Source of the DNA: Methanoculleus formosensis | GTDB taxonomy: Archaea; Halobacteriota; Methanomicrobia; Methanomicrobiales; Methanoculleaceae | Assembly (NCBI RefSeq): GCF_025384765.1 | Contig: NZ_VHLL01000002.1 | Span: forward strand, 372,001-436,000 | Direction of reading: 5' to 3' | Length of the DNA stretch: 64,000 nt | Part shown: positions 1 to 64,000 of the stretch, piece by piece | Position numbering within the stretch: position 1 is the stretch's first letter | Layout of the letters: every line of letters begins with the position of its first letter | The notes under the pieces: model-generated | Told to the model about the DNA's origin: nothing | The model's database searches: none | Seen by the model: only the letters and a program-made list of their open reading frames with translations | Made by a program: the position numbers and the translations under genes

Positions 1-1
1 G

Positions 2-2791
2 CTCTGCTCGTTCGCAGCAGATGTCGTCGCCCGCCTCTCCGGCAAGACGGTCGAGACGAGCGCCGTATACAACCTGACGACACAGTTCGGAGGCGGAAAG
101 ACCCACGCGCTCACCCTCGCGTACCACCTTGCCCGTGCCGGATCGAAGGCATATGCCTGGCCGGGTGTCATGGAGATTGCAAATAAGGCCGGTGTATCCA
201 CCCTCCCCGAAGCTGCCACTGCCATCTTCGTCGGCACCGAGTTTGACTCGCTCACCGGCAGGGGTGGCGAGGATGGCACGCCGCTCCGCAAGACTCCGTG
301 GGGCGAGATCGCCTTCCAGCTTGGTGGATCCGAGGCCTTCGAGAAAGTCCGTGAGCACGACGAGCGGATGGTTGCACCGGGCGGAGATGTCATCCGCTCT
401 ATCCTCCCGAAGGATAAGCCAAGCCTCATCCTCATGGACGAGATCGTCAACTACACCAACCGCTCCCGCAAGCTCAAGAACGGCATGGCAGAACAACTCT
501 ACGTCTTCATCCACAACCTCTCCGAAACGGCTCGAAGCACTCAGGGAATTGTTCTTGCCATCTCCGTCCCTGCTTCTGAACTCGAGATGACCACCGATGA
601 CCAGGGCGACTACATTAAACTCGAAAAACTTCTTGAGCGGGTCGGGAAAGCCTATATTATGTCCGCGCGGTCCGAGACCGCCGAGATCATCCGCCGTCGC
701 CTCTTCGAGTGGGAGGGGGTCCCCTCTGACGCAAAGACCACCATCGCCGAGTACGCCGACTGGGTCCGGGAGTACCGCCATACGATCCCGAACTGGTTCC
801 CTGTCGACCAGCCTTACGAACCGTTCGAAGCGACCTACCCCTTCCACCCCATGGCGCTCTCGGTTTTTGAGCGTAAATGGCAGGCGTTGCCCACGTTCCA
901 GCAGACACGCGGCGTATTGAAACTCCTCGCCCTCTGGGTCTCGTACGCTTACCAGAAGAGTTACCGCAAGGGCGAGAAGGCACCGCTCATCACGCTCGGC
1001 TCAGCACCACTTGAGGACCCCCTCTTCCGGGCTGCTGCCCTCAAGCAGATCGGTGAAGGCAGGTTTGAAGGTGTCATCACCACGGATATCTGTGGCAACG
1101 CCAATTCCCATGCGACCCGCCTGGACGATGAAGCAGGGGAACCCATCCGGTCGCATCATCTCCACCAGAGCGTGGCCACCACCATCTTCTTCGAGTCGAT
1201 CAGTGGGGGTGCAGGCCGGACCGCTGCCACACTACCCGAGGTCCGGCTGGCAGTCGGGGGTCCCGGTGTGGACACCGCCAACATCGACACCGTTCTGGAA
1301 GGACTCGCACCCCCTACTGGAAACTGCTTTTTCCTCAACGCCGAAAATAACATCTACCGGTTCGGGGTCAAGACGAACCTTATCAAGATCCATGCGGACC
1401 GAAAAGCCAGCATCGACGAGAGGGAAATCCACACCCTCGTCAAGGAGAACGTCAGGAAGGTGTTCGACCAGGCGTCTACAGTCGAACGGGTCTACTTCCC
1501 GAAACGGAGCGGCGATGTGATGGACAAGCCAGCCATTATGCTGGCTGTGATGGCACCGAACAGGGAGACCACCAGCGAAGAAACCAGAACGATGGTGCTT
1601 GAGTTCTCCAAGCATCATGGCGAAGCAGGCAGAACCTACAAGAGCGCGCTCATCTGGTCGATGGCGTCCGATTCGAGCAGTCTCTACGAAGCAGCACGTG
1701 ATCACCTCGCTTGGAAGGAGATTTCAGATGAGGCAGATGCCCTCAACCTCGATGAAGGGCAGCGTAAACAGGTGCGGCAATACACTGAATCCTCAAAGCG
1801 GGCCATCAAGGAGAAGGTCTGGGAAGCTTACAACATGATCGGTCTCTACACTGAGAGAGATGACATCGAGTTTATCGATCTCGGCCGGATCAATTCCAGT
1901 GCATCTGAGTCGATCACACGCCTCATCACCACCAGATTGAACCAACTGGAGAAGCTTACTGGCACCGTCGGTTCGAACTTCCTTGTGCGCAACTGGTCAC
2001 GAGTCTCTGCTGAATGGAGCACCCGCCAGATCCGGGATGCCTTCTTTGCGTCGCCACATTTCCCCCGCGTGCAGAATCAGGAAGTCATCAAGAAGACCAT
2101 TGAGCGAGGTGTATCCGAAGGGGCATTTGCCTATGTAGGTCGGGCTTCAGATGGTGGGTATGATCCGTTCTACTACCGCGAACCCCTCAGCACCCTTCAG
2201 ATTGAGTTTTCCGACGACGTGTTTCTCGTCCCAAAAGAAGAAGCCGAAAAAGAGATTGAAAGAAGAAGTAAGGATAACCGGATCGTTCGATTCGTAATCG
2301 AGGCTCCGGCCCAGGAAGTTGCCGCAGGCCAGCGTTGTACCTTCACTGCCCGTGCGTATAACAAAGACGGAGAACAGATCACGGGGAAGGAGATAACATG
2401 GCATACCGACGGGGGAGAGATCAGCGATCTGGGTGAATTTTGTGCAGATGAAGCCCCCGGCACCTACTGTGTCACGGCGGTCTGCGACAACGTTCCTGCT
2501 GAAGTACAGATTCAGGTCAAGAAGGAAGTGATCCGGGAAAAAGACGAAATACAGACAAGAATCACCTCTCTCCACTGGGATGGAAAGGTTGATCCGTTTA
2601 AGTGGTCGAACTTCTACAACCGTCTTATCATTAAGCTTATGAAGTCCGGAAAGCTCGATCTCTCCATCAATCTTTCAGTGAATAATAGGGGGGGTATTTC
2701 TCAAGAGATGATCGACGAGATCCGCGTCGCATTGAAGGAATTGGAGCTTGATGAGGATATTCAGATGAACAAGTCCGTATACGACTACTAA
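2..2791 (+). CDS. DUF499-family P-loop ATPase, 5' truncated by window edge
   Basis: The reading frame is open from the first full codon, so the protein begins upstream of the window; 929 codons are visible. A Walker A-like motif FGGGKTH lies near visible residues 29-35 (lysine at 33) and a Walker B-like LILMDE follows near residues 141-146. Further on, the segment around YPFHPM and the QQTRGVLKLL motif resemble the DUF499 ATPase family as I know it. Visible residues about 760-843 look like an immunoglobulin-like (Big-type) beta domain, with an AGQ...FTARAYNKDG start. DUF499 proteins are large ATPases often found in defence islands beside a DUF1156 DNA methylase, and PglY/BrxC of BREX is a distant relative; that partner, if present, would be upstream and out of view. 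Catalytic function is inferred. A T-rich stretch follows the stop codon. Confidence 0.72.
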   Translation, partial: LCSFAADVVARLSGKTVETSAVYNLTTQFGGGKTHALTLAYHLARAGSKAYAWPGVMEIANKAGVSTLPEAATAIFVGTEFDSLTGRGGEDGTPLRKTPWGEIAFQLGGSEAFEKVREHDERMVAPGGDVIRSILPKDKPSLILMDEIVNYTNRSRKLKNGMAEQLYVFIHNLSETARSTQGIVLAISVPASELEMTTDDQGDYIKLEKLLERVGKAYIMSARSETAEIIRRRLFEWEGVPSDAKTTIAEYADWVREYRHTIPNWFPVDQPYEPFEATYPFHPMALSVFERKWQALPTFQQTRGVLKLLALWVSYAYQKSYRKGEKAPLITLGSAPLEDPLFRAAALKQIGEGRFEGVITTDICGNANSHATRLDDEAGEPIRSHHLHQSVATTIFFESISGGAGRTAATLPEVRLAVGGPGVDTANIDTVLEGLAPPTGNCFFLNAENNIYRFGVKTNLIKIHADRKASIDEREIHTLVKENVRKVFDQASTVERVYFPKRSGDVMDKPAIMLAVMAPNRETTSEETRTMVLEFSKHHGEAGRTYKSALIWSMASDSSSLYEAARDHLAWKEISDEADALNLDEGQRKQVRQYTESSKRAIKEKVWEAYNMIGLYTERDDIEFIDLGRINSSASESITRLITTRLNQLEKLTGTVGSNFLVRNWSRVSAEWSTRQIRDAFFASPHFPRVQNQEVIKKTIERGVSEGAFAYVGRASDGGYDPFYYREPLSTLQIEFSDDVFLVPKEEAEKEIERRSKDNRIVRFVIEAPAQEVAAGQRCTFTARAYNKDGEQITGKEITWHTDGGEISDLGEFCADEAPGTYCVTAVCDNVPAEVQIQVKKEVIREKDEIQTRITSLHWDGKVDPFKWSNFYNRLIIKLMKSGKLDLSINLSVNNRGGISQEMIDEIRVALKELELDEDIQMNKSVYDY

Positions 2792-2793
2792 TA

Positions 2794-2815
2794 CTCTTTT
2801 TAGAATATTTTTTGA
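2794..2815 (+). terminator. T-rich putative transcription terminator
   Basis: Two runs of T (five, then six) within 22 bases begin just after the stop codon of the DUF499 gene. Archaeal polymerase terminates at short T tracts without needing a hairpin, so this is a plausible end for the preceding transcript. Confidence 0.45.
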
Positions 2816-4794
2816 ATACCCTATGGATCTCGTTCCACAATTGAGTCCCCAGACAGTCCAGACGCCCTCTTGCAGACTCTCGCTTGCACTATTGCTTCCA
2901 GAGGCCCCGGCTGTGACTCTGACTTCGCCTCCTGTCCGAGGGCCAGAGCCGGGTGGAGGTTCGTCTGGAAACCGTCGACAACGGCAAACTCCGGCTCCGG
3001 CAGACTAACCCTCACACAGCGCTGGATCCGGCCCTGCGTCCCCGTGCCCATCCGCTCGCTGTAGCCGGTCAGATACTCAGCTCAGCCAAGAGCAGGTTGC
3101 CTGGCACTGACCCGTGGGCCTGCCACAGCTTCTCCAGGGTCCGGGACGGTGGGAGCGTGCGCGGATTCCGAACCTCCTATAGTCGAAAACAGTACCACCT
3201 GTCGCTGCCGTTACTGGTGGAATCGTGGCGGGCAACGGCATTGATGATGGCCTCATCACCATCTCTTTAGGGTTCTCATAGCGCACTGGCGCCTGCGGGC
3301 CAGCCTCACGGGTACCCACCGAGAGGGCGAGTAAGAAGGTTTCGCCAACGCACTTCCTGGTAACACCATAATACAAGCGCTATATTATCTCACCCTGCTT
3401 CGGTGTTGGGGAATGTGACGACTCTTTCACCTACACGCGTACATGCGCATTAGAGGGCCAAAATTTGAGCGACCAAGGCGCGCATGCGTGCCTCATGATG
3501 ACGAGCGCGTTCATTGAGATCACCCACACAGCACCTACGCTCCTACACACGTGAGGTGCCAGAGAATAAGCCCGCCCCGATTCACTATAAAGTAGCTGTA
3601 GCCGTTGATTTCTAGTGATTGGTTTGCCCATGTAAGTGACCCAATTGTAGTGCCTAGAACCCTTATGACTATAGACATAGGGGTCTCCCTATAGGGTATC
3701 CTTAAGCAGCGAATTTTCCTGTGAAATGAGGCTAATTGAAACCCGCAAACTGCCTATTCGGCGTGTAAACGCTGTCGGACCATACCGATACGCTCCGGTT
3801 GAACGGGGATCAACAACAGGACTGAGATGGTTTGGCCCCCTCGTAGTGCCGGCAAGGGGACCCAGAACACCACCGAGGCCGGGGTCGAGCAGGGGACGGC
3901 TGAAGGTCGGGGAGTTATACTACCTCACAGACGTCAATCCCGGCGAGGTACACCACTTGGCCCACGTCTCGAATGCCCACGGCACCGTCGCGGACGCGGC
4001 CCGGGTCCACGACCCTCACCCCGCTCACGACCGTCCTCTTCTTCCTCGCGATTGAAGTGCTCCTGGCCCTCTTCGTGATCCTCACCCTCTACAACTTACT
4101 GTCAAGAAGCGTTGACCTGGGGGTGGGGACAGAAGCCCTACCATGCACACTCACTGTGGCTTTGTAACGGGCGATCTCATCGCAGGTGGTATCCCAAATC
4201 ATCCTCGGAAATGCCCTGCCTTAAATCGCTAATATGTCTATGCTAAAAATTGAGATATAAGGCTATAATCGTCTTAATGCCGGGCTTTTAGTTCTAAGTA
4301 ATTTTCTGGGGACCTTGCACCGCTTCGCTCTGATTCCCTTCTTATCTCCCATATATTATGCATATGCAACTTTTCTAGTAGGGAATTTTGGGACCAGTAC
4401 TCGGGTCCCCCCACCGAAGGTGATATAGGGGGGCTGATCATCAACCTCCCAAATGCAAGGGAGGGGGCGCTGAAGATCAGTTCCCCCCTCTCGGCAAGTC
4501 CAGGGGCCGGGCTGAGTCCTCAATGATCCTTCAATATCTGTCTCTTCCACCTCTTCCGCACTTTGAGGGGAATATGTGTAACCTACGGAAGGTAGGTACT
4601 GGGGAACTGCATGTGCAACTGGGTTAATCCCCACCTGTCACACCATGCACTACGACAGGTGATCATCCACTTGATTTGAGGATCGGTGTAGGGATCTCCC
4701 CTGTTCTGGCTCCCCTTCGGGCGTCTGCCTGTCGTCTTACAATAGGACGACAACATAGGCATTCCTTATAGCCCCACACCCCGATCATTATCCA
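2816..4794. other. about 2 kb without an intact gene; likely degraded DNA
   Basis: Only short open frames without good starts or recognisable motifs are present on either strand. The first 600 bases are GC-rich and show frames that look like broken coding sequence on the minus strand (3376 down to 2821), but I could not assign them to a transposase or any family. Around 4000-4115 one plus-strand frame encodes a single hydrophobic stretch (TVLFFLAIEVLLALF...) that could be the remnant of a membrane protein. From 4168 to 4729 I see nothing beyond AT-rich spacer and short frames. The region sits inside the proposed integrated element and looks like decayed cargo. Confidence 0.5.
4730..4752. promoter_or_regulatory. 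7-bp inverted repeat upstream of the small recombinase gene
   Basis: TGTCGTC (4730-4736) and GACGACA (4746-4752) are perfect reverse complements separated by 9 bases, ending 42 bases before the start codon. A TATA-like CTTATAG lies about 25 bases before that ATG. The position just upstream of a TATA-like box suggests an operator or a recombinase-related site. Confidence 0.35.
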
Positions 4795-5397
4795 ATGCTC
4801 CCAGAGCCCATTCTTAAGCAAAGCACCCGAATCCTCTACCCATCAGAGTACAGGGCGATCAGAAGCCACCTGAACTTCAAAGACCAATTAATTCTCGACG
4901 GCCTCCTTTTCTCGGGGACGCGGGGAGTCGAGTTTTGTCGGTTCTTAGAGAATCCCGGCTGGTACAAACCAAGCCGCCGAGCAATCGACCTCCCGAAGGG
5001 AAGTGTCCTGAAGAAGAAGGCAAAACAGGCTGAAAGGACTGTCCTCTTGAGCAATGCGGGAGTTCAAGCCATCGAGACCCTCATCTCCTATCGCAAACAA
5101 AACCCCAACGAGCTCAGGCCGGTGTCCAGGCAGGCTTGGACAGAGACCCTCACCCGGGCCGCAGGAAAGGCGGTCGTGGAGGGGCGGCTGGCGAGTCTTG
5201 TGGGGATTGCCCCGAAGATGACGAGAAAAACGTGGTCGTCTTGGCTGATCGCGACCCATTCCCACCGGGAAGGGTCGGTTAGTCTCTCAATGGGCCACGA
5301 TATCCGGACGATGCTCCGGCACTATGCCGGATTGGGATGGCCGCCGGAGGCCCGGCAGGAGATCCGGCAGTATACCGCCGGGTGGGGCGACGAGTAG
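4795..5397 (+). CDS. Small tyrosine recombinase-like protein (catalytic domain only)
   Basis: A 200-residue protein matching the catalytic half of phage-integrase/XerC-type tyrosine recombinases. The box I arginine is R43 in SGTRGVEFCRF, the second region has R144 in TRKTW followed by GH at 167-168, and the nucleophile tyrosine is Y177 in RHYAGL. The usual N-terminal SAM-like DNA-binding domain (about 100 residues) is missing, so this is either a minimal recombinase or a gene that lost its 5' part. No Shine-Dalgarno sequence is visible before the ATG, but a TATA-like element about 25 bases upstream fits a leaderless transcript. It lies inside the proposed integrated element and is a second recombinase besides the one at 9114-10400. 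Whether it is active is unknown. Confidence 0.7.
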   Translation: MLPEPILKQSTRILYPSEYRAIRSHLNFKDQLILDGLLFSGTRGVEFCRFLENPGWYKPSRRAIDLPKGSVLKKKAKQAERTVLLSNAGVQAIETLISYRKQNPNELRPVSRQAWTETLTRAAGKAVVEGRLASLVGIAPKMTRKTWSSWLIATHSHREGSVSLSMGHDIRTMLRHYAGLGWPPEARQEIRQYTAGWGDE

Positions 5398-5456
5398 ACG
5401 TTCATACATGACCGCCATGACCGCCATTGTGAGTTAGGAGTGATCTGGAGAAGGGA

Positions 5457-5467
5457 TTTAAATAATT
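5457..5467 (+). promoter_or_regulatory. Putative TATA box for the PEGA protein gene
   Basis: TTTAAATAATT is an archaeal TATA-like box lying about 46 bases before the start codon, predicting a transcript start near 5488 and a leader of about 20 bases that contains the GGTGA ribosome site. Confidence 0.45.
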
Positions 5468-5507
5468 AGAACCATATGGGGCACTAATGTAACTGGTGAG
5501 TTTTAAT

Positions 5508-6311
5508 ATGGTGAAATGTTTTCGCCTTTTGGCGGCAGTTGTACTTATATTCTGTATCGTATACCCAGTAACATCCGTTGTTATCAATCCTCCAGTACGT
5601 TCCGCTCCGCCAGGAGGACCGGGCGCTTCTCACTCGGGCCCAGTATACATTTATGTGACGCCGACCCAAAGACCAGTGAATTACCTGACTATTGAAGTCT
5701 CGCCTGATGAGGCCACAATATTTATTGACGGGGGGTCTAGCTCCAGCCCCCCTGTGGGGTCTCCTCTAACTGATTCGAGATCTCACATCAAGAGAGTAAC
5801 ATACCCAATTTCTCCCGGCACTCACACGATCCGGGCCACCGCACCCGGGTATCAAACGCATACTGAGCAGGTCCAGGTGAATAGTGGAGATAAATCGTAC
5901 ATATCCATCGCCTTAGACAGAGATCCCAGCTATGTTGAGATGACCGAGTTTAACGTGAAGACACGGCCTGTTGGGGCGTCGGTATACGTGGACGGCAGAC
6001 TTAATGGGACATCCCCTTGCACTGTCTCCGCGAGCGTTGGAACTCATACAGTGACCCTACGACTGGAGGGGTATCGAGAGCAGACGTATACGATGGATCT
6101 GAACAGTACCCGATCAATATCGGCGCAATTAATCCGAGAGATAGGAGCCCCCTCGGAGCCGGTGTCGGTGCAGACTGAAACCGTAATACGTGCGGCGGCA
6201 ATCACATCGCCACCAATAGTCACAACAACGGCCAATGCCCAACAGAGTGAGCCGGTGGATCTTTTCCAGTATATCATTTTCTTCTTCAGGGGAGTATTTG
6301 GGGGGGATTAA
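5508..6311 (+). CDS. Secreted PEGA-domain protein
   Basis: The 267-residue product starts with a signal-type hydrophobic segment (KCFRLLAAVVLIFCIVYPV), followed by a Pro/Ser-rich linker and two PEGA-like domains: one from roughly residue 58 to 135 (LTIEVSPDEATIFIDG ... ISPGTHTIRATAPGY) and one from roughly 145 to 210 (FNVKTRPVGASVYVDG ... VGTHTVTLRLEGY). PEGA domains are beta-rich modules found in surface-layer and other extracellular proteins of archaea and bacteria. The C-terminus has a short hydrophobic patch (YIIFFFRGVF). I chose ATG 5508 because GGTGA (5495-5499) is 8 bases upstream; the in-frame GTG at 5496 lies within that ribosome site. Likely exported and surface-bound; partner unknown. 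It heads a run of three plus-strand cargo genes. Confidence 0.75.
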   Translation: MVKCFRLLAAVVLIFCIVYPVTSVVINPPVRSAPPGGPGASHSGPVYIYVTPTQRPVNYLTIEVSPDEATIFIDGGSSSSPPVGSPLTDSRSHIKRVTYPISPGTHTIRATAPGYQTHTEQVQVNSGDKSYISIALDRDPSYVEMTEFNVKTRPVGASVYVDGRLNGTSPCTVSASVGTHTVTLRLEGYREQTYTMDLNSTRSISAQLIREIGAPSEPVSVQTETVIRAAAITSPPIVTTTANAQQSEPVDLFQYIIFFFRGVFGGD

Positions 6312-6384
6312 GGGGTCTTCAAAGTTTATGGACTATTTGTGGTGGCATATTAGCATCTTGCTCATGGACATAGAGGTGACGTGA

Positions 6385-7041
6385 TTGGGTAAGGCAAGAA
6401 AATGGGAGAACCGAGGGTACTATCAGGTTAAGAGGCGTTCTCCTCGGGCAAAGGACTACGCTCTGAAAGTACTCGTGGGTCTACTCATTTTAGGGGGCCT
6501 TATCTGGGTATCACACTTTGGAATACCGGTGGAACTGTCTGAGACGGTCGCAGAGGTATCTTCATCGTTCGAAGTAAAACCAGTTAACACAGGCGACATT
6601 GAAAAGGCAATTCTCTACTATACGAACAAAGAAAGGAAAAATCATGGTGTATCAGCCTTAAATTGGGATGATGGGCTGGCAGTGGTTGCACGGGACCATA
6701 GTCAGGACATGGCGGAGAACAACTTCTTCGCTCATGACAATCTGCGAGGAGAAGACCCCACCGCGCGGGCAAAGTGTCACGGATATCCCACTCATAAGGA
6801 ACTTGGCGGAGGTTGGTATTCCGACGGTATTGCGGAGAATATTGGTAAAATGCCTACAGGCAACGTCGTGGGGATCGGGCACGTGGCGAGGGACGCTGAT
6901 GAGATAGCACGAGTTCAAGTGACCTCATGGATGCAAAGTCCAGGTCATATGAGGAACATACTTGACCCTGATTATAGCAGATTGGGAGTGGGTGTGGCAT
7001 ATGACGGGGTTTACTACATTTCTACTCAGAATTTTTGGTAG
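6385..7041 (+). CDS. Membrane-anchored CAP/SCP-domain protein
   Basis: A 218-residue protein with a basic N-terminus, one membrane helix at about residues 27-45 (LKVLVGLLILGGLIWV), then a CAP (SCP/PR-1/Ves allergen) domain from about 70 to the end. CAP signatures visible are HSQDMAENNFFAHD, GIAENIGK and SPGHMRNILDPDYSRLGVGV, which carry the conserved His and Glu residues of the family cavity. The start is TTG 6385, chosen because GAGGTGA (6373-6379) is ideally spaced and no ATG gives the full membrane segment. CAP proteins are extracellular and in prokaryotes their activity is mostly unknown. It follows the PEGA gene by 73 bases; both products should face outward. Confidence 0.8.
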   Translation: MGKARKWENRGYYQVKRRSPRAKDYALKVLVGLLILGGLIWVSHFGIPVELSETVAEVSSSFEVKPVNTGDIEKAILYYTNKERKNHGVSALNWDDGLAVVARDHSQDMAENNFFAHDNLRGEDPTARAKCHGYPTHKELGGGWYSDGIAENIGKMPTGNVVGIGHVARDADEIARVQVTSWMQSPGHMRNILDPDYSRLGVGVAYDGVYYISTQNFW

Positions 7042-7108
7042 TTCGGTCATTGTTGACCGCAATCTCTTTTAGCAAAGTATATCACCCCTCTTGCGATCAA
7101 TTGGAACA

Positions 7109-7885
7109 ATGGCTCTGTCAGACTCTCTGAAATCAGTTTACCAGCGTATCTTCTATAAGCAATGTCCGATCTGCAAAAAGTACCACCCGAAACATGAGTT
7201 ATGTGAAACTTGCGGCGGTTCCTACAGCGAGAACTGCCGGGACAAATGCGATCTCCATAATCATAGTCATATGAGTGAGACGTATCAAGCATACCGCCAG
7301 GAATCCCCACTTTGCCCCACGTGCAATGATCGCGGCTCTACAACGTCCCAGACCCAATATGGCCTACTAAATAGTCCGAAGTACCAATGCGACGGATGCG
7401 GGAAGTACTATGAAACATTGGTGCCTTGTGAAACGTGCGGCGGTTTCTACTGTGAGAATTGCTTGGGTAGATACGATCTCCACGAGCCCGGTCACTGGTG
7501 CGATATTTGTCAGACATACCATCAGGAAACTTCGCTTTGCGCTGTATGCAATGCCCATTGCTGTACGACGTGCCGAACTCAGTATGACCTCCATGGCCCG
7601 ATGCACCAGTGTAACGGATGTGGAGAGTTCTCTGAAATATTGGTGTACTGTGAAGTTTGCAAAGCATACTATTGTTTCAGATGCTCTTCAGATTACGCAC
7701 TGCATGTTGAAAAGCACCAATGTGATAGGTGTGGGGAGTCTGTTGCCGTCTTAAAATCGATTGATGGGAAGAGGGTTTGCAGCCACTGTTTCACAGTATT
7801 ACTTCGAGCCTCTATTGGATCAGCGAAAACAGGAAAAGTGATCTCAACAGGGGATGGCGGTGCAAGGCATCCCTCATTTAAGTAA
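7109..7885 (+). CDS. Cys/His zinc-finger protein built of 37-residue tandem repeats
   Basis: The 258-residue product is an array of near-identical 37-residue units with ligands at unit positions C1, C4, C14, C17, C22, C25, H32 and H36. Units start near CPIC, then a degenerate unit lacking its first CxxC, then CDGC, CDIC and CNGC, ending in a partial unit at CDRC. Six Cys and two His per unit predicts two zinc ions in a cross-brace or B-box-like fold. There is no signal peptide, so it should be cytoplasmic. I know of no named family for it; nucleic-acid or protein binding is a guess. The start ATG 7109 (MALSD) is preferred over TTG 7091, though neither has a clear Shine-Dalgarno. It is in the same direction as the CAP gene, 67 bases downstream, within the proposed mobile element. 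Confidence 0.72.
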   Translation: MALSDSLKSVYQRIFYKQCPICKKYHPKHELCETCGGSYSENCRDKCDLHNHSHMSETYQAYRQESPLCPTCNDRGSTTSQTQYGLLNSPKYQCDGCGKYYETLVPCETCGGFYCENCLGRYDLHEPGHWCDICQTYHQETSLCAVCNAHCCTTCRTQYDLHGPMHQCNGCGEFSEILVYCEVCKAYYCFRCSSDYALHVEKHQCDRCGESVAVLKSIDGKRVCSHCFTVLLRASIGSAKTGKVISTGDGGARHPSFK

Positions 7886-8019
7886 AACATTTCATAAGGA
7901 TCCTCAGAACGGGTTATACACCGACAAGGAAGGGATTGGTGGGTACCTCTCAAACTACACAGTTCTGGACCCCTTCAATGTTATAACAGCACAGACCCTC
8001 TTCTCTCTGAAATATCACT

Positions 8020-9003
8020 TTAATCGACCACCCTTTCTTGAAGCGTCTTAAGCTCAAACATAGGGATTATGTCCGAACTTTCTCCAGGTGAGAGTTGGTA
8101 AACGACCTCAAGTGAATATCCCTGCACCTTATATCCATGCCTATTAAAAACTGCTTTTGCATCATCGATCACATGGTTAAAAATAGTCGAGTATATCTGT
8201 TCTATTTGATCCATTTGGTTTACTAAGGTGAATTTTGCACTGGGGCAGAATAGTTTAACCCACATCCCATCTTTCTCTTTATCATGGCCACTAACATAAA
8301 CTGGGTGGAAGTGCTTGGTAATTATCTCTAGTTGTCCAACCTCCTTTAGTGGCTTATCGTCTTTTAAGGGGGGTGAAATGAAGTAAAACACTTTGATTCC
8401 CCTGCCCAAATACACTTGATTCCTCTGGGCTCTAATCTGCTTCAAGGTCTGAATCCAGTCCTGTTTAGACGACTCGTCAGACTCAAGTTCAATTGCACGC
8501 AAGTAATCGTTCTCTGCGCTGTCAAGATCCTTAAATATCAAATGACAACTTCCACGTTCCATATAGGCATCTGGAAAATCGGGATATGTGGTTAGTACCT
8601 GGTTTAACACGCTGAGGGCCTCTTCTACTTTAGTAACATCGCCCGTAACGCGCCCTATATCACACAATGTTCTACCGAGCATATAAAGGAGGTATGCGTC
8701 ATTCGGGTACTGAGCGAGTCCATCTAAGCAGACAGAAACTGTTTTGTCATATTCCCCAAGCATTGATGACCGAAGTGACATGGATCTATACACATACTGG
8801 TGAGGATCAGTGATGTGTTTATACATCCAGTGTGTGGGTGCTTGTCTTTCCATTGATTTAATGGAATCTAGGGAAGGTGTAAATTCGGATACCCATGCGT
8901 CAGGGATCCTCTTCTGTATATCTAAAAGAGCCTCATGCTGTTCATCTGAATAAGGCTGTTCATATACTCTCCCTTTCTTAAAGAGTCTGTCAAATAAGCC
9001 CAT
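8020..9003 (-). CDS. TPR-repeat protein of unknown function
   Basis: The 327-residue soluble product opens with a basic amphipathic segment (MGLFDRLFKKGRV). The middle, about residues 70-185, reads as tetratricopeptide helices (YDKTVSVCLDGLAQYPND; VEEALSVLNQVLTTYPDFPDAYMERGS; AENDYLRAIELE). The C-terminal 140 residues are mixed alpha/beta and not recognised. TPR arrays bind other proteins, so a scaffold or regulatory role is possible. It converges with the zinc-repeat gene across 134 bases and is followed by 110 bases before the integrase gene on the same strand. Codon use and base composition are AT-rich compared with the chromosome to the right. Confidence 0.65.
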   Translation of the reverse strand: MGLFDRLFKKGRVYEQPYSDEQHEALLDIQKRIPDAWVSEFTPSLDSIKSMERQAPTHWMYKHITDPHQYVYRSMSLRSSMLGEYDKTVSVCLDGLAQYPNDAYLLYMLGRTLCDIGRVTGDVTKVEEALSVLNQVLTTYPDFPDAYMERGSCHLIFKDLDSAENDYLRAIELESDESSKQDWIQTLKQIRAQRNQVYLGRGIKVFYFISPPLKDDKPLKEVGQLEIITKHFHPVYVSGHDKEKDGMWVKLFCPSAKFTLVNQMDQIEQIYSTIFNHVIDDAKAVFNRHGYKVQGYSLEVVYQLSPGESSDIIPMFELKTLQERVVD

Positions 9004-9113
9004 TTTTATCCCGTATGTCGGCGATGGGTCATATCTGATTAAAATGTTTTCTCTTTGTTTCCAGCCTCATGGCAACCCAATTAACGAAGCAAAGGGCATT
9101 TCTCTTTGAATGT

Positions 9114-10400
9114 TCACCACACATGCCCGGCGTCTGCCTTTCTGATCCCCATCATCTTCAGCCGCTCTAACAGTAGCTGGTCGAAGTTTTTGAGGAACGA
9201 GTCAAATAACTCCGGTCGATCACGCATTGCCTCAAGCATCTGGTACGCATCCAGATTCTCAATCTGCTCCTTGAGATCGCTTGTCCGGGCAATCGCTTCG
9301 GGTGACAGAGCCCACCCACACTTATAGCAATGATCAAATGTTGGGGCGTTCGTGGTGTGGCAGTTCGGGCACGGCCTGGCCTTGAGCTCGTCGGCAGTGT
9401 CCTTCTTCATAACGACCCCGGCCTTCTCCAGGTACTCCGCATCGATGTCGCCTTCGCCAAGCTTCACGTAGGTCTCGAACATATCGGTCTTCAGATTCCC
9501 CCACATCGACTGCTTGATGACGCTCTCCTGATAGTTTTGTGAGACCATATGCGTGATCCGTGACGATCGGAGGATGTGGGGATGCACGTTCTTTGGTATC
9601 CCAGCAGCCTTCCCAGTTCGCTGGAGTATGCGGAGGAAAGCGTTATACTCCAGCCGGGTCCTCTGCTGGGAGATAAAAACAAGATTTTCCCCCGAAGGTG
9701 AGCCTGGGTACTCGACTCTCCAGGCAGCGAGGTAGGAGGCTGCAAGCGTTAACCTCGAATACCTTCGCTTTTTGGTTTTATTGTCAGTGAGATACAACTT
9801 AGTGCCGTATTCATCGAATATAACATCCTTCCACTGGAGGCGCCCGAGTTCGCCTATCCGGCACCCCGACTCGTAAAGGACTCCAATAATTGCCCGGTTC
9901 CGGAGGTCCTTAGAGGCTTCGAGGAGTTGCTCAACCTCCTTCACGGTGAGAAGGTCATCCGGGCACTTAGTATCTCGATCCACCGGTGGGGACTGTATCT
10001 TCCGGATTTTAGTGATATTGAGCTCGTTATGCCCTTCCTCATTCAGCCAATGGAGAAAGGGCTTCAAGACGCGGATATAATCGTGGACGGTATTCTGAGA
10101 AAATGGCTTCCCTTTGAGACTCTTCCCCTCCTTGAGCGCATTGACAGCCGAATATATGTCCCCAATGGAGGCATCAGAGAAGGGCACTCTTAAAAACCTC
10201 CTCCATCCCACGAGGTGCGACACGATCTTGTTTATCCTCGCAACAGAGAGCCCCTTAGTGACCTTCCGCTCCTCTACGTACTCGAGGATGAGTTTCCGGT
10301 CGTGGTCGGTGATGACCCCATCCTGTAGCCCAGACTCGAGGGACACCTGATATCCATATCTTATCTGGCCGTTGTAGAAGGGTTTGTTTGGCTGTGGCAT
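9114..10400 (-). CDS. Tyrosine-type site-specific integrase with C-terminal zinc ribbon
   Basis: From ATG 10400 the protein is 428 residues: an N-terminal core-binding domain (about 20-150), the catalytic domain (about 165-345) and a C-terminal Cys4 zinc ribbon (CPNCHTT ... HCYKCGWAL) with a helical tail. Catalytic signatures are the box I arginine in SGCRIGELGRL, a lysine-rich beta hairpin (DNKTKKRRYS), HPHILR for HxxR, a tryptophan replacing the second histidine in SMWGNL, and the tyrosine in FETYVKLGE. The open frame extends 44 codons further upstream, but that extension reads through the tRNA 3' end (it gives PPGFEPGA, the known artefact of antisense tRNA T arms), so I reject it. The start codon lies 44 bases from the tRNA fragment, the expected layout for the integrase of a tRNA-inserted element. 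Confidence 0.9.
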   Translation of the reverse strand: MPQPNKPFYNGQIRYGYQVSLESGLQDGVITDHDRKLILEYVEERKVTKGLSVARINKIVSHLVGWRRFLRVPFSDASIGDIYSAVNALKEGKSLKGKPFSQNTVHDYIRVLKPFLHWLNEEGHNELNITKIRKIQSPPVDRDTKCPDDLLTVKEVEQLLEASKDLRNRAIIGVLYESGCRIGELGRLQWKDVIFDEYGTKLYLTDNKTKKRRYSRLTLAASYLAAWRVEYPGSPSGENLVFISQQRTRLEYNAFLRILQRTGKAAGIPKNVHPHILRSSRITHMVSQNYQESVIKQSMWGNLKTDMFETYVKLGEGDIDAEYLEKAGVVMKKDTADELKARPCPNCHTTNAPTFDHCYKCGWALSPEAIARTSDLKEQIENLDAYQMLEAMRDRPELFDSFLKNFDQLLLERLKMMGIRKADAGHVW

Positions 10401-10429
10401 AGTCACATATGCGCGCCCACCCGTAATAA

Positions 10430-10468
10430 GGATTTGGAACGCTCCTGGTTCAAATCCGGGCGGGGGCA
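10430..10468 (+). other. attachment site: 3' end of a tRNA gene (T arm plus acceptor strand)
   Basis: Bases 10444-10448 (cctgg), loop 10449-10455 (ttcaaat) and 10456-10460 (ccggg) form a proper T arm with one G-T pair, followed by a 7-base acceptor strand cgggggc (10461-10467) and discriminator A (10468). The matching 5' acceptor strand, D arm and anticodon arm are absent upstream, where the integrase gene begins instead. This is the pattern left when an element inserts into a tRNA 3' end and duplicates it: the intact tRNA should lie at the other boundary, left of the window. The isoacceptor cannot be named from this fragment. The upstream limit of the duplicated core is uncertain. Confidence 0.78.
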
Positions 10469-10696
10469 CTCTTTCTTTAGGTTTAAATTCTTCAACAGAC
10501 ACGTTTATGCCTCGATCCTGACCTCCGTTCACGGCACCAGCCGGGACCGGCAGGGCGTTTTATCGTGCCCGGGAGGGCTGCGCAACCTATCACCGGCCGG
10601 GGGAGCGGTGCCCTCGACCAGTGCCCAGTCTGTAAGACCATCGGCGCCCCGCGCGCGAACTACTGCCCGCCTGCGGCCGGCCGGGTCCGATCGTTG

Positions 10697-10714
10697 TGGG
10701 TCATGGGTGACCCA
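10697..10714. promoter_or_regulatory. 7-bp palindrome TGGGTCA/TGACCCA
   Basis: TGGGTCA (10697-10703) and TGACCCA (10708-10714) are exact reverse complements with a 4-base spacer. It lies about 35 bases before the TATACACAA cluster and may be a protein-binding site; no function is shown. Confidence 0.3.
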
Positions 10715-10747
10715 TAACCCCCCGGGCATGGTTTTCAGATACTCTGG

Positions 10748-10827
10748 TATACACAACGAACTTTGTGTATATCGGATAGGGGTTTTGATATACACAAAAC
10801 CGTTTGCAGATATCTGGGTATTCACAA
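10748..10827. repeat. cluster of four TATACACAA boxes
   Basis: TATACACAA occurs at 10748-10756 and 10789-10797, its inverse TTGTGTATA at 10763-10771, and a one-base variant TATTCACAA at 10819-10827. The first two form an inverted repeat with a 6-base spacer. The direct copies are spaced 41 and 30 bases apart, close to four and three helical turns, so a protein bound to them would lie on one face of the DNA. The target gene is not obvious. Confidence 0.5.
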
Positions 10828-10953
10828 CCGGTTCCCCTCGGTGATGGCGAGCAGGCGCGGGAAGGCATACATGCTCGCTCTTCGGCCCGCTTCGCAAAGA
10901 GGGAACAACCGGGCCGGGTGTGCGCTACTCGTTGACGTATGTAGCGAGGAATA

Positions 10954-11077
10954 GATCATAGAAGTACCACAATGGGATCATAATAGGATCATAACGCCCA
11001 TCCGGAACATAGTTCAACAAATTTTCTGCCTTAGATTCTTAAAATATTCCCATTTCGTATTTTGTAATGGGATCATA
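10954..11077 (+). repeat. four GATCATA direct copies
   Basis: GATCATA is found at 10954-10960, 10976-10982, 10987-10993 and 11071-11077, three of them extended to GGATCATAA. They are in the same orientation in the spacer before the transglutaminase-like gene. They may be regulatory or simply local duplication. Confidence 0.35.
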
Positions 11078-11280
11078 ACCTCCGCTGCTCGGCGCCACCA
11101 CCCCCCGGGTGAGCAGACTCCGCTCCCATAGAACGTCGTTTCGGTGCCTTCTGCTCTGCTCATGGTACAACCGGGGCGGCATCCGGCGTAACGGCAGAAT
11201 GCGAGAAATCTCCGGTACCATGTAGAGAAAAGCCCGAACAAAGAGAAAGGCTTTTTTTCGATCCGTATGCATTCTCACGT

Positions 11281-12801
11281 ATGACTCATCGAGCACTCAC
11301 CGCTCTCCTGGTTACATCCGTCCTGCTCCTCATCGCTGCAGCAGGATGCACCGCCACAACAGACGAGAAGAACGAACCGGTTGCACCGGCCGACGAGGCC
11401 TACGCCCGGGGGCTCGCCGCATACGGAGCCGCCGACTACCGGGTCGCCGAAGAACGGTTTACCGAGGCCTACACCCTCTACACCGATGCCGGCGATACGG
11501 ATAAGGCGCTGAAAGCCCGGAACGCCATCTTCCGGGCGAACCGGACGTATATGGAGTACCCGTTCGACCGTAGCGCTGCAGAGGCGGCGATGCGGGAGCG
11601 GGTCCCCTGGATCGCCGATGCGGCGATAGCCGAATGGCTGGACACCCGGGCCCAGACGATCGTCTCGGAGAACGAGACGCTCTACTTCTACGACGTCGCC
11701 GGGAACTACCTCTACGCGCACCCGGCCGAGATACAGAAGCAGAACGAGAGAGGCGTGGACTTCGACTACCTCGGCCGGTTCGCCTGGGCGGAAGATCAGC
11801 CCGAAGGGATCGGGCCGTACGTGAACCCGGTCCGCTACGTGGGCGTCGAGCGGCTCGAGATCCCGCACGAGGCACTCCCGTCGACGGGAATCCTGAAGAT
11901 CTGGCTCCCGCTCCCGGTCGAGACGGACGCGCAGAGGAACGTCACCGTCACGAACCTCTCGGCTCCCGACTACATCGTCGCCGGCCCGTTCACTACAGGA
12001 AGTATCGGCTACGTCTACTATGAAGTCCCGGCCGGGGCGGTCAACGGCGACCTCGTCATCACGGCGGATATCGCGTTCACCTCCTACGAGCAGAACTTCG
12101 AGGATATCGACCCGGCGCTGGTCGGGGAGTACAACACGAGCGATCCTGAGTACCTGCTCTACACGAAGTCCGAGCGAAACATCGAACTCACGGACGCCGT
12201 TCGGGCGAAGGCGCGAGAGATAGTCGGGAACGAGACGAACCCGCATCTCCAGGCGCAGATGATCTACTACCACATCATCGAGACCTACCCCTACAGCCAC
12301 GTCCCGCACGGCTCGATCGATGCCCGGGAGCCCAAAGCGGCCGAGTCCACCTACATGTTCGAGACCGGCCACGGCGACTGCGGCACCCAGAGCACGCTCT
12401 TCTCCGCATTCTGCCGGTCGCTCGGGATCCCGGCCCGCACCCTCGGCGGCTACCAGATGATCATGGCCGAGACGCCCGGCGGCCACTTCTGGTCGGAGTA
12501 CTACCTCCCCGGCTACGGCTGGGTCCCGAACGACGTGACGGTTGCCGAGGCAGCCGACTGGGTCGCCATCCCCGAGGAGAAGCGGACGGCGTTCAAGGAC
12601 TACTACGCCACGAACCTCGACTCCGCACGCCTCGTCATCCAGAAGAACATCGACGCCCCGATGGACCCGGCCCTGCCCGACGACGCCGCCATCTTCAGGT
12701 GTGTCCGGCAGTCCCCGGCGATCGTCTCCGATACGGCAGACTACGACATCGATCTCTTCTGCATGGGGTGTTTCGGCATCAGCCTTGAGGCCGTCGACTG
12801 A
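11281..12801 (+). CDS. Secreted transglutaminase-like lipoprotein
   Basis: The 506-residue protein has a signal peptide with a lipobox-like end (LLIAAAGC, Cys near residue 22), a TPR-like helical stretch at about 40-75, an extended beta-rich middle and a transglutaminase-like (cysteine-protease fold) domain at about 320-430. The catalytic triad is visible as C367 in GDCGTQS, H402 in GGHFWSEYY and D418 in WVPNDV. Members are often extracellular proteases or cross-linking enzymes; the substrate is unknown. It stands alone on the plus strand with a T8 tract after the stop. No ribosome site is seen directly before the ATG, which may mean a leaderless transcript. Confidence 0.85.
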   Translation: MTHRALTALLVTSVLLLIAAAGCTATTDEKNEPVAPADEAYARGLAAYGAADYRVAEERFTEAYTLYTDAGDTDKALKARNAIFRANRTYMEYPFDRSAAEAAMRERVPWIADAAIAEWLDTRAQTIVSENETLYFYDVAGNYLYAHPAEIQKQNERGVDFDYLGRFAWAEDQPEGIGPYVNPVRYVGVERLEIPHEALPSTGILKIWLPLPVETDAQRNVTVTNLSAPDYIVAGPFTTGSIGYVYYEVPAGAVNGDLVITADIAFTSYEQNFEDIDPALVGEYNTSDPEYLLYTKSERNIELTDAVRAKAREIVGNETNPHLQAQMIYYHIIETYPYSHVPHGSIDAREPKAAESTYMFETGHGDCGTQSTLFSAFCRSLGIPARTLGGYQMIMAETPGGHFWSEYYLPGYGWVPNDVTVAEAADWVAIPEEKRTAFKDYYATNLDSARLVIQKNIDAPMDPALPDDAAIFRCVRQSPAIVSDTADYDIDLFCMGCFGISLEAVD

Positions 12802-12810
12802 TCCCACCCA

Positions 12811-12818
12811 TTTTTTTT
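12811..12818 (+). terminator. T8 terminator
   Basis: A run of eight T starts 10 bases after the stop codon of the transglutaminase-like gene. The rest of the spacer up to 13166 shows no gene or clear signal. Confidence 0.5.
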
Positions 12819-13166
12819 GGCACGGGTCGCTCTTCCCCGTGGGTATCCCGGAAACGAGATGGATTGCCGGTTGCTCTTGATGACGATCGGTTCACTCATG
12901 TCTCCGGGCGTATCATTCATCAGGAGAAAGGCCTTCTTCACGTTTGTCGAAGCCCTTGAAGAAATGCGGGAGGGGTCCATGCGCCCTATCATACCTCAAC
13001 TCCGTCTCGCCGCATCCCGGCAGACCCGCACGTCTTCCTGCTCCCGGGATATGCCCGTCACGGCAGAGGATGGGACCCCGCAATGGCACGACCGAACATA
13101 CGTGTAGGTCTTTTGGCGGCCATCCCCGGGAATACCCTCTTCTCCCCGGACGACAGAGTTGATCCG

Positions 13167-13808
13167 ATGCGTATCAAATTCTGCGGAACCACGAGCCTTG
13201 CCGACATGCGGTGCGCAGTCGCCGCCGGTTGCGACGCCGTGGGGTTCATCATGGGAGTGACCCACCCAACAAGCGACGCCGTAGCGCCGGCCCGGGCCGC
13301 TGAGATGATCCGCCGCCTCCCGCCGTTCATCGAACCGGTCGCAGTCACCCACCTCCACGAGACAGAAGACCTCATCAGGCTCGTGAGGGAGTCGCACTGC
13401 ACGACGTTGCAGGTCCAGGATACCGTCGAGCCGGCCGAACTGGACGACGTCCGCGATGCTCTCCCGTATGTAAAGATCATAAAAGCCGTGCACGTCATGG
13501 ACAGATCAGCGATCGCGACGGCGAAACGCTACGAGCCTTACGCCGACGCGCTCATCCTCGACACCAGAACCGCAGAAAGGCTCGGGGGGACAGGGATCCC
13601 GCACGACTGGAATATCAGCGCGGAGATCGTGGCGGGCTCGGAGATCCCCGTCATACTCGCAGGAGGGCTCACCCCGGAGAATGTGGCGGAGGCGATACGG
13701 AAAGTCCGTCCCTACGCGGTCGATGTGCATACCGGCGTCAAGAAAGACGGCGCCCGCAACCCGGAAAGGACGCTTGCGTTTGCCCGCGAAGCGCGAGGCG
13801 CCGGATAA
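13167..13808 (+). CDS. Phosphoribosylanthranilate isomerase-like protein (TrpF family)
   Basis: A 213-residue TIM-barrel protein. TrpF isomerises phosphoribosylanthranilate to CdRP in tryptophan synthesis. The N-terminal IKFCGTTSLADM carries the catalytic cysteine of the family (usually KICG), the LILDT segment carries the catalytic aspartate, and the phosphate-binding pattern GGTG ... AGGLTPENV ... VDVHTGV is present. The first loop, usually SPR, reads THPTSD here. The ATG at 13167 is chosen because the family begins at this point; the open frame extends 28 codons further upstream. No other trp gene is adjacent, so it could be a stand-alone paralogue with another role, for example on a related phosphoribosyl substrate. 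Confidence 0.78.
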   Translation: MRIKFCGTTSLADMRCAVAAGCDAVGFIMGVTHPTSDAVAPARAAEMIRRLPPFIEPVAVTHLHETEDLIRLVRESHCTTLQVQDTVEPAELDDVRDALPYVKIIKAVHVMDRSAIATAKRYEPYADALILDTRTAERLGGTGIPHDWNISAEIVAGSEIPVILAGGLTPENVAEAIRKVRPYAVDVHTGVKKDGARNPERTLAFAREARGAG

Positions 13809-13883
13809 GACGAATGTCCTGATCTCGCCGTGTCGGGGGTAAACGCCCCCGGCACCCGCACGGCACACATAAAAAAAGAGAAT

Positions 13884-15128
13884 TCACCGGGCAGGCACCG
13901 CCGCCATACCCCTTTCGACCCGGCGGGCCATCTCCTGCTTGACCTTCTGGATCCTCTCCGCCTGGTCGCGCTCGGCAAGACCCGGGCCCGCTTTAGAGAC
14001 GACCTCCTCGCTCGGGACGCCCTTTGCGTTCATGACGCGCTGGTAGCCGAAACTCGCCCAGTCGTCCGGAAGCTCGCGCATCCGCACGTACTCCATGTTG
14101 TTCGGTGCAAGATCCAGCTGAGCATCGAGGACGCTGTTGACGTAGTCCTTGTTCGACTCGAAGACGACCAGGGGCTCGATGACGTCGGCCTTCATGATAT
14201 CCCGGATATCCCGGCCCTCGTACTGCTCGATGAGCCGGGCGCACTCGTTGAAGTGCGTGACCTCCATCTTCATGAAGTTCTCCCAGATCCCCTTGATCCT
14301 GGGGTCGCTCTCCTGCTCTGCAAAGGAGTGATAGAGGTACGCCTCGTTGAGCTCCATCATCGCCATCTTCTCAAGCATCGTCTCGTTCGGGTCACCGAGC
14401 AGGCCGTACTGGGTGACGTGCTGCTCCTCGATCTCCGCGATCTCGGCATACAACTGCCGCGCGATATCGTCGGGATACATGAACCCGTGCGAGCGGTAGT
14501 AGAGCATCGTCTGCTGCTCCCCGGCGGTGATCGTGATGTAGTTCATCTTCGTCTTGATGTCGGCCGTATCCTTGTCGTAGTGCTTGCGCATCGAGTCGTC
14601 GGGATGGCGGTGCTCGATGCTCGTCGGCCGGCCGGGCTTCACCTCGGTCCTGCCCTGGACGATCGAGTCAGGGTCGCCGCCCTCGATGTAGTCATAGAGG
14701 CAACTGTAGCGGTAGAGGTGATCGAAGTCCTCCAGCAAGGCAAAGTCCAGCGTCTGCTTCACGTAAGGATCCGGCTCGTTCTGTGCCAGGTTCGCGGTGA
14801 GGTCGACCGCCACCTGTTCATAGCCGAGTGTGGTCTCGATGATCGACTGGTCGGCCGGGTTGAGCCAGTTGATCGTCTCCTGCTGCTGGGAGTCGATCCG
14901 CCGCATCAGGGCCATCGACTTCTTCACCGCCGGATCCGGGTGCATCCGCTCGATCGCGTGCGACATCAGGACGGCGTTGTTCTCGATCCCGTTCATGAGG
15001 ATGATCCGGGTCCGGGTGTAGGCGTCGACCGCCTTTTTGTCGTACGGGGCCGGAACCATATCCTTCCAGTTTATGGGCTGCTCTTCGATAGGCATGCCCT
15101 CCATCTCGAATGGTCTGAATTGCGCCAT
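13884..15128 (-). CDS. Large ferritin-like protein of unknown role
   Basis: The 414-residue product is mostly helical and has no signal peptide or membrane segment. Motifs typical of ferritin-like diiron four-helix bundles are visible in the second half: EIAEIEEQHVTQYG, ELNEAYLYHSFAEQE and KMEVTHFNECARLIEQY, with Glu and His spaced as metal ligands. The first half repeats the theme (SMALMRRIDSQQQETINWL; ALLEDFDHLYRYSCLYDY), so it may be a double bundle. A role in oxidative stress or iron handling is inferred only from the fold. The start ATG 15128 is preceded by GGAGGGAG at proper distance; upstream in-frame codons have no ribosome site. Confidence 0.6.
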   Translation of the reverse strand: MAQFRPFEMEGMPIEEQPINWKDMVPAPYDKKAVDAYTRTRIILMNGIENNAVLMSHAIERMHPDPAVKKSMALMRRIDSQQQETINWLNPADQSIIETTLGYEQVAVDLTANLAQNEPDPYVKQTLDFALLEDFDHLYRYSCLYDYIEGGDPDSIVQGRTEVKPGRPTSIEHRHPDDSMRKHYDKDTADIKTKMNYITITAGEQQTMLYYRSHGFMYPDDIARQLYAEIAEIEEQHVTQYGLLGDPNETMLEKMAMMELNEAYLYHSFAEQESDPRIKGIWENFMKMEVTHFNECARLIEQYEGRDIRDIMKADVIEPLVVFESNKDYVNSVLDAQLDLAPNNMEYVRMRELPDDWASFGYQRVMNAKGVPSEEVVSKAGPGLAERDQAERIQKVKQEMARRVERGMAAVPAR

Positions 15129-15435
15129 CTCGTCTCCCTCCATACCCCACGGATTCACCGGCACGGGCGGCGAACCCTTCGCCGATCGCACCCGCACTGC
15201 AAAAGACCCGGGGGTCGCTCCCCATACCGGTCACGTCATAAAAACATAACGACCGGTTGAAGATGACGGTTCTCCGACCCGTTCTTCGGCAAGACCGCCC
15301 CAGTGGGCGCGGCGTATACGGGACTGCTTGTACGGGAAGGCGACCGCTCCCGGGTACGAAATGTTAAGTATCCCCGCCCAAGAGGAGATGGCCGGTCGCC
15401 ATCTGAGGGCAACCAGACTGCAGGAGGCATGGATC

Positions 15436-15873
15436 ATGACAGGGAGAGAAGACGACCCCCCCGGTGCCGGGCGGCGGCAGGATGGGGAGCAGAGAGCGAA
15501 CAACCGGGAGGGCGCCGTGAGAAGCAGCCGCGATTTTTTCGGCCTGTCTACGGAGTTCCGGGTCGATATCCTCGAACACGGCGACGAGGTGATCGTCGTC
15601 GCGGAACTGCCCGGCGTAGAGCCGGGTGATACCCGGATCAACCTGCTAAATCCCCAGACGCTGCGGATAACGGCGAGGCGTGCCGGGCCGGTCGAGGAGG
15701 AGTATTACATCCACGAGCGCGGAGACGGGACCCTGAGCCGGACGGTATACCTGCCCGCGAGCGTGGTGGGGGGAGGCGCCCGGACCGGGTTCAGGAACGG
15801 CGTCCTCGAAGTCCGCCTGAAGAAGATGGGGAGAGCGTCTGAGCCCAGCGGCAGGATGATCCCGATCGAGTGA
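15436..15873 (+). CDS. Hsp20/alpha-crystallin family small heat-shock protein
   Basis: The 145-residue chaperone has a charged N-terminal arm of about 35 residues and an alpha-crystallin domain: FRVDILEHGDEVIVVAELPGVEPGD at the start and the GVLEVRLKK strand at the end, the conserved GxLxV/I-type motif that mediates oligomer packing. sHsps hold unfolding proteins without ATP. The ATG 15436 is selected because AGGAGG (15422-15427) is 8 bases upstream; earlier in-frame ATGs are weaker. It is divergent from the ferritin-like gene, which would fit a joint stress region, and converges with treT. Confidence 0.88.
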   Translation: MTGREDDPPGAGRRQDGEQRANNREGAVRSSRDFFGLSTEFRVDILEHGDEVIVVAELPGVEPGDTRINLLNPQTLRITARRAGPVEEEYYIHERGDGTLSRTVYLPASVVGGGARTGFRNGVLEVRLKKMGRASEPSGRMIPIE

Positions 15874-15885
15874 CAGGAAGCGGGA

Positions 15886-17214
15886 TCACTGCCAGGCAGC
15901 GTACCCGGCCATCCGGGTCGTCACCACCTGCGGGTGGTAACAGATGACGCTGTCCCGGGCGGTGATCCTCCCGTTGACCACCTGGTCGATGGCCGTGAGG
16001 TGATCCTGCACCCCCCGGGTGAGGAGATAGTACTCCCGCACGAACTCCTTGCCCCGTGCGCCCATCTCTCGCGCCGTATCCGGGTTCCTGAGGAGGTGGA
16101 GGACCCGGTCGGCGGTCTCCCGGATCGTCGAGACCAGGTAGCCGTTCCAGCCGTCCCGGATCTGGAGCGGTATCCCGCCGACGCTCCCGGCGACGACCGG
16201 TTTCTCCTTCCAGAGCCCTTCGGTCACCGTCAGCCCGAACCCTTCTTTGATGGACTTCTGGACGATCACGTCGGACGCACGCTGGATCGCGTTGATCTCC
16301 CGGTGGCTGTCCGGTGGGAGGTCGAGGATATGGATGTCGGGATCGTCCTCGGCCGTCTCGCGGACCTCGCGCAGGACGATGAAACACTCCGGGTCGTCGC
16401 ACGCCCGCCCGCCGACGAGGACGAGCTGGCAGGGCGTCTTCCGGCGGACCATCTTGAACGCCTGGATGACGCCGACCGGGTCTTTGAAGACGTCGTACCG
16501 CGAGACCTGGGTGACGATCGGTTTCTCCGGGTCGATGCCGTACTTCGCGAGGGTTGCGTCGGTCTCCGCCGGAGGAAGCTCGCGGTTCTTCTCGGAGAGG
16601 GGATCGATGAACGGCGGGATGATGAAACTCGGCACGTTCCAGAGGGGGAGATACTGGAAACTGGAGAAGATGCCGGCGTGGTACTTCTCGACCAGCCTGC
16701 GTAAGATGCTCCCCATGCTCCCGACGGCCGTGGTGGGCACTGTCTCCAGCTGGACGTGGCACCGCCAGAGCAGCCTCTTTCGCTCGAGTTCCCGGTTCGT
16801 CAGGAACTCGATGAGACCGAGCGGCTGGGGGTCGTGGATGGTCACGACATCGGAATCGTCCTCGATCAGCCCTTCATTTTGCCGCTGGGCCTCCCAGTAG
16901 GTCTCGATCATCTCCGGCGAGAACCCGCCTTCCCTCCCCTGGAGGAAGTTATGCAGCGTCTTCGTCACGTCGAAGAACGCCGGTTCGGCCTCCATGACGC
17001 TCCACGTCGTCTCAAGGCCGAGCGCGTTGAGGAACGGGACATATGAGATCAGGATCTCCGAGACGCCGCCGCCGTGGCGGGTCGAGTTGATCTCCTGGAG
17101 CCTGACATCCGAGAGACGCCCGCCGAGCTCCTCGATCGCCGAGAACTGCTCTTCACCCACGATCCGCTGATATTCCCTGAGAGAGGGAACCCCGGGGAGA
17201 TCCGTAACAATCAT
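15886..17214 (-). CDS. treT: Trehalose synthase (TreT-type glycosyltransferase)
   Basis: A 442-residue GT4-family glycosyltransferase. TreT forms trehalose from NDP-glucose and glucose. The N-terminal part matches TreT proteins: NSTRHGGGVSEIL for the glycine-rich acceptor loop and VVTIHDPQPLGLI. The C-terminal Rossmann domain has VTQVSRYDVFKDPVGVI, the LVLVGG strand and the nucleotide-sugar EX7E-type segment KEGFGLTVTEGLWKEKPVV. Trehalose is a compatible solute in methanogens. The start MIVTDLP at 17214 is preferred; MPGSV at 17235 is in frame and cannot be excluded. It stands alone, 68 bases after (in reading direction, before) the response regulator gene's end. Confidence 0.85.
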   Translation of the reverse strand: MIVTDLPGVPSLREYQRIVGEEQFSAIEELGGRLSDVRLQEINSTRHGGGVSEILISYVPFLNALGLETTWSVMEAEPAFFDVTKTLHNFLQGREGGFSPEMIETYWEAQRQNEGLIEDDSDVVTIHDPQPLGLIEFLTNRELERKRLLWRCHVQLETVPTTAVGSMGSILRRLVEKYHAGIFSSFQYLPLWNVPSFIIPPFIDPLSEKNRELPPAETDATLAKYGIDPEKPIVTQVSRYDVFKDPVGVIQAFKMVRRKTPCQLVLVGGRACDDPECFIVLREVRETAEDDPDIHILDLPPDSHREINAIQRASDVIVQKSIKEGFGLTVTEGLWKEKPVVAGSVGGIPLQIRDGWNGYLVSTIRETADRVLHLLRNPDTAREMGARGKEFVREYYLLTRGVQDHLTAIDQVVNGRITARDSVICYHPQVVTTRMAGYAAWQ

Positions 17215-17303
17215 GCGAGGAACACTACCGGGCAATACGCACCCACCCGCTAAAATGCCTTTCGGTAAGGGAGAGGAACTCGTGGGGCGCGCCTAAAATC
17301 CGG

Positions 17304-17729
17304 TCACCAGCTTCTGACCGGCAGGGTGCGGTGGGTGTCGTCGTCCGTGCGAGAAGAGGCAGCCGGGGGAAGGGCCTTCTCCAGGGCAGCCTTCAACTCG
17401 GCAAGAGAGATGGGTTTTTCCAGGACACCGATGATATCATTCTCATACCTCGAGTATTCCTCCGGCCAGACGTGTTTCGCGGTGAAGAGCAGGACAGGGA
17501 TATCCTTGTATTCGTCGTTACGTTTGAGTTCTTCCAGGAACTGCCATCCGTCTATGGGAGACATCATCACGTCAAGAATAATGAGTGCGGGCTTCTCTTT
17601 CTTGATCGCCCGGAGAGCGTCCCACCCGTTGTGAACAAGGAGCGGTTCGCGGTCGATCTTCTTGAGCAGCAGTTCCATAACTTCCAGTGTCGGCAGGTCG
17701 TCGTCAACGACCATGATCTTCTTTCCCAA
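17304..17729 (-). CDS. Single-domain response regulator (CheY-like receiver)
   Basis: The 141-residue receiver domain has acidic pocket residues D9-D11 (VVDDD), phosphoacceptor D53 (IILDVMM), T83 (LLFTAK) and K105 (LEKPI), so all catalytic positions are intact. There is no output domain; the last 25 residues are a low-complexity tail. The start is TTG 17729, because GGAGGT sits 7 bases upstream and the ATG in between is out of frame. It begins 4 bases after the histidine kinase stop, so the two form an operon and almost certainly a cognate pair. The output is probably protein-protein signalling. Confidence 0.9.
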   Translation of the reverse strand: MGKKIMVVDDDLPTLEVMELLLKKIDREPLLVHNGWDALRAIKKEKPALIILDVMMSPIDGWQFLEELKRNDEYKDIPVLLFTAKHVWPEEYSRYENDIIGVLEKPISLAELKAALEKALPPAASSRTDDDTHRTLPVRSW

Positions 17730-17732
17730 AGT

Positions 17733-19529
17733 TCATACCTCCCTCGGTAGCCGGATGGTGAAGGTGCTCCCTTCGCCCACCTCGCTCGTAACCGTTATGT
17801 CTCCCCCGTGCAACCGGACATATTTGTCCGCGATCGAGAGCTCAAGGCCGGTACTGCCGCCTTTGCAGGCCGGGTCTCCGGCGCCCCCTATGTAGAACGG
17901 CTCAAAGATCGATTCGATGATATTTTTGGGGATACCGATGCCATTATCACACACCATAATATAATGGTTTTCATTCGATCTCGTATACCGGATCCAGACC
18001 TTCTCTGGTGGTTCATTATACTTAACGGCATTCGACACCAGCCCCATCATCACCATGGATAGGCGGTCGGGATCTCCCGGGATGCGGACGGTATCGGGGA
18101 TTTCGTTATAAATCAGGGCACTTCCTTCGTATTCGCCTCGAGAGACGACGCCGTCCACAAACTCGCGGAGGGGTATCTCCTGGATGGTCAGGTCGACGTA
18201 GTCCATCGTGAGCAGACTGAGTTCGACCGCCCGCTCCACCACCGCCAGCTCCTGATCGGCGCACGCAAGGCAGGTCCTGAGGAGGTTCTCGGTATCCTTC
18301 GTGATGCCGTAATAACCGGGATCTTCGACGATCATCCGCAGGTAGCCAAGAAGCGGCTGCAGCGGGGTGCGCAACTCGTGGGCCAGTTTGGTGACGAGTC
18401 CCTGCCACTGCTCGACCTCCCAGGAGAGCTGCCTGCACGCGAGCCTCTGCCGCCGCACCTCGGTGATATCCCGCGCCGACCCCACGACGCCGGTGAACTT
18501 ACCGTCTGCTCCGGTATACGGCGCGATCGAGACGGCGAAGGTATGCCGGGTGCCTGCGATATCCAGGTCGAGATTGTAACAGACACTCTTCTGCTCCTCG
18601 ATCACCTCCTGGATCCGTCCCATGCTCTGTGCGGCGATCTCGCCGCGCAGGAGAGCATCCACACTCTTTCCGACGAGATCTTCGGGAGAGACCCTGTACT
18701 CGGGCGCACGAGTCCAGGTGAAGTGCACGAAGCAGCCCGTGGCGTCCAGCACGAAGAAGATCTCATTTGCCTGCCGGATGAGGTCCAGCAGCCGCCCGTT
18801 CGACGGGATGGGGTCGTCGTTCTCGCCGGGCAGCCTGCCGGTGTCGACGACCGTGCACTCGAAGAGGTTCTCGGCGGGGAGGACCCTGCAGGAGAGGAGA
18901 ACCCTCCTCGCATCGCCGCCACGTGCGTAGAACGCCATCTCTGCGTTTCCGACGTAGCCTTCCCGCTCCATCTCCTCGATGAACCATGCTTTGCCGGTCT
19001 CGTCCGCCCAGAACGTCTCTGCCGGGATGCCGACGAACTTTCCGGGAGTGTAACCGAAGATCTCGGCACACTTTCTGCTGGCGCAGACGATACGGAGGGT
19101 CGCGGGGTCGCAGAGGAATCGCGCATTCCGGGTATCCTCCATGATCCGCCTGCACCGGGAGGCAGCCATGTGTGAATCCTGCGAAAAGAGTGTCGTGGCC
19201 CCGAAGACCCAGAAGAAGATCATCGTGTGCAGCCCCGTCATCACGGGGTCGACGGCAAAACCGAAGTTCGAGAGGTAGACACGGATGATCACGAACCCGG
19301 CAACCAGGAACGCTGTCGTCCCGAAGGCCTGCCGGGGAAACCAGAGAGCAACGAGGAGGATCGGGATGCAATACACCAGAGGAGAGAGGAGCTGGGCGTT
19401 CACCGGAGTGGCCGCGGTGAGCATGAGGGATATCGCCGAGAACGAGACCACCACGATCATTTTGACGAGATCCGTCCCGGTAAAGAGATCCTCACGAATG
19501 CAGCTTACGAAACTCCGGTTCGAGGACAT
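17733..19529 (-). CDS. Membrane-bound PAS-domain sensor histidine kinase
   Basis: The 598-residue kinase has four N-terminal membrane helices (about 21-115), two PAS domains (about 125-230 and 245-360), a HisKA dimerisation domain with phosphoacceptor H384 in LAHELRTPLQPLL, and a HATPase_c domain with N box (LVSNAVKYN), G1 box (DNGIGIP), F box (IFEPFYI) and a G2-like segment GGSTGLELSI. There is no extracellular loop of size, so sensing is probably by membrane or PAS ligand. A TATA-like TATTTTATATA at about 19560-19570 on the minus strand is correctly spaced. It is co-transcribed with the receiver gene at 17304-17729. Confidence 0.9.
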   Translation of the reverse strand: MSSNRSFVSCIREDLFTGTDLVKMIVVVSFSAISLMLTAATPVNAQLLSPLVYCIPILLVALWFPRQAFGTTAFLVAGFVIIRVYLSNFGFAVDPVMTGLHTMIFFWVFGATTLFSQDSHMAASRCRRIMEDTRNARFLCDPATLRIVCASRKCAEIFGYTPGKFVGIPAETFWADETGKAWFIEEMEREGYVGNAEMAFYARGGDARRVLLSCRVLPAENLFECTVVDTGRLPGENDDPIPSNGRLLDLIRQANEIFFVLDATGCFVHFTWTRAPEYRVSPEDLVGKSVDALLRGEIAAQSMGRIQEVIEEQKSVCYNLDLDIAGTRHTFAVSIAPYTGADGKFTGVVGSARDITEVRRQRLACRQLSWEVEQWQGLVTKLAHELRTPLQPLLGYLRMIVEDPGYYGITKDTENLLRTCLACADQELAVVERAVELSLLTMDYVDLTIQEIPLREFVDGVVSRGEYEGSALIYNEIPDTVRIPGDPDRLSMVMMGLVSNAVKYNEPPEKVWIRYTRSNENHYIMVCDNGIGIPKNIIESIFEPFYIGGAGDPACKGGSTGLELSIADKYVRLHGGDITVTSEVGEGSTFTIRLPREV

Positions 19530-19719
19530 AGATAATAGAGAAAAATATCACCAGAGGATATATAAAATACATTCGAAATCATCCGACCACTAAACAGTTG
19601 TTTTCAGGAAAAGGAGTGCGATTTTATGAAATCCCGGGGAGGAACCCGAATATTTTTCAACTCTCAAACGAGAGAGACGGCAGGAGAGCCGGCATGCCCG
19701 ATACCGCCCAAAAAGGAGA

Positions 19720-19727
19720 TTATATGA
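19720..19727 (+). promoter_or_regulatory. TATA box of the arfC gene (leaderless)
   Basis: TTATATGA preceded by an A-rich BRE-like AAAAAGGA lies with its centre 28 bases before the ATG at 19751, which predicts transcription starting at or next to the start codon. The rest of the 19530-19750 spacer shows the opposite-facing promoter of the kinase gene only. Confidence 0.5.
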
Positions 19728-19750
19728 AGATCAGCGTGTAACCCTAGATT

Positions 19751-20446
19751 ATGCGCCCGTTTGTCTTCGTCAACATCGCGATGAGCGCTGACGGAAAGAT
19801 CTCGACGAGAGAGCGGCGACAGGTGAGGATCTCGGGTAGCGAGGACTACCTCCGGGTCGACCGGATCAAAGCGGAGAGCGATGCCATCATGGTCGGCATA
19901 GGGACGGTGCTCGCCGACAACCCTTCGCTCACCGTCAAGTCCCCGGAACTCCGGGAGCAGCGGAGGGCGGCCGGAAGGGATGAGAACCCCATCCGCATCG
20001 TGGTGGACGGCAGGGGGAGGACGCCCCCGGATGCGGATATCCTTCAGAAGGGAAGCGGGAAGCGTATCGTCGCGGTTTCAAGGAAGGCACCCGAAAGTGC
20101 CGTAGATGCCCTCCGGCAGCACGCCGCCGTCATCGTCGCGGGAGATGAGACCGTCGATCTCCCCGCCCTGCTCGAAGAACTGCACCAACAGGGCGTCCGG
20201 CGCCTGATGGTCGAGGGAGGGGGGACACTCATCTGGACGCTCTTTAGGCAGGGGCTCGTCGACGAACTCCAGGTCTTCGTCGGCAACATCGTCATCGGCG
20301 GGAAGGACGCTCCCACGCCGGCGGACGGCACAGGATTTCTCCGGGAGGAAGAGTTCGCCCGGCTGCGGATCATCGAGGCCGTCCGGCTCGACGACGGCCT
20401 CCTCATGCGGTGGGAAGTAGAGCGGCGAGAAAGACCCGCTCGATAG
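19751..20446 (+). CDS. arfC: 2,5-diamino-6-ribosylamino-pyrimidinone 5'-phosphate reductase
   Basis: A 231-residue RibD C-terminal/DHFR-like reductase. In archaea this enzyme reduces the ribosyl group of the GTP-derived diaminopyrimidine, a shared early step to riboflavin and coenzyme F420. Signatures are the N-terminal FVNIAMSADGKIS, SDAIMVGIGTVLADNPSLT and the MVEGGGTLIWTLFRQGLVDEL segment, which carry substrate and NADPH contacts in the family. Its length is typical of the archaeal form without the deaminase domain. A TATA box 28 bases upstream suggests leaderless expression, and a T-rich tract follows the stop. No riboflavin gene is adjacent. Confidence 0.88.
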   Translation: MRPFVFVNIAMSADGKISTRERRQVRISGSEDYLRVDRIKAESDAIMVGIGTVLADNPSLTVKSPELREQRRAAGRDENPIRIVVDGRGRTPPDADILQKGSGKRIVAVSRKAPESAVDALRQHAAVIVAGDETVDLPALLEELHQQGVRRLMVEGGGTLIWTLFRQGLVDELQVFVGNIVIGGKDAPTPADGTGFLREEEFARLRIIEAVRLDDGLLMRWEVERRERPAR

Positions 20447-20506
20447 TTTTTTTAGAGAGAATCAACGACTGATCGCACTCCGGTCGGCCGAAAAAAGGTG
20501 TTTTGA

Positions 20507-20977
20507 TCAGGGCACTACAACGATCTGGTCCTTGACCTTGTAGGTGCCTCCCGTGACGAGGGAGACGGATATCTCGACCCGGTTCTCGCCTTTCGCATTC
20601 TGGATGATGATATCGTCACCGCGAACCGGCTGCAGGGTGTCGGTGATGACCTCACCGGTCGCCTTGGTCACGCGCACGTCGATCTTCGTTATGAAGTCCT
20701 GTCCTTTACCTCCGCTGAACGCGATGTAGAGATCGTTCGTGATCCGCGAGGGGTAACCGCCCTGGAGCTGGAAGTCAATCTCTTTTCCCGGCGGCACCGT
20801 CTGCGTCGGGCCGGGTGTAAGCGAGGCCGGCGTCGCCGTGGCTGCGGGAGCCTGGGTGATCGTCGCCGTCGCCCTCGGGGTTGTGGGGTCAGCATCGCCG
20901 CCCGTGCCGGTGCAGCCGGCGCAGAGCAGGAATGCGAGCAGAAGCACAGTCAGAGCTGATAACAACCTGAAGTTCAT
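20507..20977 (-). CDS. Secreted lipoprotein of unknown function
   Basis: The 156-residue product has a signal peptide ending in a lipobox-like LLCAGC (Cys 21), a Thr/Pro/Ala-rich linker (about 25-62) of the kind seen in glycosylated archaeal surface proteins, and a small beta-rich C-terminal domain from about 65 (IDFQLQGGYPSRITNDLYIAF). I do not recognise the domain. Such proteins are common in Methanomicrobiales and are anchored to the outer face of the membrane. It is a single-gene unit, tail to tail with arfC. Confidence 0.65.
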   Translation of the reverse strand: MNFRLLSALTVLLLAFLLCAGCTGTGGDADPTTPRATATITQAPAATATPASLTPGPTQTVPPGKEIDFQLQGGYPSRITNDLYIAFSGGKGQDFITKIDVRVTKATGEVITDTLQPVRGDDIIIQNAKGENRVEISVSLVTGGTYKVKDQIVVVP

Positions 20978-21150
20978 AATGCATCATACACATCAATGTA
21001 TTTCACCCTTTCGTCACGCCCGCGGCATACCGTGAATACGAGGGCATAAATAGCCCGCGATGCAGCGAGGGTTCCGCGATCTCACCCGGTCGGAAGAGAG
21101 GGGAGTGGGATCCGGGCGGGGCTCTCGGGGAGCGGGGCCACCTATAGAAA

Positions 21151-21160
21151 AATTTATATT
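21151..21160 (+). promoter_or_regulatory. TATA box before the glutamate-synthase-like gene
   Basis: AATTTATATT preceded by AGAAA fits an archaeal BRE/TATA promoter. It predicts a start near 21180 and a leader of about 24 bases that holds the GAGGTG ribosome site at 21192-21197. Confidence 0.55.
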
Positions 21161-21203
21161 AGTAGGAAGGAACCTTCTACCTGTAATTGTAGAGGTGCAA
21201 CCG

Positions 21204-22793
21204 ATGAACCTGCGAAGACCGAACGCCAACGATGCGACGGGTACAGCCAACCGCTCCCGCGATGTCGTTCCCATGTCCGGCATCTGCAGCCGGTGCGTCG
21301 ACGGGTGCAAGGGGTCCTGCGAGATCTGGCTCTCCTCGTTTCGGGGGAGAGAGGTGCTCTACCCCGGCCCGTTCGGCGAGATCACGGCCGGCGCAGATAA
21401 GGACTACCCGGTCGACTACTCGCACCTGAACATCCAGGGCTACGCCCGGGGCGCAAAAGGGCTGCCGGAAGGTGTTGAGGGCAATCCCGACACCGCGGTC
21501 TTCTCCGCCGTCGATACCCGGACGGAGTACGGGTGGGAGAGCAAGGTGCCGATGCGGGTGCCGGTCTTCACCGGGGCGCTCGGCTCGACCGAGATTGCGC
21601 AGGCGAACTGGGAACACTTCGCCGTCGGAGCAGCCATAGCGGGCATCACGCTCGTCTGCGGGGAGAACGTCTGCGGCGTCGACCCGGGGCTGGTGCTCGA
21701 TCACGACGGCAGGGTCGCCCGGTCGCCCGAGATGGATCGCCGGATCGAGTCCTACCGGAAGTTCCGGGACAGCTACGGGGAACTCCTGGTGCAACTGAAC
21801 GTGGAGGATACAAGGCTCGGGACCGCCGAGTACGTCTCCTCGAAGCACAACCTGGAGACGATCGAGCTGAAGTGGGGCCAGGGGGCGAAGTGCATCGGCG
21901 GCGAGATCAAGGTCGACAACCTCGACCGGGCGAACCAGCTCAAAGGTCGCGGCTACATCGTCCTCCCCGACCCGGGGGTTCACGAAGTCCGGGCGGCCTT
22001 CGAGGGCGGCGCCACAAAGGAGTTTGAGCGGCACTCCCGTCTCGGCTTTGTCACCCGGGAGGGATTCCTCGAAGAGGTCGACCGGCTTCGCGATATCGGC
22101 TTTAAGCGGGTCACCCTCAAGACCGGCGCCTACTCGGCCGTCGAACTCGCGATGGCAATCCGCTACGGGGCCGAAGCGAAGATAGACCTCCTCACCATCG
22201 ACGGCGCACCCGGCGGCACGGGGATGAGCCCCTGGCCGATGATGAACGAGTGGGGCATCCCGACGTTCTACATCGAGTCGCTTGCCTACCGGTTCGCCGA
22301 GAGGCTCCGGGAGCGGGGCATCCGGGTCCCGGACATCGCCATCGCAGGCGGGTTCGCGGACGAGGCCAACGTCTTCAAGGGGCTGGCCATGGGAAGTCCC
22401 TACGTCAGGGCGGTCTGTATGGGCCGCGCTCTGATGATCCCCGGCATGGTCGGGAAGAACATCAGGAAGTGGCTTGAGGCGGGCGATCTCCCGAGAACCG
22501 TCTCGAAGTACGGCAGCACCGCCGCGGAGATCTTCGTCTGCTACGAGGAACTTAAAGAGCGATACCCCGGCCGGATGGACGAGATCCCGCTCGGAGCAAT
22601 CGGGATCTACACCTACGCCCAGAAATTCAGAACCGGGCTCCAGCAGATCATGGCCGGAACCCGGAACTTCAGCCTCAAGACCGTGGGCAGGAGTGACCTG
22701 ATGGCCCTGACCGAAGAGGCGGAGGCGGTCTCCGGCATCCCCTACGTGATGCGGGCTTACCGCGACGCCGCCGAGGCGATCCTCGACTCGTGA
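21204..22793 (+). CDS. Glutamate synthase-related FMN-binding protein
   Basis: The 529-residue protein corresponds to the FMN-barrel domain of glutamate synthase, which binds FMN and transfers ammonia to 2-oxoglutarate in the full enzyme. Visible features are the LLTIDGAPGGTGMSPWPMM loop, the ELKWGQGAKCIGGEIK segment and the phosphate-binding IAIAGGFADEANVFKGLAMG strand. The N-terminus carries C-x2-C-x3-C-x3-C (ICSRCVDGCKGSC), a possible iron-sulfur or zinc site. The region where canonical GltB has its cysteine-rich 3Fe-4S loop lacks those cysteines, and no glutaminase domain is present, so it is a divergent stand-alone member. The start ATG 21204 has GAGGTG 6 bases upstream; the longer frame from 21060 reads through the promoter. 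Confidence 0.75.
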   Translation: MNLRRPNANDATGTANRSRDVVPMSGICSRCVDGCKGSCEIWLSSFRGREVLYPGPFGEITAGADKDYPVDYSHLNIQGYARGAKGLPEGVEGNPDTAVFSAVDTRTEYGWESKVPMRVPVFTGALGSTEIAQANWEHFAVGAAIAGITLVCGENVCGVDPGLVLDHDGRVARSPEMDRRIESYRKFRDSYGELLVQLNVEDTRLGTAEYVSSKHNLETIELKWGQGAKCIGGEIKVDNLDRANQLKGRGYIVLPDPGVHEVRAAFEGGATKEFERHSRLGFVTREGFLEEVDRLRDIGFKRVTLKTGAYSAVELAMAIRYGAEAKIDLLTIDGAPGGTGMSPWPMMNEWGIPTFYIESLAYRFAERLRERGIRVPDIAIAGGFADEANVFKGLAMGSPYVRAVCMGRALMIPGMVGKNIRKWLEAGDLPRTVSKYGSTAAEIFVCYEELKERYPGRMDEIPLGAIGIYTYAQKFRTGLQQIMAGTRNFSLKTVGRSDLMALTEEAEAVSGIPYVMRAYRDAAEAILDS

Positions 22794-22921
22794 GACGGAG
22801 CGCATCGAACGGCGAAGAGCTCCCCGCCGGCCGCAGACCATGCGCCCCCGACACTGGGCCGGGAGAGGTTAAACAACCCCGGAAGATGCAGATGTCCCAA
22901 ATAAACAATTTTTAATAATAT

Positions 22922-22950
22922 TTTGCATTCACGATAATATTTAATGCAAA
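22922..22950. promoter_or_regulatory. 8-bp inverted repeat overlapping the start of the epimerase gene
   Basis: TTTGCATT (22922-22929) and AATGCAAA (22943-22950) are perfect reverse complements around a 13-base AT-rich centre. A TATA-like TTTTTAATAATATT lies just upstream (about 22908-22921), and the right arm overlaps the ATG at 22944. A protein bound here would block transcription start, so this is a good operator candidate. Confidence 0.5.
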
Positions 22951-24110
22951 GAGTGTGTCAGGAATGCCTGATACACATGCATACGGATACCAGTCCGACC
23001 GTTCTCATCACCGGGGGAGCGGGATTCATCGGGTCGCACCTCGCGACAGAACTGTTGCAGCACGGCTATGAGGTCCGCATCCTCGATAACCTGATGCCGC
23101 AGGTGCACGGGTCGGAGCGACACCGGCCCGGGCACCTCGACCGGCGCGCAACGGTCATCGTCGGGGATATCCGGGACTCGCACCAGTTCAAGGAGGCTCT
23201 CGACGGGGTCGACGCCGTCATCCACCTGGCGGCGGTCGTCGGGGACCGGTCGAGCATGTACCAGATCGAGAAGTACGTGAGCGTCAACGCTTCCGGAACC
23301 GCCGTGCTCCTGGAGGCGCTCCTCGATCACCCTATCGAGCGGCTCATCGTCGCCTCGAGCAGCACCGTCTACGGGGAGGGGCTGTACTGCTCGTACAACG
23401 GCACCACCTACCCGAAGATCCACCGTTCCCGGGGAGAGACAGCAAGGGGCAGGTGGGAGCCCCGGAGCCCTGAGGGGGAGGTGGTCTACCCCCTCCCCAC
23501 GCCGGAGACGAAGGAGACGTCGCCGCGCTCGGTCTACGCCATCTCCAAGCACGACCAGGAGGAGATGTGCCGGCTGATCGGGGAGGCATACGGCATCCCA
23601 ACGACCGTTCTCCGGCTCTTCTCTGTCTACGGCCCGCACCAGGGATACGCGAACCCCTACTCCGGCATGCTCACCGAGTACGCGTCCCGCCTGTTGCAGG
23701 GACTCCCCATCCGGCTCTTTGAGGACGGCTACCAGCAGCGCGACTTCGTGAGCGTCTACGACGCGGCCCGGGCCTTCCGCCTGGCACTCGAGTCGCAGGG
23801 TGCCGCCGGCGAGACGTTCAACATCGGGAGCGGCCGGCCCTGCACGTTCACGACCGCCGCCGGCATCCTTGCGATGATAACCGGGCGGCAGGACCTCCCG
23901 GTGGAGATCACGGAGATCGGGCGAACCGGCGAGATCCGCCACTGTTTCGCAGAGATCAGCCGTGCGCGGGAGGTTCTCGGCTACGAGCCGGAAGTCCCGC
24001 TCGATGCCGGCCTGCTCGACCTGGTCTCCTGGGTCGAAGCGGATATCGCAGCACAGAAGAAGGTTCCTGCACCTGTCAGGGCGCTCGGGTCGTCACGCCT
24101 GCGGGTCTGA
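22944..24110 (+). CDS. NAD-dependent nucleotide-sugar epimerase/dehydratase
   Basis: The 388-residue extended SDR protein has the NAD-binding GGAGFIGSHLATELL, the DGVDAVIHLAAVVGD segment, a serine cluster (ASSSTVYGE) and the catalytic YAISK motif (Tyr and Lys). An insert of about 40 residues between the Ser and Tyr motifs (KIHRSRGETARG ... PLPTPETKE) is longer than in GalE. It resembles dTDP-rhamnose or UDP-glucose 4-epimerase-like enzymes for surface polysaccharide or glycan synthesis; the sugar cannot be named. ATG 22944 would be leaderless from the TATA box about 30 bases upstream; ATG 22977 (MHTDTS) is an alternative. It is isolated from other glycan genes. Confidence 0.78.
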   Translation: MQRVCQECLIHMHTDTSPTVLITGGAGFIGSHLATELLQHGYEVRILDNLMPQVHGSERHRPGHLDRRATVIVGDIRDSHQFKEALDGVDAVIHLAAVVGDRSSMYQIEKYVSVNASGTAVLLEALLDHPIERLIVASSSTVYGEGLYCSYNGTTYPKIHRSRGETARGRWEPRSPEGEVVYPLPTPETKETSPRSVYAISKHDQEEMCRLIGEAYGIPTTVLRLFSVYGPHQGYANPYSGMLTEYASRLLQGLPIRLFEDGYQQRDFVSVYDAARAFRLALESQGAAGETFNIGSGRPCTFTTAAGILAMITGRQDLPVEITEIGRTGEIRHCFAEISRAREVLGYEPEVPLDAGLLDLVSWVEADIAAQKKVPAPVRALGSSRLRV

Positions 24111-24163
24111 GGGGCACCCGACGCCCAACCTTTATTTCTCCGCCGGAAGTATGTGACCGCATC

Positions 24164-24910
24164 ATGCGCATCGGCCTTCGGACCTGGGAGGTCCGCCTCG
24201 GGATCGTCCTGGTCGCCTCCTCGATCGCCATCTACAGCGTGAAGTACCTCCTCCTCGGCGATCCCGAGAACACCTACCAGTACATCTTCAACGCTCTCGG
24301 GTTTCTGCCGATAAACGTCCTCCTGGTGACGTTGATCCTGAATCAACTCCTAAGCATCCGGGCAAAGCGCGACCGACTGGAGAAACTGAACATGGTCATC
24401 GGGACATTCTTCTCGGAGGTCGGCACCGCGCTCCTCGCCTACATCTCCGCACGCGACCCGGACCTCAGGGGAGCCCACCAGGGCCTCGTCGTGACGGACG
24501 CCTGGAGACCCGAGACCTTCGGCGCAGTCCGCGACCGCCTCAAAGACCACACCTGCCGGGTCGCCGTCGATCCGGGAGACCTGCAGGAACTCTGCGGTTA
24601 CCTGAAGGAACGGCGGGACTTCCTCCTCCGCCTGCTTGAAAACCCCGTCCTCCTGGAGCACGAATCGTTCACCGACCTCCTCCGGGCGGTCTTCCACCTC
24701 ACCGAGGAGCTCGAGCGCAGGAAGGACTTCGCGAGCCTTCCCGAGAGCGACATCGCGCATCTCACCAGGGACGTCGAACGGGTGTACGGCCGGCTCATCG
24801 TGGAATGGCTCGCCTACATGGAGCACCTGAAGTGCAACTACCCCTACCTCTTCTCGCTTGCGATGCGCACCAATCCCTTCGACGAGACGGCGTCGACGGT
24901 AGTACGATGA
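24164..24910 (+). CDS. Conserved hypothetical membrane protein
   Basis: The 248-residue product has two N-terminal membrane helices (about 12-30 and 43-63) and a long charged helical cytoplasmic part from about 66 on (IRAKRDRLEKLNMVIG; LKERRDFLLRLLENP; VERVYGRLIVEWLAYMEHL). I recognise no catalytic motif. This two-helix plus coiled-coil architecture is common among small archaeal membrane proteins of unknown function. It follows the epimerase gene by 53 bases on the same strand and may be co-transcribed. Confidence 0.6.
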   Translation: MRIGLRTWEVRLGIVLVASSIAIYSVKYLLLGDPENTYQYIFNALGFLPINVLLVTLILNQLLSIRAKRDRLEKLNMVIGTFFSEVGTALLAYISARDPDLRGAHQGLVVTDAWRPETFGAVRDRLKDHTCRVAVDPGDLQELCGYLKERRDFLLRLLENPVLLEHESFTDLLRAVFHLTEELERRKDFASLPESDIAHLTRDVERVYGRLIVEWLAYMEHLKCNYPYLFSLAMRTNPFDETASTVVR

Positions 24911-24944
24911 GAGTGCTGCAGGGATCGCATCGCCAATTGCACGC

Positions 24945-25032
24945 CGCAGATCCACGCGAAGAACGCGAAGTTCGGCAGATGGTTGCTGGCGCTCCTCTTC
25001 GCGCCTTCGCGTGAGACTTCGCTATCCTGTAT
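24945..25032 (+). repeat. dispersed palindromic intergenic repeat, copy 1
   Basis: A 23-base core at 24955-24977 (beginning CGCGAAGAACGCGAAG) is identical to 39237-39259. It is followed at about 24995-25014 by the inverted unit TTCGCGCCTTCGCGTGAG and at 25020-25028 by CGCTATCCT, both also found in the second copy. The arrangement of CGCGAAG units in both orientations can fold into a hairpin. It occupies the spacer between the membrane-protein gene and the oxidoreductase genes. Confidence 0.7.
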
Positions 25033-25132
25033 CACGAACATATGAGAGATCACGTCGCGGGTTGGACTGGCCGGGTCACGCTCGTGGCACAATGTATATA
25101 CCCGCCGGCGGGCTACGCCAGGTCTGATCACC

Positions 25133-26791
25133 ATGGCCGAATACTCCATCCTGATCGGCGGCAAGGCGGGGGAGGGGATCAACACGGCGGGCCTCTCCAT
25201 CGCCGGCCTCTTCTCCCGCCTTGGTTACCGCACCTACATGTACTTCGATTACCCCTCGCTCATCCGGGGCGGGCACAACTTCGCGATCATCCGGGCCTCG
25301 GAGAGGACGATCGGGGCGCACCGCACAGAGGTCGATATCCTCCTCGCCTTCGACCAGAACAGCATCGAGAACCACCGGGAGCGTATCCACGACCGCACGA
25401 CGGTCGTCTACGATGCCTCGCAGGTGGTGCGGGGCGAAGGCTACGGCCTCCCGCTCGATACGATCGTCAAAGAGGAGAAAGCGCCCCCGATCACCAAGAA
25501 CTCCGCGATGCTCGGGGCGCTCGCCCGGGTGGCGGGGATCGGGCGTGACGTGCTCGATGAAGTCCTCCATAAAAGCGTCCCCGCGAAGCACCTGGACTCG
25601 AACCTCCGGGTTGCCGGGCGGGGCTACGACGCCGTGGAGGGCGTCTTCACCGTCGAGCCACTCGAGGGGCCGGAACTCCCGGTCCTGACCGGAAACGAGG
25701 TGACAGGGCTCGGGCTCGTGCACGGCGGGCTTGAGTCCTATGTCGCCTACCCGATGACCCCGACATCGAACATCCTCCACTTCCTCGCGAACCGCGCCGA
25801 AGACCTCTCGATCAAGGTCCTCCACCCGGAGAACGAGATCAGCGTCATCCTGATGGCGCTCGGCCTCGCATACGCCGGGGAGAAGGCAGCGGTCGGAACC
25901 GCGGGCGGGGGGTTCTGCCTGATGACCGAGGCCCTCTCCCTTGCCGGGAGCTCAGAGATCCCCGTGACGATCGTCGTGGGGCAGCGGCCCGGCCCGAGCA
26001 CCGGCATGCCGACCTACACCGCCCAGACCGACCTGCACTTCGTCCTGAACGCGGGTCAGGGCGAGTTCCCGCGGTTCGTCGTTGCTCCCGGCGACCTTGC
26101 CGAGACCTACTCCTGGTCGGCGACCGCCCTGATGCTCTCCTGGAAATACCAGGTGCCCTCGATCGTCCTGACCGACAAGACGCTCGCGGAGGGGGCCTAC
26201 TCGTTCGATATCGGGGCCGTCACGGAGCCCCCCGACCGGGAGCCGGAACTCTGGGATGGGAACGGCGAGTACCGCCGGTATACCGGGACGGAGAGCGGGG
26301 TGTCGCCGCTCGCCTTCCCGGGGAGGAAGGGAGCGATCGTCAAGGCGAGCAGTTACGCCCACGACGAGGCCGGGTTCACGACGGAAGAGGCGAACGAGAC
26401 GAGGGAACTCCAGGAGAAGATGCTCAGGAAAGGCAAGAGCCTCAAGGAGGAACTCGCCACCTACCCGACGGTGAAGACCTACGGCACGCGGGATGCCGGG
26501 AAGACGATCGTCTGCTGGGGCTCGGAGAAGTGGGCCTGCATCGAGGCCGCCGAGAGGCTCGGGGCGCAGGTCGTCCAGCCGCTCGTGCTTGCGCCGTTCC
26601 CCGTCCGCGCCTGGAAAGAGGCGATGATCGGGGCGGGGGACGTCGCCTGCGTCGAGAACAACGCCACCGGACAGCTCGCCCGCCTCCTCCGCCAGCACGA
26701 CTTCGATCCGGGAAGATCCGTCCTGAAGTACGACGGGCGCCCGTTCGCGGTCGACGAACTGGAGGCACGCCTCAGGGAGGTCTTCGCATGA
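25133..26791 (+). CDS. 2-oxoacid:acceptor oxidoreductase, fused gamma-alpha subunit
   Basis: The 552-residue protein joins a gamma domain (about 1-175, starting SILIGGKAGEGINTAGLSIAGLF) to an alpha domain (from about 185, GNEVTGLGLVHGGLESYVAYPMTPTSNILHFL). With the beta subunit it makes a ferredoxin-dependent oxidoreductase that interconverts a 2-oxoacid plus CoA and an acyl-CoA plus CO2. The fused gamma-alpha plus separate beta layout is typical of 2-oxoglutarate:ferredoxin oxidoreductase KorAB, so 2-oxoglutarate is the likeliest substrate; the anabolic TCA half-cycle of methanogens would use it. No ferredoxin-like delta subunit is present. The stop overlaps the next start (ATGA). Confidence 0.85.
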   Translation: MAEYSILIGGKAGEGINTAGLSIAGLFSRLGYRTYMYFDYPSLIRGGHNFAIIRASERTIGAHRTEVDILLAFDQNSIENHRERIHDRTTVVYDASQVVRGEGYGLPLDTIVKEEKAPPITKNSAMLGALARVAGIGRDVLDEVLHKSVPAKHLDSNLRVAGRGYDAVEGVFTVEPLEGPELPVLTGNEVTGLGLVHGGLESYVAYPMTPTSNILHFLANRAEDLSIKVLHPENEISVILMALGLAYAGEKAAVGTAGGGFCLMTEALSLAGSSEIPVTIVVGQRPGPSTGMPTYTAQTDLHFVLNAGQGEFPRFVVAPGDLAETYSWSATALMLSWKYQVPSIVLTDKTLAEGAYSFDIGAVTEPPDREPELWDGNGEYRRYTGTESGVSPLAFPGRKGAIVKASSYAHDEAGFTTEEANETRELQEKMLRKGKSLKEELATYPTVKTYGTRDAGKTIVCWGSEKWACIEAAERLGAQVVQPLVLAPFPVRAWKEAMIGAGDVACVENNATGQLARLLRQHDFDPGRSVLKYDGRPFAVDELEARLREVFA

Positions 26792-27660
26792 CTCCGCCAA
26801 AACCGGCCGGCGACCTCATCAGCCCGGCGCAGAACACCTGGTGCCCCGGGTGCGGCAACTTCTCGATAGAGCACATGATGAAGTCGGCGATCGCGGAACT
26901 CTCGGAGGAGGAGGGGATACCCATCGAGAACTTCGTCCTCCTCGGCGGGATCGGATGCCACGGGAAACTGGTCGACTACCTGAACGTCAACACCCTCTAC
27001 GGCATCCACGGCCGGTCGGTCCCGGCGGCCACCGGGATACGGCTCGCAAATCCGGACTTAAAGGTGATCTGCCACGTCGGGGACGGGGACATCTACGCCG
27101 AGGGGCTTGCCCACCTCCTCTTCGCAGCCAAACGGAACAGCGATATCACGGTCGTCGTCCACGACAACCGGGTCTATGGGCTGACGACCGGGCAGTACAC
27201 CCCGACGTCGCCCTCCGGGTTCAAGGGCCGTTCCACCCCGGGCGGGATCACGGAGCACCCCTTGAACCCGCTCGAAGTCATGCTCGCCGCCGGGGCGACC
27301 CACATCGCACGCGGCTACACCAGGAAGGTCCAGCACCTGAAGGGCCTCTTCAAGGAGGCGATCATGCACCGCGGGTTCTCGCTCATCGACGTCCTCCAGA
27401 TCTGCGCGACCTACTTCAACCTGACCGACTACTACAATGAACACACCTACGAGATGCAGGAGGGGGAGGTCGAGACCGGCCGGTTCGAGAGCGCCCTTGG
27501 TAAGATCCGGGAGTGGGACTACGACCGGGAGGCACCGATCCCGCTCGGGACGTTCTACTCGGTGAAAAAGCCGGTCTACGAGGAGCATTTCCAGGCACTG
27601 ACTGCCGGAAAGCCCGATCGGAGGGCACTTGTCCGGAAGGTCATCGAGGAGTGGCGGTGA
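26788..27660 (+). CDS. 2-oxoacid:ferredoxin oxidoreductase beta subunit (TPP-binding)
   Basis: The 290-residue beta subunit binds thiamine diphosphate and a 4Fe-4S cluster. Visible are TWCPGCGNFSIEH (cluster cysteines), GGIGCHGKL (third conserved cysteine region), HGRSVPAATG and the TPP/Mg motif GDGDIYAEG ... HDNRVYGLTTGQYTPTS. The C-terminal part has the remaining conserved cysteine in LQICATYFN. The ATG at 26788 overlaps the alpha stop, with GGGAGG upstream, so the two genes are translationally coupled. Together they form a KorAB-like enzyme. Confidence 0.88.
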   Translation: MTPPKPAGDLISPAQNTWCPGCGNFSIEHMMKSAIAELSEEEGIPIENFVLLGGIGCHGKLVDYLNVNTLYGIHGRSVPAATGIRLANPDLKVICHVGDGDIYAEGLAHLLFAAKRNSDITVVVHDNRVYGLTTGQYTPTSPSGFKGRSTPGGITEHPLNPLEVMLAAGATHIARGYTRKVQHLKGLFKEAIMHRGFSLIDVLQICATYFNLTDYYNEHTYEMQEGEVETGRFESALGKIREWDYDREAPIPLGTFYSVKKPVYEEHFQALTAGKPDRRALVRKVIEEWR

Positions 27661-27685
27661 GACCCACCCGAGGGTTCATAACCCA

Positions 27686-27708
27686 CCCGCCCCACCGGGG
27701 GGGGCGGG
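27686..27708. terminator. GC-rich hairpin after the oxidoreductase operon
   Basis: CCCGCCCC (27686-27693) and GGGGCGGG (27701-27708) pair perfectly around a 7-base loop, 25 bases after the stop of the beta-subunit gene. There is no T tract after it, so it may act in 3'-end stability or as a pause site rather than as a terminator. Confidence 0.4.
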
Positions 27709-27746
27709 ACGGGCCGGGTGCCCGGACCACCAGAAGGTGAGGCGAT

Positions 27747-28550
27747 ATGAGACGGCTGGAAGGCAAGAACGCCCTCATCACCGGTGGTTCGACCGGGATC
27801 GGCCGGGCAACGGCGATCCGGTTCGCGGAGGAGGGCGCAAGCGTCGCCATCAACTACCGCTCAAGCGCGAGAGAGGCGGAGATCACGCTTGACGGGGTGC
27901 GGGACGCCCATAAGAGCGGCCCCGGGAAAGGGATGCTGGTCCAGGGGGACGTCGCGAGCGAAGAGGACGTCAGACGCATCTTCGCGGAGGTTCTCACGGC
28001 GTGGGGGCGGCTTGATATCCTGGTCAACAACGCAGGGATCCAGGCTGCAAACCCGAGCCACGATGTGACGATGGACGACTACGACCGGGTTCTCGGGGTG
28101 AATCTCCGTGGCGCGTTCCTCTGCTCCCGAGAGGCGTTGCGCCACTTCCTTGACCGCGGGGGCGGAGGGGTCATCCTCAACAACTCCTCGGTTCACGAGA
28201 GGATCCCGAAACCGCAGTACGCCTCCTACGCCGCGAGCAAGGCGGGGCTCGCGGCCCTCTCGAGGACACTCGCACTCGAGTACGCCGGAGAGGGCATCCG
28301 GATCAATATGGTCGCCCCCGGTGCGATCGCGACCCCGATCAACCAGGAATGGACCGATAATCCCGATAGGGAAGCGGAGGTGGCGGGGCATATCCCGATG
28401 GGGCGCACGGGAGAGCCCCATGAGATCGCCGCGGTCTTTGCCTTCCTTGCATCCGACGACGCCTCCTACATCACCGGGCAGACGATCTACGTCGACGGCG
28501 GGCTGACGCTCTATCCCAACTTCAGGACGCCGTGGTCGTCGGGGAGTTGA
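27747..28550 (+). CDS. SDR-family oxidoreductase (glucose 1-dehydrogenase-like)
   Basis: A 267-residue classical short-chain dehydrogenase. It has the NAD(P)-binding [14 protein letters not shown] (about residues 13-26), NNAGIQ, the catalytic serine in LNNSSVHE, the YASYAASK motif with Tyr and Lys, and the C-terminal [13 protein letters not shown] typical of FabG/glucose 1-dehydrogenase-like members. The basic NYRSS after the second strand suggests NADP preference. The substrate is not deducible. GAAGGTGAGG lies just before the ATG as ribosome site. It is 86 bases after the korB-like gene, separated by the hairpin. Confidence 0.85.
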
Positions 28551-28681
28551 ATGGCGGCGGGCCGCCGTAACGGGTATACCCGCCCGGGGATCGCGGCCGC
28601 TCCCGCCCCGGTGCCGGAGAGCCGCACGATCCATTCAAACAGATTAATATAATTCCATTTTTATACAATTGGACTCGAATA

Positions 28682-28715
28682 ATCGCCCGCAACAATCTCT
28701 GCTATCGCGGGCGAT
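28682..28715. promoter_or_regulatory. 9-bp stem hairpin just before the MFS gene ribosome site
   Basis: ATCGCCCGC (28682-28690) and GCGGGCGAT (28707-28715) pair perfectly around a 16-base loop and end 5 bases before GAGGTGA (28721-28727). A TATA-like stretch lies at about 28643-28669. If transcribed, the hairpin sits directly 5' of the ribosome site and could affect translation; as DNA it could be an operator. Confidence 0.45.
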
Positions 28716-28735
28716 CCATCGAGGTGACCGATTCA

Positions 28736-30310
28736 TTGAGCAGAACGAGAGGACGCAGGCGGCGCGGGATCTTCGAGCCCAGAGAGAGCCTGACGGACGA
28801 AGAGGTCGACCACGGCCTGAAACTCGTCATCCGGGACGGCCTTACCACCCAGGCGATGGTGACGCTGACCGGCGGGATCTTCCTCGTAGCCTTCGCGTTG
28901 CAACTCGGGGCATCGAACACCGTCGTCGGCCTCCTCGCCGCCATTCCCCCGCTTGCAGAACTCTTGCAGATCCCCTCCATCTACATCGTCGAGCGCGTGC
29001 GGAAGCGGAGGCTGGTGGTCGTCGCGGCATCGCTCGCCGCCCGCCTCTGCTGGATACCCATCATCCTGATACCGTTCTTCCTCTCGCCGGAGCGGGGGAT
29101 ATTCGTGCTCATCCTCTCGATAGCCCTCTACGCGTCATTCTCGGCAGTCTCCCACTGCGGCTGGAACTCCTGGATGCGGGACCTCATACCGCAGGACCGG
29201 CTCGGGGCCTTCTTCTCTCACCGGCTGACCCTCTCCACAGCGGTTGCGCTCGTCATCAGCCTCGTCGCCGGCTTCTTCATCGACTCCTGGGAGGCCGTCT
29301 TCCCGGACCTTGCAGCCTACGGTTACTCCCTCCTCTTCCTCCTCGGGCTCATCGCCGGTCTCATCGGGATCACCTTCCTCGCCCGCACCCCTGAGCCCCG
29401 GATGGTCGTCGAAGAAGCGGAAGACGGCTTCTTCGCTGCCATCCGAAAGCCTTTTGCGGACCTCAACTTCAGGAACCTGGTCATCTTCCTCGGTTCGTGG
29501 AACTTTGCCGTCAACCTCGCGTCGCCGTTCTTCACGGTCTACATGTTGCAGAGGATCGGCCTGGATGTCTCGCTCGTCGTCGCCCTCAGCGTCCTCAGCC
29601 AGGTCATGAACATCGTCTTCTACCGCTCGTGGGGGCAGGTCTCCGACCGGTTCTCCAACAAATCGGTGCTCGCCGTGAGCGGCCCGCTCTTCATGCTCGC
29701 GATCTTCGCCTGGATGTTCGTCACGCTCCCGGACGTCTACGTCCTGACCTATCCGCTCCTCATCCTCATTCACATCCTGATGGGGATCTCGCTTGCGGGG
29801 GTCTCGCTCGCCTCGGGAAACATCGGCCTGAAACTGGCCCCTAAGGGTCAGGCGACCAGTTACCTTGCAGCGAGCACCTTTGCAAACTCGGTCGCCGCCG
29901 GTGTCGCCCCGATCCTCGGCGGGCTCTTCGTGGACTTCTTCGCCAAACGGGAGCTGATCTGGACGCTGGTATGGAGGAGCCCGGTGCGAGAACTCGTCTT
30001 TGTCACCCTCGACCTGCAGCAGTGGGAGTTCTTCTTCCTCTTCGCCTTCATCCTCGGGCTCTACTCCCTCCACCGTCTGACAGCGGTGCAGGAGGAGGGG
30101 GAGGCAAAGGAGCAGGAGGTCGTCAACGAACTCCTTGCAGGGGTCCGGCGGGATATGCGCAACTTCTCCCCGGCAGGGGGCCTGCGGGATATGGTGAAGT
30201 TCCCCTTCTCGTCCCTCAGGAACCACCAAAAGAGGAGCAGCAAGGAGCCGCCCAAAGAAGAGACGGTCGATGAGGAGGGGACGGAACCCCCGGATTCCCG
30301 GCGCCCATAG
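28736..30310 (+). CDS. MFS transporter
   Basis: The 524-residue membrane protein has about 12 hydrophobic helices between residues 40 and 430 and a long charged cytoplasmic tail (about 435-524, ending EEGTEPPDSRRP). A typical MFS loop between helices 2 and 3 is seen as IVERVRKRRLVV, and the second half has a matching WGQVSDRFSNKS. The substrate is unknown. I place the start at TTG 28736, since GAGGTGA lies 8 bases upstream; GTG 28724 is in frame but sits within that ribosome site. The preceding hairpin may regulate it. It converges with the AguB-AguA gene. Confidence 0.82.
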   Translation: MSRTRGRRRRGIFEPRESLTDEEVDHGLKLVIRDGLTTQAMVTLTGGIFLVAFALQLGASNTVVGLLAAIPPLAELLQIPSIYIVERVRKRRLVVVAASLAARLCWIPIILIPFFLSPERGIFVLILSIALYASFSAVSHCGWNSWMRDLIPQDRLGAFFSHRLTLSTAVALVISLVAGFFIDSWEAVFPDLAAYGYSLLFLLGLIAGLIGITFLARTPEPRMVVEEAEDGFFAAIRKPFADLNFRNLVIFLGSWNFAVNLASPFFTVYMLQRIGLDVSLVVALSVLSQVMNIVFYRSWGQVSDRFSNKSVLAVSGPLFMLAIFAWMFVTLPDVYVLTYPLLILIHILMGISLAGVSLASGNIGLKLAPKGQATSYLAASTFANSVAAGVAPILGGLFVDFFAKRELIWTLVWRSPVRELVFVTLDLQQWEFFFLFAFILGLYSLHRLTAVQEEGEAKEQEVVNELLAGVRRDMRNFSPAGGLRDMVKFPFSSLRNHQKRSSKEPPKEETVDEEGTEPPDSRRP

Positions 30311-30414
30311 GTTCGGTCCAGGGCAGGAACATGGAGGGATGACACACCATCCAGAGCCTCGCCGTCGAATGGCTCAGACCACCACCCGCCCATAGAGCAC
30401 CGCAACCCACCTTC

Positions 30415-32325
30415 TTACTCCGGTCGTGCTCCGGCTCTCCCCGCCGACGGTTGCTGCTGGCTGATGCAGTGGATCGCACCGGAGCCCGCGACCATCGCCG
30501 TGCAGTCGATCCCGACGACCTTCCGGCCGGGGAAGGCCTGCCGGATCCGGGTCATGGCAACCCTGTCGTTCGGGTGCCCGAAAACCGGCACCAGCACGAC
30601 GGTGTTCCCGATGTAGAAGTTCGCGTAACTCGCCGGCAGCCTCTCCGTGCCGCCGACCTTCCCCGGCATGGGAAGGGGAATGACCGTCAGGAGGTTGCCG
30701 TCCTGGTCGGTCGATGCCCGGAGGATCTCGTAGTTCTCCTGCAAGGCGGCGTAGTTCTCGTCGTCCTCGTTCTCCTCGACTGCGCAGAGGACCGTCGTCG
30801 GATTCACGAACCGGGCGATATCGTCGATGTGGCCGTCGGTATCGTCGCCGGCGATACCCTGCTTTAACCAGATGACATGGCCGGCGCCGAGGTAGCCCTC
30901 CAGGTAGGCCTCGAGATCCTCACGGGTAAGGTGTGGGTTCCGGTTCGGGTTTAAGAGGCAGGCCTCCGTCGTGATCACCGTGCCGCACCCGTTCACCTCG
31001 ATGGAGCCGCCCTCGAGGACGATCCCGGGGGTGAAGAGAGGGAGTCCCATCTCGCGGTTCATGACGAGCGGGATCCCGGTATCCTCCAGCAGCTCGGGGT
31101 ACTTCTCTCCCCAGGCGTTGAACGTCCAGTTCACCATCGCGAGGTCCCCGGACGTTCTGTTCAGAAGGAACGTCGGCCCATAGTCCCGGAACCAGACATC
31201 GGCGTAGTCGGCGAGATGGAACCGGACGCCGGACGTATCGACGCCCTCCTCCTCCAGCATCGCCTCGATCCGGGTGCGCATCTTCTTGCCGGTGACGAGG
31301 AGGTTGACGGTCTCGGAACCCTGGAGCGCCGCGATGATCTTGACGTAGGCCCGCTCCGCGCCGGCAAGGTCGGGGAACGTCTCGCGGTCGTGGGGCCAGG
31401 AGAGCCAGACGGCGTCGTGCGGCTCCCACTCCGCAGGCATGCGGTAGCCGGAGGCTGCAGGAGCCACGCCCGGCAGGAGCCTCCGGACGAGCGGTCGGTA
31501 GGTCTCCGGGCGCCGGTTCCGCATGAACCCCCAGCCTTCCCGGACGGCCTCGTTCCCTGCAAGGTCGACCTCGACGACGAGGGTCTCCTCATCGGTCTCG
31601 CTCGCCCGGGCGATGACGTTGCCGAACGCGTCGGCGACGAACGAACTCCCGAAGAACCGGATATTCCCCTCGCTCCCCACCCGGTTGACGGCGGCGATGT
31701 GGACGCTGCTTGCTATCGCGTGGCCGCGCTGCACCGTCTCCCACGCCTCGCGCCAGTCGCCCTCGGGCGGCTCTTCGCCCACAACCCTCCCGATGGCGGT
31801 CGGGTAGAAGATGAGCTCCGCCCCCATGAGCGCAACCGCCCGTGCGGCCTCCGGGAACCACTGGTCGTAGCAGATGAGCACGGCGATCCGGCCGTAGCGG
31901 GTCTCATAGACCCGGTAGCGGTCGCCGGGCTGAAAGTAGTTCTTCTCGTAGAAGAGCGGGTCGTAGGGGACGTGCACCTTCCGGTAGGGAGGGAGGAGCC
32001 GGCCGTCGGTATCGATCACCACGGCGGTGTTGTAGTACTCGCCCGTCTCGGTCCGCTCGTAGACCGGCACGACGACCACGACACCGTGCTCCCGGGCAAG
32101 CGCCGCGAAGGCCTCGGTCGAGGGGCCCGGGATCGTCTCGGCGTAGCGGGAAGCATCTCCCCCCTCATACTGCGGGAAGTAGGGGACGCGGTAGAGTTCC
32201 TGCAGGCAGAGGATCCGTGCACCCTTCGCGATCGCCGCTCTCGCCGCCTTGAGAGTATGCTCCAGGTTATAGTCGAGGTCCTCGCTCACCGCCGTCTGGA
32301 TGAGGCCGATCTTCACTGTGCTCAT
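30415..32325 (-). CDS. Fused N-carbamoylputrescine amidase / agmatine deiminase
   Basis: The 636-residue product joins two complete enzymes in one frame. Residues 1-285 form a nitrilase-family amidase with the Glu-Lys-Cys triad E43 (CLQELYR), K116 (YRKVHVP) and C152 (ICYDQWFPE), closely resembling N-carbamoylputrescine amidase (AguB). Residues 296-636 form a peptidylarginine-deiminase-type agmatine deiminase (AguA) with WFRDYGPT (377-385), E438 (LEGGS), H499 (DTDGHIDD) and C620 ([10 protein letters not shown]). Consecutive reactions take agmatine to N-carbamoylputrescine and then putrescine, releasing ammonia and CO2. The order is reversed relative to the pathway. ATG 32325 is chosen with GGAGA upstream. 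A TATA-like TTATAAGG on the minus strand lies near 32365. Confidence 0.9.
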
Positions 32326-32420
32326 CTCCATCATCTCTCCGTATCGGTAGGACGCTCCAGCCTTATAACAACCGCCGACCACAGAGTTATCAGGCATCGC
32401 GCAGGAAGGTTATAGGAAGA

Positions 32421-32981
32421 ATGGAGTTTGCGACGACCCTCCTTATCGCCATCGGGCTCGCGATGGATGCTTTCGCGGTCTCGATCAGCGGAGGAGCCGC
32501 GCTCAGGGAAGGAAGGATCCGGTGGGCGCTCATCATCGGAGCGCTCTTCGGCGGGTTCCAGGCGGGAATGCCGGTGCTTGGCTGGCTCGGGGGGGCGACC
32601 CTCGCAGGGTTTACCGAGGCCTACGCTCCCTGGATAGCCTTTCTGCTCCTCGCCCTCATCGGCGGGAAGATGATCGTCGAGGTGCTCCAGGGAGACGGCG
32701 AGGTAGCCCCGTTCTCCGCCGGGAACGCAGCCACCCTGATCCTGCTCGCCGTCGCGACCAGCATCGACGCCCTCGCCGTCGGCGTCTCGTTTGCTGTGCT
32801 GGATGCCCCGATCCTCCTCCCCGCGATCACGATCGGGATCGTCACCTTCGCCTTCTGTGCCGGCGGCGTGCTCCTCGGGGGCGCGTTCGGCCGGGCCGCC
32901 GGACGGAAGGCCGGGATCGCCGGCGGGGTGATCCTCGTCGGCATGGGTCTGCGGATCCTTGTCGAACACCTCTTCAACTGA
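32421..32981 (+). CDS. mntP: Manganese efflux pump MntP family protein
   Basis: The 186-residue membrane protein has six hydrophobic helices. Each three-helix half carries the family motif with a membrane aspartate: [14 protein letters not shown] near residues 12-25 and [13 protein letters not shown] near 112-124. MntP exports Mn2+ to limit toxicity. The size is typical. I saw no known Mn riboswitch in the short spacer before it. It diverges from the AguB-AguA gene (95 bases) and converges with the DUF362 gene (3 bases between stops). Confidence 0.9.
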
Positions 32982-32984
32982 ACC

Positions 32985-33905
32985 TCAGGCGCTCTCGTCG
33001 AGGATCCGCCGCATATCGAGGACGAGATCTTTACTCCCGGGGTCGAGCGCGACGAGCCGCATGTCCTGTGCCGACGTAACCCCGACCCCGAGTTCTGCAG
33101 CCCGGGCAATGGTATCCATCGCGAAGATCCGGCCCCGCATCACCTCGGCGGTCGTTTGGTAGTGCCGGAGCAGCGCGATCCCGGCGGCATCGAGGGCGAC
33201 CCGGTCGGTGCTCGCGAGGATGACGTTCGGGGCGATACGGTTGCCCCGTTCGGGCCCCCCGGTCGAGAACCCCTCCGTCGCGTCCAGGATGGCGACGGCG
33301 CAGGGGAGGGAACCGTTGATCTCGGCGACCATCCTCCTCTGGTGCGGCGAGGCGTGCAGTTCCGCCATGTAGTTGTAGCCGTCCCCCGGGTCTTTCTCCG
33401 CCACCGCTCCGACCATGTTCTTCAGGGAGAGGGAGACGTGGCCGCCGAACCGGTGCGTCTTCAGGCAGCAGGTTTCGATCACCGCATCGGCCTCCAGAAA
33501 GAGCCGGGCGGCCAGAAACCCGCGCTTCCAGTGAAGGTCGTCAGGCGGGATCGCCTCCCACCCCGCAGGGGGAAGCGAGTCGAGCACCACCACCTCCGCA
33601 CCCGCCCGGGCCGCTACAGCGGCGGCGCCCCGGTTCTCCAGCACGCGAGCGGTCTCTCCCATCCCGCTCCGCTCCCCGAGCACGATCGACCGGGCGCCGG
33701 CAGCGCCGACCTCCGAAAAGATCGCCTCCAGCATACCGGGATGGGTCGTCGCGGGGAACGGATCGTCGCTGTTGAAGTTCGCCTTGACCGCAACGGCCTT
33801 CCCGTCGAGGGAGGGGAGATCCATCTCGCGCCAGAGCGCCTCGACGGCACGGTGACGATCGGATGCATCGATGACGTAGACTTCTGATGCCGCGGGGGAT
33901 GCCAT
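32985..33905 (-). CDS. DUF362-domain protein
   Basis: A 306-residue protein of the DUF362 family. Recognisable parts are the start (VKANFNSDDPFPATTHP), CCLKTHRFGGHVSLSLKNMVGAVAEKDPGDGYNYMAELH and GGPERGNRIAPNVILASTDRVALDAAGIALL. Family function is not established; some members carry additional ferredoxin domains, which this one lacks. Start ATG 33905 (MASPAA) is supported by a minus-strand TATA box about 29 bases upstream, indicating a leaderless message; the longer frame to 33950 would run over that box. Confidence 0.8.
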   Translation of the reverse strand: MASPAASEVYVIDASDRHRAVEALWREMDLPSLDGKAVAVKANFNSDDPFPATTHPGMLEAIFSEVGAAGARSIVLGERSGMGETARVLENRGAAAVAARAGAEVVVLDSLPPAGWEAIPPDDLHWKRGFLAARLFLEADAVIETCCLKTHRFGGHVSLSLKNMVGAVAEKDPGDGYNYMAELHASPHQRRMVAEINGSLPCAVAILDATEGFSTGGPERGNRIAPNVILASTDRVALDAAGIALLRHYQTTAEVMRGRIFAMDTIARAAELGVGVTSAQDMRLVALDPGSKDLVLDMRRILDESA

Positions 33906-33928
33906 GCGCGCAGGGTGACACGACAACC

Positions 33929-33938
33929 TATAAAAATT
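33929..33938 (-). promoter_or_regulatory. TATA box for the DUF362 gene (leaderless)
   Basis: On the minus strand the box reads AATTTTTATA, centred 29 bases before the ATG at 33905, which places the predicted transcript start at the initiator codon. Confidence 0.5.
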
Positions 33939-34192
33939 CTGGGCCGCCACCCCGGGACGTTATAAACGGTCGAACTGCGGCATTCGCGCCGGGAGGAGAC
34001 CGTGATCGCGCCGGGCCGGGCAGGCGGATCCACGCGCCTCATTCGACACGTATAAGAGCACCCCGAGCGCAATACGTAGTAAACCTCACGGAAATCGTAG
34101 AGATCGCGCATCTCGCGTGGAACGCTTCCGGAAGGCACGAAGCCCCGCGCCCGGTGCCCCGGAAGAGTAAGAGGTATGAGGCCAGTAGAATC

Positions 34193-34648
34193 ATGACTTC
34201 CAGAATGCATACTCCCCACACCACCTGTCCCAGCTGCCATGAAGAGGTCTACCTGGACGAACTCGTGGGTGGGCGCTGCCCCCTCTGCGGGTATTCCCTC
34301 GATGAAGACGATGGAGCATGCAGCGAATACGAGGAGGCCATAGAGCGCTCCGACCTCGGGTGGATGATCTTTCAGTTTTATGTCTTCAAGCGGTTCTGCA
34401 GCGAGGGAGCAAACCCGCTCCAGGTCATGCAGGTCCTCTCCCGGTACGAGGAACTCGCCCAGTGCAACCCCGCCGACGCGGAGAAGATGCAGTTCGCCCT
34501 GGAAGTTCCGATGAGCCGCTGGGAACGGCTGCTCCCGAAGAGATGCAATAAATGCGGGAGACTCTTCGTCAAGGGCGGCAAAGCCGTGATCTCAGGAGAC
34601 CTCGCGGCCCCCGATCACGTAAAAACGTATACCTGCCCGTCCTGCTGA
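34193..34648 (+). CDS. Small zinc-ribbon-containing hypothetical protein
   Basis: The 151-residue soluble protein starts with a zinc-ribbon-like C-x2-C ... C-x2-C (TCPSCHEE ... RCPLCGYSL) and ends with another pair (RCNKCGRLF ... TYTCPSC), with a helical middle (EEAIERSDLGWMIFQFYVFKRF). Eight metal-binding cysteines suggest two zinc sites. I do not know a function; nucleic-acid binding is possible. A TATA-like CGTATAAGA near 34050 implies a leader of about 115 bases, in which I see no uORF. ATG 34205 is an alternative start. Its stop codon abuts the proS stop codon directly. Confidence 0.6.
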   Translation: MTSRMHTPHTTCPSCHEEVYLDELVGGRCPLCGYSLDEDDGACSEYEEAIERSDLGWMIFQFYVFKRFCSEGANPLQVMQVLSRYEELAQCNPADAEKMQFALEVPMSRWERLLPKRCNKCGRLFVKGGKAVISGDLAAPDHVKTYTCPSC

Positions 34649-36082
34649 TCAGTAGGTCCGGGCAACCAGGGCGGACGTGCCTTTGCCGTTACAGGCGATG
34701 CACGGCCCGTCCGAAACGGCGATCAGGTCCGAGCGGATCTCGGAACCGAGGACGCTTGCATCCACCGCCGCCTCAATCTTTTCTGCGCACTCCTGCGACC
34801 CGCACCAGTGAACAACGGCAACCCCGGCCTTCACCGCTTCGGCGGTCTCCTCGAGCGTCTTTGTCACGGCGATCTTATCGGCCATCGCCTGCCGCGCCGC
34901 CTGCGAGAGATCCTCCCCGAACTCCCGCAGAACGGAGTTGATCCCTTCGACGACGCCACGGCGGTCGAGCGTGGTCTTTTTGCCCGTTCGGGTGACGGCG
35001 ACGACCGTGTTCGCGTCGATATCACGCGGCCCGACCTCGACACGGAGCGGGACGCCGCGCATCTCCCAGTGGTAATACTTCGCGCCCGGCCGCATATCTC
35101 GCGTATCGAGCCTCACGGTGAACCCGGCGCCGCGGAGTTCCTCTTCGAGCGCACCCGCCGCCGCGAGCACCTCGTCGCGCCGTTTCCCGACGATGATCGG
35201 GACGATGACGATCTCGATCGGTGCAACCTCCGGCGGCAGCACGAGCCCTTTGTCGTCGCCGTGGATGCTCACGACGGCCGCGATCGACCGCTCGGAGATC
35301 CCGTAGCAGGTCTGGTAGGCATACTGCCGCTCTCCGTTCGCGTCCTCGTAGGTGATCTCATAGGTGCGGGAGAAGTGGTCGCCGAGCATATGCGCCGTCC
35401 CGATCTGGAGGGTCTTCCCGTCAGGCATGATGGTATCGACCGCGATGGTGTAGTCGGCGCCGGGGAACTTGTCCCAGGCCGGGCGGCGAGAGATGATCAC
35501 CGGGACGCGGAGGCCCTCGTAGAACTCCCGGTAGAGACCGAGCGCGACCTCGACCTGGGCCGCTGCCTCCTCCCACGTCGCGTGGACGGTATGCGCCTCT
35601 TTAAACGACGTGATCTCCCGGAGGCGGATAAGCGGCCGGGTATGCTTCGTCTCGTAGCGGAAGGTATTGACGACCTGGTAGAGTTTCAGGGGCAGATCCG
35701 TGTGCGACCGGATCCAGAGGGAGTACATCGGGTAGATGGCGGTCTCGCTCGTCGGCCGGAGGGCGAGCGGCACGTCGAGCTCGCTCGTGCCGCCGTGAGT
35801 GACCCAGTAGACCTCGTCCTCGAAGCCCTTGATGTGCTCGGCCTCCTTCATGAACTCGGTCTTCGGGATGAGGAGCGGGAAGATCGTCTCAGCGTGGTCG
35901 CGATCCATCAGGTCGCGGAGTATCCCGTACGCACGCTTCCGGATGCCGAACCCGTGGGGGTACCAGACGTACAGCCCCTTGACCGGGTAACGAACGTCCA
36001 TGATCTCGGCTCGCCAGAGAATCTCGTTGTACCACTCGGAAAAGTTCTCTTTCCGGGGAAGTGCTCCTGTATCTTCGTCCAT
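34649..36082 (-). CDS. proS: Prolyl-tRNA synthetase, archaeal/eukaryotic type
   Basis: The 477-residue class II aminoacyl-tRNA synthetase charges tRNA-Pro. Motif 2 is seen in [21 protein letters not shown], and the ATP site residues follow in the [10 protein letters not shown] region and the [25 protein letters not shown] motif 3 area. It has the anticodon-binding domain (IVIVPIIVG...) and the C-terminal zinc-like domain with the ending ALVARTY, as in archaeal ProS, and lacks the bacterial INS domain. It converges tail to tail with the zinc-ribbon gene, the two stops being adjacent. Confidence 0.95.
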
Positions 36083-36108
36083 CCGACTCGTACCTCAAAA
36101 CCTGTTGA

Positions 36109-36675
36109 TTAAGCTATCATACCTAGGATTGCCGGCGTAATAAATGCCTCTACGACCGCGGCAACCGCGAGGAGCGGGACGACCACCGAGAGAAAGAGCC
36201 GGGCGAGAGACCGTGCTTCTGTGGCGGCATCGACCGTGCCGTGCCATTCGCCGAGGAGCGCTCTCCCGAGGAGGAGACCGAGGCCCCCCGCGATGAGGAA
36301 GGCGGGGATCTCGAAGATGCCGTGGGGGATGAGCGCCGCCGCGATGAAGAGCATCCCCTGCTGCTGCCGCACGAGTTCCATGATCGCGCCGATCACAAGG
36401 CCGTTGACCGAGAGGATCAGCATCGTGACGAAGCCGAGAGAGGCTCCCCCGAGGAAGAGGAGGAGGCAGGCGACCAGGTTGTTCAGGAAGAGTTTCCCCG
36501 CAAGGACCGCCGGGGGGTCGGAGAGGAGATCGCCCACCACCTGGTCGGCAAAGAGGGCCATGGCCTCTGCGCCTATATTCGGGTCGCGGGCCACAACAGC
36601 AACGCCGATGGCGATCGCGACGGCGAAGAAGATGGTCGCGAGGCCCGTTGACCGGAGAAGCGATCGCTCAGACAT
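36109..36675 (-). CDS. SpoIIM/DUF95-family membrane protein
   Basis: The 188-residue protein has about five membrane helices. The centre has the family pattern FLNNLVACLLLFLGGASLGF and ALIPHGIFEIPAFLIAGGLGL, the HGxFEIPA motif being typical of the stage II sporulation M family. In archaea its role is unknown. Its start overlaps the 3' end of the DUF63 gene by 8 bases, so both are in one operon on the minus strand, 26 bases upstream of proS. Confidence 0.85.
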   Translation of the reverse strand: MSERSLLRSTGLATIFFAVAIAIGVAVVARDPNIGAEAMALFADQVVGDLLSDPPAVLAGKLFLNNLVACLLLFLGGASLGFVTMLILSVNGLVIGAIMELVRQQQGMLFIAAALIPHGIFEIPAFLIAGGLGLLLGRALLGEWHGTVDAATEARSLARLFLSVVVPLLAVAAVVEAFITPAILGMIA

Positions 36676-37513
36676 AGAGCACCATCCGCACGAGACTCCG
36701 TATCCCCGGCGCCATCCCGACGACGATCATGGCGAGCAGGATGAGGTGCCAGAGACCGGGGTTTCCTTCGCGCCGGTACATCTCAAGGATGTAGATGGCG
36801 GGGACGAGCACCGCGATCTTCAGGAGGAACATCGAGAACGCGGTTCCGGTCGCATCGATCAGGGCTCCGCCCACGACGTGCTGCTCCACATAGTGGATAG
36901 GGTGGATATCGATCCCGTAACTCGTGGCGCTCGCGTCCAGCATGTGACCGAAGATGAGAAGTTTGTAGAGGATGTTCGAAGCGTAGTCCCACTTCAGCAC
37001 GTAGACAAAGAATGCCCAGAGGGCGAGCGACGAGACGACCGTGAGGGCAAGGATGATCCCGAGGACGTCGAGGGCGATCGTCGTCTCGGTGAGGCCGAAC
37101 CAGGCGAGAGCCAGAGCAGCAACGATGCAGGCGACGATCCCCGCACCGCCGTAGAAGCGGCTGTAGCGGGCGACGAGACCGGCGTTCTCCGCGAGTTTCC
37201 CGGCGAAGAGAGATACTATCGCAATACCGAAGATCGTAAAGAAGATCAGGGGTGTAATCAGGAGGAAACGGAAGTCGGAGGTTATCATCCCGGTATCCTC
37301 GACGACCCGGAGAAGCCCCCCGAGGACGACGAACGGCATGGTCGCAAGCACCAGTTCCTCGTCGACGGCGATCCCGTACCGCCTGAGGCCCCGATAGACG
37401 ATATAGACCGCTACGATGAGGATCAGGGCATAGGTCAACGTATCGACAAGCGTATACGCCTCGCCGTAGCGGATAGGATCGATGTAGTATTTGTAGAGGA
37501 ACTCCCTAATCAT
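36668..37513 (-). CDS. DUF63-family membrane protein
   Basis: The 281-residue archaeal membrane protein has about seven helices. The DUF63 signature includes YKYYIDPIRYGEAYTLVDTLTYAL at the start, LRVVEDTG, and FGHMLDASATSYGIDIHP. Function is unknown. It starts 11 bases from the start codon of egsA on the other strand. A minus-strand TATA-like GTTTATGC at about 37538-37545, inside egsA, would give a leaderless message. Confidence 0.85.
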   Translation of the reverse strand: MIREFLYKYYIDPIRYGEAYTLVDTLTYALILIVAVYIVYRGLRRYGIAVDEELVLATMPFVVLGGLLRVVEDTGMITSDFRFLLITPLIFFTIFGIAIVSLFAGKLAENAGLVARYSRFYGGAGIVACIVAALALAWFGLTETTIALDVLGIILALTVVSSLALWAFFVYVLKWDYASNILYKLLIFGHMLDASATSYGIDIHPIHYVEQHVVGGALIDATGTAFSMFLLKIAVLVPAIYILEMYRREGNPGLWHLILLAMIVVGMAPGIRSLVRMVLYV

Positions 37514-37546
37514 TGTTGATCTAAATGAGCGCAGACCGCATAAACC
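37483..37546. promoter_or_regulatory. overlapping divergent promoter region of DUF63 and egsA
   Basis: Only 11 bases (37514-37524) separate the two start codons, so each core promoter must lie within the other gene. Candidate boxes are AGTATTTGTAG near 37483-37493 for egsA and, on the minus strand, GTTTATGC near 37538-37545 for DUF63. The assignment of boxes is a prediction by position. Confidence 0.4.
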
Positions 37547-38610
37547 TACTCAGAACCAAGGTCTTCGACAAGTCGAAGTGGATGCAGCTCCCCCGCGACG
37601 TCGTCATCGGCCACGACGTCATAGAGCAGATCCAGGCTGTCTGCGAAGACCTTTCTCTCGGCGACTCTGTGCTCATCGTATCGGGAGGAAGGACGCGGGA
37701 CGTCGCCGGGAAGAGGGTCGAAGCGCTCCTCTCCAGCTCCTACGACGTCGCGACGTTCGCCGCAGGCGAGGACGATCCCATCGAGACGATCAGGAAGGCC
37801 GAGGCGGCGGCGGCGGCAACGGCGGGGTTCGTCATCGGCGTCGGCGGCGGCCGGATAATCGATATCGCGAAGATCGCCTCCTACAACACCGACCGCCACT
37901 TCATCAGCATCCCCACCGCCGCGTCGCACGACGGGATCGCCTCGTCGCGTGCCTCGGTGCCGACCGCCGACGGGAACGTCTCGCTCGCGGCCGAACCCCC
38001 CATCGCCGTCGTCGCCGATACCGCCATCATCGCGTCGGCGCCCCACCGGCTGCTGGCGTCCGGGTGTGCGGACATCATCGCGAACTACACCGCGATCCTC
38101 GACTGGGAACTCTCCCACCGTCTCCGGTGCGAACCGCTCTCGGAGTATGCGCTGACCCTCTCCCGGATGACCGCCGAGATACTTTTTAAGAATGCCGACC
38201 TCATCAAGCCCCACTCCGAGGAGGGCGCCTGGCTCGTGACGAAGGCGCTGGTATCTTCAGGCGTCGCGATGAGCATCGCGGGGTCGTCCCGGCCCGGGAG
38301 CGGAGGCGAGCACAAGTTCTCCCATGCGCTCGAGCGGCTCGCGCCGGGGAAGGGCCTCCACGGGGAAAAGTGCGGTATCGGGGCGATCATCACGATGTAT
38401 CTCCATGGCGGGGACTGGGAAGGGATCCGCGACTCGCTCAAGAAGATCGGCGCACCGACGACCCCGGCCGAGATCGGGGTCGACGACGAGACGGCGGTTG
38501 CGGCGCTGCTTGCCGCGCAGACGATCCGGCCGGAACGGTTCACCATACTGGATATGGGACTGACCGAGGATTCGGCGCGGGATCTCGTGAAGATGCTCTA
38601 CCGGGAGTGA
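37525..38610 (+). CDS. egsA: sn-glycerol-1-phosphate dehydrogenase
   Basis: The 361-residue enzyme reduces dihydroxyacetone phosphate to sn-glycerol 1-phosphate, giving the backbone stereochemistry of archaeal lipids. Family features are LPRDVVIGHDVIEQI, VIGVGGGRIIDIAKIAS for NAD(P) binding, SIPTAASHDGIASSRAS, and zinc ligands as in iron-dependent dehydrogenases: the aspartate in CADIIANYTAILDW, the histidine in GGEHKFSHALE and the histidine in KGLHGEKCGIG. It diverges from the DUF63 gene and is followed by the UPF0179 gene after 7 bases, probably in one operon. Confidence 0.95.
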   Translation: MSADRINLLRTKVFDKSKWMQLPRDVVIGHDVIEQIQAVCEDLSLGDSVLIVSGGRTRDVAGKRVEALLSSSYDVATFAAGEDDPIETIRKAEAAAAATAGFVIGVGGGRIIDIAKIASYNTDRHFISIPTAASHDGIASSRASVPTADGNVSLAAEPPIAVVADTAIIASAPHRLLASGCADIIANYTAILDWELSHRLRCEPLSEYALTLSRMTAEILFKNADLIKPHSEEGAWLVTKALVSSGVAMSIAGSSRPGSGGEHKFSHALERLAPGKGLHGEKCGIGAIITMYLHGGDWEGIRDSLKKIGAPTTPAEIGVDDETAVAALLAAQTIRPERFTILDMGLTEDSARDLVKMLYRE

Positions 38611-38617
38611 GGAAAGA

Positions 38618-39070
38618 ATGGTGAACGTGAAGACAAAGGTGACGCTGATCGGGGCGAAACTTGCGAAGCAGGGGCTTGATTTCGTCTACGAGGGTGATTC
38701 GCGCACGGAATGCGAGAAGTGCAAGGTCCGTAAGGCCTGCCACAACCTGCAGCGGGGCAGGAAGTACCGCGTCGCCGCCGTCCGCACGAACACCCGCCAT
38801 GACTGCCCTGTCCACGACGAGGCGGTGATCGCGGTCGATGTCATGGAGGCCCCCGTCATAGCGCTGATCGGTGCCGATATGGCGATATCAAACTCGAAGG
38901 TCAGTTACGAGTTCTCCTGCCCGAGAACCGGGTGCCGGAGTTACCCGCTCTGTCGTCCCGATGGGGTCATCGAGGGGGAGAAATACGTCGTCGGGGAGGT
39001 TCTCGGCAACGCCCCCGACGTCTGCGAGCGCGGCCGGGCGCTGAAACTGGTGGAACTCCGGCCGCTCTGA
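38618..39070 (+). CDS. UPF0179-family protein
   Basis: The 150-residue archaeal protein has six or more conserved cysteines: TECEKCKVRKACHNL (C-x2-C-x5-C), HDCPVH, and near the end SCPRTGCRSYPLCRP and VCERGR. This fits a metal- or cluster-binding protein. UPF0179 has no established role. It follows egsA by 7 bases with GGGAGTGAGG before the ATG, so it is likely co-transcribed. Confidence 0.88.
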   Translation: MVNVKTKVTLIGAKLAKQGLDFVYEGDSRTECEKCKVRKACHNLQRGRKYRVAAVRTNTRHDCPVHDEAVIAVDVMEAPVIALIGADMAISNSKVSYEFSCPRTGCRSYPLCRPDGVIEGEKYVVGEVLGNAPDVCERGRALKLVELRPL

Positions 39071-39136
39071 AGCCGGTACGGCGAGCCATCCCCCTGCACA
39101 GCACTCTCACGAAAATGGCGACCCTGCGCACCTGGC

Positions 39137-39341
39137 GGTGCTCATGCTCCGTTCCTTGCGGAACGTCGCACTTCGCGGCTTCGCGTTCTTCGCGTGAGGC
39201 CGTTTCGGCGTTCAGCCCCGCTAGCTCACGCGAAGCCGCGAAGAACGCGAAGTTCGGCATAATTACCTGTAACTCTCCTTCGCACCTGCGGTGCTCATGC
39301 TCGCTCCGCTTGCACCTCACGTGAGGCCGTACCGCTATCCT
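39137..39341 (+). repeat. dispersed palindromic intergenic repeat, copy 2
   Basis: This spacer is filled by CGCGAAG-type units in both orientations. The 23-base core at 39237-39259 is identical to that at 24955-24977. A reverse-oriented block (CTTCGCGTTCTTCGCGTGAG) at about 39179-39198 faces a forward block (CTCACGCGAAG) at about 39225-39235, giving a possible hairpin. The motif CGGTGCTCATGCTC is duplicated at about 39137 and 39289, and CGCTATCCT follows at about 39331, as in copy 1. No gene is present. Confidence 0.7.
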
Positions 39342-40214
39342 TTATAGGCGGCTCACCCCTGCGAGCCGTCGGGCGAGATCGACGATCTCCTCCCGGTCGC
39401 GGAGCGCGGCGAGCCACGACGCGGGGATCGCCTCGCACCCGTACCGCGCCCCGGCGAGTCCGCCGACGATCGCGCCGACGGTATCGGCGTCGCCCCCGAG
39501 GTTGACCGCAGTGACCACCGCTTCGCGGAACGACGGAGCGTCCATGAAGACCCTGACGGCGCAGTGGGTGCAGAGGACGGCATTGAGCGACGGTTCCGGC
39601 GGATACGCCCGGTAATCATCGAGAAGGTCGTGGAGTTCGGGGTCCTCGCAGGCGGCAAGCGCCGCTCCGAACGCCCCGCCCACCTCTTCTCCCCTGCAGA
39701 TCCCGCTGACCATCCGGTTGACGAACGCCGAGGCCTCGCCCGCGACGGGATCGAAGTGTGTCACGCGGGATGCAGCGAGGCTCGCCTCCCGCACCTCCCC
39801 GGGCGGGTAGAAGATTCCGACCGGGATGCCGCGCATGACGCTTCCGTTGCTCCGGCTCCCGCCCCGCGCCTCGTGCGCCATCCTTGCGGCGACGGTGGGC
39901 GCGACACCTTCATCGACGAGGTCGAGGACGGCACGGGACGTCGGCCCGAAGAACTCCGGGTGGGCGCGGTAGACCCGAACCAGGCGACGAGAGAAGTCCG
40001 CCGGGTCGAGTCCGCCGCACTCGATAAGCGTCTCTGCCAGGGCTGAGGCCTGGAGGGTGTCGTCGGTATACTGGCCGATATCGACGTCGTGAATCCCGCC
40101 CCTCACCATCTCCGTTACGGAGAACGGAGCCGGCGGAAGGCCTTCCAGGGGCGCGCCCAGAGCATCGCCGATTGCGAGCCCTACGAGCGCTCCGACCGCC
40201 CGCATCTTGTGCAT
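39342..40214 (-). CDS. ADP-ribosylglycohydrolase family protein
   Basis: A 290-residue all-helical protein of the DraG/ARH family, which removes ADP-ribose from proteins or small molecules using two magnesium ions. Metal-site motifs are YTDDTLQ (about residues 49-55) and, near the end, NLGGDADTVGAIVGGLAGARYG with the DxDT triad. The N-terminal GALVGLAIGDALGAPLEG is also typical. The start ATG 40214 has GGTGATC 7 bases upstream. It diverges from the UPF0058 gene. Target unknown. Confidence 0.9.
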   Translation of the reverse strand: MHKMRAVGALVGLAIGDALGAPLEGLPPAPFSVTEMVRGGIHDVDIGQYTDDTLQASALAETLIECGGLDPADFSRRLVRVYRAHPEFFGPTSRAVLDLVDEGVAPTVAARMAHEARGGSRSNGSVMRGIPVGIFYPPGEVREASLAASRVTHFDPVAGEASAFVNRMVSGICRGEEVGGAFGAALAACEDPELHDLLDDYRAYPPEPSLNAVLCTHCAVRVFMDAPSFREAVVTAVNLGGDADTVGAIVGGLAGARYGCEAIPASWLAALRDREEIVDLARRLAGVSRL

Positions 40215-40282
40215 ATAAAAAGATCACCAACAAATTATATCTACCCGCGAACAGTAGTATTCTTTCGAGGAAAGGTGATATC

Positions 40283-40549
40283 GTGCAAAAGGAAGAGCTG
40301 CTCCACTTACACATGTTATTAGTCCACATCAGAAAGTACTACGAAAGCACGACAGGAGAGGATGTCCCGACCGGCCAGTATAACGCTCTCCACATCTCCC
40401 CCGTCCATATCCATAAAAACAAGATCACCCACAAAAAAGCAATTCTAACACTCGGGGGCGAACTCATCCACCACATCCGGGAACACCACAATCCTTACAT
40501 CGAATACCACGCTGATTTTCAGTCCGAACGCATCGCAACCGAACACTAA
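40283..40549 (+). CDS. UPF0058-family small protein
   Basis: The 88-residue histidine-rich protein (12 or more His; LHLHMLLVHIRKYY; HISPVHIHKNKITHKKA) matches the archaeal UPF0058 family. A metal-binding or regulatory role has not been shown. GTG 40283 is taken as start because GGTGAT lies directly before it (40274-40279) and the family begins with this segment. It is 3 bases upstream of elp3 and probably co-transcribed. Confidence 0.82.
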   Translation: MQKEELLHLHMLLVHIRKYYESTTGEDVPTGQYNALHISPVHIHKNKITHKKAILTLGGELIHHIREHHNPYIEYHADFQSERIATEH

Positions 40550-40552
40550 ACG

Positions 40553-42124
40553 ATGAACGATACCGATACGCTCCGGGAGATCATCTCCCGCCTTTTTTCT
40601 ACCGGGGATTCTGCCGACGTCCAGAAGATCAAACTCGAGGTCTGCCGTGAGCACGGCGCAAATATGCCCAAGAACTCCGCGATCCTCGCCGCAGCCACAC
40701 CCGATGAGCGCGAGCGGCTCCGACCGATCCTCCAGGTGAAACCCACCCGGACGATCTCCGGGGTGGCGCCCGTTGCGGTGATGACCTCGCCCCACCCCTG
40801 CCCCCACGGCAAATGCCTCCCCTGCCCCGGCGGGCCGGAGCACCCCTTCGCCTCCCCCCAGAGTTACACCGGAGAGGAGCCCGCGGCGCTCCGGGCGAGA
40901 GAGCACGCCTTCGACCCCTACGCCCAGGTGCAGGCCCGCCTCGGGCAGTTCGAAGCACTCGGCCACCACGTCGACAAGGCGGAGCTGATCGTGATGGGCG
41001 GGACAATGACCGCCCGCCCGATCGAGTACCAGGAGTGGTTCGTCGGGGCCGCCGTCCAGGCGATGAACGACTACCCGCGGGCGGGAACGGCGCAGGAGCG
41101 GCCCGACCTCGATGCCGTCTTTGCCGCGAACGAGTCGGCACGGGTCCGCTGCGTCGCCGCGACCTTCGAGACAAGGCCGGACTGGTGTCGCGAGGAGCAT
41201 ATCGACCGGATGCTCTCGATGGGCGTGACCAAGGTGGAACTCGGCGTCCAGCACCTGGACGACCGGATCCTCGACCACAACCGCCGCGGCCATGCGGTCG
41301 CGGACTCGGTCGCGGCGAACTGCCTTCTGCGGGACGCCGGGCTGAAGGTCGGGTTCCACATGATGCCGAACCTCCCCGGGGCGAGGATGGAGGACGACCG
41401 GAAGATGGTCCGGGAACTCTTCGCGGACCCGCGGTTCCGGCCGGACTTCCTGAAGATCTACCCGACCCTGGTGACGCCGGGTTCAGAGATCGAGAGCCTC
41501 TGGGAGCGGGGGGAGTACCGGCCCTACACCGAGGATGAACTGATCGACCTCGTCGCCTACGCGAAGTCCCTCCTCCCGGTGTACGTCCGTCTCCAGCGGA
41601 TCCAGCGCGACATCCCGGCAAAACTGATCGTCGCGGGCTCGCGGCACAGCAACTTCCGCCAGCTCGCGGAGGCGCGGCTCCATGAGCAGGGGCTTCGCTG
41701 CCGGTGCATCCGCTGCCGCGAGGTTGGCCGATCGGCCGAACCCGGGGAAGTGGCGGTCTCGACCCTGGTTTACCGGGCATGCGGCGGAGAGGAGCGGTTC
41801 ATCCAGGCGGGCTCGGAAGACGCCCTCGTCGGGTTTGCCCGGCTCCGGTTCCCGCACAGACCCTTCCGCGACGAACTCACGGATGCCGCACTCCTGCGCG
41901 AGCTCCATGTCTACGGGAGCGTGGTGCCGATCAGCGCCCCGGCATCCGCAGACGAGTGGCAGCACCGCAGTTTCGGCAGCGTCCTCCTCTCCGAGGCCGA
42001 AGAGGAGGCACGGGATCACGGCTACCGCCGGCTCGCGGTGATGAGCGGTGTCGGGGTGCGGCCCTACTACAAGAAACAGGGATATGAACGAGTGGGGCCA
42101 TATATGATCAAGACGTTCCCATGA
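40553..42124 (+). CDS. tRNA U34 carboxymethyl synthesis enzyme Elp3 (radical SAM/GNAT)
   Basis: The 523-residue protein combines a radical-SAM domain, with cluster cysteines in PCPHGKCLPCPGG, and a C-terminal GNAT acetyltransferase domain (ELHVYGSVVPI ... FGSVLLSEAEEEARDHGYRRLAVMSGVGVRPYY). It adds carboxymethyl-type groups to wobble uridine in tRNA; single-protein Elp3 does this alone in archaea. LRCRCIRCREVG between the domains is the conserved zinc-binding segment. Its last 4 bases overlap the priS start, linking tRNA modification and replication genes in one operon. Confidence 0.93.
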   Translation: MNDTDTLREIISRLFSTGDSADVQKIKLEVCREHGANMPKNSAILAAATPDERERLRPILQVKPTRTISGVAPVAVMTSPHPCPHGKCLPCPGGPEHPFASPQSYTGEEPAALRAREHAFDPYAQVQARLGQFEALGHHVDKAELIVMGGTMTARPIEYQEWFVGAAVQAMNDYPRAGTAQERPDLDAVFAANESARVRCVAATFETRPDWCREEHIDRMLSMGVTKVELGVQHLDDRILDHNRRGHAVADSVAANCLLRDAGLKVGFHMMPNLPGARMEDDRKMVRELFADPRFRPDFLKIYPTLVTPGSEIESLWERGEYRPYTEDELIDLVAYAKSLLPVYVRLQRIQRDIPAKLIVAGSRHSNFRQLAEARLHEQGLRCRCIRCREVGRSAEPGEVAVSTLVYRACGGEERFIQAGSEDALVGFARLRFPHRPFRDELTDAALLRELHVYGSVVPISAPASADEWQHRSFGSVLLSEAEEEARDHGYRRLAVMSGVGVRPYYKKQGYERVGPYMIKTFP

Positions 42125-43236
42125 AACCCGCGACACTCGAGTTTGTGAAGCAGAGGTTTGCCGGGTATTATCAGCGGCAGAGCCTCACCGTTCCGTCCTC
42201 CCTCGAGCAGCGCGAATGGGGATTCGTCTTCTTCGACGCCGCCGAAGTCCGGATGCGGCGGCACATGGCGTTTGCCGACCCGCTGGAACTCGGCGCATAC
42301 GTGAAAAACCTGGTCCCCGCGCACGTCTACTACTCGACGGCCTACTACCAGACGCCGTCGGCGCCGACGATGAACGAGAAGCACTGGGCGGGCGCCGACC
42401 TCATCTTCGATCTCGACGCCGACCAGATCGTCCGCGGCCCCTACGCGATGATGCTCGCGCGGGTCAAGGAGGAGACCGGGAAACTGCTCGCGATGCTGAC
42501 CGACGAACTCGGGTTTGCCCGGAGCCAGATCCGGGTCGCCTTCTCCGGGGGGCGCGGCTACCACATCCACGTCACCGAGATAGCCGTCCGGGGATGGAGC
42601 AGCCAGGAACGGCGCGAGATCATCGACTACGTCTGCGGCATCGGGCTCGATCCGGCCGTGCTCTTCACGCCGGCGGGCGGCGAGACCGGGTGGCGGCGGC
42701 GCTACGCTGAGGCGCTCCGCGCCCATCTCTCGGGGCTTGCGGCCCTTGATTCGGCGGAGGCGACGGCGTACCTCTCCGGGCTCGACGGTATCGGGAAACG
42801 AACGGCCGCGGAGTTCTTCGCGAAGATCGAGAGCCACGCCGTGAAACCCCCACAAGATCTCCTCAAAGATCGAGTCGTTCGGGCGATCACGGCTGCACCC
42901 GACTTCGAGGAGAGGCTCCGGGACGCCGGGGCGCGTGCGGACGAACCGGTCACGACCGATATCAAGCGGCTGATCCGGACGCCGGGGTCGCTTCACGGCG
43001 GCAGCGGGATGCGGGTCGTGCCGCTCGATCTCCGGGACTTCGCGGAGTTCGATCCCCTCGTGGACGCCGTGGTCTTCGGCGACCGCGACGTGCGGGTCGA
43101 TCTGAAGGCAGCCTTCACCACGTCCCTGCTCGGGAACACCTACTCGCTCAAGGCAGGGGTCCAGAACGTCCCCGAAGCGCTCGCGATCTTCCTCTGCTGC
43201 CGGGGGATGGCAGAGATAGCCGGGGGTGCATGGTGA
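42121..43236 (+). CDS. priS: DNA primase small (catalytic) subunit
   Basis: The 371-residue archaeo-eukaryotic primase makes RNA/DNA primers at the replication fork together with PriL. The catalytic acidic motif is LIFDLDAD (D97, D99), followed by the conserved VAFSGGRGYHIHV loop and the third conserved segment IRTPGSLHGGSGMRV. It overlaps elp3 at the start (ATGA) and the GINS gene at the end by 7 bases, so it is tightly coupled with the latter, which is consistent with their joint work in the archaeal replisome. Confidence 0.95.
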   Translation: MKPATLEFVKQRFAGYYQRQSLTVPSSLEQREWGFVFFDAAEVRMRRHMAFADPLELGAYVKNLVPAHVYYSTAYYQTPSAPTMNEKHWAGADLIFDLDADQIVRGPYAMMLARVKEETGKLLAMLTDELGFARSQIRVAFSGGRGYHIHVTEIAVRGWSSQERREIIDYVCGIGLDPAVLFTPAGGETGWRRRYAEALRAHLSGLAALDSAEATAYLSGLDGIGKRTAAEFFAKIESHAVKPPQDLLKDRVVRAITAAPDFEERLRDAGARADEPVTTDIKRLIRTPGSLHGGSGMRVVPLDLRDFAEFDPLVDAVVFGDRDVRVDLKAAFTTSLLGNTYSLKAGVQNVPEALAIFLCCRGMAEIAGGAW

Positions 43237-43889
43237 TCGATCTCCTGGAGAAACTCCGCCAGATGCTGCTCGATATGCAGCACTCGGGACGGCTTTCCTA
43301 CATCGAGCCCGGCCTCTACGACGATGCCCGGGAGTACGTCGAGAAACGCAAGACCGACTACTACGACCTCAAAAACCCCCTGGAGAGTCGGATGGGGAGC
43401 CTGATCATCGAGGAGATAGGGAGCGTCACCGAGACCGTTCAGGAGATCTTCTCGGTCAGGACCCGGCAGGTTCTCGACCTTGCGTTCCAGCAGGCGGAGG
43501 GGCAGTACGCGAGCAAAGATGAGGCCCGCAAGATGCTTCCGGAGGAGCGGGTGATGTACGAGCGGATCATCTACGCCATCGAGGAGTGTCGAGAGGCGCT
43601 CGTCCACGGCGAGGCGGCCCCGTTCGTCGGCGACGACGTGGACACGGCCGACCGGATCGACGAGGACAAAGGGCTGCCGGAACCCCGGGGTGCACCGGCG
43701 GCTCCCGCTCCCCGTCCCGTCCAGTCACCCTACGCCCTCGTGCATATCCGCTCCGATGTGGAGTCGTTCATGGGGATGGACGGCAGGACGTACGTCCTGA
43801 AGACGGGGGACATCGTCACCCTGCCGGAAAACAATGCAGACGTGCTCTGCGAGCACGACATAGCCTTAAATATTAGGCTTAACAAGTGA
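43230..43889 (+). CDS. GINS complex subunit (Gins51-like)
   Basis: The 219-residue protein has an N-terminal helical A domain (MVIDLLEKLRQMLLDMQ ... PEERVMYERIIYAIEECREAL), a Pro/Ala-rich linker (about 145-165) and a C-terminal beta B domain (YALVHIRSDVESFMGMDGRTYVLKTGDIVTLPENNADVL). This A-linker-B order is that of archaeal Gins51/Gins15. GINS bridges MCM helicase, primase and polymerase. It overlaps priS by 7 bases, a neighbour pair known in archaea. ATG 43230 is preferred. Confidence 0.85.
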   Translation: MVIDLLEKLRQMLLDMQHSGRLSYIEPGLYDDAREYVEKRKTDYYDLKNPLESRMGSLIIEEIGSVTETVQEIFSVRTRQVLDLAFQQAEGQYASKDEARKMLPEERVMYERIIYAIEECREALVHGEAAPFVGDDVDTADRIDEDKGLPEPRGAPAAPAPRPVQSPYALVHIRSDVESFMGMDGRTYVLKTGDIVTLPENNADVLCEHDIALNIRLNK

Positions 43890-43926
43890 TATAGGTACTC
43901 GAATCTGTTGAATAGAGGTTACTATC

Positions 43927-44205
43927 ATGAAAATGCCGTCAAAATTCAAGACATACTGCCCGTTCTGCAGGAACCACGAGGTTCACGAAGTCGTGAAGGT
44001 AAAGAAGGGCAAAGTGCGCCACTTCAACTGGATCGACCGCCAGAAGGCACGCAGGAGCACGGTGGGCAACATGGGCAAGTTCAATAAGGTGCCCGGCGGC
44101 GACAAGCCGACGAAGAAGATCAACGTCAAATACCGGTGCACGGTCTGCGGCAAGGCGCACCTCCGGCCGGGATTCAGGATCGGTAAATTCGAGCTTACGG
44201 AGTGA
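43927..44205 (+). CDS. rpl44e: 50S ribosomal protein L44e
   Basis: The 92-residue ribosomal protein starts KMPSKFKTYCPFC and has four zinc cysteines in two C-x2-C pairs (CPFC and CTVC) plus the KARRSTVGNMGKFNKVPGG segment typical of L44e. It is the first gene of the L44e-S27e-aIF2alpha-Nop10-PAC2 operon, a well-known archaeal arrangement. The 37-base spacer after the GINS gene has no clear terminator. Confidence 0.96.
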   Translation: MKMPSKFKTYCPFCRNHEVHEVVKVKKGKVRHFNWIDRQKARRSTVGNMGKFNKVPGGDKPTKKINVKYRCTVCGKAHLRPGFRIGKFELTE

Positions 44206-44211
44206 GTTGGT

Positions 44212-44400
44212 ATGGTCCGGGTAAACAGAGAGAACAGGAGCACATTCCTCCGGGTAAAGTGCCCCGACTGCGAGAACGAACAGATAGTCTTTGAGAGAGC
44301 GAGTACCGTCGTGGAGTGCACCGTCTGCGGACGTATCCTCGCAGAGCCCCACGGCGGGAAAGCTGATATAAAAGCTGAGATACTGACTGTACTTGAGTGA
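44212..44400 (+). CDS. rps27e: 30S ribosomal protein S27e
   Basis: The 62-residue zinc-ribbon ribosomal protein has [16 protein letters not shown] and [21 protein letters not shown], two C-x2-C knuckles that bind one zinc. It is 6 bases after rpl44e and co-transcribed with it. Confidence 0.96.
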
Positions 44401-44407
44401 TAATTAC

Positions 44408-45187
44408 ATGAACGAGAGAGAGTGGCCCGAAGAAGGAGAACTCGTTGTCTGCACGGTCGCGGACGTCAAGGACTTTGCGGCGTTCGTGACCCTGGACGAG
44501 TACAACGAGCGTAGAGGGCTCATACCGATATCCGAGATAGCGCGGGGCTGGATCAAGTATATCCGGGACTTCGTACGAGAAGGACAGAAGGTCGTCTGCA
44601 AAGTCCTGAACGTCGACCCCGATCGCGGCCACATCGATCTCTCGTTAAAAGACGTGAACGAGCACCAGCGGCGCGAGAAGGTCCACGAGTGGAAGAACGA
44701 ACAGAAGGCCACGAAATGGATAGGGTTTGCCGCTGAGGCGGCGGGCGTGGACAGGAAGGTCATCGAGGAGGCGATCTTCCGTGAATACGGCCAGCTCTAC
44801 CCGGCCTTCGAGGATATCGTCACCACCGGCGGCGAGGCGGCGGATAAGCTGAACCTGGATGGGCCGGTCGAAACGGCACTCATCACCGTCGCGAACGAGA
44901 ACGTGAAGGTCTCGAAGGTGACGATCACCGGACACCTCATCCTGACGTCGCACCGGCCCGACGGCGTCAACGTGATCCGCCGGGCGCTCCGGAGTGCGCA
45001 ACCGAAGGTCGAGGATGTGGATATCGAGCTGATCTACGTCGGAGCCCCGAAATATCGGATAAAGGTGACTGCGCCCGATTATAAGGAAGCCGAGAAGGCG
45101 ATCGAGAAGGCGGCAAACGCCGCCGTCGGCGTGGTCGAGCGCGCCGGCGGCTCCGGCAAGTTTATCCGGAAGCAGAAGGCCGGATAA
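44408..45187 (+). CDS. Translation initiation factor 2 subunit alpha
   Basis: The 259-residue aIF2-alpha has an N-terminal S1/OB domain (GELVVCTVADVKDFAAFVTLDEYNERRGLIPISEIA), a helical middle domain and a C-terminal alpha/beta domain that holds aIF2-gamma. It helps deliver initiator tRNA to the small subunit. The serine/arginine motif region ISEIARGWIKYIRD is present in place of the eukaryotic SELSRRRIRS loop. The start ATG 44408 (MNEREW) is chosen; the TTG at 44393 lies inside the end of rps27e. Confidence 0.94.
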   Translation: MNEREWPEEGELVVCTVADVKDFAAFVTLDEYNERRGLIPISEIARGWIKYIRDFVREGQKVVCKVLNVDPDRGHIDLSLKDVNEHQRREKVHEWKNEQKATKWIGFAAEAAGVDRKVIEEAIFREYGQLYPAFEDIVTTGGEAADKLNLDGPVETALITVANENVKVSKVTITGHLILTSHRPDGVNVIRRALRSAQPKVEDVDIELIYVGAPKYRIKVTAPDYKEAEKAIEKAANAAVGVVERAGGSGKFIRKQKAG

Positions 45188-45192
45188 AAGAT

Positions 45193-45360
45193 ATGAGCAG
45201 CCGCATTCGCCGCTGTCCGCACGACCGGAGATACACGCTCTCGGATCTCTGCCCGGTCTGCGGCCGGCCGTCACGGCCGGCCCACCCGGCACGTTTTTCA
45301 CCCGAGGATAGGTACGGTAGATACAGGAGGGCCGTACGGAGATGGAACACGCCAGAGTGA
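45193..45360 (+). CDS. nop10: H/ACA ribonucleoprotein protein Nop10
   Basis: A 55-residue protein: MSSRIRRCPHDRRYTLSD, then LCPVCGRPSRPAHPARFSP and EDRYGRYRRAVRRW. Four positions (C8, H10, C20, C23) form the zinc ribbon typical of archaeal Nop10, and the PAHPARFSPEDRYGRYR segment is the family signature that contacts Cbf5 in guide-RNA pseudouridylation. It is 5 bases after aIF2-alpha and overlaps the start of the PAC2 gene by 19 bases in another frame. Confidence 0.95.
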   Translation: MSSRIRRCPHDRRYTLSDLCPVCGRPSRPAHPARFSPEDRYGRYRRAVRRWNTPE

Positions 45361-46088
45361 CCTTTTTGCGGGAGGAGGATATCGACGCCCCGGTCCTGAT
45401 CGAGGGTCTGCCCGGCATAGGCCACGTGGGAAAACTCGTCGCCGACCACCTGATCCACGAGCTCGGTGCCGAGAAGATAGGGGAGATCTCCTCCCCCCAC
45501 TTCCCGCCGCAGGTGATCGTCGACGAGCGGGGCATCACCCACCTCGCCAGCAACGAGATCTATCGCTACGAGAAGGACGGCAAGGCGGTTCTCTTTCTCG
45601 TAGGCGACGTCCAGAGCAACTCGGCAGAGGGGCACTACATCCTCGCGGAGCACTACCTCGATATCGCCCAGGACCTCGGTGTCGGGCGGATATACGCGCT
45701 CGGCGGCTACGGTGTCGGTCACCTGGTCGAGAACCCGAGGGTCTTTTCAGCCGTCAACATGGAGCATCTCCGCCCCGAGGTGGAGGCGGCCGGCGGATCA
45801 TTTGAGAACGCCAGGAGCGGCGGGATGATCGTGGGGGCTTCGGGTCTCCTGCTCGGCCTCGGCAAGGCGCGGGGGATCGAAGGGATATGCCTGATGGGCG
45901 AGACGAGCGGCTACATCGTCGACCCGAAGAGCGCCGAGAGCCTTCTCACGGTGCTCTCCCGCCTGACCGGGATCGAGGTCGACCACACCTCGCTGCAGCA
46001 GCGGGCCGGGGATATGGAGCAGATGATCGCCAACATCCAGGAAGCCGAAGAGGCCAGAGGCCGCGAAGAACTGAGTTATATCGGATAA
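45342..46088 (+). CDS. Proteasome assembly chaperone (PAC2) family protein
   Basis: The 248-residue protein matches archaeal PbaB/PAC2 family proteins: DAPVLIEGLPGIGHVGKLVADHLI at the start, RIYALGGYGVG in the middle and LMGETSGYIVDPKSAESLL late, followed by a C-terminal helix. Homologues bind the proteasome core or its regulators and may act as chaperones. It is the last gene of the ribosomal/translation operon, overlapping nop10. Confidence 0.9.
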   Translation: MEHARVTFLREEDIDAPVLIEGLPGIGHVGKLVADHLIHELGAEKIGEISSPHFPPQVIVDERGITHLASNEIYRYEKDGKAVLFLVGDVQSNSAEGHYILAEHYLDIAQDLGVGRIYALGGYGVGHLVENPRVFSAVNMEHLRPEVEAAGGSFENARSGGMIVGASGLLLGLGKARGIEGICLMGETSGYIVDPKSAESLLTVLSRLTGIEVDHTSLQQRAGDMEQMIANIQEAEEARGREELSYIG

Positions 46089-46207
46089 CGCCTCTTTTTG
46101 CGATAGATAGTCCCGGGACCTCCTGTACACGCCCGGTCGATGCGAACAAAGCAATGCTCCGGTGCGCCTTCTCCACCCGGAGGATCCGGGTTCCGGATAC
46201 AGCACGC

Positions 46208-46630
46208 CTATGCCGAGAAACCTCCTTTTCGGCAATCTGCAACAACCCTCATCAGATCGTCAAGGTCATAGCAGGAGACTCGATCGTCCTCCATCGGGCG
46301 GCGAGAGAATGTTCGTGCCACGATACAGAAATGCTCCTCGCGCCTGCCGTTCTGCCATGAGACATGGGACGCTTTCGCCCGGAGCTCCTCGAGAACCCGA
46401 TGGCCGTCCACACCGTCCTGCCATTTGCACTCGCAGAAGAGAATCTTTGATTGGTCTTCGCGGAGGCAGACGATATCGATCTCCTCACCCCGGTGCCACC
46501 AACTCCCCAGCCGTGTATAGACAAAGGGCAGGGCACCGTGCTGGTTAAAGAGTTCAAAGAGATCTGCGACGATTGCCTCAAAGAGCCTGCCCACATACGC
46601 CGCGAACCGCGGTTTGACGTACTGATCCAC
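46208..46630 (-). pseudogene. DUF234 domain fragment of an archaeal DEXX-box ATPase
   Basis: The 140-residue frame reads like the C-terminal nuclease-like DUF234 domain of archaeal DEXX-box ATPases (PF01637 plus PF03008): YVGRLFEAIVADLF, then the RGEEIDIVCL and FCECKWQDGV motifs with the D-x(n)-E-x-K pattern of a restriction-like fold. The ATPase half that normally precedes it (about 300 residues with a Walker A motif) is absent upstream, where only 70 bases separate it from the RDD gene. I interpret it as a truncated remnant; an independent stand-alone endonuclease-like domain is the alternative. Confidence 0.6.
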
Positions 46631-46700
46631 GATCAGCCCGGCACCCCCCCATCAGCCGACACGTAACCTTAAGCCCCGCGGAGGACGACAGAGAGATGAT

Positions 46701-47153
46701 ATGGTCACGCTCTACCTCGCCAGATGGGAGACCCGGTTCTGGGCCTGGCTCATCGACATCATCCTGGTAGGACTGCCCGTCTGGGCACTCTCCGACCGGC
46801 TGCCGCCCTCCTGGGAGTTCACCATAGATCCCGGGCTCATCTCGATCAGCCTCTCCTCGGTGGTTTTCTTCCTCTACTGGACACTCTTTGAGGGATACCG
46901 CGGCCAGTCCCTCGGCAAGATGGCGTTGAAGATCCGGGTCACCGGCCGTGCCGGAGAGGATATCGGGTTTGGCGCCGCAGCAATCCAGAGTTTCGGCAAA
47001 GCGTTTCTCCTGATCCCCGACTGTCTGATCGGGTGGCTCGCCATGCCGGGCTCGAAACAGCGGCTCTTCAACCGAATCTCGGGCACCGTCGTGATAGAGA
47101 CCCGCGAAGCGGAGGAGCCGGAGGGCGTCACCTACGTGAAGCAGGAGGAGTGA
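46701..47153 (+). CDS. RDD-family membrane protein
   Basis: The 150-residue protein has the RDD-type start (ARWETRFWAWLIDIILVG, with Arg and Asp in the first helix), then FLYWTLFEGYRGQSLGKMALKIRV, the family core, and about three to four membrane helices. RDD proteins are implicated in ion transport but most are uncharacterised. It stands between the DUF234 fragment and the rhodanese gene and converges with the latter. Confidence 0.85.
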   Translation: MVTLYLARWETRFWAWLIDIILVGLPVWALSDRLPPSWEFTIDPGLISISLSSVVFFLYWTLFEGYRGQSLGKMALKIRVTGRAGEDIGFGAAAIQSFGKAFLLIPDCLIGWLAMPGSKQRLFNRISGTVVIETREAEEPEGVTYVKQEE

Positions 47154-47156
47154 AGA

Positions 47157-47591
47157 TCAAACCCCGGTCACCGGGAGCCCGGCAGCCTGCCAGGCGCTCA
47201 TGCCGCCTTTGACCTCGTAAACGTTCTCAAAGCCGGCCTTCTCCATCACCTCGCGGGCGCCGGCGCTTCGTCCGCCCCGCTGGCAACAGAGGAGATACGT
47301 CCCATCCCGGTCAAGGCTCTCAAGGCGCCCGGAGAGGTGCGCCGAGTCGATGTTGATTGCGCCCGGGATATGCCCGCCGGCATACTCAGCCGGCCTCCTG
47401 ACATCGATGATGACGAATTTTGGATCCTGTTTCTTCTCTTCGATCAGGGCGGACGCTTCAGCCGGCGGCACGGTCCGGTTGATATGGTCTTGTGGAGCGG
47501 GGTTGTCTCCAACGCATCCGCCGATCAGCACGGCCGCAATAGCGCTTCCGGCGAGGAACAAAGGCGCGAACAGAGAACGGAAATTGGCCAT
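47157..47591 (-). CDS. Rhodanese-domain lipoprotein
   Basis: The 144-residue product has a signal sequence with lipobox-like AVLIGGC (Cys about 26), then a rhodanese domain: VIIDVRRPAEYAGGHIPGAINI and the active-site loop LLCCQRGGRSAGA with the persulfide-carrying cysteine. Placement outside the membrane suggests sulfur transfer or thiosulfate/cyanide handling at the cell surface; the exact role is open. Confidence 0.88.
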   Translation of the reverse strand: MANFRSLFAPLFLAGSAIAAVLIGGCVGDNPAPQDHINRTVPPAEASALIEEKKQDPKFVIIDVRRPAEYAGGHIPGAINIDSAHLSGRLESLDRDGTYLLCCQRGGRSAGAREVMEKAGFENVYEVKGGMSAWQAAGLPVTGV

Positions 47592-47646
47592 GTATCCTTG
47601 TCGCGGTCGCAGGCGTAAATAAGTATTGGTTCACCGGCCCGGTGGC

Positions 47647-48366
47647 CTAGGCGGTATCATCGTATCCAAGCGGGGCGTCATCGACGGCCATCACCGTACG
47701 GAAGGTCTCCGGTTCGTCCAGGGCAACGACCTCACCGCGGTCCACCACGGCAACCCGGGTGCAGATCGCCTCCGCCTCTTCCAGATCGTGCGTCGTAAAG
47801 ATGATCGTCGTCTTCCGCTCGCGGTTCAGCCGCCGGAGCAGATCCCAGGTCTCCCGGCGCCCGGCATCGTCCAGCCCGGCCGTCGGTTCGGCAAGGAAGA
47901 GAACCGACGGGTGCGTGAGGTATGCCCGGGCGAGCTCGAGGTGCTGCAGCATGGCGGGAGAGTAGGTCTCGACGGCGGCATCGGCATCGCCGGAGATGCC
48001 GAAGAGGTCTATGATCTCGGGGATCCTCCTCCGCCGGAGATCGTCGCCCAGGCCGTTCATCCGGGCCTGGAAGTCCAGGTTCTCCCTGCCGGTCAGCGCA
48101 GGGTCGAGCACCGATTCTCGGAGGGCGATGCCCATGCTTCTGCGGACGTCCCCGAGACCCCCGAGAACCGCGAGCGGTGAACGCTCGGCAAATCCCGGAA
48201 CCGGAAAGAGGACCGTCATGAGAAGGGAGAGCAGGGTCTGCCGGTCCTGGCCGGAGGGGCAGAGGATACCAAATATCTCTCCGCTCTTCACGTCGAACGG
48301 GATCGGGCCCCTCGCCTGGAGCCGCTCCAGATGCAGGATCAAATCTTCAACAGTAAAGGCGGTCAT
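47647..48366 (-). CDS. ABC transporter ATPase-like protein with degenerate motifs
   Basis: The 239-residue protein aligns with drug/ABC-2 export ATPases (GEIFGIL ... LDFQARMNGL ... ELARAYLTHPSVLFLAEPTAGLD ... TTHDLEEAEAICTRV) but key residues are changed: the Walker A reads CPSGQDRQTL with Arg in place of the essential Lys, the signature LSGG/YSGG is YSPAM, and the Walker B aspartate is Ala (LFLAEP). The D-loop and H-loop (TTHD) are kept. The frame is intact, so it is not obviously a pseudogene. No permease gene is adjacent. A regulatory or decaying subunit is likely. Confidence 0.75.
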   Translation of the reverse strand: MTAFTVEDLILHLERLQARGPIPFDVKSGEIFGILCPSGQDRQTLLSLLMTVLFPVPGFAERSPLAVLGGLGDVRRSMGIALRESVLDPALTGRENLDFQARMNGLGDDLRRRRIPEIIDLFGISGDADAAVETYSPAMLQHLELARAYLTHPSVLFLAEPTAGLDDAGRRETWDLLRRLNRERKTTIIFTTHDLEEAEAICTRVAVVDRGEVVALDEPETFRTVMAVDDAPLGYDDTA

Positions 48367-48770
48367 GCTCTTCTGTGCAGATGCAACCGGTCAGATTGGA
48401 CGGAGTTGCTCCCGGTCATCCACCATCCCCGAAACCTGCACCGGCCACGAACACCCCGAGATATGCGTCCGTGGGTTGTTGTCCGGCACCCGTTATCCGA
48501 TTTGGGGAAGGAACTCCGGGTTTAACATTATTTTTGGTTGCCTACATATGAATATATCTATTCCGAAATGAATATAAAATAGGTAATTTGGGGTTTCTAT
48601 TCACTATCGTCCCCTGATTTTGAGTTATCGTCGGTGAGACTTACTTTTCATCGGGCGATGGAACAGGGCGGGTCGAAGTCGCCTCGCCCGGGCGAACGGT
48701 CCCCGGGAGCCCGCCGGGGCCGTAGCCATCAAACTATTTATGGCATGACCCCGTTCGGTATGCCCGACCC
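48367..48770. other. 404-bp spacer; one promoter candidate, nothing else seen
   Basis: The first half is AT-rich around 48530-48600, with no open frame of note and no tRNA-like fold. Near the right end AACTATTTATGG (about 48729-48741) is a TATA-like element placed to start transcription about 8 bases before the DUF1614 gene. Confidence 0.4.
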
Positions 48771-49493
48771 ATGGAGACCGAACTGTCCACGATCGCGATC
48801 TTGCCGGTTCCCTTCAGCCCGGAGCAGATCCTCGTTGCGCTGGCGGTTCTCATACCGGCACTGGCCATATTCAACCTGCTCCTCATCACCGCAGGAGCCT
48901 TCGAGTCGATCGGGCTCCGGCTCTACCAGGCGATGCTGGTGACCGTCGGGGCGCTGCTCGGGAGCCTGATCGATATCCCGCTCATTACATTAGGAGAAGA
49001 TCTCATCGCGGTCAACGTAGGCGGAGCGCTCATCCCCCTCTTCGTAACGCTTGAGATGGTCGGGCGGGGCCGGGTCTCGTGGGCGAAGTCCCTCGCTGCC
49101 GTCGTCCTGGTCTCGCTCGTCGCCTACGCCGCTGCAACGCCTGTTCCCGGCCTCGGGATCACGATGCCGTTCTACGTCGCTCCGCTCGCAGGCGCCGTAA
49201 CCGGCCTCCTCCTCGCCCGCGGGTGCCGCACCGCCCCGGGCCTCGCCTACGTCGGGGGGACGATGGGCACCCTCTTCGGGGCCGACCTCTTCAACCTCGC
49301 AAACCCCGACGTCCTCTCGGCGCTGACCGCGGACGGGCCGACCGTCCTCTCCATCGGGGGCGCGGGGATCTTCGACGGCATCTTCGTCACCGGCATCCTC
49401 GCCGTCCTGTCTGCAACGTATGCGGGGAGGGGGCTCCGGAAGAAGGGGGGCGTCTGCCCGCAGGAGGAGGGGGAGTGGGGGGGCGCGAAGTGA
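48771..49493 (+). CDS. DUF1614-family membrane protein
   Basis: The 240-residue membrane protein has about seven helices. DUF1614-like features are GSLIDIPLITLGEDLIAVNVGGALIPL and VGGTMGTLFGADLFNLANP, with conserved Asp/Gly/Asn in membrane loops. The tail is charged (KKGGVCPQEEGEWGGAK). Function is unknown. It converges with asnB across 28 bases. Confidence 0.8.
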   Translation: METELSTIAILPVPFSPEQILVALAVLIPALAIFNLLLITAGAFESIGLRLYQAMLVTVGALLGSLIDIPLITLGEDLIAVNVGGALIPLFVTLEMVGRGRVSWAKSLAAVVLVSLVAYAAATPVPGLGITMPFYVAPLAGAVTGLLLARGCRTAPGLAYVGGTMGTLFGADLFNLANPDVLSALTADGPTVLSIGGAGIFDGIFVTGILAVLSATYAGRGLRKKGGVCPQEEGEWGGAK

Positions 49494-49521
49494 GCGACTC
49501 ACACCCGGGCGCAGAGAATCC

Positions 49522-51327
49522 CTACGGGTCAAACTGCCGCAGCCACATCTCCGCGCAGGCTATCCGCCAGAACTCGGTGGAGTATGGGCTCTTCCCCTCG
49601 AGGAACTCCCGGTAGTTTTCGAGCACCCGCTCCGCGTCCCAGTAGGGCCGCTCTCGGAACTCCGGCGTTGAGAAGAGGTCGAGGATACGCGGTGCAAGTT
49701 CGCCCTTCATCCAGACCTCCTCGGGGGTGACGAACCCCATCTTGTCCATCCTGCACCGGACGGCGTCCGGGACCAGCCCCCGGATCGCCTGCCGGAGGAC
49801 GTACTTCGTGACGCCGCCGCGGATCTTCTGGTCGAGCGGGAGCGCCGCGAGGTGCTCCACCAGCCGGTAATCGAGGAACGGAACCCGCGCCTCGACCGAG
49901 AAGGCCATCGAGTTCCTGTCCTCCCAGTGCAGCAGGAGGGGGAGGTTCGACGCCGTGACCTCCCGTTTCAGCACCTCCTCAAGCGACCCCGCATACCGGA
50001 GAACCTCCGGCGCGTCCCCCCGGAGGAGTCCCCGGCGCTCCGAGCGGACCCGGGACTGGGCAGCCGCCCACGAGAAGAAGGACCGGTGACGACGGGCGCT
50101 CCCGACCCCCTCCCGGAGAGCCGCGAGGACGTCTCCGCGCCGGAGGAGGCCCCGGATATACGGCGCCTGGTAGGCGATGTAGCCGCCGAGCTGCTCGTCG
50201 GCGCCCTGCCCGTCGAGGACCACCTTCACCTCGCCGCTCGCGAGGCGCATCACGCAGTACTGGGCGTATATCGAGAGGGACGCAAACGGCTCGTCCTGCA
50301 TGTAGAGTAACCGCTCGATGTCCTCCCAGAGCCCGTCCGTCCCCGGTGTCGTCCGGCGGCTCGCGACGTCCGTCGCCGCGACCACCGTATCGATATACCG
50401 GCTCTCGTCGAACAGGGGGTCGTCAAACGAGACCGAGAACGTCTTCTGCCGTTCGCCGACGCTCTCCGGGCTCTCCGCCAGGAGGAGGCCGTTTATCAGG
50501 GCGGTGACCGTCGAGGAGTCGATCCCGCCCGAGAGGCAGGTCCCGACAGGGACGTCGCTTCGGAGCCGGAGCCGGACGGCGTCGGTCAGGAGAGCGCGGA
50601 CGCTTTGTGCTGCGGCCTCGTCGTCGGCCCCGCCCGGGGCGCCGCTCACCGCGAAGTCCCAGTAGCGTTTCGGCTCCCCGACGCCCTCCTCGGAGACGAC
50701 GACCGTATGGGCCGGCGGGAGCTGGAAGACGCCGTCATACATCGTCTCTCCCGTGTGATCCGCAACCCCCCACGCAAGGAACGTCGAGAGCATCCGGTCG
50801 TTCGGCTGTCGGCCGACGTCGGGATGCGCCCGGAGTGCCTTGATCTCTGACGCAAAGAGGAACGATCCATCGATCAGGGTGTAGTAGAACGGCTTGACGC
50901 CCAGGCGGTCTCGGGCACAGAAGAGTTCGCGGCGGCGTCCGTCCCAGAGGGCGAACGCCCACATCCCGTTGAACCGGGCGAGGCAGTCCCGCCCCCACTC
51001 CTCATAGGCGTGCAGGATCACCTCCGTATCGGTTGCGGAAGCGAAACGATGGCCGGCGGCAGAGAGTTCCTCCCGGATCTCAGGATAGTTGTAGATCTCG
51101 CCGTTGAAGACGATCTGAAGCGTGCCGTCCTCGCTTCCCATCGGCTGGCGGCCCTCATCGGAGAGATCGATGATCGCGAGACGGCGATGGGCAAGGCCGA
51201 TCGGCCCGGAGAAGAACGTTCCTTCGCCGTCGGGACCGCGATGGGCGAGCCTCTCCGCCATCGCCCCGACGAGGGCCGGATCCGCATCCTCCCCGTTCAG
51301 GGCAAACTGCCCGGCGATACCGCACAT
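49522..51327 (-). CDS. asnB: Asparagine synthase (glutamine-hydrolysing)
   Basis: The 601-residue enzyme converts aspartate to asparagine with glutamine and ATP. The N-terminal Ntn glutaminase domain starts with MCGIAG (catalytic Cys2) and has HRGPDGEG and FNGEIYNY; the C-terminal synthetase domain has the PP-loop SGGIDSSTV and VLDGQGADEQLGGY. Length is typical of AsnB. Because it is a stand-alone gene it could also serve in surface glycan amidation, but the motifs fit the primary enzyme. It is 18 bases downstream of the carboxymuconolactone decarboxylase-like gene on the same strand. Confidence 0.92.
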   Translation of the reverse strand: MCGIAGQFALNGEDADPALVGAMAERLAHRGPDGEGTFFSGPIGLAHRRLAIIDLSDEGRQPMGSEDGTLQIVFNGEIYNYPEIREELSAAGHRFASATDTEVILHAYEEWGRDCLARFNGMWAFALWDGRRRELFCARDRLGVKPFYYTLIDGSFLFASEIKALRAHPDVGRQPNDRMLSTFLAWGVADHTGETMYDGVFQLPPAHTVVVSEEGVGEPKRYWDFAVSGAPGGADDEAAAQSVRALLTDAVRLRLRSDVPVGTCLSGGIDSSTVTALINGLLLAESPESVGERQKTFSVSFDDPLFDESRYIDTVVAATDVASRRTTPGTDGLWEDIERLLYMQDEPFASLSIYAQYCVMRLASGEVKVVLDGQGADEQLGGYIAYQAPYIRGLLRRGDVLAALREGVGSARRHRSFFSWAAAQSRVRSERRGLLRGDAPEVLRYAGSLEEVLKREVTASNLPLLLHWEDRNSMAFSVEARVPFLDYRLVEHLAALPLDQKIRGGVTKYVLRQAIRGLVPDAVRCRMDKMGFVTPEEVWMKGELAPRILDLFSTPEFRERPYWDAERVLENYREFLEGKSPYSTEFWRIACAEMWLRQFDP

Positions 51328-51345
51328 GCTCCGGATACCAGGAGG

Positions 51346-51798
51346 TTATCTATCAGAACAGGTCTTATCCAGGCCCGTGCCGTTGATGTCGCAGGAGGGG
51401 CAGGGAGCCGAACCCGTGCCGTTCACTACCCGGTAGGCGTCCGCGAGGACTGCGGAGTTCGCGAGCATCCCCGCGATCAGGATCACCTCGAGGATCTCAG
51501 CCCGGGTCGCGCCCTTCGCCATCGCGGACTGCAGGTGATACTCCACGCAATGGCTGCACTTGAGGGCGGCGCCCACCGCGAGGCTGATCAACTCGATCAT
51601 CTTCGGTTCGAGCTGGCTGGTCTCGACGACGGCGCCCTTGTAGAGGAGGTGTGAGATGAGGATCTCGGGGCGTTCCGCCATCCGCTCAAAGATCAGGGGG
51701 ACCCGGCCGTACTCGTTCTCGATCTCCCGGAGGAGGTCCTCCGCGAAGACGTCCGACCCCCGCTCCACAACCTTCGTGAGTACTTTCTCGAAATCCAT
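51346..51798 (-). CDS. Carboxymuconolactone decarboxylase family protein (AhpD-like)
   Basis: The 150-residue helical protein has the AhpD-type C-x2-C in ALKCSHCVEYHLQSAMAKGATRAEILEVI, the redox-active motif of the family, and a second cysteine group near the C-terminus (SAPCPSCD). AhpD-like members reduce thiols or peroxides, so a redox role is likely. It is 5 bases downstream of mmp7 on the same strand and thus probably part of the methanogenesis marker operon. Confidence 0.85.
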   Translation of the reverse strand: MDFEKVLTKVVERGSDVFAEDLLREIENEYGRVPLIFERMAERPEILISHLLYKGAVVETSQLEPKMIELISLAVGAALKCSHCVEYHLQSAMAKGATRAEILEVILIAGMLANSAVLADAYRVVNGTGSAPCPSCDINGTGLDKTCSDR

Positions 51799-51803
51799 CG
51801 CAT

Positions 51804-52745
51804 CTACACCAGTATTCTTGTCTCCGAGAATGGTTTAATCCGGATCAATATGTAGTTGCGCATCCTCGACGGCGTGACGTCGGCGATATCACCGACCGTC
51901 ACCCCTTCGGCGACAGGAAGCGACCGCACGTCGTCGGCATACGAATCGTAGGGGAGCTTCACCCGGAGCCCCTCCATCTGGGCGGTCACCGGCGTCGGGT
52001 GCGTGAGCATGCTGACCTCGTGGATCTGCTCCTCGATGATTGCCATCAGGCGGGGCGGGAAGACGGAGAGCGGGTCTTTTGCGAGAGCGTCCCGCCGGGC
52101 GTCCAGGACGCGGGAGACCTCGTCCACCAGTTCATCGAGTTTCCCGAGCTCCTCGGGGCGCTTGAACCGGTGCATGATCCTGCCGATCCCGCCCACGTAT
52201 CCCTCGACGGGCGGGTCGATCACCCGCATCAGGGCCTCGCGGTCGGGCGCGCCGGTCACCACGATCGGCACATCGATCTCCCGGCGGATCGCCGGGAACT
52301 TCTTCCGGATGCACTCCTCGAAGTTGCCGAGCGCGTAGACGGCGAGATCGTGCTCGTTGATGACGTCCCGCTCCTCGTCGTTCAAGTTTGCAATCCGTTT
52401 CCCGAACCCTCTCGCGAGCCCGACCATGTTGGTCTTCGCGCCCGACCGCCTGAGATACTCGGCGATATCGCAGGAGATGTGAGGGAGGTGATGGATCTCA
52501 AGGCTCGGGCTCACGACGGCGATCTCCGTCCCGACGAGGGGCGCCTCGACCACCTCGCCGGCGAGTGGTTTTGCGATCCTGCGTATCAACTCGATATCGT
52601 CGCGCGGCACGAACGACTGGAGCACGACGTCCTGGGCCATGACGTGCTTCTGGACGATGTAACCCCCGAGGTCGTCGATCAGGTCCATGATCTCGTCGTG
52701 CCGGTAGACGCCTCCCTTGTAGGTCACCGGCACCAGTGTCGTCAT
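51804..52745 (-). CDS. mmp7: Methanogenesis marker protein 7
   Basis: The 313-residue protein matches methanogenesis marker 7, found only in methanogens and relatives. Recognised parts are the start (LVPVTYKGGVYRHDEIMDLIDDLGGYIVQKHVM), the AEYLRRSGAKTNMVGLARGFGKRIA segment and the C-terminal TVGDIADVTPSRMRNYILIRI. Mmp7 has been found with McrC, Mmp3 and Mmp17 in the activation complex of methyl-coenzyme M reductase. Its start overlaps the end of mmp17 by 4 bases. Confidence 0.92.
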   Translation of the reverse strand: MTTLVPVTYKGGVYRHDEIMDLIDDLGGYIVQKHVMAQDVVLQSFVPRDDIELIRRIAKPLAGEVVEAPLVGTEIAVVSPSLEIHHLPHISCDIAEYLRRSGAKTNMVGLARGFGKRIANLNDEERDVINEHDLAVYALGNFEECIRKKFPAIRREIDVPIVVTGAPDREALMRVIDPPVEGYVGGIGRIMHRFKRPEELGKLDELVDEVSRVLDARRDALAKDPLSVFPPRLMAIIEEQIHEVSMLTHPTPVTAQMEGLRVKLPYDSYADDVRSLPVAEGVTVGDIADVTPSRMRNYILIRIKPFSETRILV

Positions 52746-53326
52746 AGCGTCACCCCCATCTTCTCAAAGAGCGGCACGACCGCCGTCTCCACGATATCGG
52801 TCGGCAGGGTATCCTCGCTCGCCACATAGTAAAACTTTCCTTCCCGGATGTACTGGCGCCGGACCTTGAACCCCTCGGGAGCGATGTACTGGAGCGCGTA
52901 GATGACGTCCTTGTACAGGGTCTCGCTCGGGTCGGCCACCACCAGCCGGTCGAGGTTCTCGTCCCCGGCCATCCCCGCCGGAAGAACGATGGTGAACCGG
53001 TCGGGCTGGTCGACGTGCTCCTTGCCGTAGATCACCCAGAGTTTCTGGAGGAGCGGCGCGAGATAGGTCTCGTCGCTGATATCGAGGACGACCTCTTTCT
53101 CGCCGCGGTTGACGTTGGCAAAGTCGGCAACCCGGATCTCACGCGGCATATGGCGGAGCAGCCCCGCCGCGACGAAGATCGGCACCTTCGGGTCGACGTA
53201 GATATGCAGCCGGTCGATCACCTTGATGAGGTCCAGGTCCTGGAGGACGTCGCCTGCGACCCGCTCGTAAGCGACCCTTCCGACCTCGTCCGGCGACTCG
53301 ACCACGAAGTAGTTCAACGGGGGCAT
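52742..53326 (-). CDS. mmp17: Methanogenesis marker protein 17
   Basis: The 194-residue protein matches methanogenesis marker 17: YFVVESPDEVGRVAYERVAGDVLQDLDL at the start and DIVETAVVPLFEKMGVTL at the end. It is a known component of the MCR activation machinery with Mmp7 and Mmp3. No cofactor motif is obvious. It begins directly after the mmp15 stop (0 bases) and overlaps mmp7 by 4 bases, so translation is coupled. Confidence 0.92.
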   Translation of the reverse strand: MPPLNYFVVESPDEVGRVAYERVAGDVLQDLDLIKVIDRLHIYVDPKVPIFVAAGLLRHMPREIRVADFANVNRGEKEVVLDISDETYLAPLLQKLWVIYGKEHVDQPDRFTIVLPAGMAGDENLDRLVVADPSETLYKDVIYALQYIAPEGFKVRRQYIREGKFYYVASEDTLPTDIVETAVVPLFEKMGVTL

Positions 53327-54562
53327 CTACTCTCCTTTGATGAATCCCGACGCGAGCAGGGCGGCTCCGACCGCGCCGATGTACTGCGAATGGGGCGGGA
53401 CGACGACCTCGGTCTGCAGGAGCTGGCCCATCGCGTAGACCAGCCCCTCGATCAGCGAGGTGCCGCCGACCATGATCACCGGCTCTTTGATGTCGACCTC
53501 CTGCAACTGCTGCTCGAAGACCTGTTCCGCGACGCTGTGGCAGGCCGCAGCCGCCACGTCCTCGGGCGAACTCCCTGCCGCGAGGGCGTTCACCAGGCTC
53601 TGCGTCCCGAAGACGATGCAGTAACTGTTCATCGGGACGTTCTTGCCCATGCCCTTCATCGCAAGGGGGCCAAGCTCGGTGATATCGATACCGAGCCGTT
53701 TTGCGGTCATCTCCAGGAACCTCCCGCTTGCGCCGGCGCAGATCCCGCCCATCGTGAAGGTGCCCGGGATGCCGTCGATGACGCTGATCGCCTTGTTGTC
53801 CATCCCGCCGATGTCGATGACGGTCGAGGCGCCCCGCTGGTGACCGGCGAGGTAGACGGCACCCTTCGAGTTCACCGTCAGCTCCTCCTGGATGAGTTCC
53901 GCACCGAGATGCTTCCCGATCAGGAACCGGCCGTATCCGGTGGTGCCGATGGCCTGGATATCCTCGCGGGTAAGGCCCGCCATCTCAAGCGCGTCCGAGA
54001 CCGCGCTCTCGGCGCTCTTGAGCACCTCGGTCGTCGGGTGCCACCCGGTGCCGACGATCTCGTTGTCCTTCATCACGACGGCCTTCGTCGTGCTCGACCC
54101 GGAATCGACGCCCATCGTGATCCCGGTCTGCTCCTCGCGGGCAAGAAGCGCTCTCCGGCGGGCGATGGTCGTCAGGGCCTCCATCCTGGTGAGGAGGGTC
54201 CCCGCGGTCGTCCGCTCGGTGAAGGAGTAACTCACCACCGAGAGTTTCGAGTTCTCGGGGATGTACCGCCGGAGTTCGTTTCTGACGATCGCCGCCTCGG
54301 CGCACCGGAAGCAGGTGCCGATGAAGACCCCGTCCGCCTCCACCTTCCCCTCCACGAGGGCCATGGCCCGGGCGATCATCAGTTTCAGATCGGCGCTCTT
54401 GACGTCCAGCCCGAACTTCTTGACCGCACGCTCCACATCGCCTAGAGCAATATCGGGGAAGAAGACCTCCGCACCCACCGACTCGGCGGCGTCATAGATC
54501 TCCTTCTGGACGCCGCTATACTCCGCCCCGCAGGTGAGCTGGGCGATCCGTACTTTCTTCAC
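53327..54562 (-). CDS. mmp15: Methanogenesis marker protein 15 (HgdC/BadF-type ATPase)
   Basis: The 411-residue protein is an ASKHA-fold ATPase related to the activator of 2-hydroxyacyl-CoA dehydratase. It has the phosphate-binding [27 protein letters not shown], the cysteine of [14 protein letters not shown] and the second cluster-type cysteine in [12 protein letters not shown], matching the positions that hold a bridging 4Fe-4S cluster in HgdC, and [10 protein letters not shown] near the end. Such activators use ATP to drive a low-potential electron transfer, which suits MCR activation; that role is inferred. The first 150 residues are an additional domain with [12 protein letters not shown]. 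Confidence 0.92.
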
Positions 54563-55011
54563 GCTTCACCTCCGTCCTCGAGACCTGCAAGAAATTTCTT
54601 GACGGCGGCGACGAACCGGATGCCCTCGTCTTCATCTCTCGGATACTCCAGTTCCAGGATCGGGATCCCGCTCTGGCGGAGAGTGAAGAGGATCAACTCA
54701 TCGGTTCTGGCGCATCCCATGCACCCGAACGCAAAGTCCGCCTCGGTGACGATGATCGCGGCCTCGGCCTCCTCGATGAGGGGGCCGTAGATCGCCATCC
54801 GTCCCCGAACGCCGGACGGCACCTCGACGGCCGCGTACTTCAGGCCGCGCTTGGGTTCTTCGGGAGTGATCTGCAGGGGCGGGGAGTCTACCCCGGCGGT
54901 CTGTATCCTCTCCCGGATACCGAGGGCTGCACCGAGCGGCTTATGGCCGAACCGGGCCACCAGGTCGGAGAGGATGAGGCTCGTTGCAGGGTAGATAAAC
55001 ACCTTTGCCAT
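54559..55011 (-). CDS. mmp5: Methanogenesis marker protein 5
   Basis: The 150-residue protein matches methanogenesis marker 5: [26 protein letters not shown] at the start and [21 protein letters not shown] with a C-x2-C in the middle. Biochemical function is unknown. It overlaps mmp15 by 4 bases and follows mmp6 by 5 bases in the operon. Confidence 0.9.
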
Positions 55012-55016
55012 TGTAT

Positions 55017-55472
55017 TCAGGACTCCTCTGAATCTATCAGTTCTTGTAGTCGCTTGATATCGAGTTTTGGTTTCGTCTCGGGCGGTGCCGGTTCCGCCTC
55101 GTCTCCTTCACGCCGCCCGAGCTCCTCGAGCCCGCGGGTGATGTAGCGCAGGAGGCGGAACTCTCGTTCGTGGCCGAGATAGCCCGGCCTCGCCCCGCCG
55201 AGGTTCGCCCGGCAGCGTCTCGGGTCCCCGGGAGGGAACCCCCGGTCCTTGACGAAGATATGGGTCGGGTCGAACGAGCGGATCTCCTCGAGGAGGCGGT
55301 CGACAGACTCCGGTTCGCCCGTCACCTGAAGACCGAAACACGTCTCCTTGATGAGGACGCCTTCTGAGGCCTCGTAGGCCCTGAGCGCGAGTTCGCCGGG
55401 CGTCATCGTCGGGGACTCGACGAAGACGTATTTGGTCACCGTGCCCACGTAATCCGGGGTATATTCGGCCAT
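55017..55472 (-). CDS. mmp6: Methanogenesis marker protein 6
   Basis: The 151-residue protein matches methanogenesis marker 6: VTKYVFVESPTMTPGELALRAYEASEGVLIKET, then DPTHIFVKDRGFPPGDPRRCRANLGGARPGYLG and a helical tail. Function is unknown. I use ATG 55472 with GGAGGTGA 4 bases upstream rather than the GTG directly before it. The start overlaps the mmp3 stop. Confidence 0.9.
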   Translation of the reverse strand: MAEYTPDYVGTVTKYVFVESPTMTPGELALRAYEASEGVLIKETCFGLQVTGEPESVDRLLEEIRSFDPTHIFVKDRGFPPGDPRRCRANLGGARPGYLGHEREFRLLRYITRGLEELGRREGDEAEPAPPETKPKLDIKRLQELIDSEES

Positions 55473-56998
55473 CACTTCACCTCCTTCACGTATACCGTGG
55501 CTCCTTCGCGCATCCCGGCAAGGTTCCCCGCATCGAGCACCTTCCCGATGACGTTCGTGCCGGTGAGCGGCTCGGACGTCGGGCCGAACTCGGCGTTCGG
55601 CGTGGTCCGGATGCCGACCATGCCCGCGCCACGCCGGGAGTCGTTCGTCATCGCGAGAGTGTAGGCCGGCACCTCCCCGGTCGGCGTGTTCTCCGGGATG
55701 ATCCCGACACCCTTTCCGATCTTCGGCTTGAAGAGGAAGACGTCCTCGAAGACGAAGACGAGCGGCATCTTCCCGACGCTGTGGTGCTTGAGCCCGGTCA
55801 CCTCACGGAAGATCGTGACCGACCGGGGTGCGGCCGCCTCATCGAGGGTGATGCTGACGACGTTCTCGGCAGGCACCGTCTCAAGCCGGACCTCGCCGCC
55901 GGCCAGCACCTCGAGCGTCGTTGCCGGGGTCTGGGCGACCACGATGCGATCGCCTTCGGCCGCGTCGGCGGCGAGGGAGACGCCGCGCCGGGCGGCGACC
56001 GCTTTCGCCTCGGCGAGCGAGAGGCCGACGAGATCGAACTGTTCCGGTTCCGCACGGAAAGCGAAGAGATCGCCCTCCCCGGCAAACCTGACGAGTTCGA
56101 TGCCGTGGATGACCCTCCCGACGACGGTGTGCGCCGGGCTTGCCGAGACGCCCTGGGTGTAGATGTAGACCCCTCCGGGGGATTTCCCGGCGGTCCGGAC
56201 CGTGACGGTGCCTTCAAGCCTCGGGCCGGAGAGTTCTGCCGGAACCCGGGTTGGGACCAGGTGCGTGTCGGCAACGTAGGTGCTGCTTGAGGAGGCCACC
56301 CTGAACCTGCCGCCCTGCACGGAGAGGAGGAAGTGCTCGACGCTCCGGGCGGTGCCGGTATCGGTCCCGTCCTTTCCGGAACCCTGCACCTCCGCTTCCA
56401 CGTAGGAGACGAGCTGCATCCCGTCTTCGAGCGGGAAGTTCGCGTCGCGGGTGACGATGACGTTTGAACGGTCGACACGCCGGAATACCCGCTCGACACC
56501 GGTGATCCGGTCGCCATCGGCGAGCCGGTCGAGCAAACCCCGGCCGGTGACGACCTTGCCGATGACGCCGCCGTCCTCCGGGGCGCCGTAGTCGGCGGTA
56601 TGCCCCATCCGCGCGAAGATCAGGTAGGACCGGGAGGGATCGTAGCCCCCGCACCCGAGGATCACGTCCCCGCGCTCGTACCGGCCCGGACGGCGTGCCG
56701 GGCGGACGTCGGACTCGAACTGCCCGAAGGCTGCGGCGTACCGGTCCTGCCAGTGCAGGCGGAGCCGTTCTGCAACCTCCGGGCGGAGGAGGGAGGAGAC
56801 CGCCGCGGTCTTCGCCACCTCGACGACCAGATCGCCTGCCGGGGTGGTGAACCTGACCTCCTGCGACTCGGCTTCATCTTCAACGAGCGCCGGGCGGATG
56901 ACGGCGACGCTGCATTCCTCATCCCGTTCAGGGAGGAGGTCGCCGAGCAGAGAACCCGCCGGAACCGAGATGCGTTTGCCGTCCAGATGGATCTCCAT
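55472..56998 (-). CDS. mmp3: Methanogenesis marker protein 3 (UPF0288)
   Basis: The 508-residue protein matches methanogenesis marker 3/UPF0288. It begins with a ubiquitin-like or TGS-like stretch (EIHLDGKRISVPAGSLLGDLLP) and contains two cyclophilin-like beta segments (GVYIYTQGVSASPAHTVVGRVIHGIELV; PLVFVFEDVFLFKPKIGKGVGIIPENTPTGEVPAY). Mmp3 co-purifies with McrC, Mmp7 and Mmp17 in the MCR activation component. ATG 56998 is chosen as GAGGTG lies 6 bases upstream; the GTG at 57007 is inside that ribosome site. It follows atwA by 10 bases. Confidence 0.92.
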   Translation of the reverse strand: MEIHLDGKRISVPAGSLLGDLLPERDEECSVAVIRPALVEDEAESQEVRFTTPAGDLVVEVAKTAAVSSLLRPEVAERLRLHWQDRYAAAFGQFESDVRPARRPGRYERGDVILGCGGYDPSRSYLIFARMGHTADYGAPEDGGVIGKVVTGRGLLDRLADGDRITGVERVFRRVDRSNVIVTRDANFPLEDGMQLVSYVEAEVQGSGKDGTDTGTARSVEHFLLSVQGGRFRVASSSSTYVADTHLVPTRVPAELSGPRLEGTVTVRTAGKSPGGVYIYTQGVSASPAHTVVGRVIHGIELVRFAGEGDLFAFRAEPEQFDLVGLSLAEAKAVAARRGVSLAADAAEGDRIVVAQTPATTLEVLAGGEVRLETVPAENVVSITLDEAAAPRSVTIFREVTGLKHHSVGKMPLVFVFEDVFLFKPKIGKGVGIIPENTPTGEVPAYTLAMTNDSRRGAGMVGIRTTPNAEFGPTSEPLTGTNVIGKVLDAGNLAGMREGATVYVKEVK

Positions 56999-57008
56999 TA
57001 CGTGCACC

Positions 57009-58622
57009 TCAGGCGGCTCCGCCGCCCCCCATCACCGTTCTTTCATCCTCGGTGAGATGGGCAAGCACCTCAGCTGTCGGCCCCAGCTTGATGATCTTGC
57101 CTCCCCGCATGAGGGCGACGCGATCGCAGATGTCTTTCACGAACTCCATGTCGTGCGAGACCACAATAAACGTCTCGTCCATCTCCTCGCGGGCGTGGAG
57201 GATCGAGTGCTTCACGTCGATCTTCGTGATCGGATCCATGGTTCCTGTCGGTTCGTCGAGGACGACGAGCAGAGGCTCCCGGATCAGCACCTGGGCGAGG
57301 GCCACCCGGTGCTTCTCGCCCTCGGAGAGCTCTCCAGGATAGCGGTCCAGGATCTCCTTGCTCTTCTCGGGGGTGAACCCGGCCATCCCGAGGGTGATGA
57401 TAGCCTTCCTCATCGCGAGTTCTTTCGGGAATTCAAGGCCGATGGCGTCGGTGAGGTTATCGAGCACCGTCCTGTGCGGGTAGAGGTCGTACTCCTGGTG
57501 GAGGAGCCCGATGTAGCCCTTTGCCCGGCCGCGGTTCTCGATGCCGGGTTTCGTCATGTCGATCCAGTCGTCGCCGATCCGGATGTTCATCTCGCCGCTG
57601 GTGGGCTCAAGGATCCCGGATATGATCCGCGATAGGGTCGTCTTGCCCGCCCCGCTCTTCCCGATGATCCCGAAGATCTCTTTCTCGGCGACCTCGAACG
57701 AGACGCTGTTGACCGCCCGGACGACGCCCCGGTCGACCGAGAGGTAGCGCTTGACTACGTCGCGGGCGATCAGGATCTTCTCACCGACCTCCCCGGTCTG
57801 GCGCTCTGCGACGTCGCTGTAGTCCTCCATGAACCGGTCGATGACTTCACCGGGGGCGCCGATTCCCTTGATCTCTCCGTTTTCAAGGAGGATTGCTCGA
57901 TCGGCCACATCCTCGATGACGTTTGAGAAGTGAGACGTGACGATCATTCCCATATCGTTCTCCCGGGCGCTCTCGATGAGCATCCGGTGGACGAGCGTGG
58001 CGGTCTCCGGGTCGAGCGTCCCGGTCGGTTCGTCCGCATAGAGGATGAACGGATTCTTCGCGAGCTGCCGTGCGAGCACCACCCGCTGCTTCTCGCCGCC
58101 GGAGAGGTCGCGGGCGATATGCATCATCCGGTGGGAGAGCCTGACCTGGTCGATCAGGTCGGCGGCCCTGCTGACGGCCTTCTCACCCGGGTAGCCGACG
58201 TCGTCGAGCGCCCGCAGGACGTTCTCGATCACCCGGTCGTCGCCGTAGAGCGCGAACGTCCGCTGGAACATGATGGCGGTTCTGCGCATGATCCGCCGTT
58301 TCATCGTCGCGTTATCTTCCGCCCAGAGATCGACGTCCGCGAGCTCGAGTGTCCCGGTGCAGATGGGACACGGCTTTCCCGCCTCGCTCGGGACATCGAC
58401 ATGATCGCATCCATTGCAGACGGCGACGTGATAGATGATCGCGCCCCCTGTCGGGGGCTGGTCGACACCTCGCATGAGGTGCATGAGAACGGTCTTACCG
58501 GCGCCGCTCCTGCCGATGATACCGACGGTCTCTCCCTCCGCCACCTCAAAATTGATATTTTTCAGCACGGCAGTCCCGTTAAACTCCATGCAAAGGTTCT
58601 TAACTGTAATAAGTGGGGTCAT
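57009..58622 (-). CDS. atwA: Methyl-coenzyme M reductase activation component A2
   Basis: The 537-residue protein has two ABC ATPase domains in tandem and no membrane part. Walker A motifs are GRSGAGKT and GKSGAGKT, signatures LSGGEKQR and LSEGEKHR, Walker [13 protein letters not shown] and [12 protein letters not shown]. An insert in the first domain holds four cysteines (CNGCDH ... CPIC), a possible zinc or cluster site. A2 supplies ATP-driven conformational work for reductive activation of the F430 nickel in MCR. It leads the mmp genes; a TATA-like box just upstream (58668-58677) suggests it also has its own promoter. Confidence 0.95.
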
Positions 58623-58667
58623 CCTGAGGTCCTCGTTAAACTAATCTTCATCTGGGATCATATTAGG

Positions 58668-58677
58668 GTTTATATTG
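58668..58677 (-). promoter_or_regulatory. Possible internal promoter before atwA
   Basis: On the minus strand CAATATAAAC is a TATA-like box overlapping the end of the HAD gene. It would start transcription near 58645, giving atwA a leader of about 23 bases. Confidence 0.4.
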
Positions 58678-59512
58678 TTGCACTTTTCCCGGGCGCCGCG
58701 GTATCCGCGAGGAGTTCTGCCACGATACCGGGCACCTCGCTGACGTTGTGGATCACCCGATCCACGCTTGCATAAAGGACGGCCGGTTTCCGGTCAGACT
58801 GCTGTTCGGTGAGCACCGCGAGATCCGCTCTCCGAAAGGCGTTCAAGTCGTTGATGGCATCTCCAACCATAACAACTTTGTCGTACTGCTCTTTGAGGTC
58901 CTCCACGATCCGTGCCTTCATCGAGGGGGTCGCGACGCCGTAGACCCTCTCCCGGGGGATACCGAGGTAATCGCCCATCCGCTCGAGCTTCGCGACGCGG
59001 TCGCCGGACGCGATGTATGCGGGGACACCCATCCGGTGCAGCTCGCTGACGGTCTCTCTCGCGCCCTCGAACGGCCTTCCGCCGGTCGTCACCGTGAACT
59101 CGATGCCGGGGATGTCCATGTTCAGGATCACGCCGCTGTTCATGGTGACGATCGACTCTCTCTTGCAGCAGCTCCAGACCTGCCGGATGCATGCCTGCAG
59201 GTCGCCGATGCGGGCACGCTCGTCGTTGTAGAGGAGGTTCCCCACCTCTTCGGCGGGGATGACCCGGCGGGAGCAGGCCACCCCGAACCCGACCGACCGG
59301 GAGAGGAAGAACTCGGAGAGGCACTGGTCCTCCGGCGCCTCCATGACGTCCCGGGAGTGGAGGTGGAGGACGACGAGCACTCGCGCTTCCGACCCGAAGG
59401 TGATGGTCGTGGTCTCGACCTCGGTCAGCATCTCATCGTTGAGGATGTCGCGCGCTACCCGGTAAGTCCGCAGAAGTGTGCCCGCACTATCAAAAACAAC
59501 GGCTACCGACAT
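58670..59512 (-). CDS. HAD-superfamily hydrolase, P-type-ATPase-like
   Basis: The 280-residue protein has HAD motif I as VFDSAGTLLRT (nucleophile D8; the usual second Asp is replaced by Ala), motif II-like AYIASGDR, and motifs III/IV as KARIVEDLKEQYDKVVMVGDAINDLNAFRRADLAV, resembling the phosphorylation domain of P-type ATPases. No membrane helix is present. The Ala at the acid/base position would favour ATPase-like over simple phosphatase chemistry. The substrate is unknown. It lies directly upstream of atwA on the same strand (47 bases), hence possibly linked to MCR activation. Confidence 0.8.
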   Translation of the reverse strand: MSVAVVFDSAGTLLRTYRVARDILNDEMLTEVETTTITFGSEARVLVVLHLHSRDVMEAPEDQCLSEFFLSRSVGFGVACSRRVIPAEEVGNLLYNDERARIGDLQACIRQVWSCCKRESIVTMNSGVILNMDIPGIEFTVTTGGRPFEGARETVSELHRMGVPAYIASGDRVAKLERMGDYLGIPRERVYGVATPSMKARIVEDLKEQYDKVVMVGDAINDLNAFRRADLAVLTEQQSDRKPAVLYASVDRVIHNVSEVPGIVAELLADTAAPGKSATI

Positions 59513-59566
59513 ATTTTCACGTCAATAAATCTATGTAGTCTCTTGTCCTCTCTTCAATGAGGATCT

Positions 59567-60496
59567 ATGTTACTGAGTGAGACGGCAGCAAGTATAAAGA
59601 ATATGGAGATCCGGGGCGCCGGCAGGATCGCCCGGGCTGCGGTGGAGGCACTGGCCGACTATGCCCGAAATCTCGATGTATCCGACCCCGAGACCTTCAA
59701 GCAGGAGATGCAGGAGGCAGCCGATCTCCTCACCGGAACCCGGCCGACCGCCGTCTCGCTCCCGAACGCTGTGCGCTCCGTGATGCGGGCGCTCGACTCG
59801 TTCGACTCGGTGGAGGCCGCACGGGACGCACTCCTTCTCAGCGCGGCGGAGTTCGTCGAGCACTCGGAGCACGCGATCGAGCGGATAGCGGAGATCGGGG
59901 CACGTCACATCTCCGACGGCGACGTTCTCATGACCCACTGCAACTCGGAGGCGGCGCTCGGGTGCATCCTGGAGGCCCACCGGCAGGGGAAGGAGGTCGA
60001 GGTCTACGCGACGGAAGTTCGTCCCCGCGGCCAGGGGCTCATCACGATCCGGACGTTGAACGACGCCGGTATCCGGACGAACTACATCGTCGATTCGGCG
60101 GTCCGCTACTTCATTAACGACGTCGATCTCGTCTTCGTCGGCGCCGACGCTATCGCAGTGAACGGCGCGGTGGTGAACAAGATCGGGACCGCCCAGATTG
60201 CTCACGCCGCACACGAGGCCCGGACGAACGTCATCGTGGCGGCCGAGACCTACAAGTTCGCGCCGAGGACGATCCTCGGTGAACTGATCGAGATTGAGGA
60301 ACGGGACACAGCCGAGGTGCTCCCGGCAGAGGTGGCAAAGGAGCTCCCCTTCGTGCGGGTCAGGAACCCGGCCTTCGACGTGACGCCCGCGGAGTACGTC
60401 GACCTGATCGTCACCGAGCAGGGGGCGATCCCGCCGGGGCTGGCGTTCACGGTGATACGGGACTATCTCGGGTGGAAGATCGAGGAGTTGCGGTGA
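59567..60496 (+). CDS. Ribose 1,5-bisphosphate isomerase
   Basis: The 309-residue protein belongs to the eIF2B-alpha/MtnA superfamily. It converts ribose 1,5-bisphosphate to ribulose 1,5-bisphosphate in the archaeal AMP/nucleoside degradation route to type III RuBisCO. Family features are LMTHCNSEAALGCILEAHRQGKEVEVYATEVRPRGQG (with the catalytic Cys in HCNSE) and DLVFVGADAIAVNGAVVNKIGT with the catalytic Asp. Motif spacing fits the isomerase rather than eIF2B. It diverges from the HAD gene across 54 bases. Confidence 0.88.
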   Translation: MLLSETAASIKNMEIRGAGRIARAAVEALADYARNLDVSDPETFKQEMQEAADLLTGTRPTAVSLPNAVRSVMRALDSFDSVEAARDALLLSAAEFVEHSEHAIERIAEIGARHISDGDVLMTHCNSEAALGCILEAHRQGKEVEVYATEVRPRGQGLITIRTLNDAGIRTNYIVDSAVRYFINDVDLVFVGADAIAVNGAVVNKIGTAQIAHAAHEARTNVIVAAETYKFAPRTILGELIEIEERDTAEVLPAEVAKELPFVRVRNPAFDVTPAEYVDLIVTEQGAIPPGLAFTVIRDYLGWKIEELR

Positions 60497-60596
60497 AGGG
60501 GCCATCCCCTGGCAACGATCTCCGATACCCTGAACACCTCCGCAGGAAACCACACAACACACCCGACACATCCATGCAAACCTTCATCAGGTAAAC

Positions 60597-60611
60597 CTGA
60601 GTATACCTCAG
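60597..60611. promoter_or_regulatory. palindromic operator before the toxin-antitoxin genes
   Basis: CTGAG (60597-60601) and CTCAG (60607-60611) flank TATAC and end one base before the antitoxin ATG. Such palindromes at the start of toxin-antitoxin operons are usually bound by the antitoxin for autoregulation. Confidence 0.5.
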
Positions 60612-60612
60612 T

Positions 60613-60846
60613 ATGACGAGCACCACCATCAAGATCGACGTAGAACTCAGGGACCGGCTCAACGCCCTGAAAGTCCATCCCCGGGAATCTTACAACGAGG
60701 TGATCGAGCGCCTGGCCGAGATGGCAATCGACGAAGAGCCGCTCAGCGAAGAGGCGATCCAGAGAATCGAGCGATCGCTTGAGGATCTCAGGGCCGGAAG
60801 AGTCTACACCTTAGAGGAGGTCATGGCGGAGCTGAAGGAGGAATGA
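60613..60846 (+). CDS. Antitoxin of a RelE-type pair
   Basis: The 77-residue protein starts with a ribbon-like strand (TSTTIKIDVELRDRLNALK) followed by helices (YNEVIERLAEM), as in short ribbon-helix-helix-type antitoxins such as the VapB/DUF7557 group. The C-terminal half is acidic and likely wraps the toxin. Its stop overlaps the toxin start (ATGA), and a palindrome precedes it. Confidence 0.8.
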   Translation: MTSTTIKIDVELRDRLNALKVHPRESYNEVIERLAEMAIDEEPLSEEAIQRIERSLEDLRAGRVYTLEEVMAELKEE

Positions 60847-61115
60847 CCTACCGTGTGGTCATCACCGCAGCGGCCCGTCATGATCTCAGGAGCATTCCGC
60901 GACCCATAGCAGTCAAGATAGGCGAAGAAATTGCATCGCTCGCTGGCGAGACCAACCCGAAAAAGTATCTCAAACGATTGAAGGGAGCGAGCAAACCCCC
61001 GTTCTACTCACTCCGGGTCGGGGATTACCGGGCAATTCTCTCGATCATAGACGACCTCCTGGTGATCCATGTCATCGCAGTCGGGCACCGGAGCAGGGTT
61101 TATCGGAAGTTTTGA
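60843..61115 (+). CDS. RelE/ParE-family toxin
   Basis: The 90-residue protein has the RelE fold pattern: YRVVITAAARHDLRSIPRPIAVKIGEEIASL, KKYLKRLKGASKPPFYSLRVGDYRAILSII and the end VIHVIAVGHRSRVYRKF. Basic residues R57-like in LRVGDYRA and the GHRSRVY tail are typical of mRNA-cleaving archaeal RelE. It is translationally coupled to the antitoxin. Confidence 0.85.
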   Translation: MTYRVVITAAARHDLRSIPRPIAVKIGEEIASLAGETNPKKYLKRLKGASKPPFYSLRVGDYRAILSIIDDLLVIHVIAVGHRSRVYRKF

Positions 61116-61193
61116 GCGAGAGATCTGCAGGAGGCCGTCACCCCAACTATGCTCACTGGAGCAGGTGCACAGATGGGTAAAACCTCCGCCGGC

Positions 61194-61922
61194 CTACTCC
61201 CAGCAGAACGTCTCCATGTCGTACCCGGCGTGCGGCATCCCCGGCGGGACCATGTGACTCATGTGGACGCACCGGTAGTCCCTCGCCCCGACGTCGTGGG
61301 CGAACCTGACCGCCTCGGTGTAGTTCATGTGCTTGGTGATATTGTAACTCTCGGGGGCGATGGCGTCGACGAAGAGGAGGTCGATATCGGTCTTTTCGAG
61401 GAGGTCGCGGCTTGCCTCCGGGATATCCTCCCTTGTGTCGGCGGTGTAGGCGACCGTCACGTCGTCGTGCTCGAGGAGGAGCCCGCAGGTGTAGACCGGC
61501 GGGTGGTTCACCTCGAAATACGTGAACGTCACGCCGAAGAGGTCGAACGGTTCGTAGACCGGAACCGGGTGCTTCTCGAACGGCAGGAAGTGGAGATATC
61601 GCGAGCAGTAGTCCATCACCGGCGGCGGCGCGTAGGCCGGCGGCATCTTCTGCACCCGGTAAAACTCACCAAACCCGATGAAGTGGTCGTAGTGGCCGTG
61701 CGACCAGAGGACAGCGTCGATGTGGGGAGAGCAGGCCCGGAGGAGCTGCTGGCGGAGATCCGGGGACGACTCGATGAGGATGTGTCTCCCATCCGTCTCG
61801 ATGAGGAGGGAGGTCCGGAGCCTTGAGTTCCCCGCCGCGACCATCGCCCGGCAGTTCTCGCAGTCGCAACCCACCTTCGGCGTCCCGATAGCGTCCCCGG
61901 TCCCGAGCAGCGTGATCCGCAT
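61194..61922 (-). CDS. MBL-fold metallohydrolase (PhnP-like)
   Basis: The 242-residue protein has the metallo-beta-lactamase motif SHGHYDHFIGF (HxHxDH), later H and D ligands (EVNHPPVYTCG; AYTADTREDIP; HMSHM) and a cysteine cluster near the start (KVGCDCENCRAM) as in PhnP-type phosphodiesterases. The substrate may be a cyclic phosphate or similar ester. It overlaps the neighbourhood of the AAA gene by a 1-base spacer on the same strand and is likely in one operon with it. Confidence 0.88.
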   Translation of the reverse strand: MRITLLGTGDAIGTPKVGCDCENCRAMVAAGNSRLRTSLLIETDGRHILIESSPDLRQQLLRACSPHIDAVLWSHGHYDHFIGFGEFYRVQKMPPAYAPPPVMDYCSRYLHFLPFEKHPVPVYEPFDLFGVTFTYFEVNHPPVYTCGLLLEHDDVTVAYTADTREDIPEASRDLLEKTDIDLLFVDAIAPESYNITKHMNYTEAVRFAHDVGARDYRCVHMSHMVPPGMPHAGYDMETFCWE

Positions 61923-61923
61923 C

Positions 61924-63225
61924 TCAGCGCCCGGCCCGGATGACGTTTCGCTCCTCCGCCCGGAGGAGCCCCTGCTCGATGTCCACGGGGTCGACCCGGT
62001 GCCGGTCCTCCATCAGCGCCGAGATCACCGCCTCTTTCATCATCATCCGCAGGTCAGAGCCAGAGAACCCCTCTGTCCGGGCGGCAAGGTCCGCGAAGTC
62101 ACAGTCGCACTCGATCGTGGCGGCGACCTTCTCGAGGATCGCCTGCCGCATCGCCTGGTCGGGGAGCGGGAACTCGACGACCTCGTCGAACCGCCGCCAG
62201 GCCGCCTCGTCGAGGATCCTCGGGTGGTTCGTCGCCCCGATGAGGAGGACGCCGTTCTTGACGAAACTGATCTGGTCGATGTTCTTGAGGAGCATGTTCA
62301 CCGCACGCTTCATCGCGCCGTGATCGTCGCTGACCCGGGTCTTCGCGACGAAGTCGAACTCGTCGATGAAGAGGATGCAGGGGCTGAGTTTCTTCGCGAG
62401 ATCGAAGATCCGGTCGATGTTCTTCGATGTCTCGCCGAGGTACTGGGAGGTGACCATCGCGAGACGGACCTCGAGCACCGGCATGTGGAGTTCCTGCGAC
62501 ATCGCGAGCGCAAGCGAGGTCTTCCCGGTTCCGGGCGGGCCGACGAAGAGGAGCCTGCCGAACTCGTAGATGCCGTGCCGCTTCAGGTAGTCGCGGTGCT
62601 CGAGGGCGACGGCGATCTTCTTGATCATCTCCTCCTGGCGTGGGGTGCAGACCAGCTTCGCAAGCGAGTACTCGACCTCGTCCGGCGCGCTGATGATGAT
62701 GAGGTCGCGGGCCTCCCGCATCTCCTCGCTCTCGGCGATGATCCGCGAGACCCTCCCCTCCACGTACTCCCGTGAATCCTCGAACCGGCGGTTTCTCGCC
62801 CGGGTTTCGCGGTAGCTGACCTCGAAACCGTCTTTCCCGTCGAAGAAGTACGCGAGAACGGGGTTCGCCCCGATCCTCTCCTTTCCGCCCTTCTTGAGGA
62901 ACCACCCCGCTGCCGTATCGAGCGAGGGCAGACTCAGCCGCTGCCCGAACTCATCGTAGCCGACGAACGGGTTTGCGCGAACCGCCTGGCGGGCGGAGTC
63001 CGGGGTCTCGAACACCTTCCTGATCGCCCCCTCGCTCACAGTCAGGGGACGCTTCACCTCGCGGTTTCCGCCGCTCCCGGCACCGAAGAACTCCCGGCAG
63101 CGCGGGCTGAGGTCGTTGATGTCGAGTTCCTCGTTCCGGTTGAATATCTCCGCGGTGAGCAGGAGTTCCATGATAGCGAGGACGTCACGTGTACCTGTGT
63201 CGCCGGTCATATTATGAGCAGACAT
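61924..63225 (-). CDS. AAA-family ATPase
   Basis: The 433-residue protein has an N-terminal helical region (about 1-190), then an AAA module: Walker A LFVGPPGTGKTSLAL, Walker B CILFIDEFDFV, sensor 1 LLIGATNHP, arginine finger region AAWRRFDEVVEF and sensor 2-type GFSGSDLRMMM. It resembles archaeal Cdc48/proteasome-activating-type single AAA proteins but without a Cdc48 N domain, so it may act on a specific complex. ATG 63225 (MSAHNM) is taken as start; the longer frame has no ribosome site. It is 28 bases after the map gene on the same strand. Confidence 0.85.
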   Translation of the reverse strand: MSAHNMTGDTGTRDVLAIMELLLTAEIFNRNEELDINDLSPRCREFFGAGSGGNREVKRPLTVSEGAIRKVFETPDSARQAVRANPFVGYDEFGQRLSLPSLDTAAGWFLKKGGKERIGANPVLAYFFDGKDGFEVSYRETRARNRRFEDSREYVEGRVSRIIAESEEMREARDLIIISAPDEVEYSLAKLVCTPRQEEMIKKIAVALEHRDYLKRHGIYEFGRLLFVGPPGTGKTSLALAMSQELHMPVLEVRLAMVTSQYLGETSKNIDRIFDLAKKLSPCILFIDEFDFVAKTRVSDDHGAMKRAVNMLLKNIDQISFVKNGVLLIGATNHPRILDEAAWRRFDEVVEFPLPDQAMRQAILEKVAATIECDCDFADLAARTEGFSGSDLRMMMKEAVISALMEDRHRVDPVDIEQGLLRAEERNVIRAGR

Positions 63226-63253
63226 ATTTGCGCGCGGCCTCAATAAGCGTAGC

Positions 63254-64000
63254 TCACCGGGTGGTGACCTCGCACCCATCGGCGGTGACGATCATGGTGT
63301 GCTCCGCCTGCGAGACGAACGAGCCCGGCAGGTCGTGCAGCACGGGGAAGGGATGGAGCGTCCCGTTCCGCACGAGCGTGGAGAGCCCGATCTCGACCTT
63401 GTCGCCCGGAATCCAGCGGCGGGAGAACGGGAGCCCCCGGCGCGGCCGGGCGGTCTCAAGGATCCGTCTTGCCGACGGGAGGCGTGCGGGCCGGGCTGCG
63501 ATCTGTTTATAGATCTCCACCCGCGCCGCCTCAGCGACCTTCCCCGACCCCGTTGTGGCGAAGGGCTCGATTGCAAAGACCATCCCCTCCTCGAGGACGG
63601 TGCCGCCGTTCATCGCGACGTTCGGGATCATGGGCTTCCCGTGGAGGTCGTAGCGGTCAAGGCCGTGCCCGGTGAGGTTGCCGACCGGTTTGTAGCCGTG
63701 CTCCTCGATCACCGCCTGGATGGCCGCTCCGAGGTCTCCCGTGACGACTCCCGGCCGGACGGCGTTGATCGCCGCCTCGAGGGCAGCCCGGGACGCCTCG
63801 ACGAGCGGGCCGTGGTCGCCGAGGTCGACGGTCATGGCGGTGTCGGCGATGTAACCGTCGACGTGTATCCCGAGATCGACCTTGATGAGGTCGCCCCGGG
63901 CGAAGACCCGCTCGTCGCCGGGCATGGCGGTGTCGTGCGCCGCGGCCTCGTTCGAGGAGACATTCAGGGGGAAGGCGAGCAGCGCCCCCTCTTCGGCCAC
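63254..64000 (-). CDS. map: Methionine aminopeptidase type II, N-terminus cut by window edge
   Basis: The visible 248 residues are the C-terminal part of archaeal type II methionine aminopeptidase; about 45 residues are missing at the right edge. Metal ligands are visible: the aspartates in KVDLGIHVDGYIADTAM, the histidine in LTGHGLDRYDLHG, the glutamate in VFAIEPFATTG and the last glutamate in FVSQAEHTMIV. The substrate-pocket NEAAAHDT histidine is also present. It removes initiator methionine from nascent proteins. The first visible codon is not the true start. Confidence 0.93.
   Translation of the reverse strand: MAEEGALLAFPLNVSSNEAAAHDTAMPGDERVFARGDLIKVDLGIHVDGYIADTAMTVDLGDHGPLVEASRAALEAAINAVRPGVVTGDLGAAIQAVIEEHGYKPVGNLTGHGLDRYDLHGKPMIPNVAMNGGTVLEEGMVFAIEPFATTGSGKVAEAARVEIYKQIAARPARLPSARRILETARPRRGLPFSRRWIPGDKVEIGLSTLVRNGTLHPFPVLHDLPGSFVSQAEHTMIVTADGCEVTTR

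Follow-up and report, generated by a model that had tools for sequence, protein, structure and literature searches.

Five tandem zinc fingers of probable AN1/B-box-like type encoded by a tRNA-Phe-integrated element of Methanoculleus formosensis

We found that a 258-residue protein of Methanoculleus formosensis, an archaeon whose gene content points to a methanogen, carries five 36-residue zinc-finger units in tandem, followed by a ribbon with four Cys and then by a basic tail. The gene lies in a 64,000-nucleotide stretch (positions 372,001 to 436,000 of contig NZ_VHLL01000002.1) that we refer to as the window and whose numbering we use throughout. This domain arrangement is real and unusual, and the finger is of a known general kind. 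From sequence searches, the tandem five-unit arrangement appears to be new among the genomes searched, while the finger type was already known. The reading frame at 7109-7885 given in the preliminary description was confirmed, and its parts are as follows.

7074..7083, plus strand: TATA-box-like AAAGTATATC, about 30 nt 5' of the ATG, a putative promoter element
7109..7885, plus strand: zinc-finger array gene, 258 aa, open from the ATG at 7109 to the stop at 7885
7109..7162, plus strand: N-terminal 18 residues, basic, kept in the remnant of genome G034
7163..7270, plus strand: unit 1 (aa 19-54), type A, 7 of 8 ligands (C22 replaced by Ser)
7274..7381, plus strand: unit 2 (aa 56-91), type B, 2 of 8 ligands, a diverged copy of unit 4
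7388..7495, plus strand: unit 3, type A, 8 of 8 ligands, exact pattern match
7499..7606, plus strand: unit 4, type B, 8 of 8 ligands, exact pattern match
7610..7717, plus strand: unit 5, type A, 8 of 8 ligands, exact pattern match
7721..7789, plus strand: C-terminal ribbon C-x2-C-x15-C-x2-C (aa 205-227), with a weak DUF7573 match below cut-off
7790..7882, plus strand: basic C-terminal tail, pI 11, kept in the G034 remnant

The full ligand set, C1-C4-C14-C17-C22-C25-H32-H36, is present in units 3 to 5. An exact DNA-level search of the 64-kb window for C-x2-C-x9-C-x2-C-x4-C-x2-C-x6-H-x3-H returned three copies, all in this open reading frame, against 0.00 expected in shuffled sequence. Eight ligands had been ascribed to four of the five units, but only three have them, since unit 1 carries Ser at C22. 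The one unit thought to have lost half its ligands, unit 2, has in fact lost six of eight, with C14 and C17 alone remaining. Unit starts at aa 19, 56, 94, 131, and 168 mean that the supposed exact in-register repeat of 37 residues holds for three spacings (37, 37, and 37) but not between units 2 and 3, where one extra residue makes it 38. The Cys4 ribbon is a sixth element beyond the five units.

We then asked what kind of finger the unit is. It is very probably an AN1/B-box-like, RING-type treble clef. No unit reached a Pfam cut-off, and the best matches below threshold were B-box, AN1, ANCHR-like B-box, FYVE, and IBR. For zf-AN1 (PF01428; gathering score, 27.9 bits), unit 3 scored 12.8 and a consensus unit 16.6; for B-box (PF00643; gathering score, 24.1 bits), units 3 and 5 scored 13.3 and 13.7 in weak but full-length alignments. 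We therefore do not assign the units to either named family, AN1 or B-box, below whose Pfam cut-offs they stay. Comparison of a unit profile gave a probability of 93% for AN1 (85.5% in a local rerun) and 93% for the family of L003, a three-finger protein of the same order; these are single comparisons, and their E-values are not database E-values. When the non-ligand columns were permuted and the ligands kept, 1 of 100 permutations reached the real score for AN1, and none of 100 did so for the L003 family. An AF2 model of one unit, made from a four-row alignment, had a mean pLDDT of 81.7, with confidence high across the first 30 positions and weakest at the His end (64 and 46, residues 31-41). 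Its best structural matches were AN1, zf-HIT, C1, FYVE, ZZ, and tandem B-box, all weak (Z ≤3.8), and this weakly suggests that the modeled unit resembles mostly binuclear cross-brace domains. A whole-protein AF2 model made without an alignment had a pLDDT of 34 and was not used. The profile search and structure prediction with a single unit, proposed earlier as checks, thus gave the AN1 match and a model confident over its first 30 residues, but nothing above a Pfam cut-off and no structural match beyond Z = 3.8. PDB sequence matches to RAF1 C1, bL32, and NSD3 were also weak, and we attribute them to shared cysteine spacing rather than homology.

The units follow the six-ligand AN1 pattern, C-x2-C-x9..12-C-x1..2-C-x4-C-x2-C/H, at positions 1, 4, 14, 17, 22, and 25; the terminal x5-H-x-C of AN1 is not found, and the units carry x6-H-x3-H instead. 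AN1 domains of the same order have ligands at 1, 4, 14, 17, 22, 25, 31, and 33, whereas in the window the last two are at 32 and 36. The residue before the fifth ligand is Tyr in units 1, 3, and 5 and Cys in unit 4; an aromatic residue precedes C22 in eight of the nine AN1 domains of the order that we compared. In the structure of the Cuz1 AN1 domain, the aromatic residue before the fifth ligand sits between both zinc sites (PMC5035049). The window units would share the C6H2-type binuclear fold of AN1 proper, but they have no RLP motif, stay under the Pfam cut-off, and stand five in tandem in a soluble protein. With B-box type 1 they share C-x2-C-x9-C-x2-C-x4-C-x2-C and a closing His pair, and units 3 to 5 have the B-box ligand set CC/HCCCCHH in RING-like order. 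CCCCCCHH is the set given for both B-box and ZZ domains (PMC4506424). ZZ also appears among the weak structural matches of the AF2 model; the Pfam ZZ profile matched no unit at E values up to 10. A statement that prokaryotes have no B-box-like sequences (PMC2533329) was set aside, as PMC4506424 states that they occur there.

The earlier cross-brace or B-box-like reading is supported; that the ligands face each other is suggested by the fold class and the weak structural matches. The accompanying view that the repeat had no nameable family is not supported. The unit belongs with the binuclear treble clefs of the AN1/B-box/RING-like group, and the order itself has AN1 fingers whose first six ligands are spaced identically, some of these fingers being fused to CAP domains.

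Other finger proteins are laid out differently. In eukaryotes, a TRIM protein carries one B-box or two. The TRIM order of RING, B-box, and coiled coil is absent from the array protein, which has five fingers, no detectable RING or coiled-coil family, and no room between fingers for a coiled coil. The three fingers of L003 are C-x2-C...C-x2-C-x4-C-x2-C units like those of the window, but they are separated by long spacers, have a longer first loop, and match FYVE and zinc-ribbon Pfam models above cut-off. The L003 gene (L003:1450-2199) lies directly 3' of a gene that reads like an archaeal LonB protease. Among 120 genomes of the order, 18 had AN1 proper above cut-off. L222 of genome G111 has a perfect tandem AN1 duplication, with fingers 63 residues apart in a 199-aa frame; it adjoins two tRNA-Thr genes and is, after the array, the second instance of fingers duplicated close to tRNA genes.

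To trace how the array grew, we compared its units with each other. The type A units were 18/36 (units 1 and 3) and 17/36 (units 3 and 5) identical, and the type B units 2 and 4 were identical at 14 of 36 positions, 12 of them non-ligand (shuffle P < 1e-4). The neighboring units 1 and 2 share only 8/36. In a self-comparison of the protein, identity peaked when the sequence was shifted by 37 and by 75 residues. Because of these A/A and B/B identities and shift peaks, the order is shown to be A-B-A-B-A and the growth step to be a duplication of a two-unit block of about 75 residues; unit 2 is, by its sequence, a substituted copy of type B. No DNA-level tandem repeat is left within the gene. The ten positions invariant in units 3 to 5 are the eight ligands, Y29, and L31. 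Among these units the ligand codons have no changes at positions 1 and 2 and differ at third positions only, while the non-ligand codons vary at all three. Thus, the codon pattern indicates that the ligands were under selection after duplication. Expansion by duplication followed by decay, as previously proposed, is supported.

No intact homologue was found by whole-protein search in 199 genomes of the order or 393 of the phylum, and the species collection, the viral contigs, and the phage and plasmid sequences likewise had none. A scan of 84,980 species for a ten-ligand tandem pattern found no other array, a result that applies to this spacing, as arrays of other spacing would escape it. The matches to this pattern in species and viral sequences fell in frames that were of low complexity, antisense, or very short; the one exception was L165 (Thermoplasmata), a genuine protein with a single finger. 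The eight-ligand DNA pattern gave 84 matches in viral contigs, none of which passed a filter for in-frame, non-low-complexity sequence. Matches of the unit profile within the class were half-unit CxxC motifs and were taken as chance. PHROGs, NCBIfam, and PADLOC gave nothing significant for the array protein. The rarity claimed for the array thus stood, with no second array among the 393 phylum genomes or in the 84,980-species pattern scan.

A remnant of the gene is present in a sister species (G034). It retains the 3' end of the CAP gene, a TATA-like site at the same place (AAAGTATATA, compared with AAAGTATATC in the window), and the start and first 24 codons. The array is deleted, the tail is in another frame, and a tRNA-Thr gene adjoins. 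Between the window and G034, the remnant ends have a dN of 0.20 and a dS of 0.59, values from short and partly pseudogene sequence. The array gene was therefore probably once present elsewhere in the genus, with the array lost there; that a short form came first is less likely because the G034 frame is disrupted.

The gene is carried by a mobile element inserted in tRNA-Phe(GAA), whose parts within the window include the following.

2..2791, plus strand: HmaC (DUF499 ATPase), whose start lies left of the window
4795..5397, plus strand: short integrase-like protein
9114..10406, minus strand: tyrosine integrase, which probably starts near 10403-10406; the longer open reading frame runs on through the att repeat
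10444..10468, no strand assigned: right att repeat, corresponding to the 3' end of tRNA-Phe and matching the tRNA copy at contig positions 353084-353108 in 24 of 25 bases

Both borders carry the 25-bp repeat formed by the 3' end of tRNA-Phe(GAA), the two copies being 24/25 identical, and the empty site is found in a sister genome (G128; contig C88, L181). Its flanks correspond in the window's genome to contig 2 up to 353108 and then from 382444 (window position 10444). From the empty site and the borders, the insertion is therefore about 29.36 kb, and window positions 1-10468 are its right part. An integrase, an att repeat in a tRNA gene, and an empty site elsewhere are what identify a tRNA-integrated element, and they corroborate the mobile setting that had been suspected. 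The element encodes an HTH protein, an MCM helicase, the SNF2-type helicase HmaA, a STAND NTPase, the methylase HmaB, and the ATPase HmaC, followed by the short integrase-like, PEGA, CAP, array, and TPR genes and the tyrosine integrase adjoining the right border. Helicase HmaA, methylase HmaB, and ATPase HmaC make up the Hma defense system (PMC8565338), and the PADLOC models for it matched with E values from 4e-89 to 3e-193. In this candidate HmaABC locus (L185:8228-19757 plus window 1-2791), the STAND NTPase lies between HmaA and HmaB, with weak SIR2-like matches. No capsid-type gene was found among the element proteins scanned, and the element is therefore likely to be integrative and plasmid-like, carrying a defense system. 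A related element end in genome G151 (L180:5833-7951) shares the short integrase-like gene, PEGA, and the integrase, and has a gene named acetyltransferase-like from its sequence in the slot of CAP, array, and TPR. Because of this replacement, the slot beside the integrase is, as gene content has it, variable cargo.

We next considered the genes that flank the array.

5496..6311, plus strand: PEGA-domain protein with an N-terminal hydrophobic segment
6385..7041, plus strand: CAP-domain protein with one N-terminal membrane helix, ending 67 nt before the array gene
8020..9003, minus strand: TPR protein, convergent

The window CAP protein has a membrane helix and no finger. In two other genomes of the order (L198 and L200), a single protein carries AN1, one or more membrane helices, and CAP, with both domains above cut-off, and the CAP homologues L201, L203, and L204 have a zinc ribbon where L198 and L200 carry AN1. 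An AN1 or zinc ribbon ahead of the membrane helix is thus apparently a recurrent architecture in archaeal CAP proteins. L207 and L214 combine AN1 with TPR-like repeats, and AN1 also occurs on short membrane-tethered proteins of the order. In four further proteins (L209, L212, L215, and L219), AN1 and a membrane helix are joined to a candidate transglutaminase-like domain. Partners fused to AN1 in the order thus include CAP and TPR, which in the window are neighboring genes, and this argues for a functional link among CAP, array, and TPR in the window. The co-occurrence of PEGA, CAP, and TPR, marked earlier for checking, was found for CAP and TPR as AN1 fusions in relatives, while PEGA recurs without the array. 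The link between CAP and the array is one of adjacency in one genome and one remnant, and close CAP homologues L191, L196, and L197 have no finger gene nearby. A separate TATA-like site precedes the array gene, so that its expression need not be tied to that of CAP.

On these grounds we tentatively favor a reading in which the cytosolic finger module of a CAP protein was detached and amplified into a soluble, multivalent docking scaffold of tandem binuclear fingers. The cargo gene would encode a soluble protein with five tandem RING-like treble-clef fingers of AN1/B-box type, of which three or four could bind two zinc ions each. The module would have come from the adjacent membrane-anchored CAP protein, and the product would dock several partners at the membrane with CAP, acting neither as a DNA-binding array nor as an enzyme. 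A cytosolic, protein-binding scaffold is suggested because the intact fingers are acidic (units 3 to 5 have 6 K/R and 14 D/E; pI 5.3) and the array protein has no membrane helix. The predicted fold and the CAP link are supported; the partner, target, and outcome of the scaffold are what we infer.

It seems unlikely that the protein is a nucleic-acid-binding regulator of the element, its tandem fingers contacting DNA or RNA in the manner of C2H2 arrays. In its favor, DNA-binding arrays classically consist of fingers in tandem, the element's own replication and integration genes need control, and the N-terminal segment and tail are basic. However, the intact fingers have the acidic composition given above, and the nearest types, AN1, B-box, and ZZ, bind mainly proteins (PMC4506424, PMC5035049). 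A decaying relic with no present function is a rather doubtful explanation. Unit 2 has lost six ligands and unit 1 one, G034 holds only frame-disrupted ends, and no intact homologue appeared in the genomes searched, but the 258-codon frame is intact, the ligand codons have been kept since duplication, and dN is below dS in the short, partly pseudogene ends shared with G034. Because unit 2 and the sister copy have decayed, the array gene may nevertheless be dying.

Binuclear fingers of the AN1/B-box/RING group have been studied mostly in eukaryotic protein turnover. Where PMC4506424 cites Burroughs et al. 2011, prokaryotic fingers of this group are connected with membrane-protein folding, stability, and proteolysis. 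It is quite improbable, though conceivable, that the amplified AN1/B-box-like array is a prokaryotic hub recruiting several copies of a cytosolic partner to membrane CAP; that partner would be either a protease (LonB or the proteasome, for instance) or a modifier system of the ubiquitin-like kind. If true, the hub would be mobile-element cargo and an archaeal counterpart of the multivalent finger scaffolds known from eukaryotes. We regard as still harder to credit an adaptor for defense or counterdefense, tied to HmaABC or other conflict genes of the element: HmaABC and the STAND NTPase are on the same element and the integrase-adjacent slot varies (the G151 acetyltransferase-like gene), but the array gene lies outside the Hma operon, its product has no PADLOC match, and its neighbors encode envelope-type proteins. 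A metallothionein-like role in zinc storage, as a metal buffer or a redox protein, is highly improbable. The 258 residues do include 31 Cys and 15 His, but the spacing is strict and some non-ligand positions (Y29, L31, and aromatic 21) are conserved, features that fit folded domains and that metal buffers do not need.

To our knowledge, there is no work on the role of surface CAP proteins in archaea. The array beside CAP, together with the AN1-CAP and AN1-TPR fusions in the order, offers a testable functional link from cytosolic fingers to CAP proteins at the surface. The array is also a case of a finger module multiplying and decaying on a mobile element.

An Rfam search of window positions 1-16000 returned nothing. 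Two segments, 2889-3331 and 10690-10892, are repeated in many genomes of the genus and are perhaps dispersed intergenic repeats.
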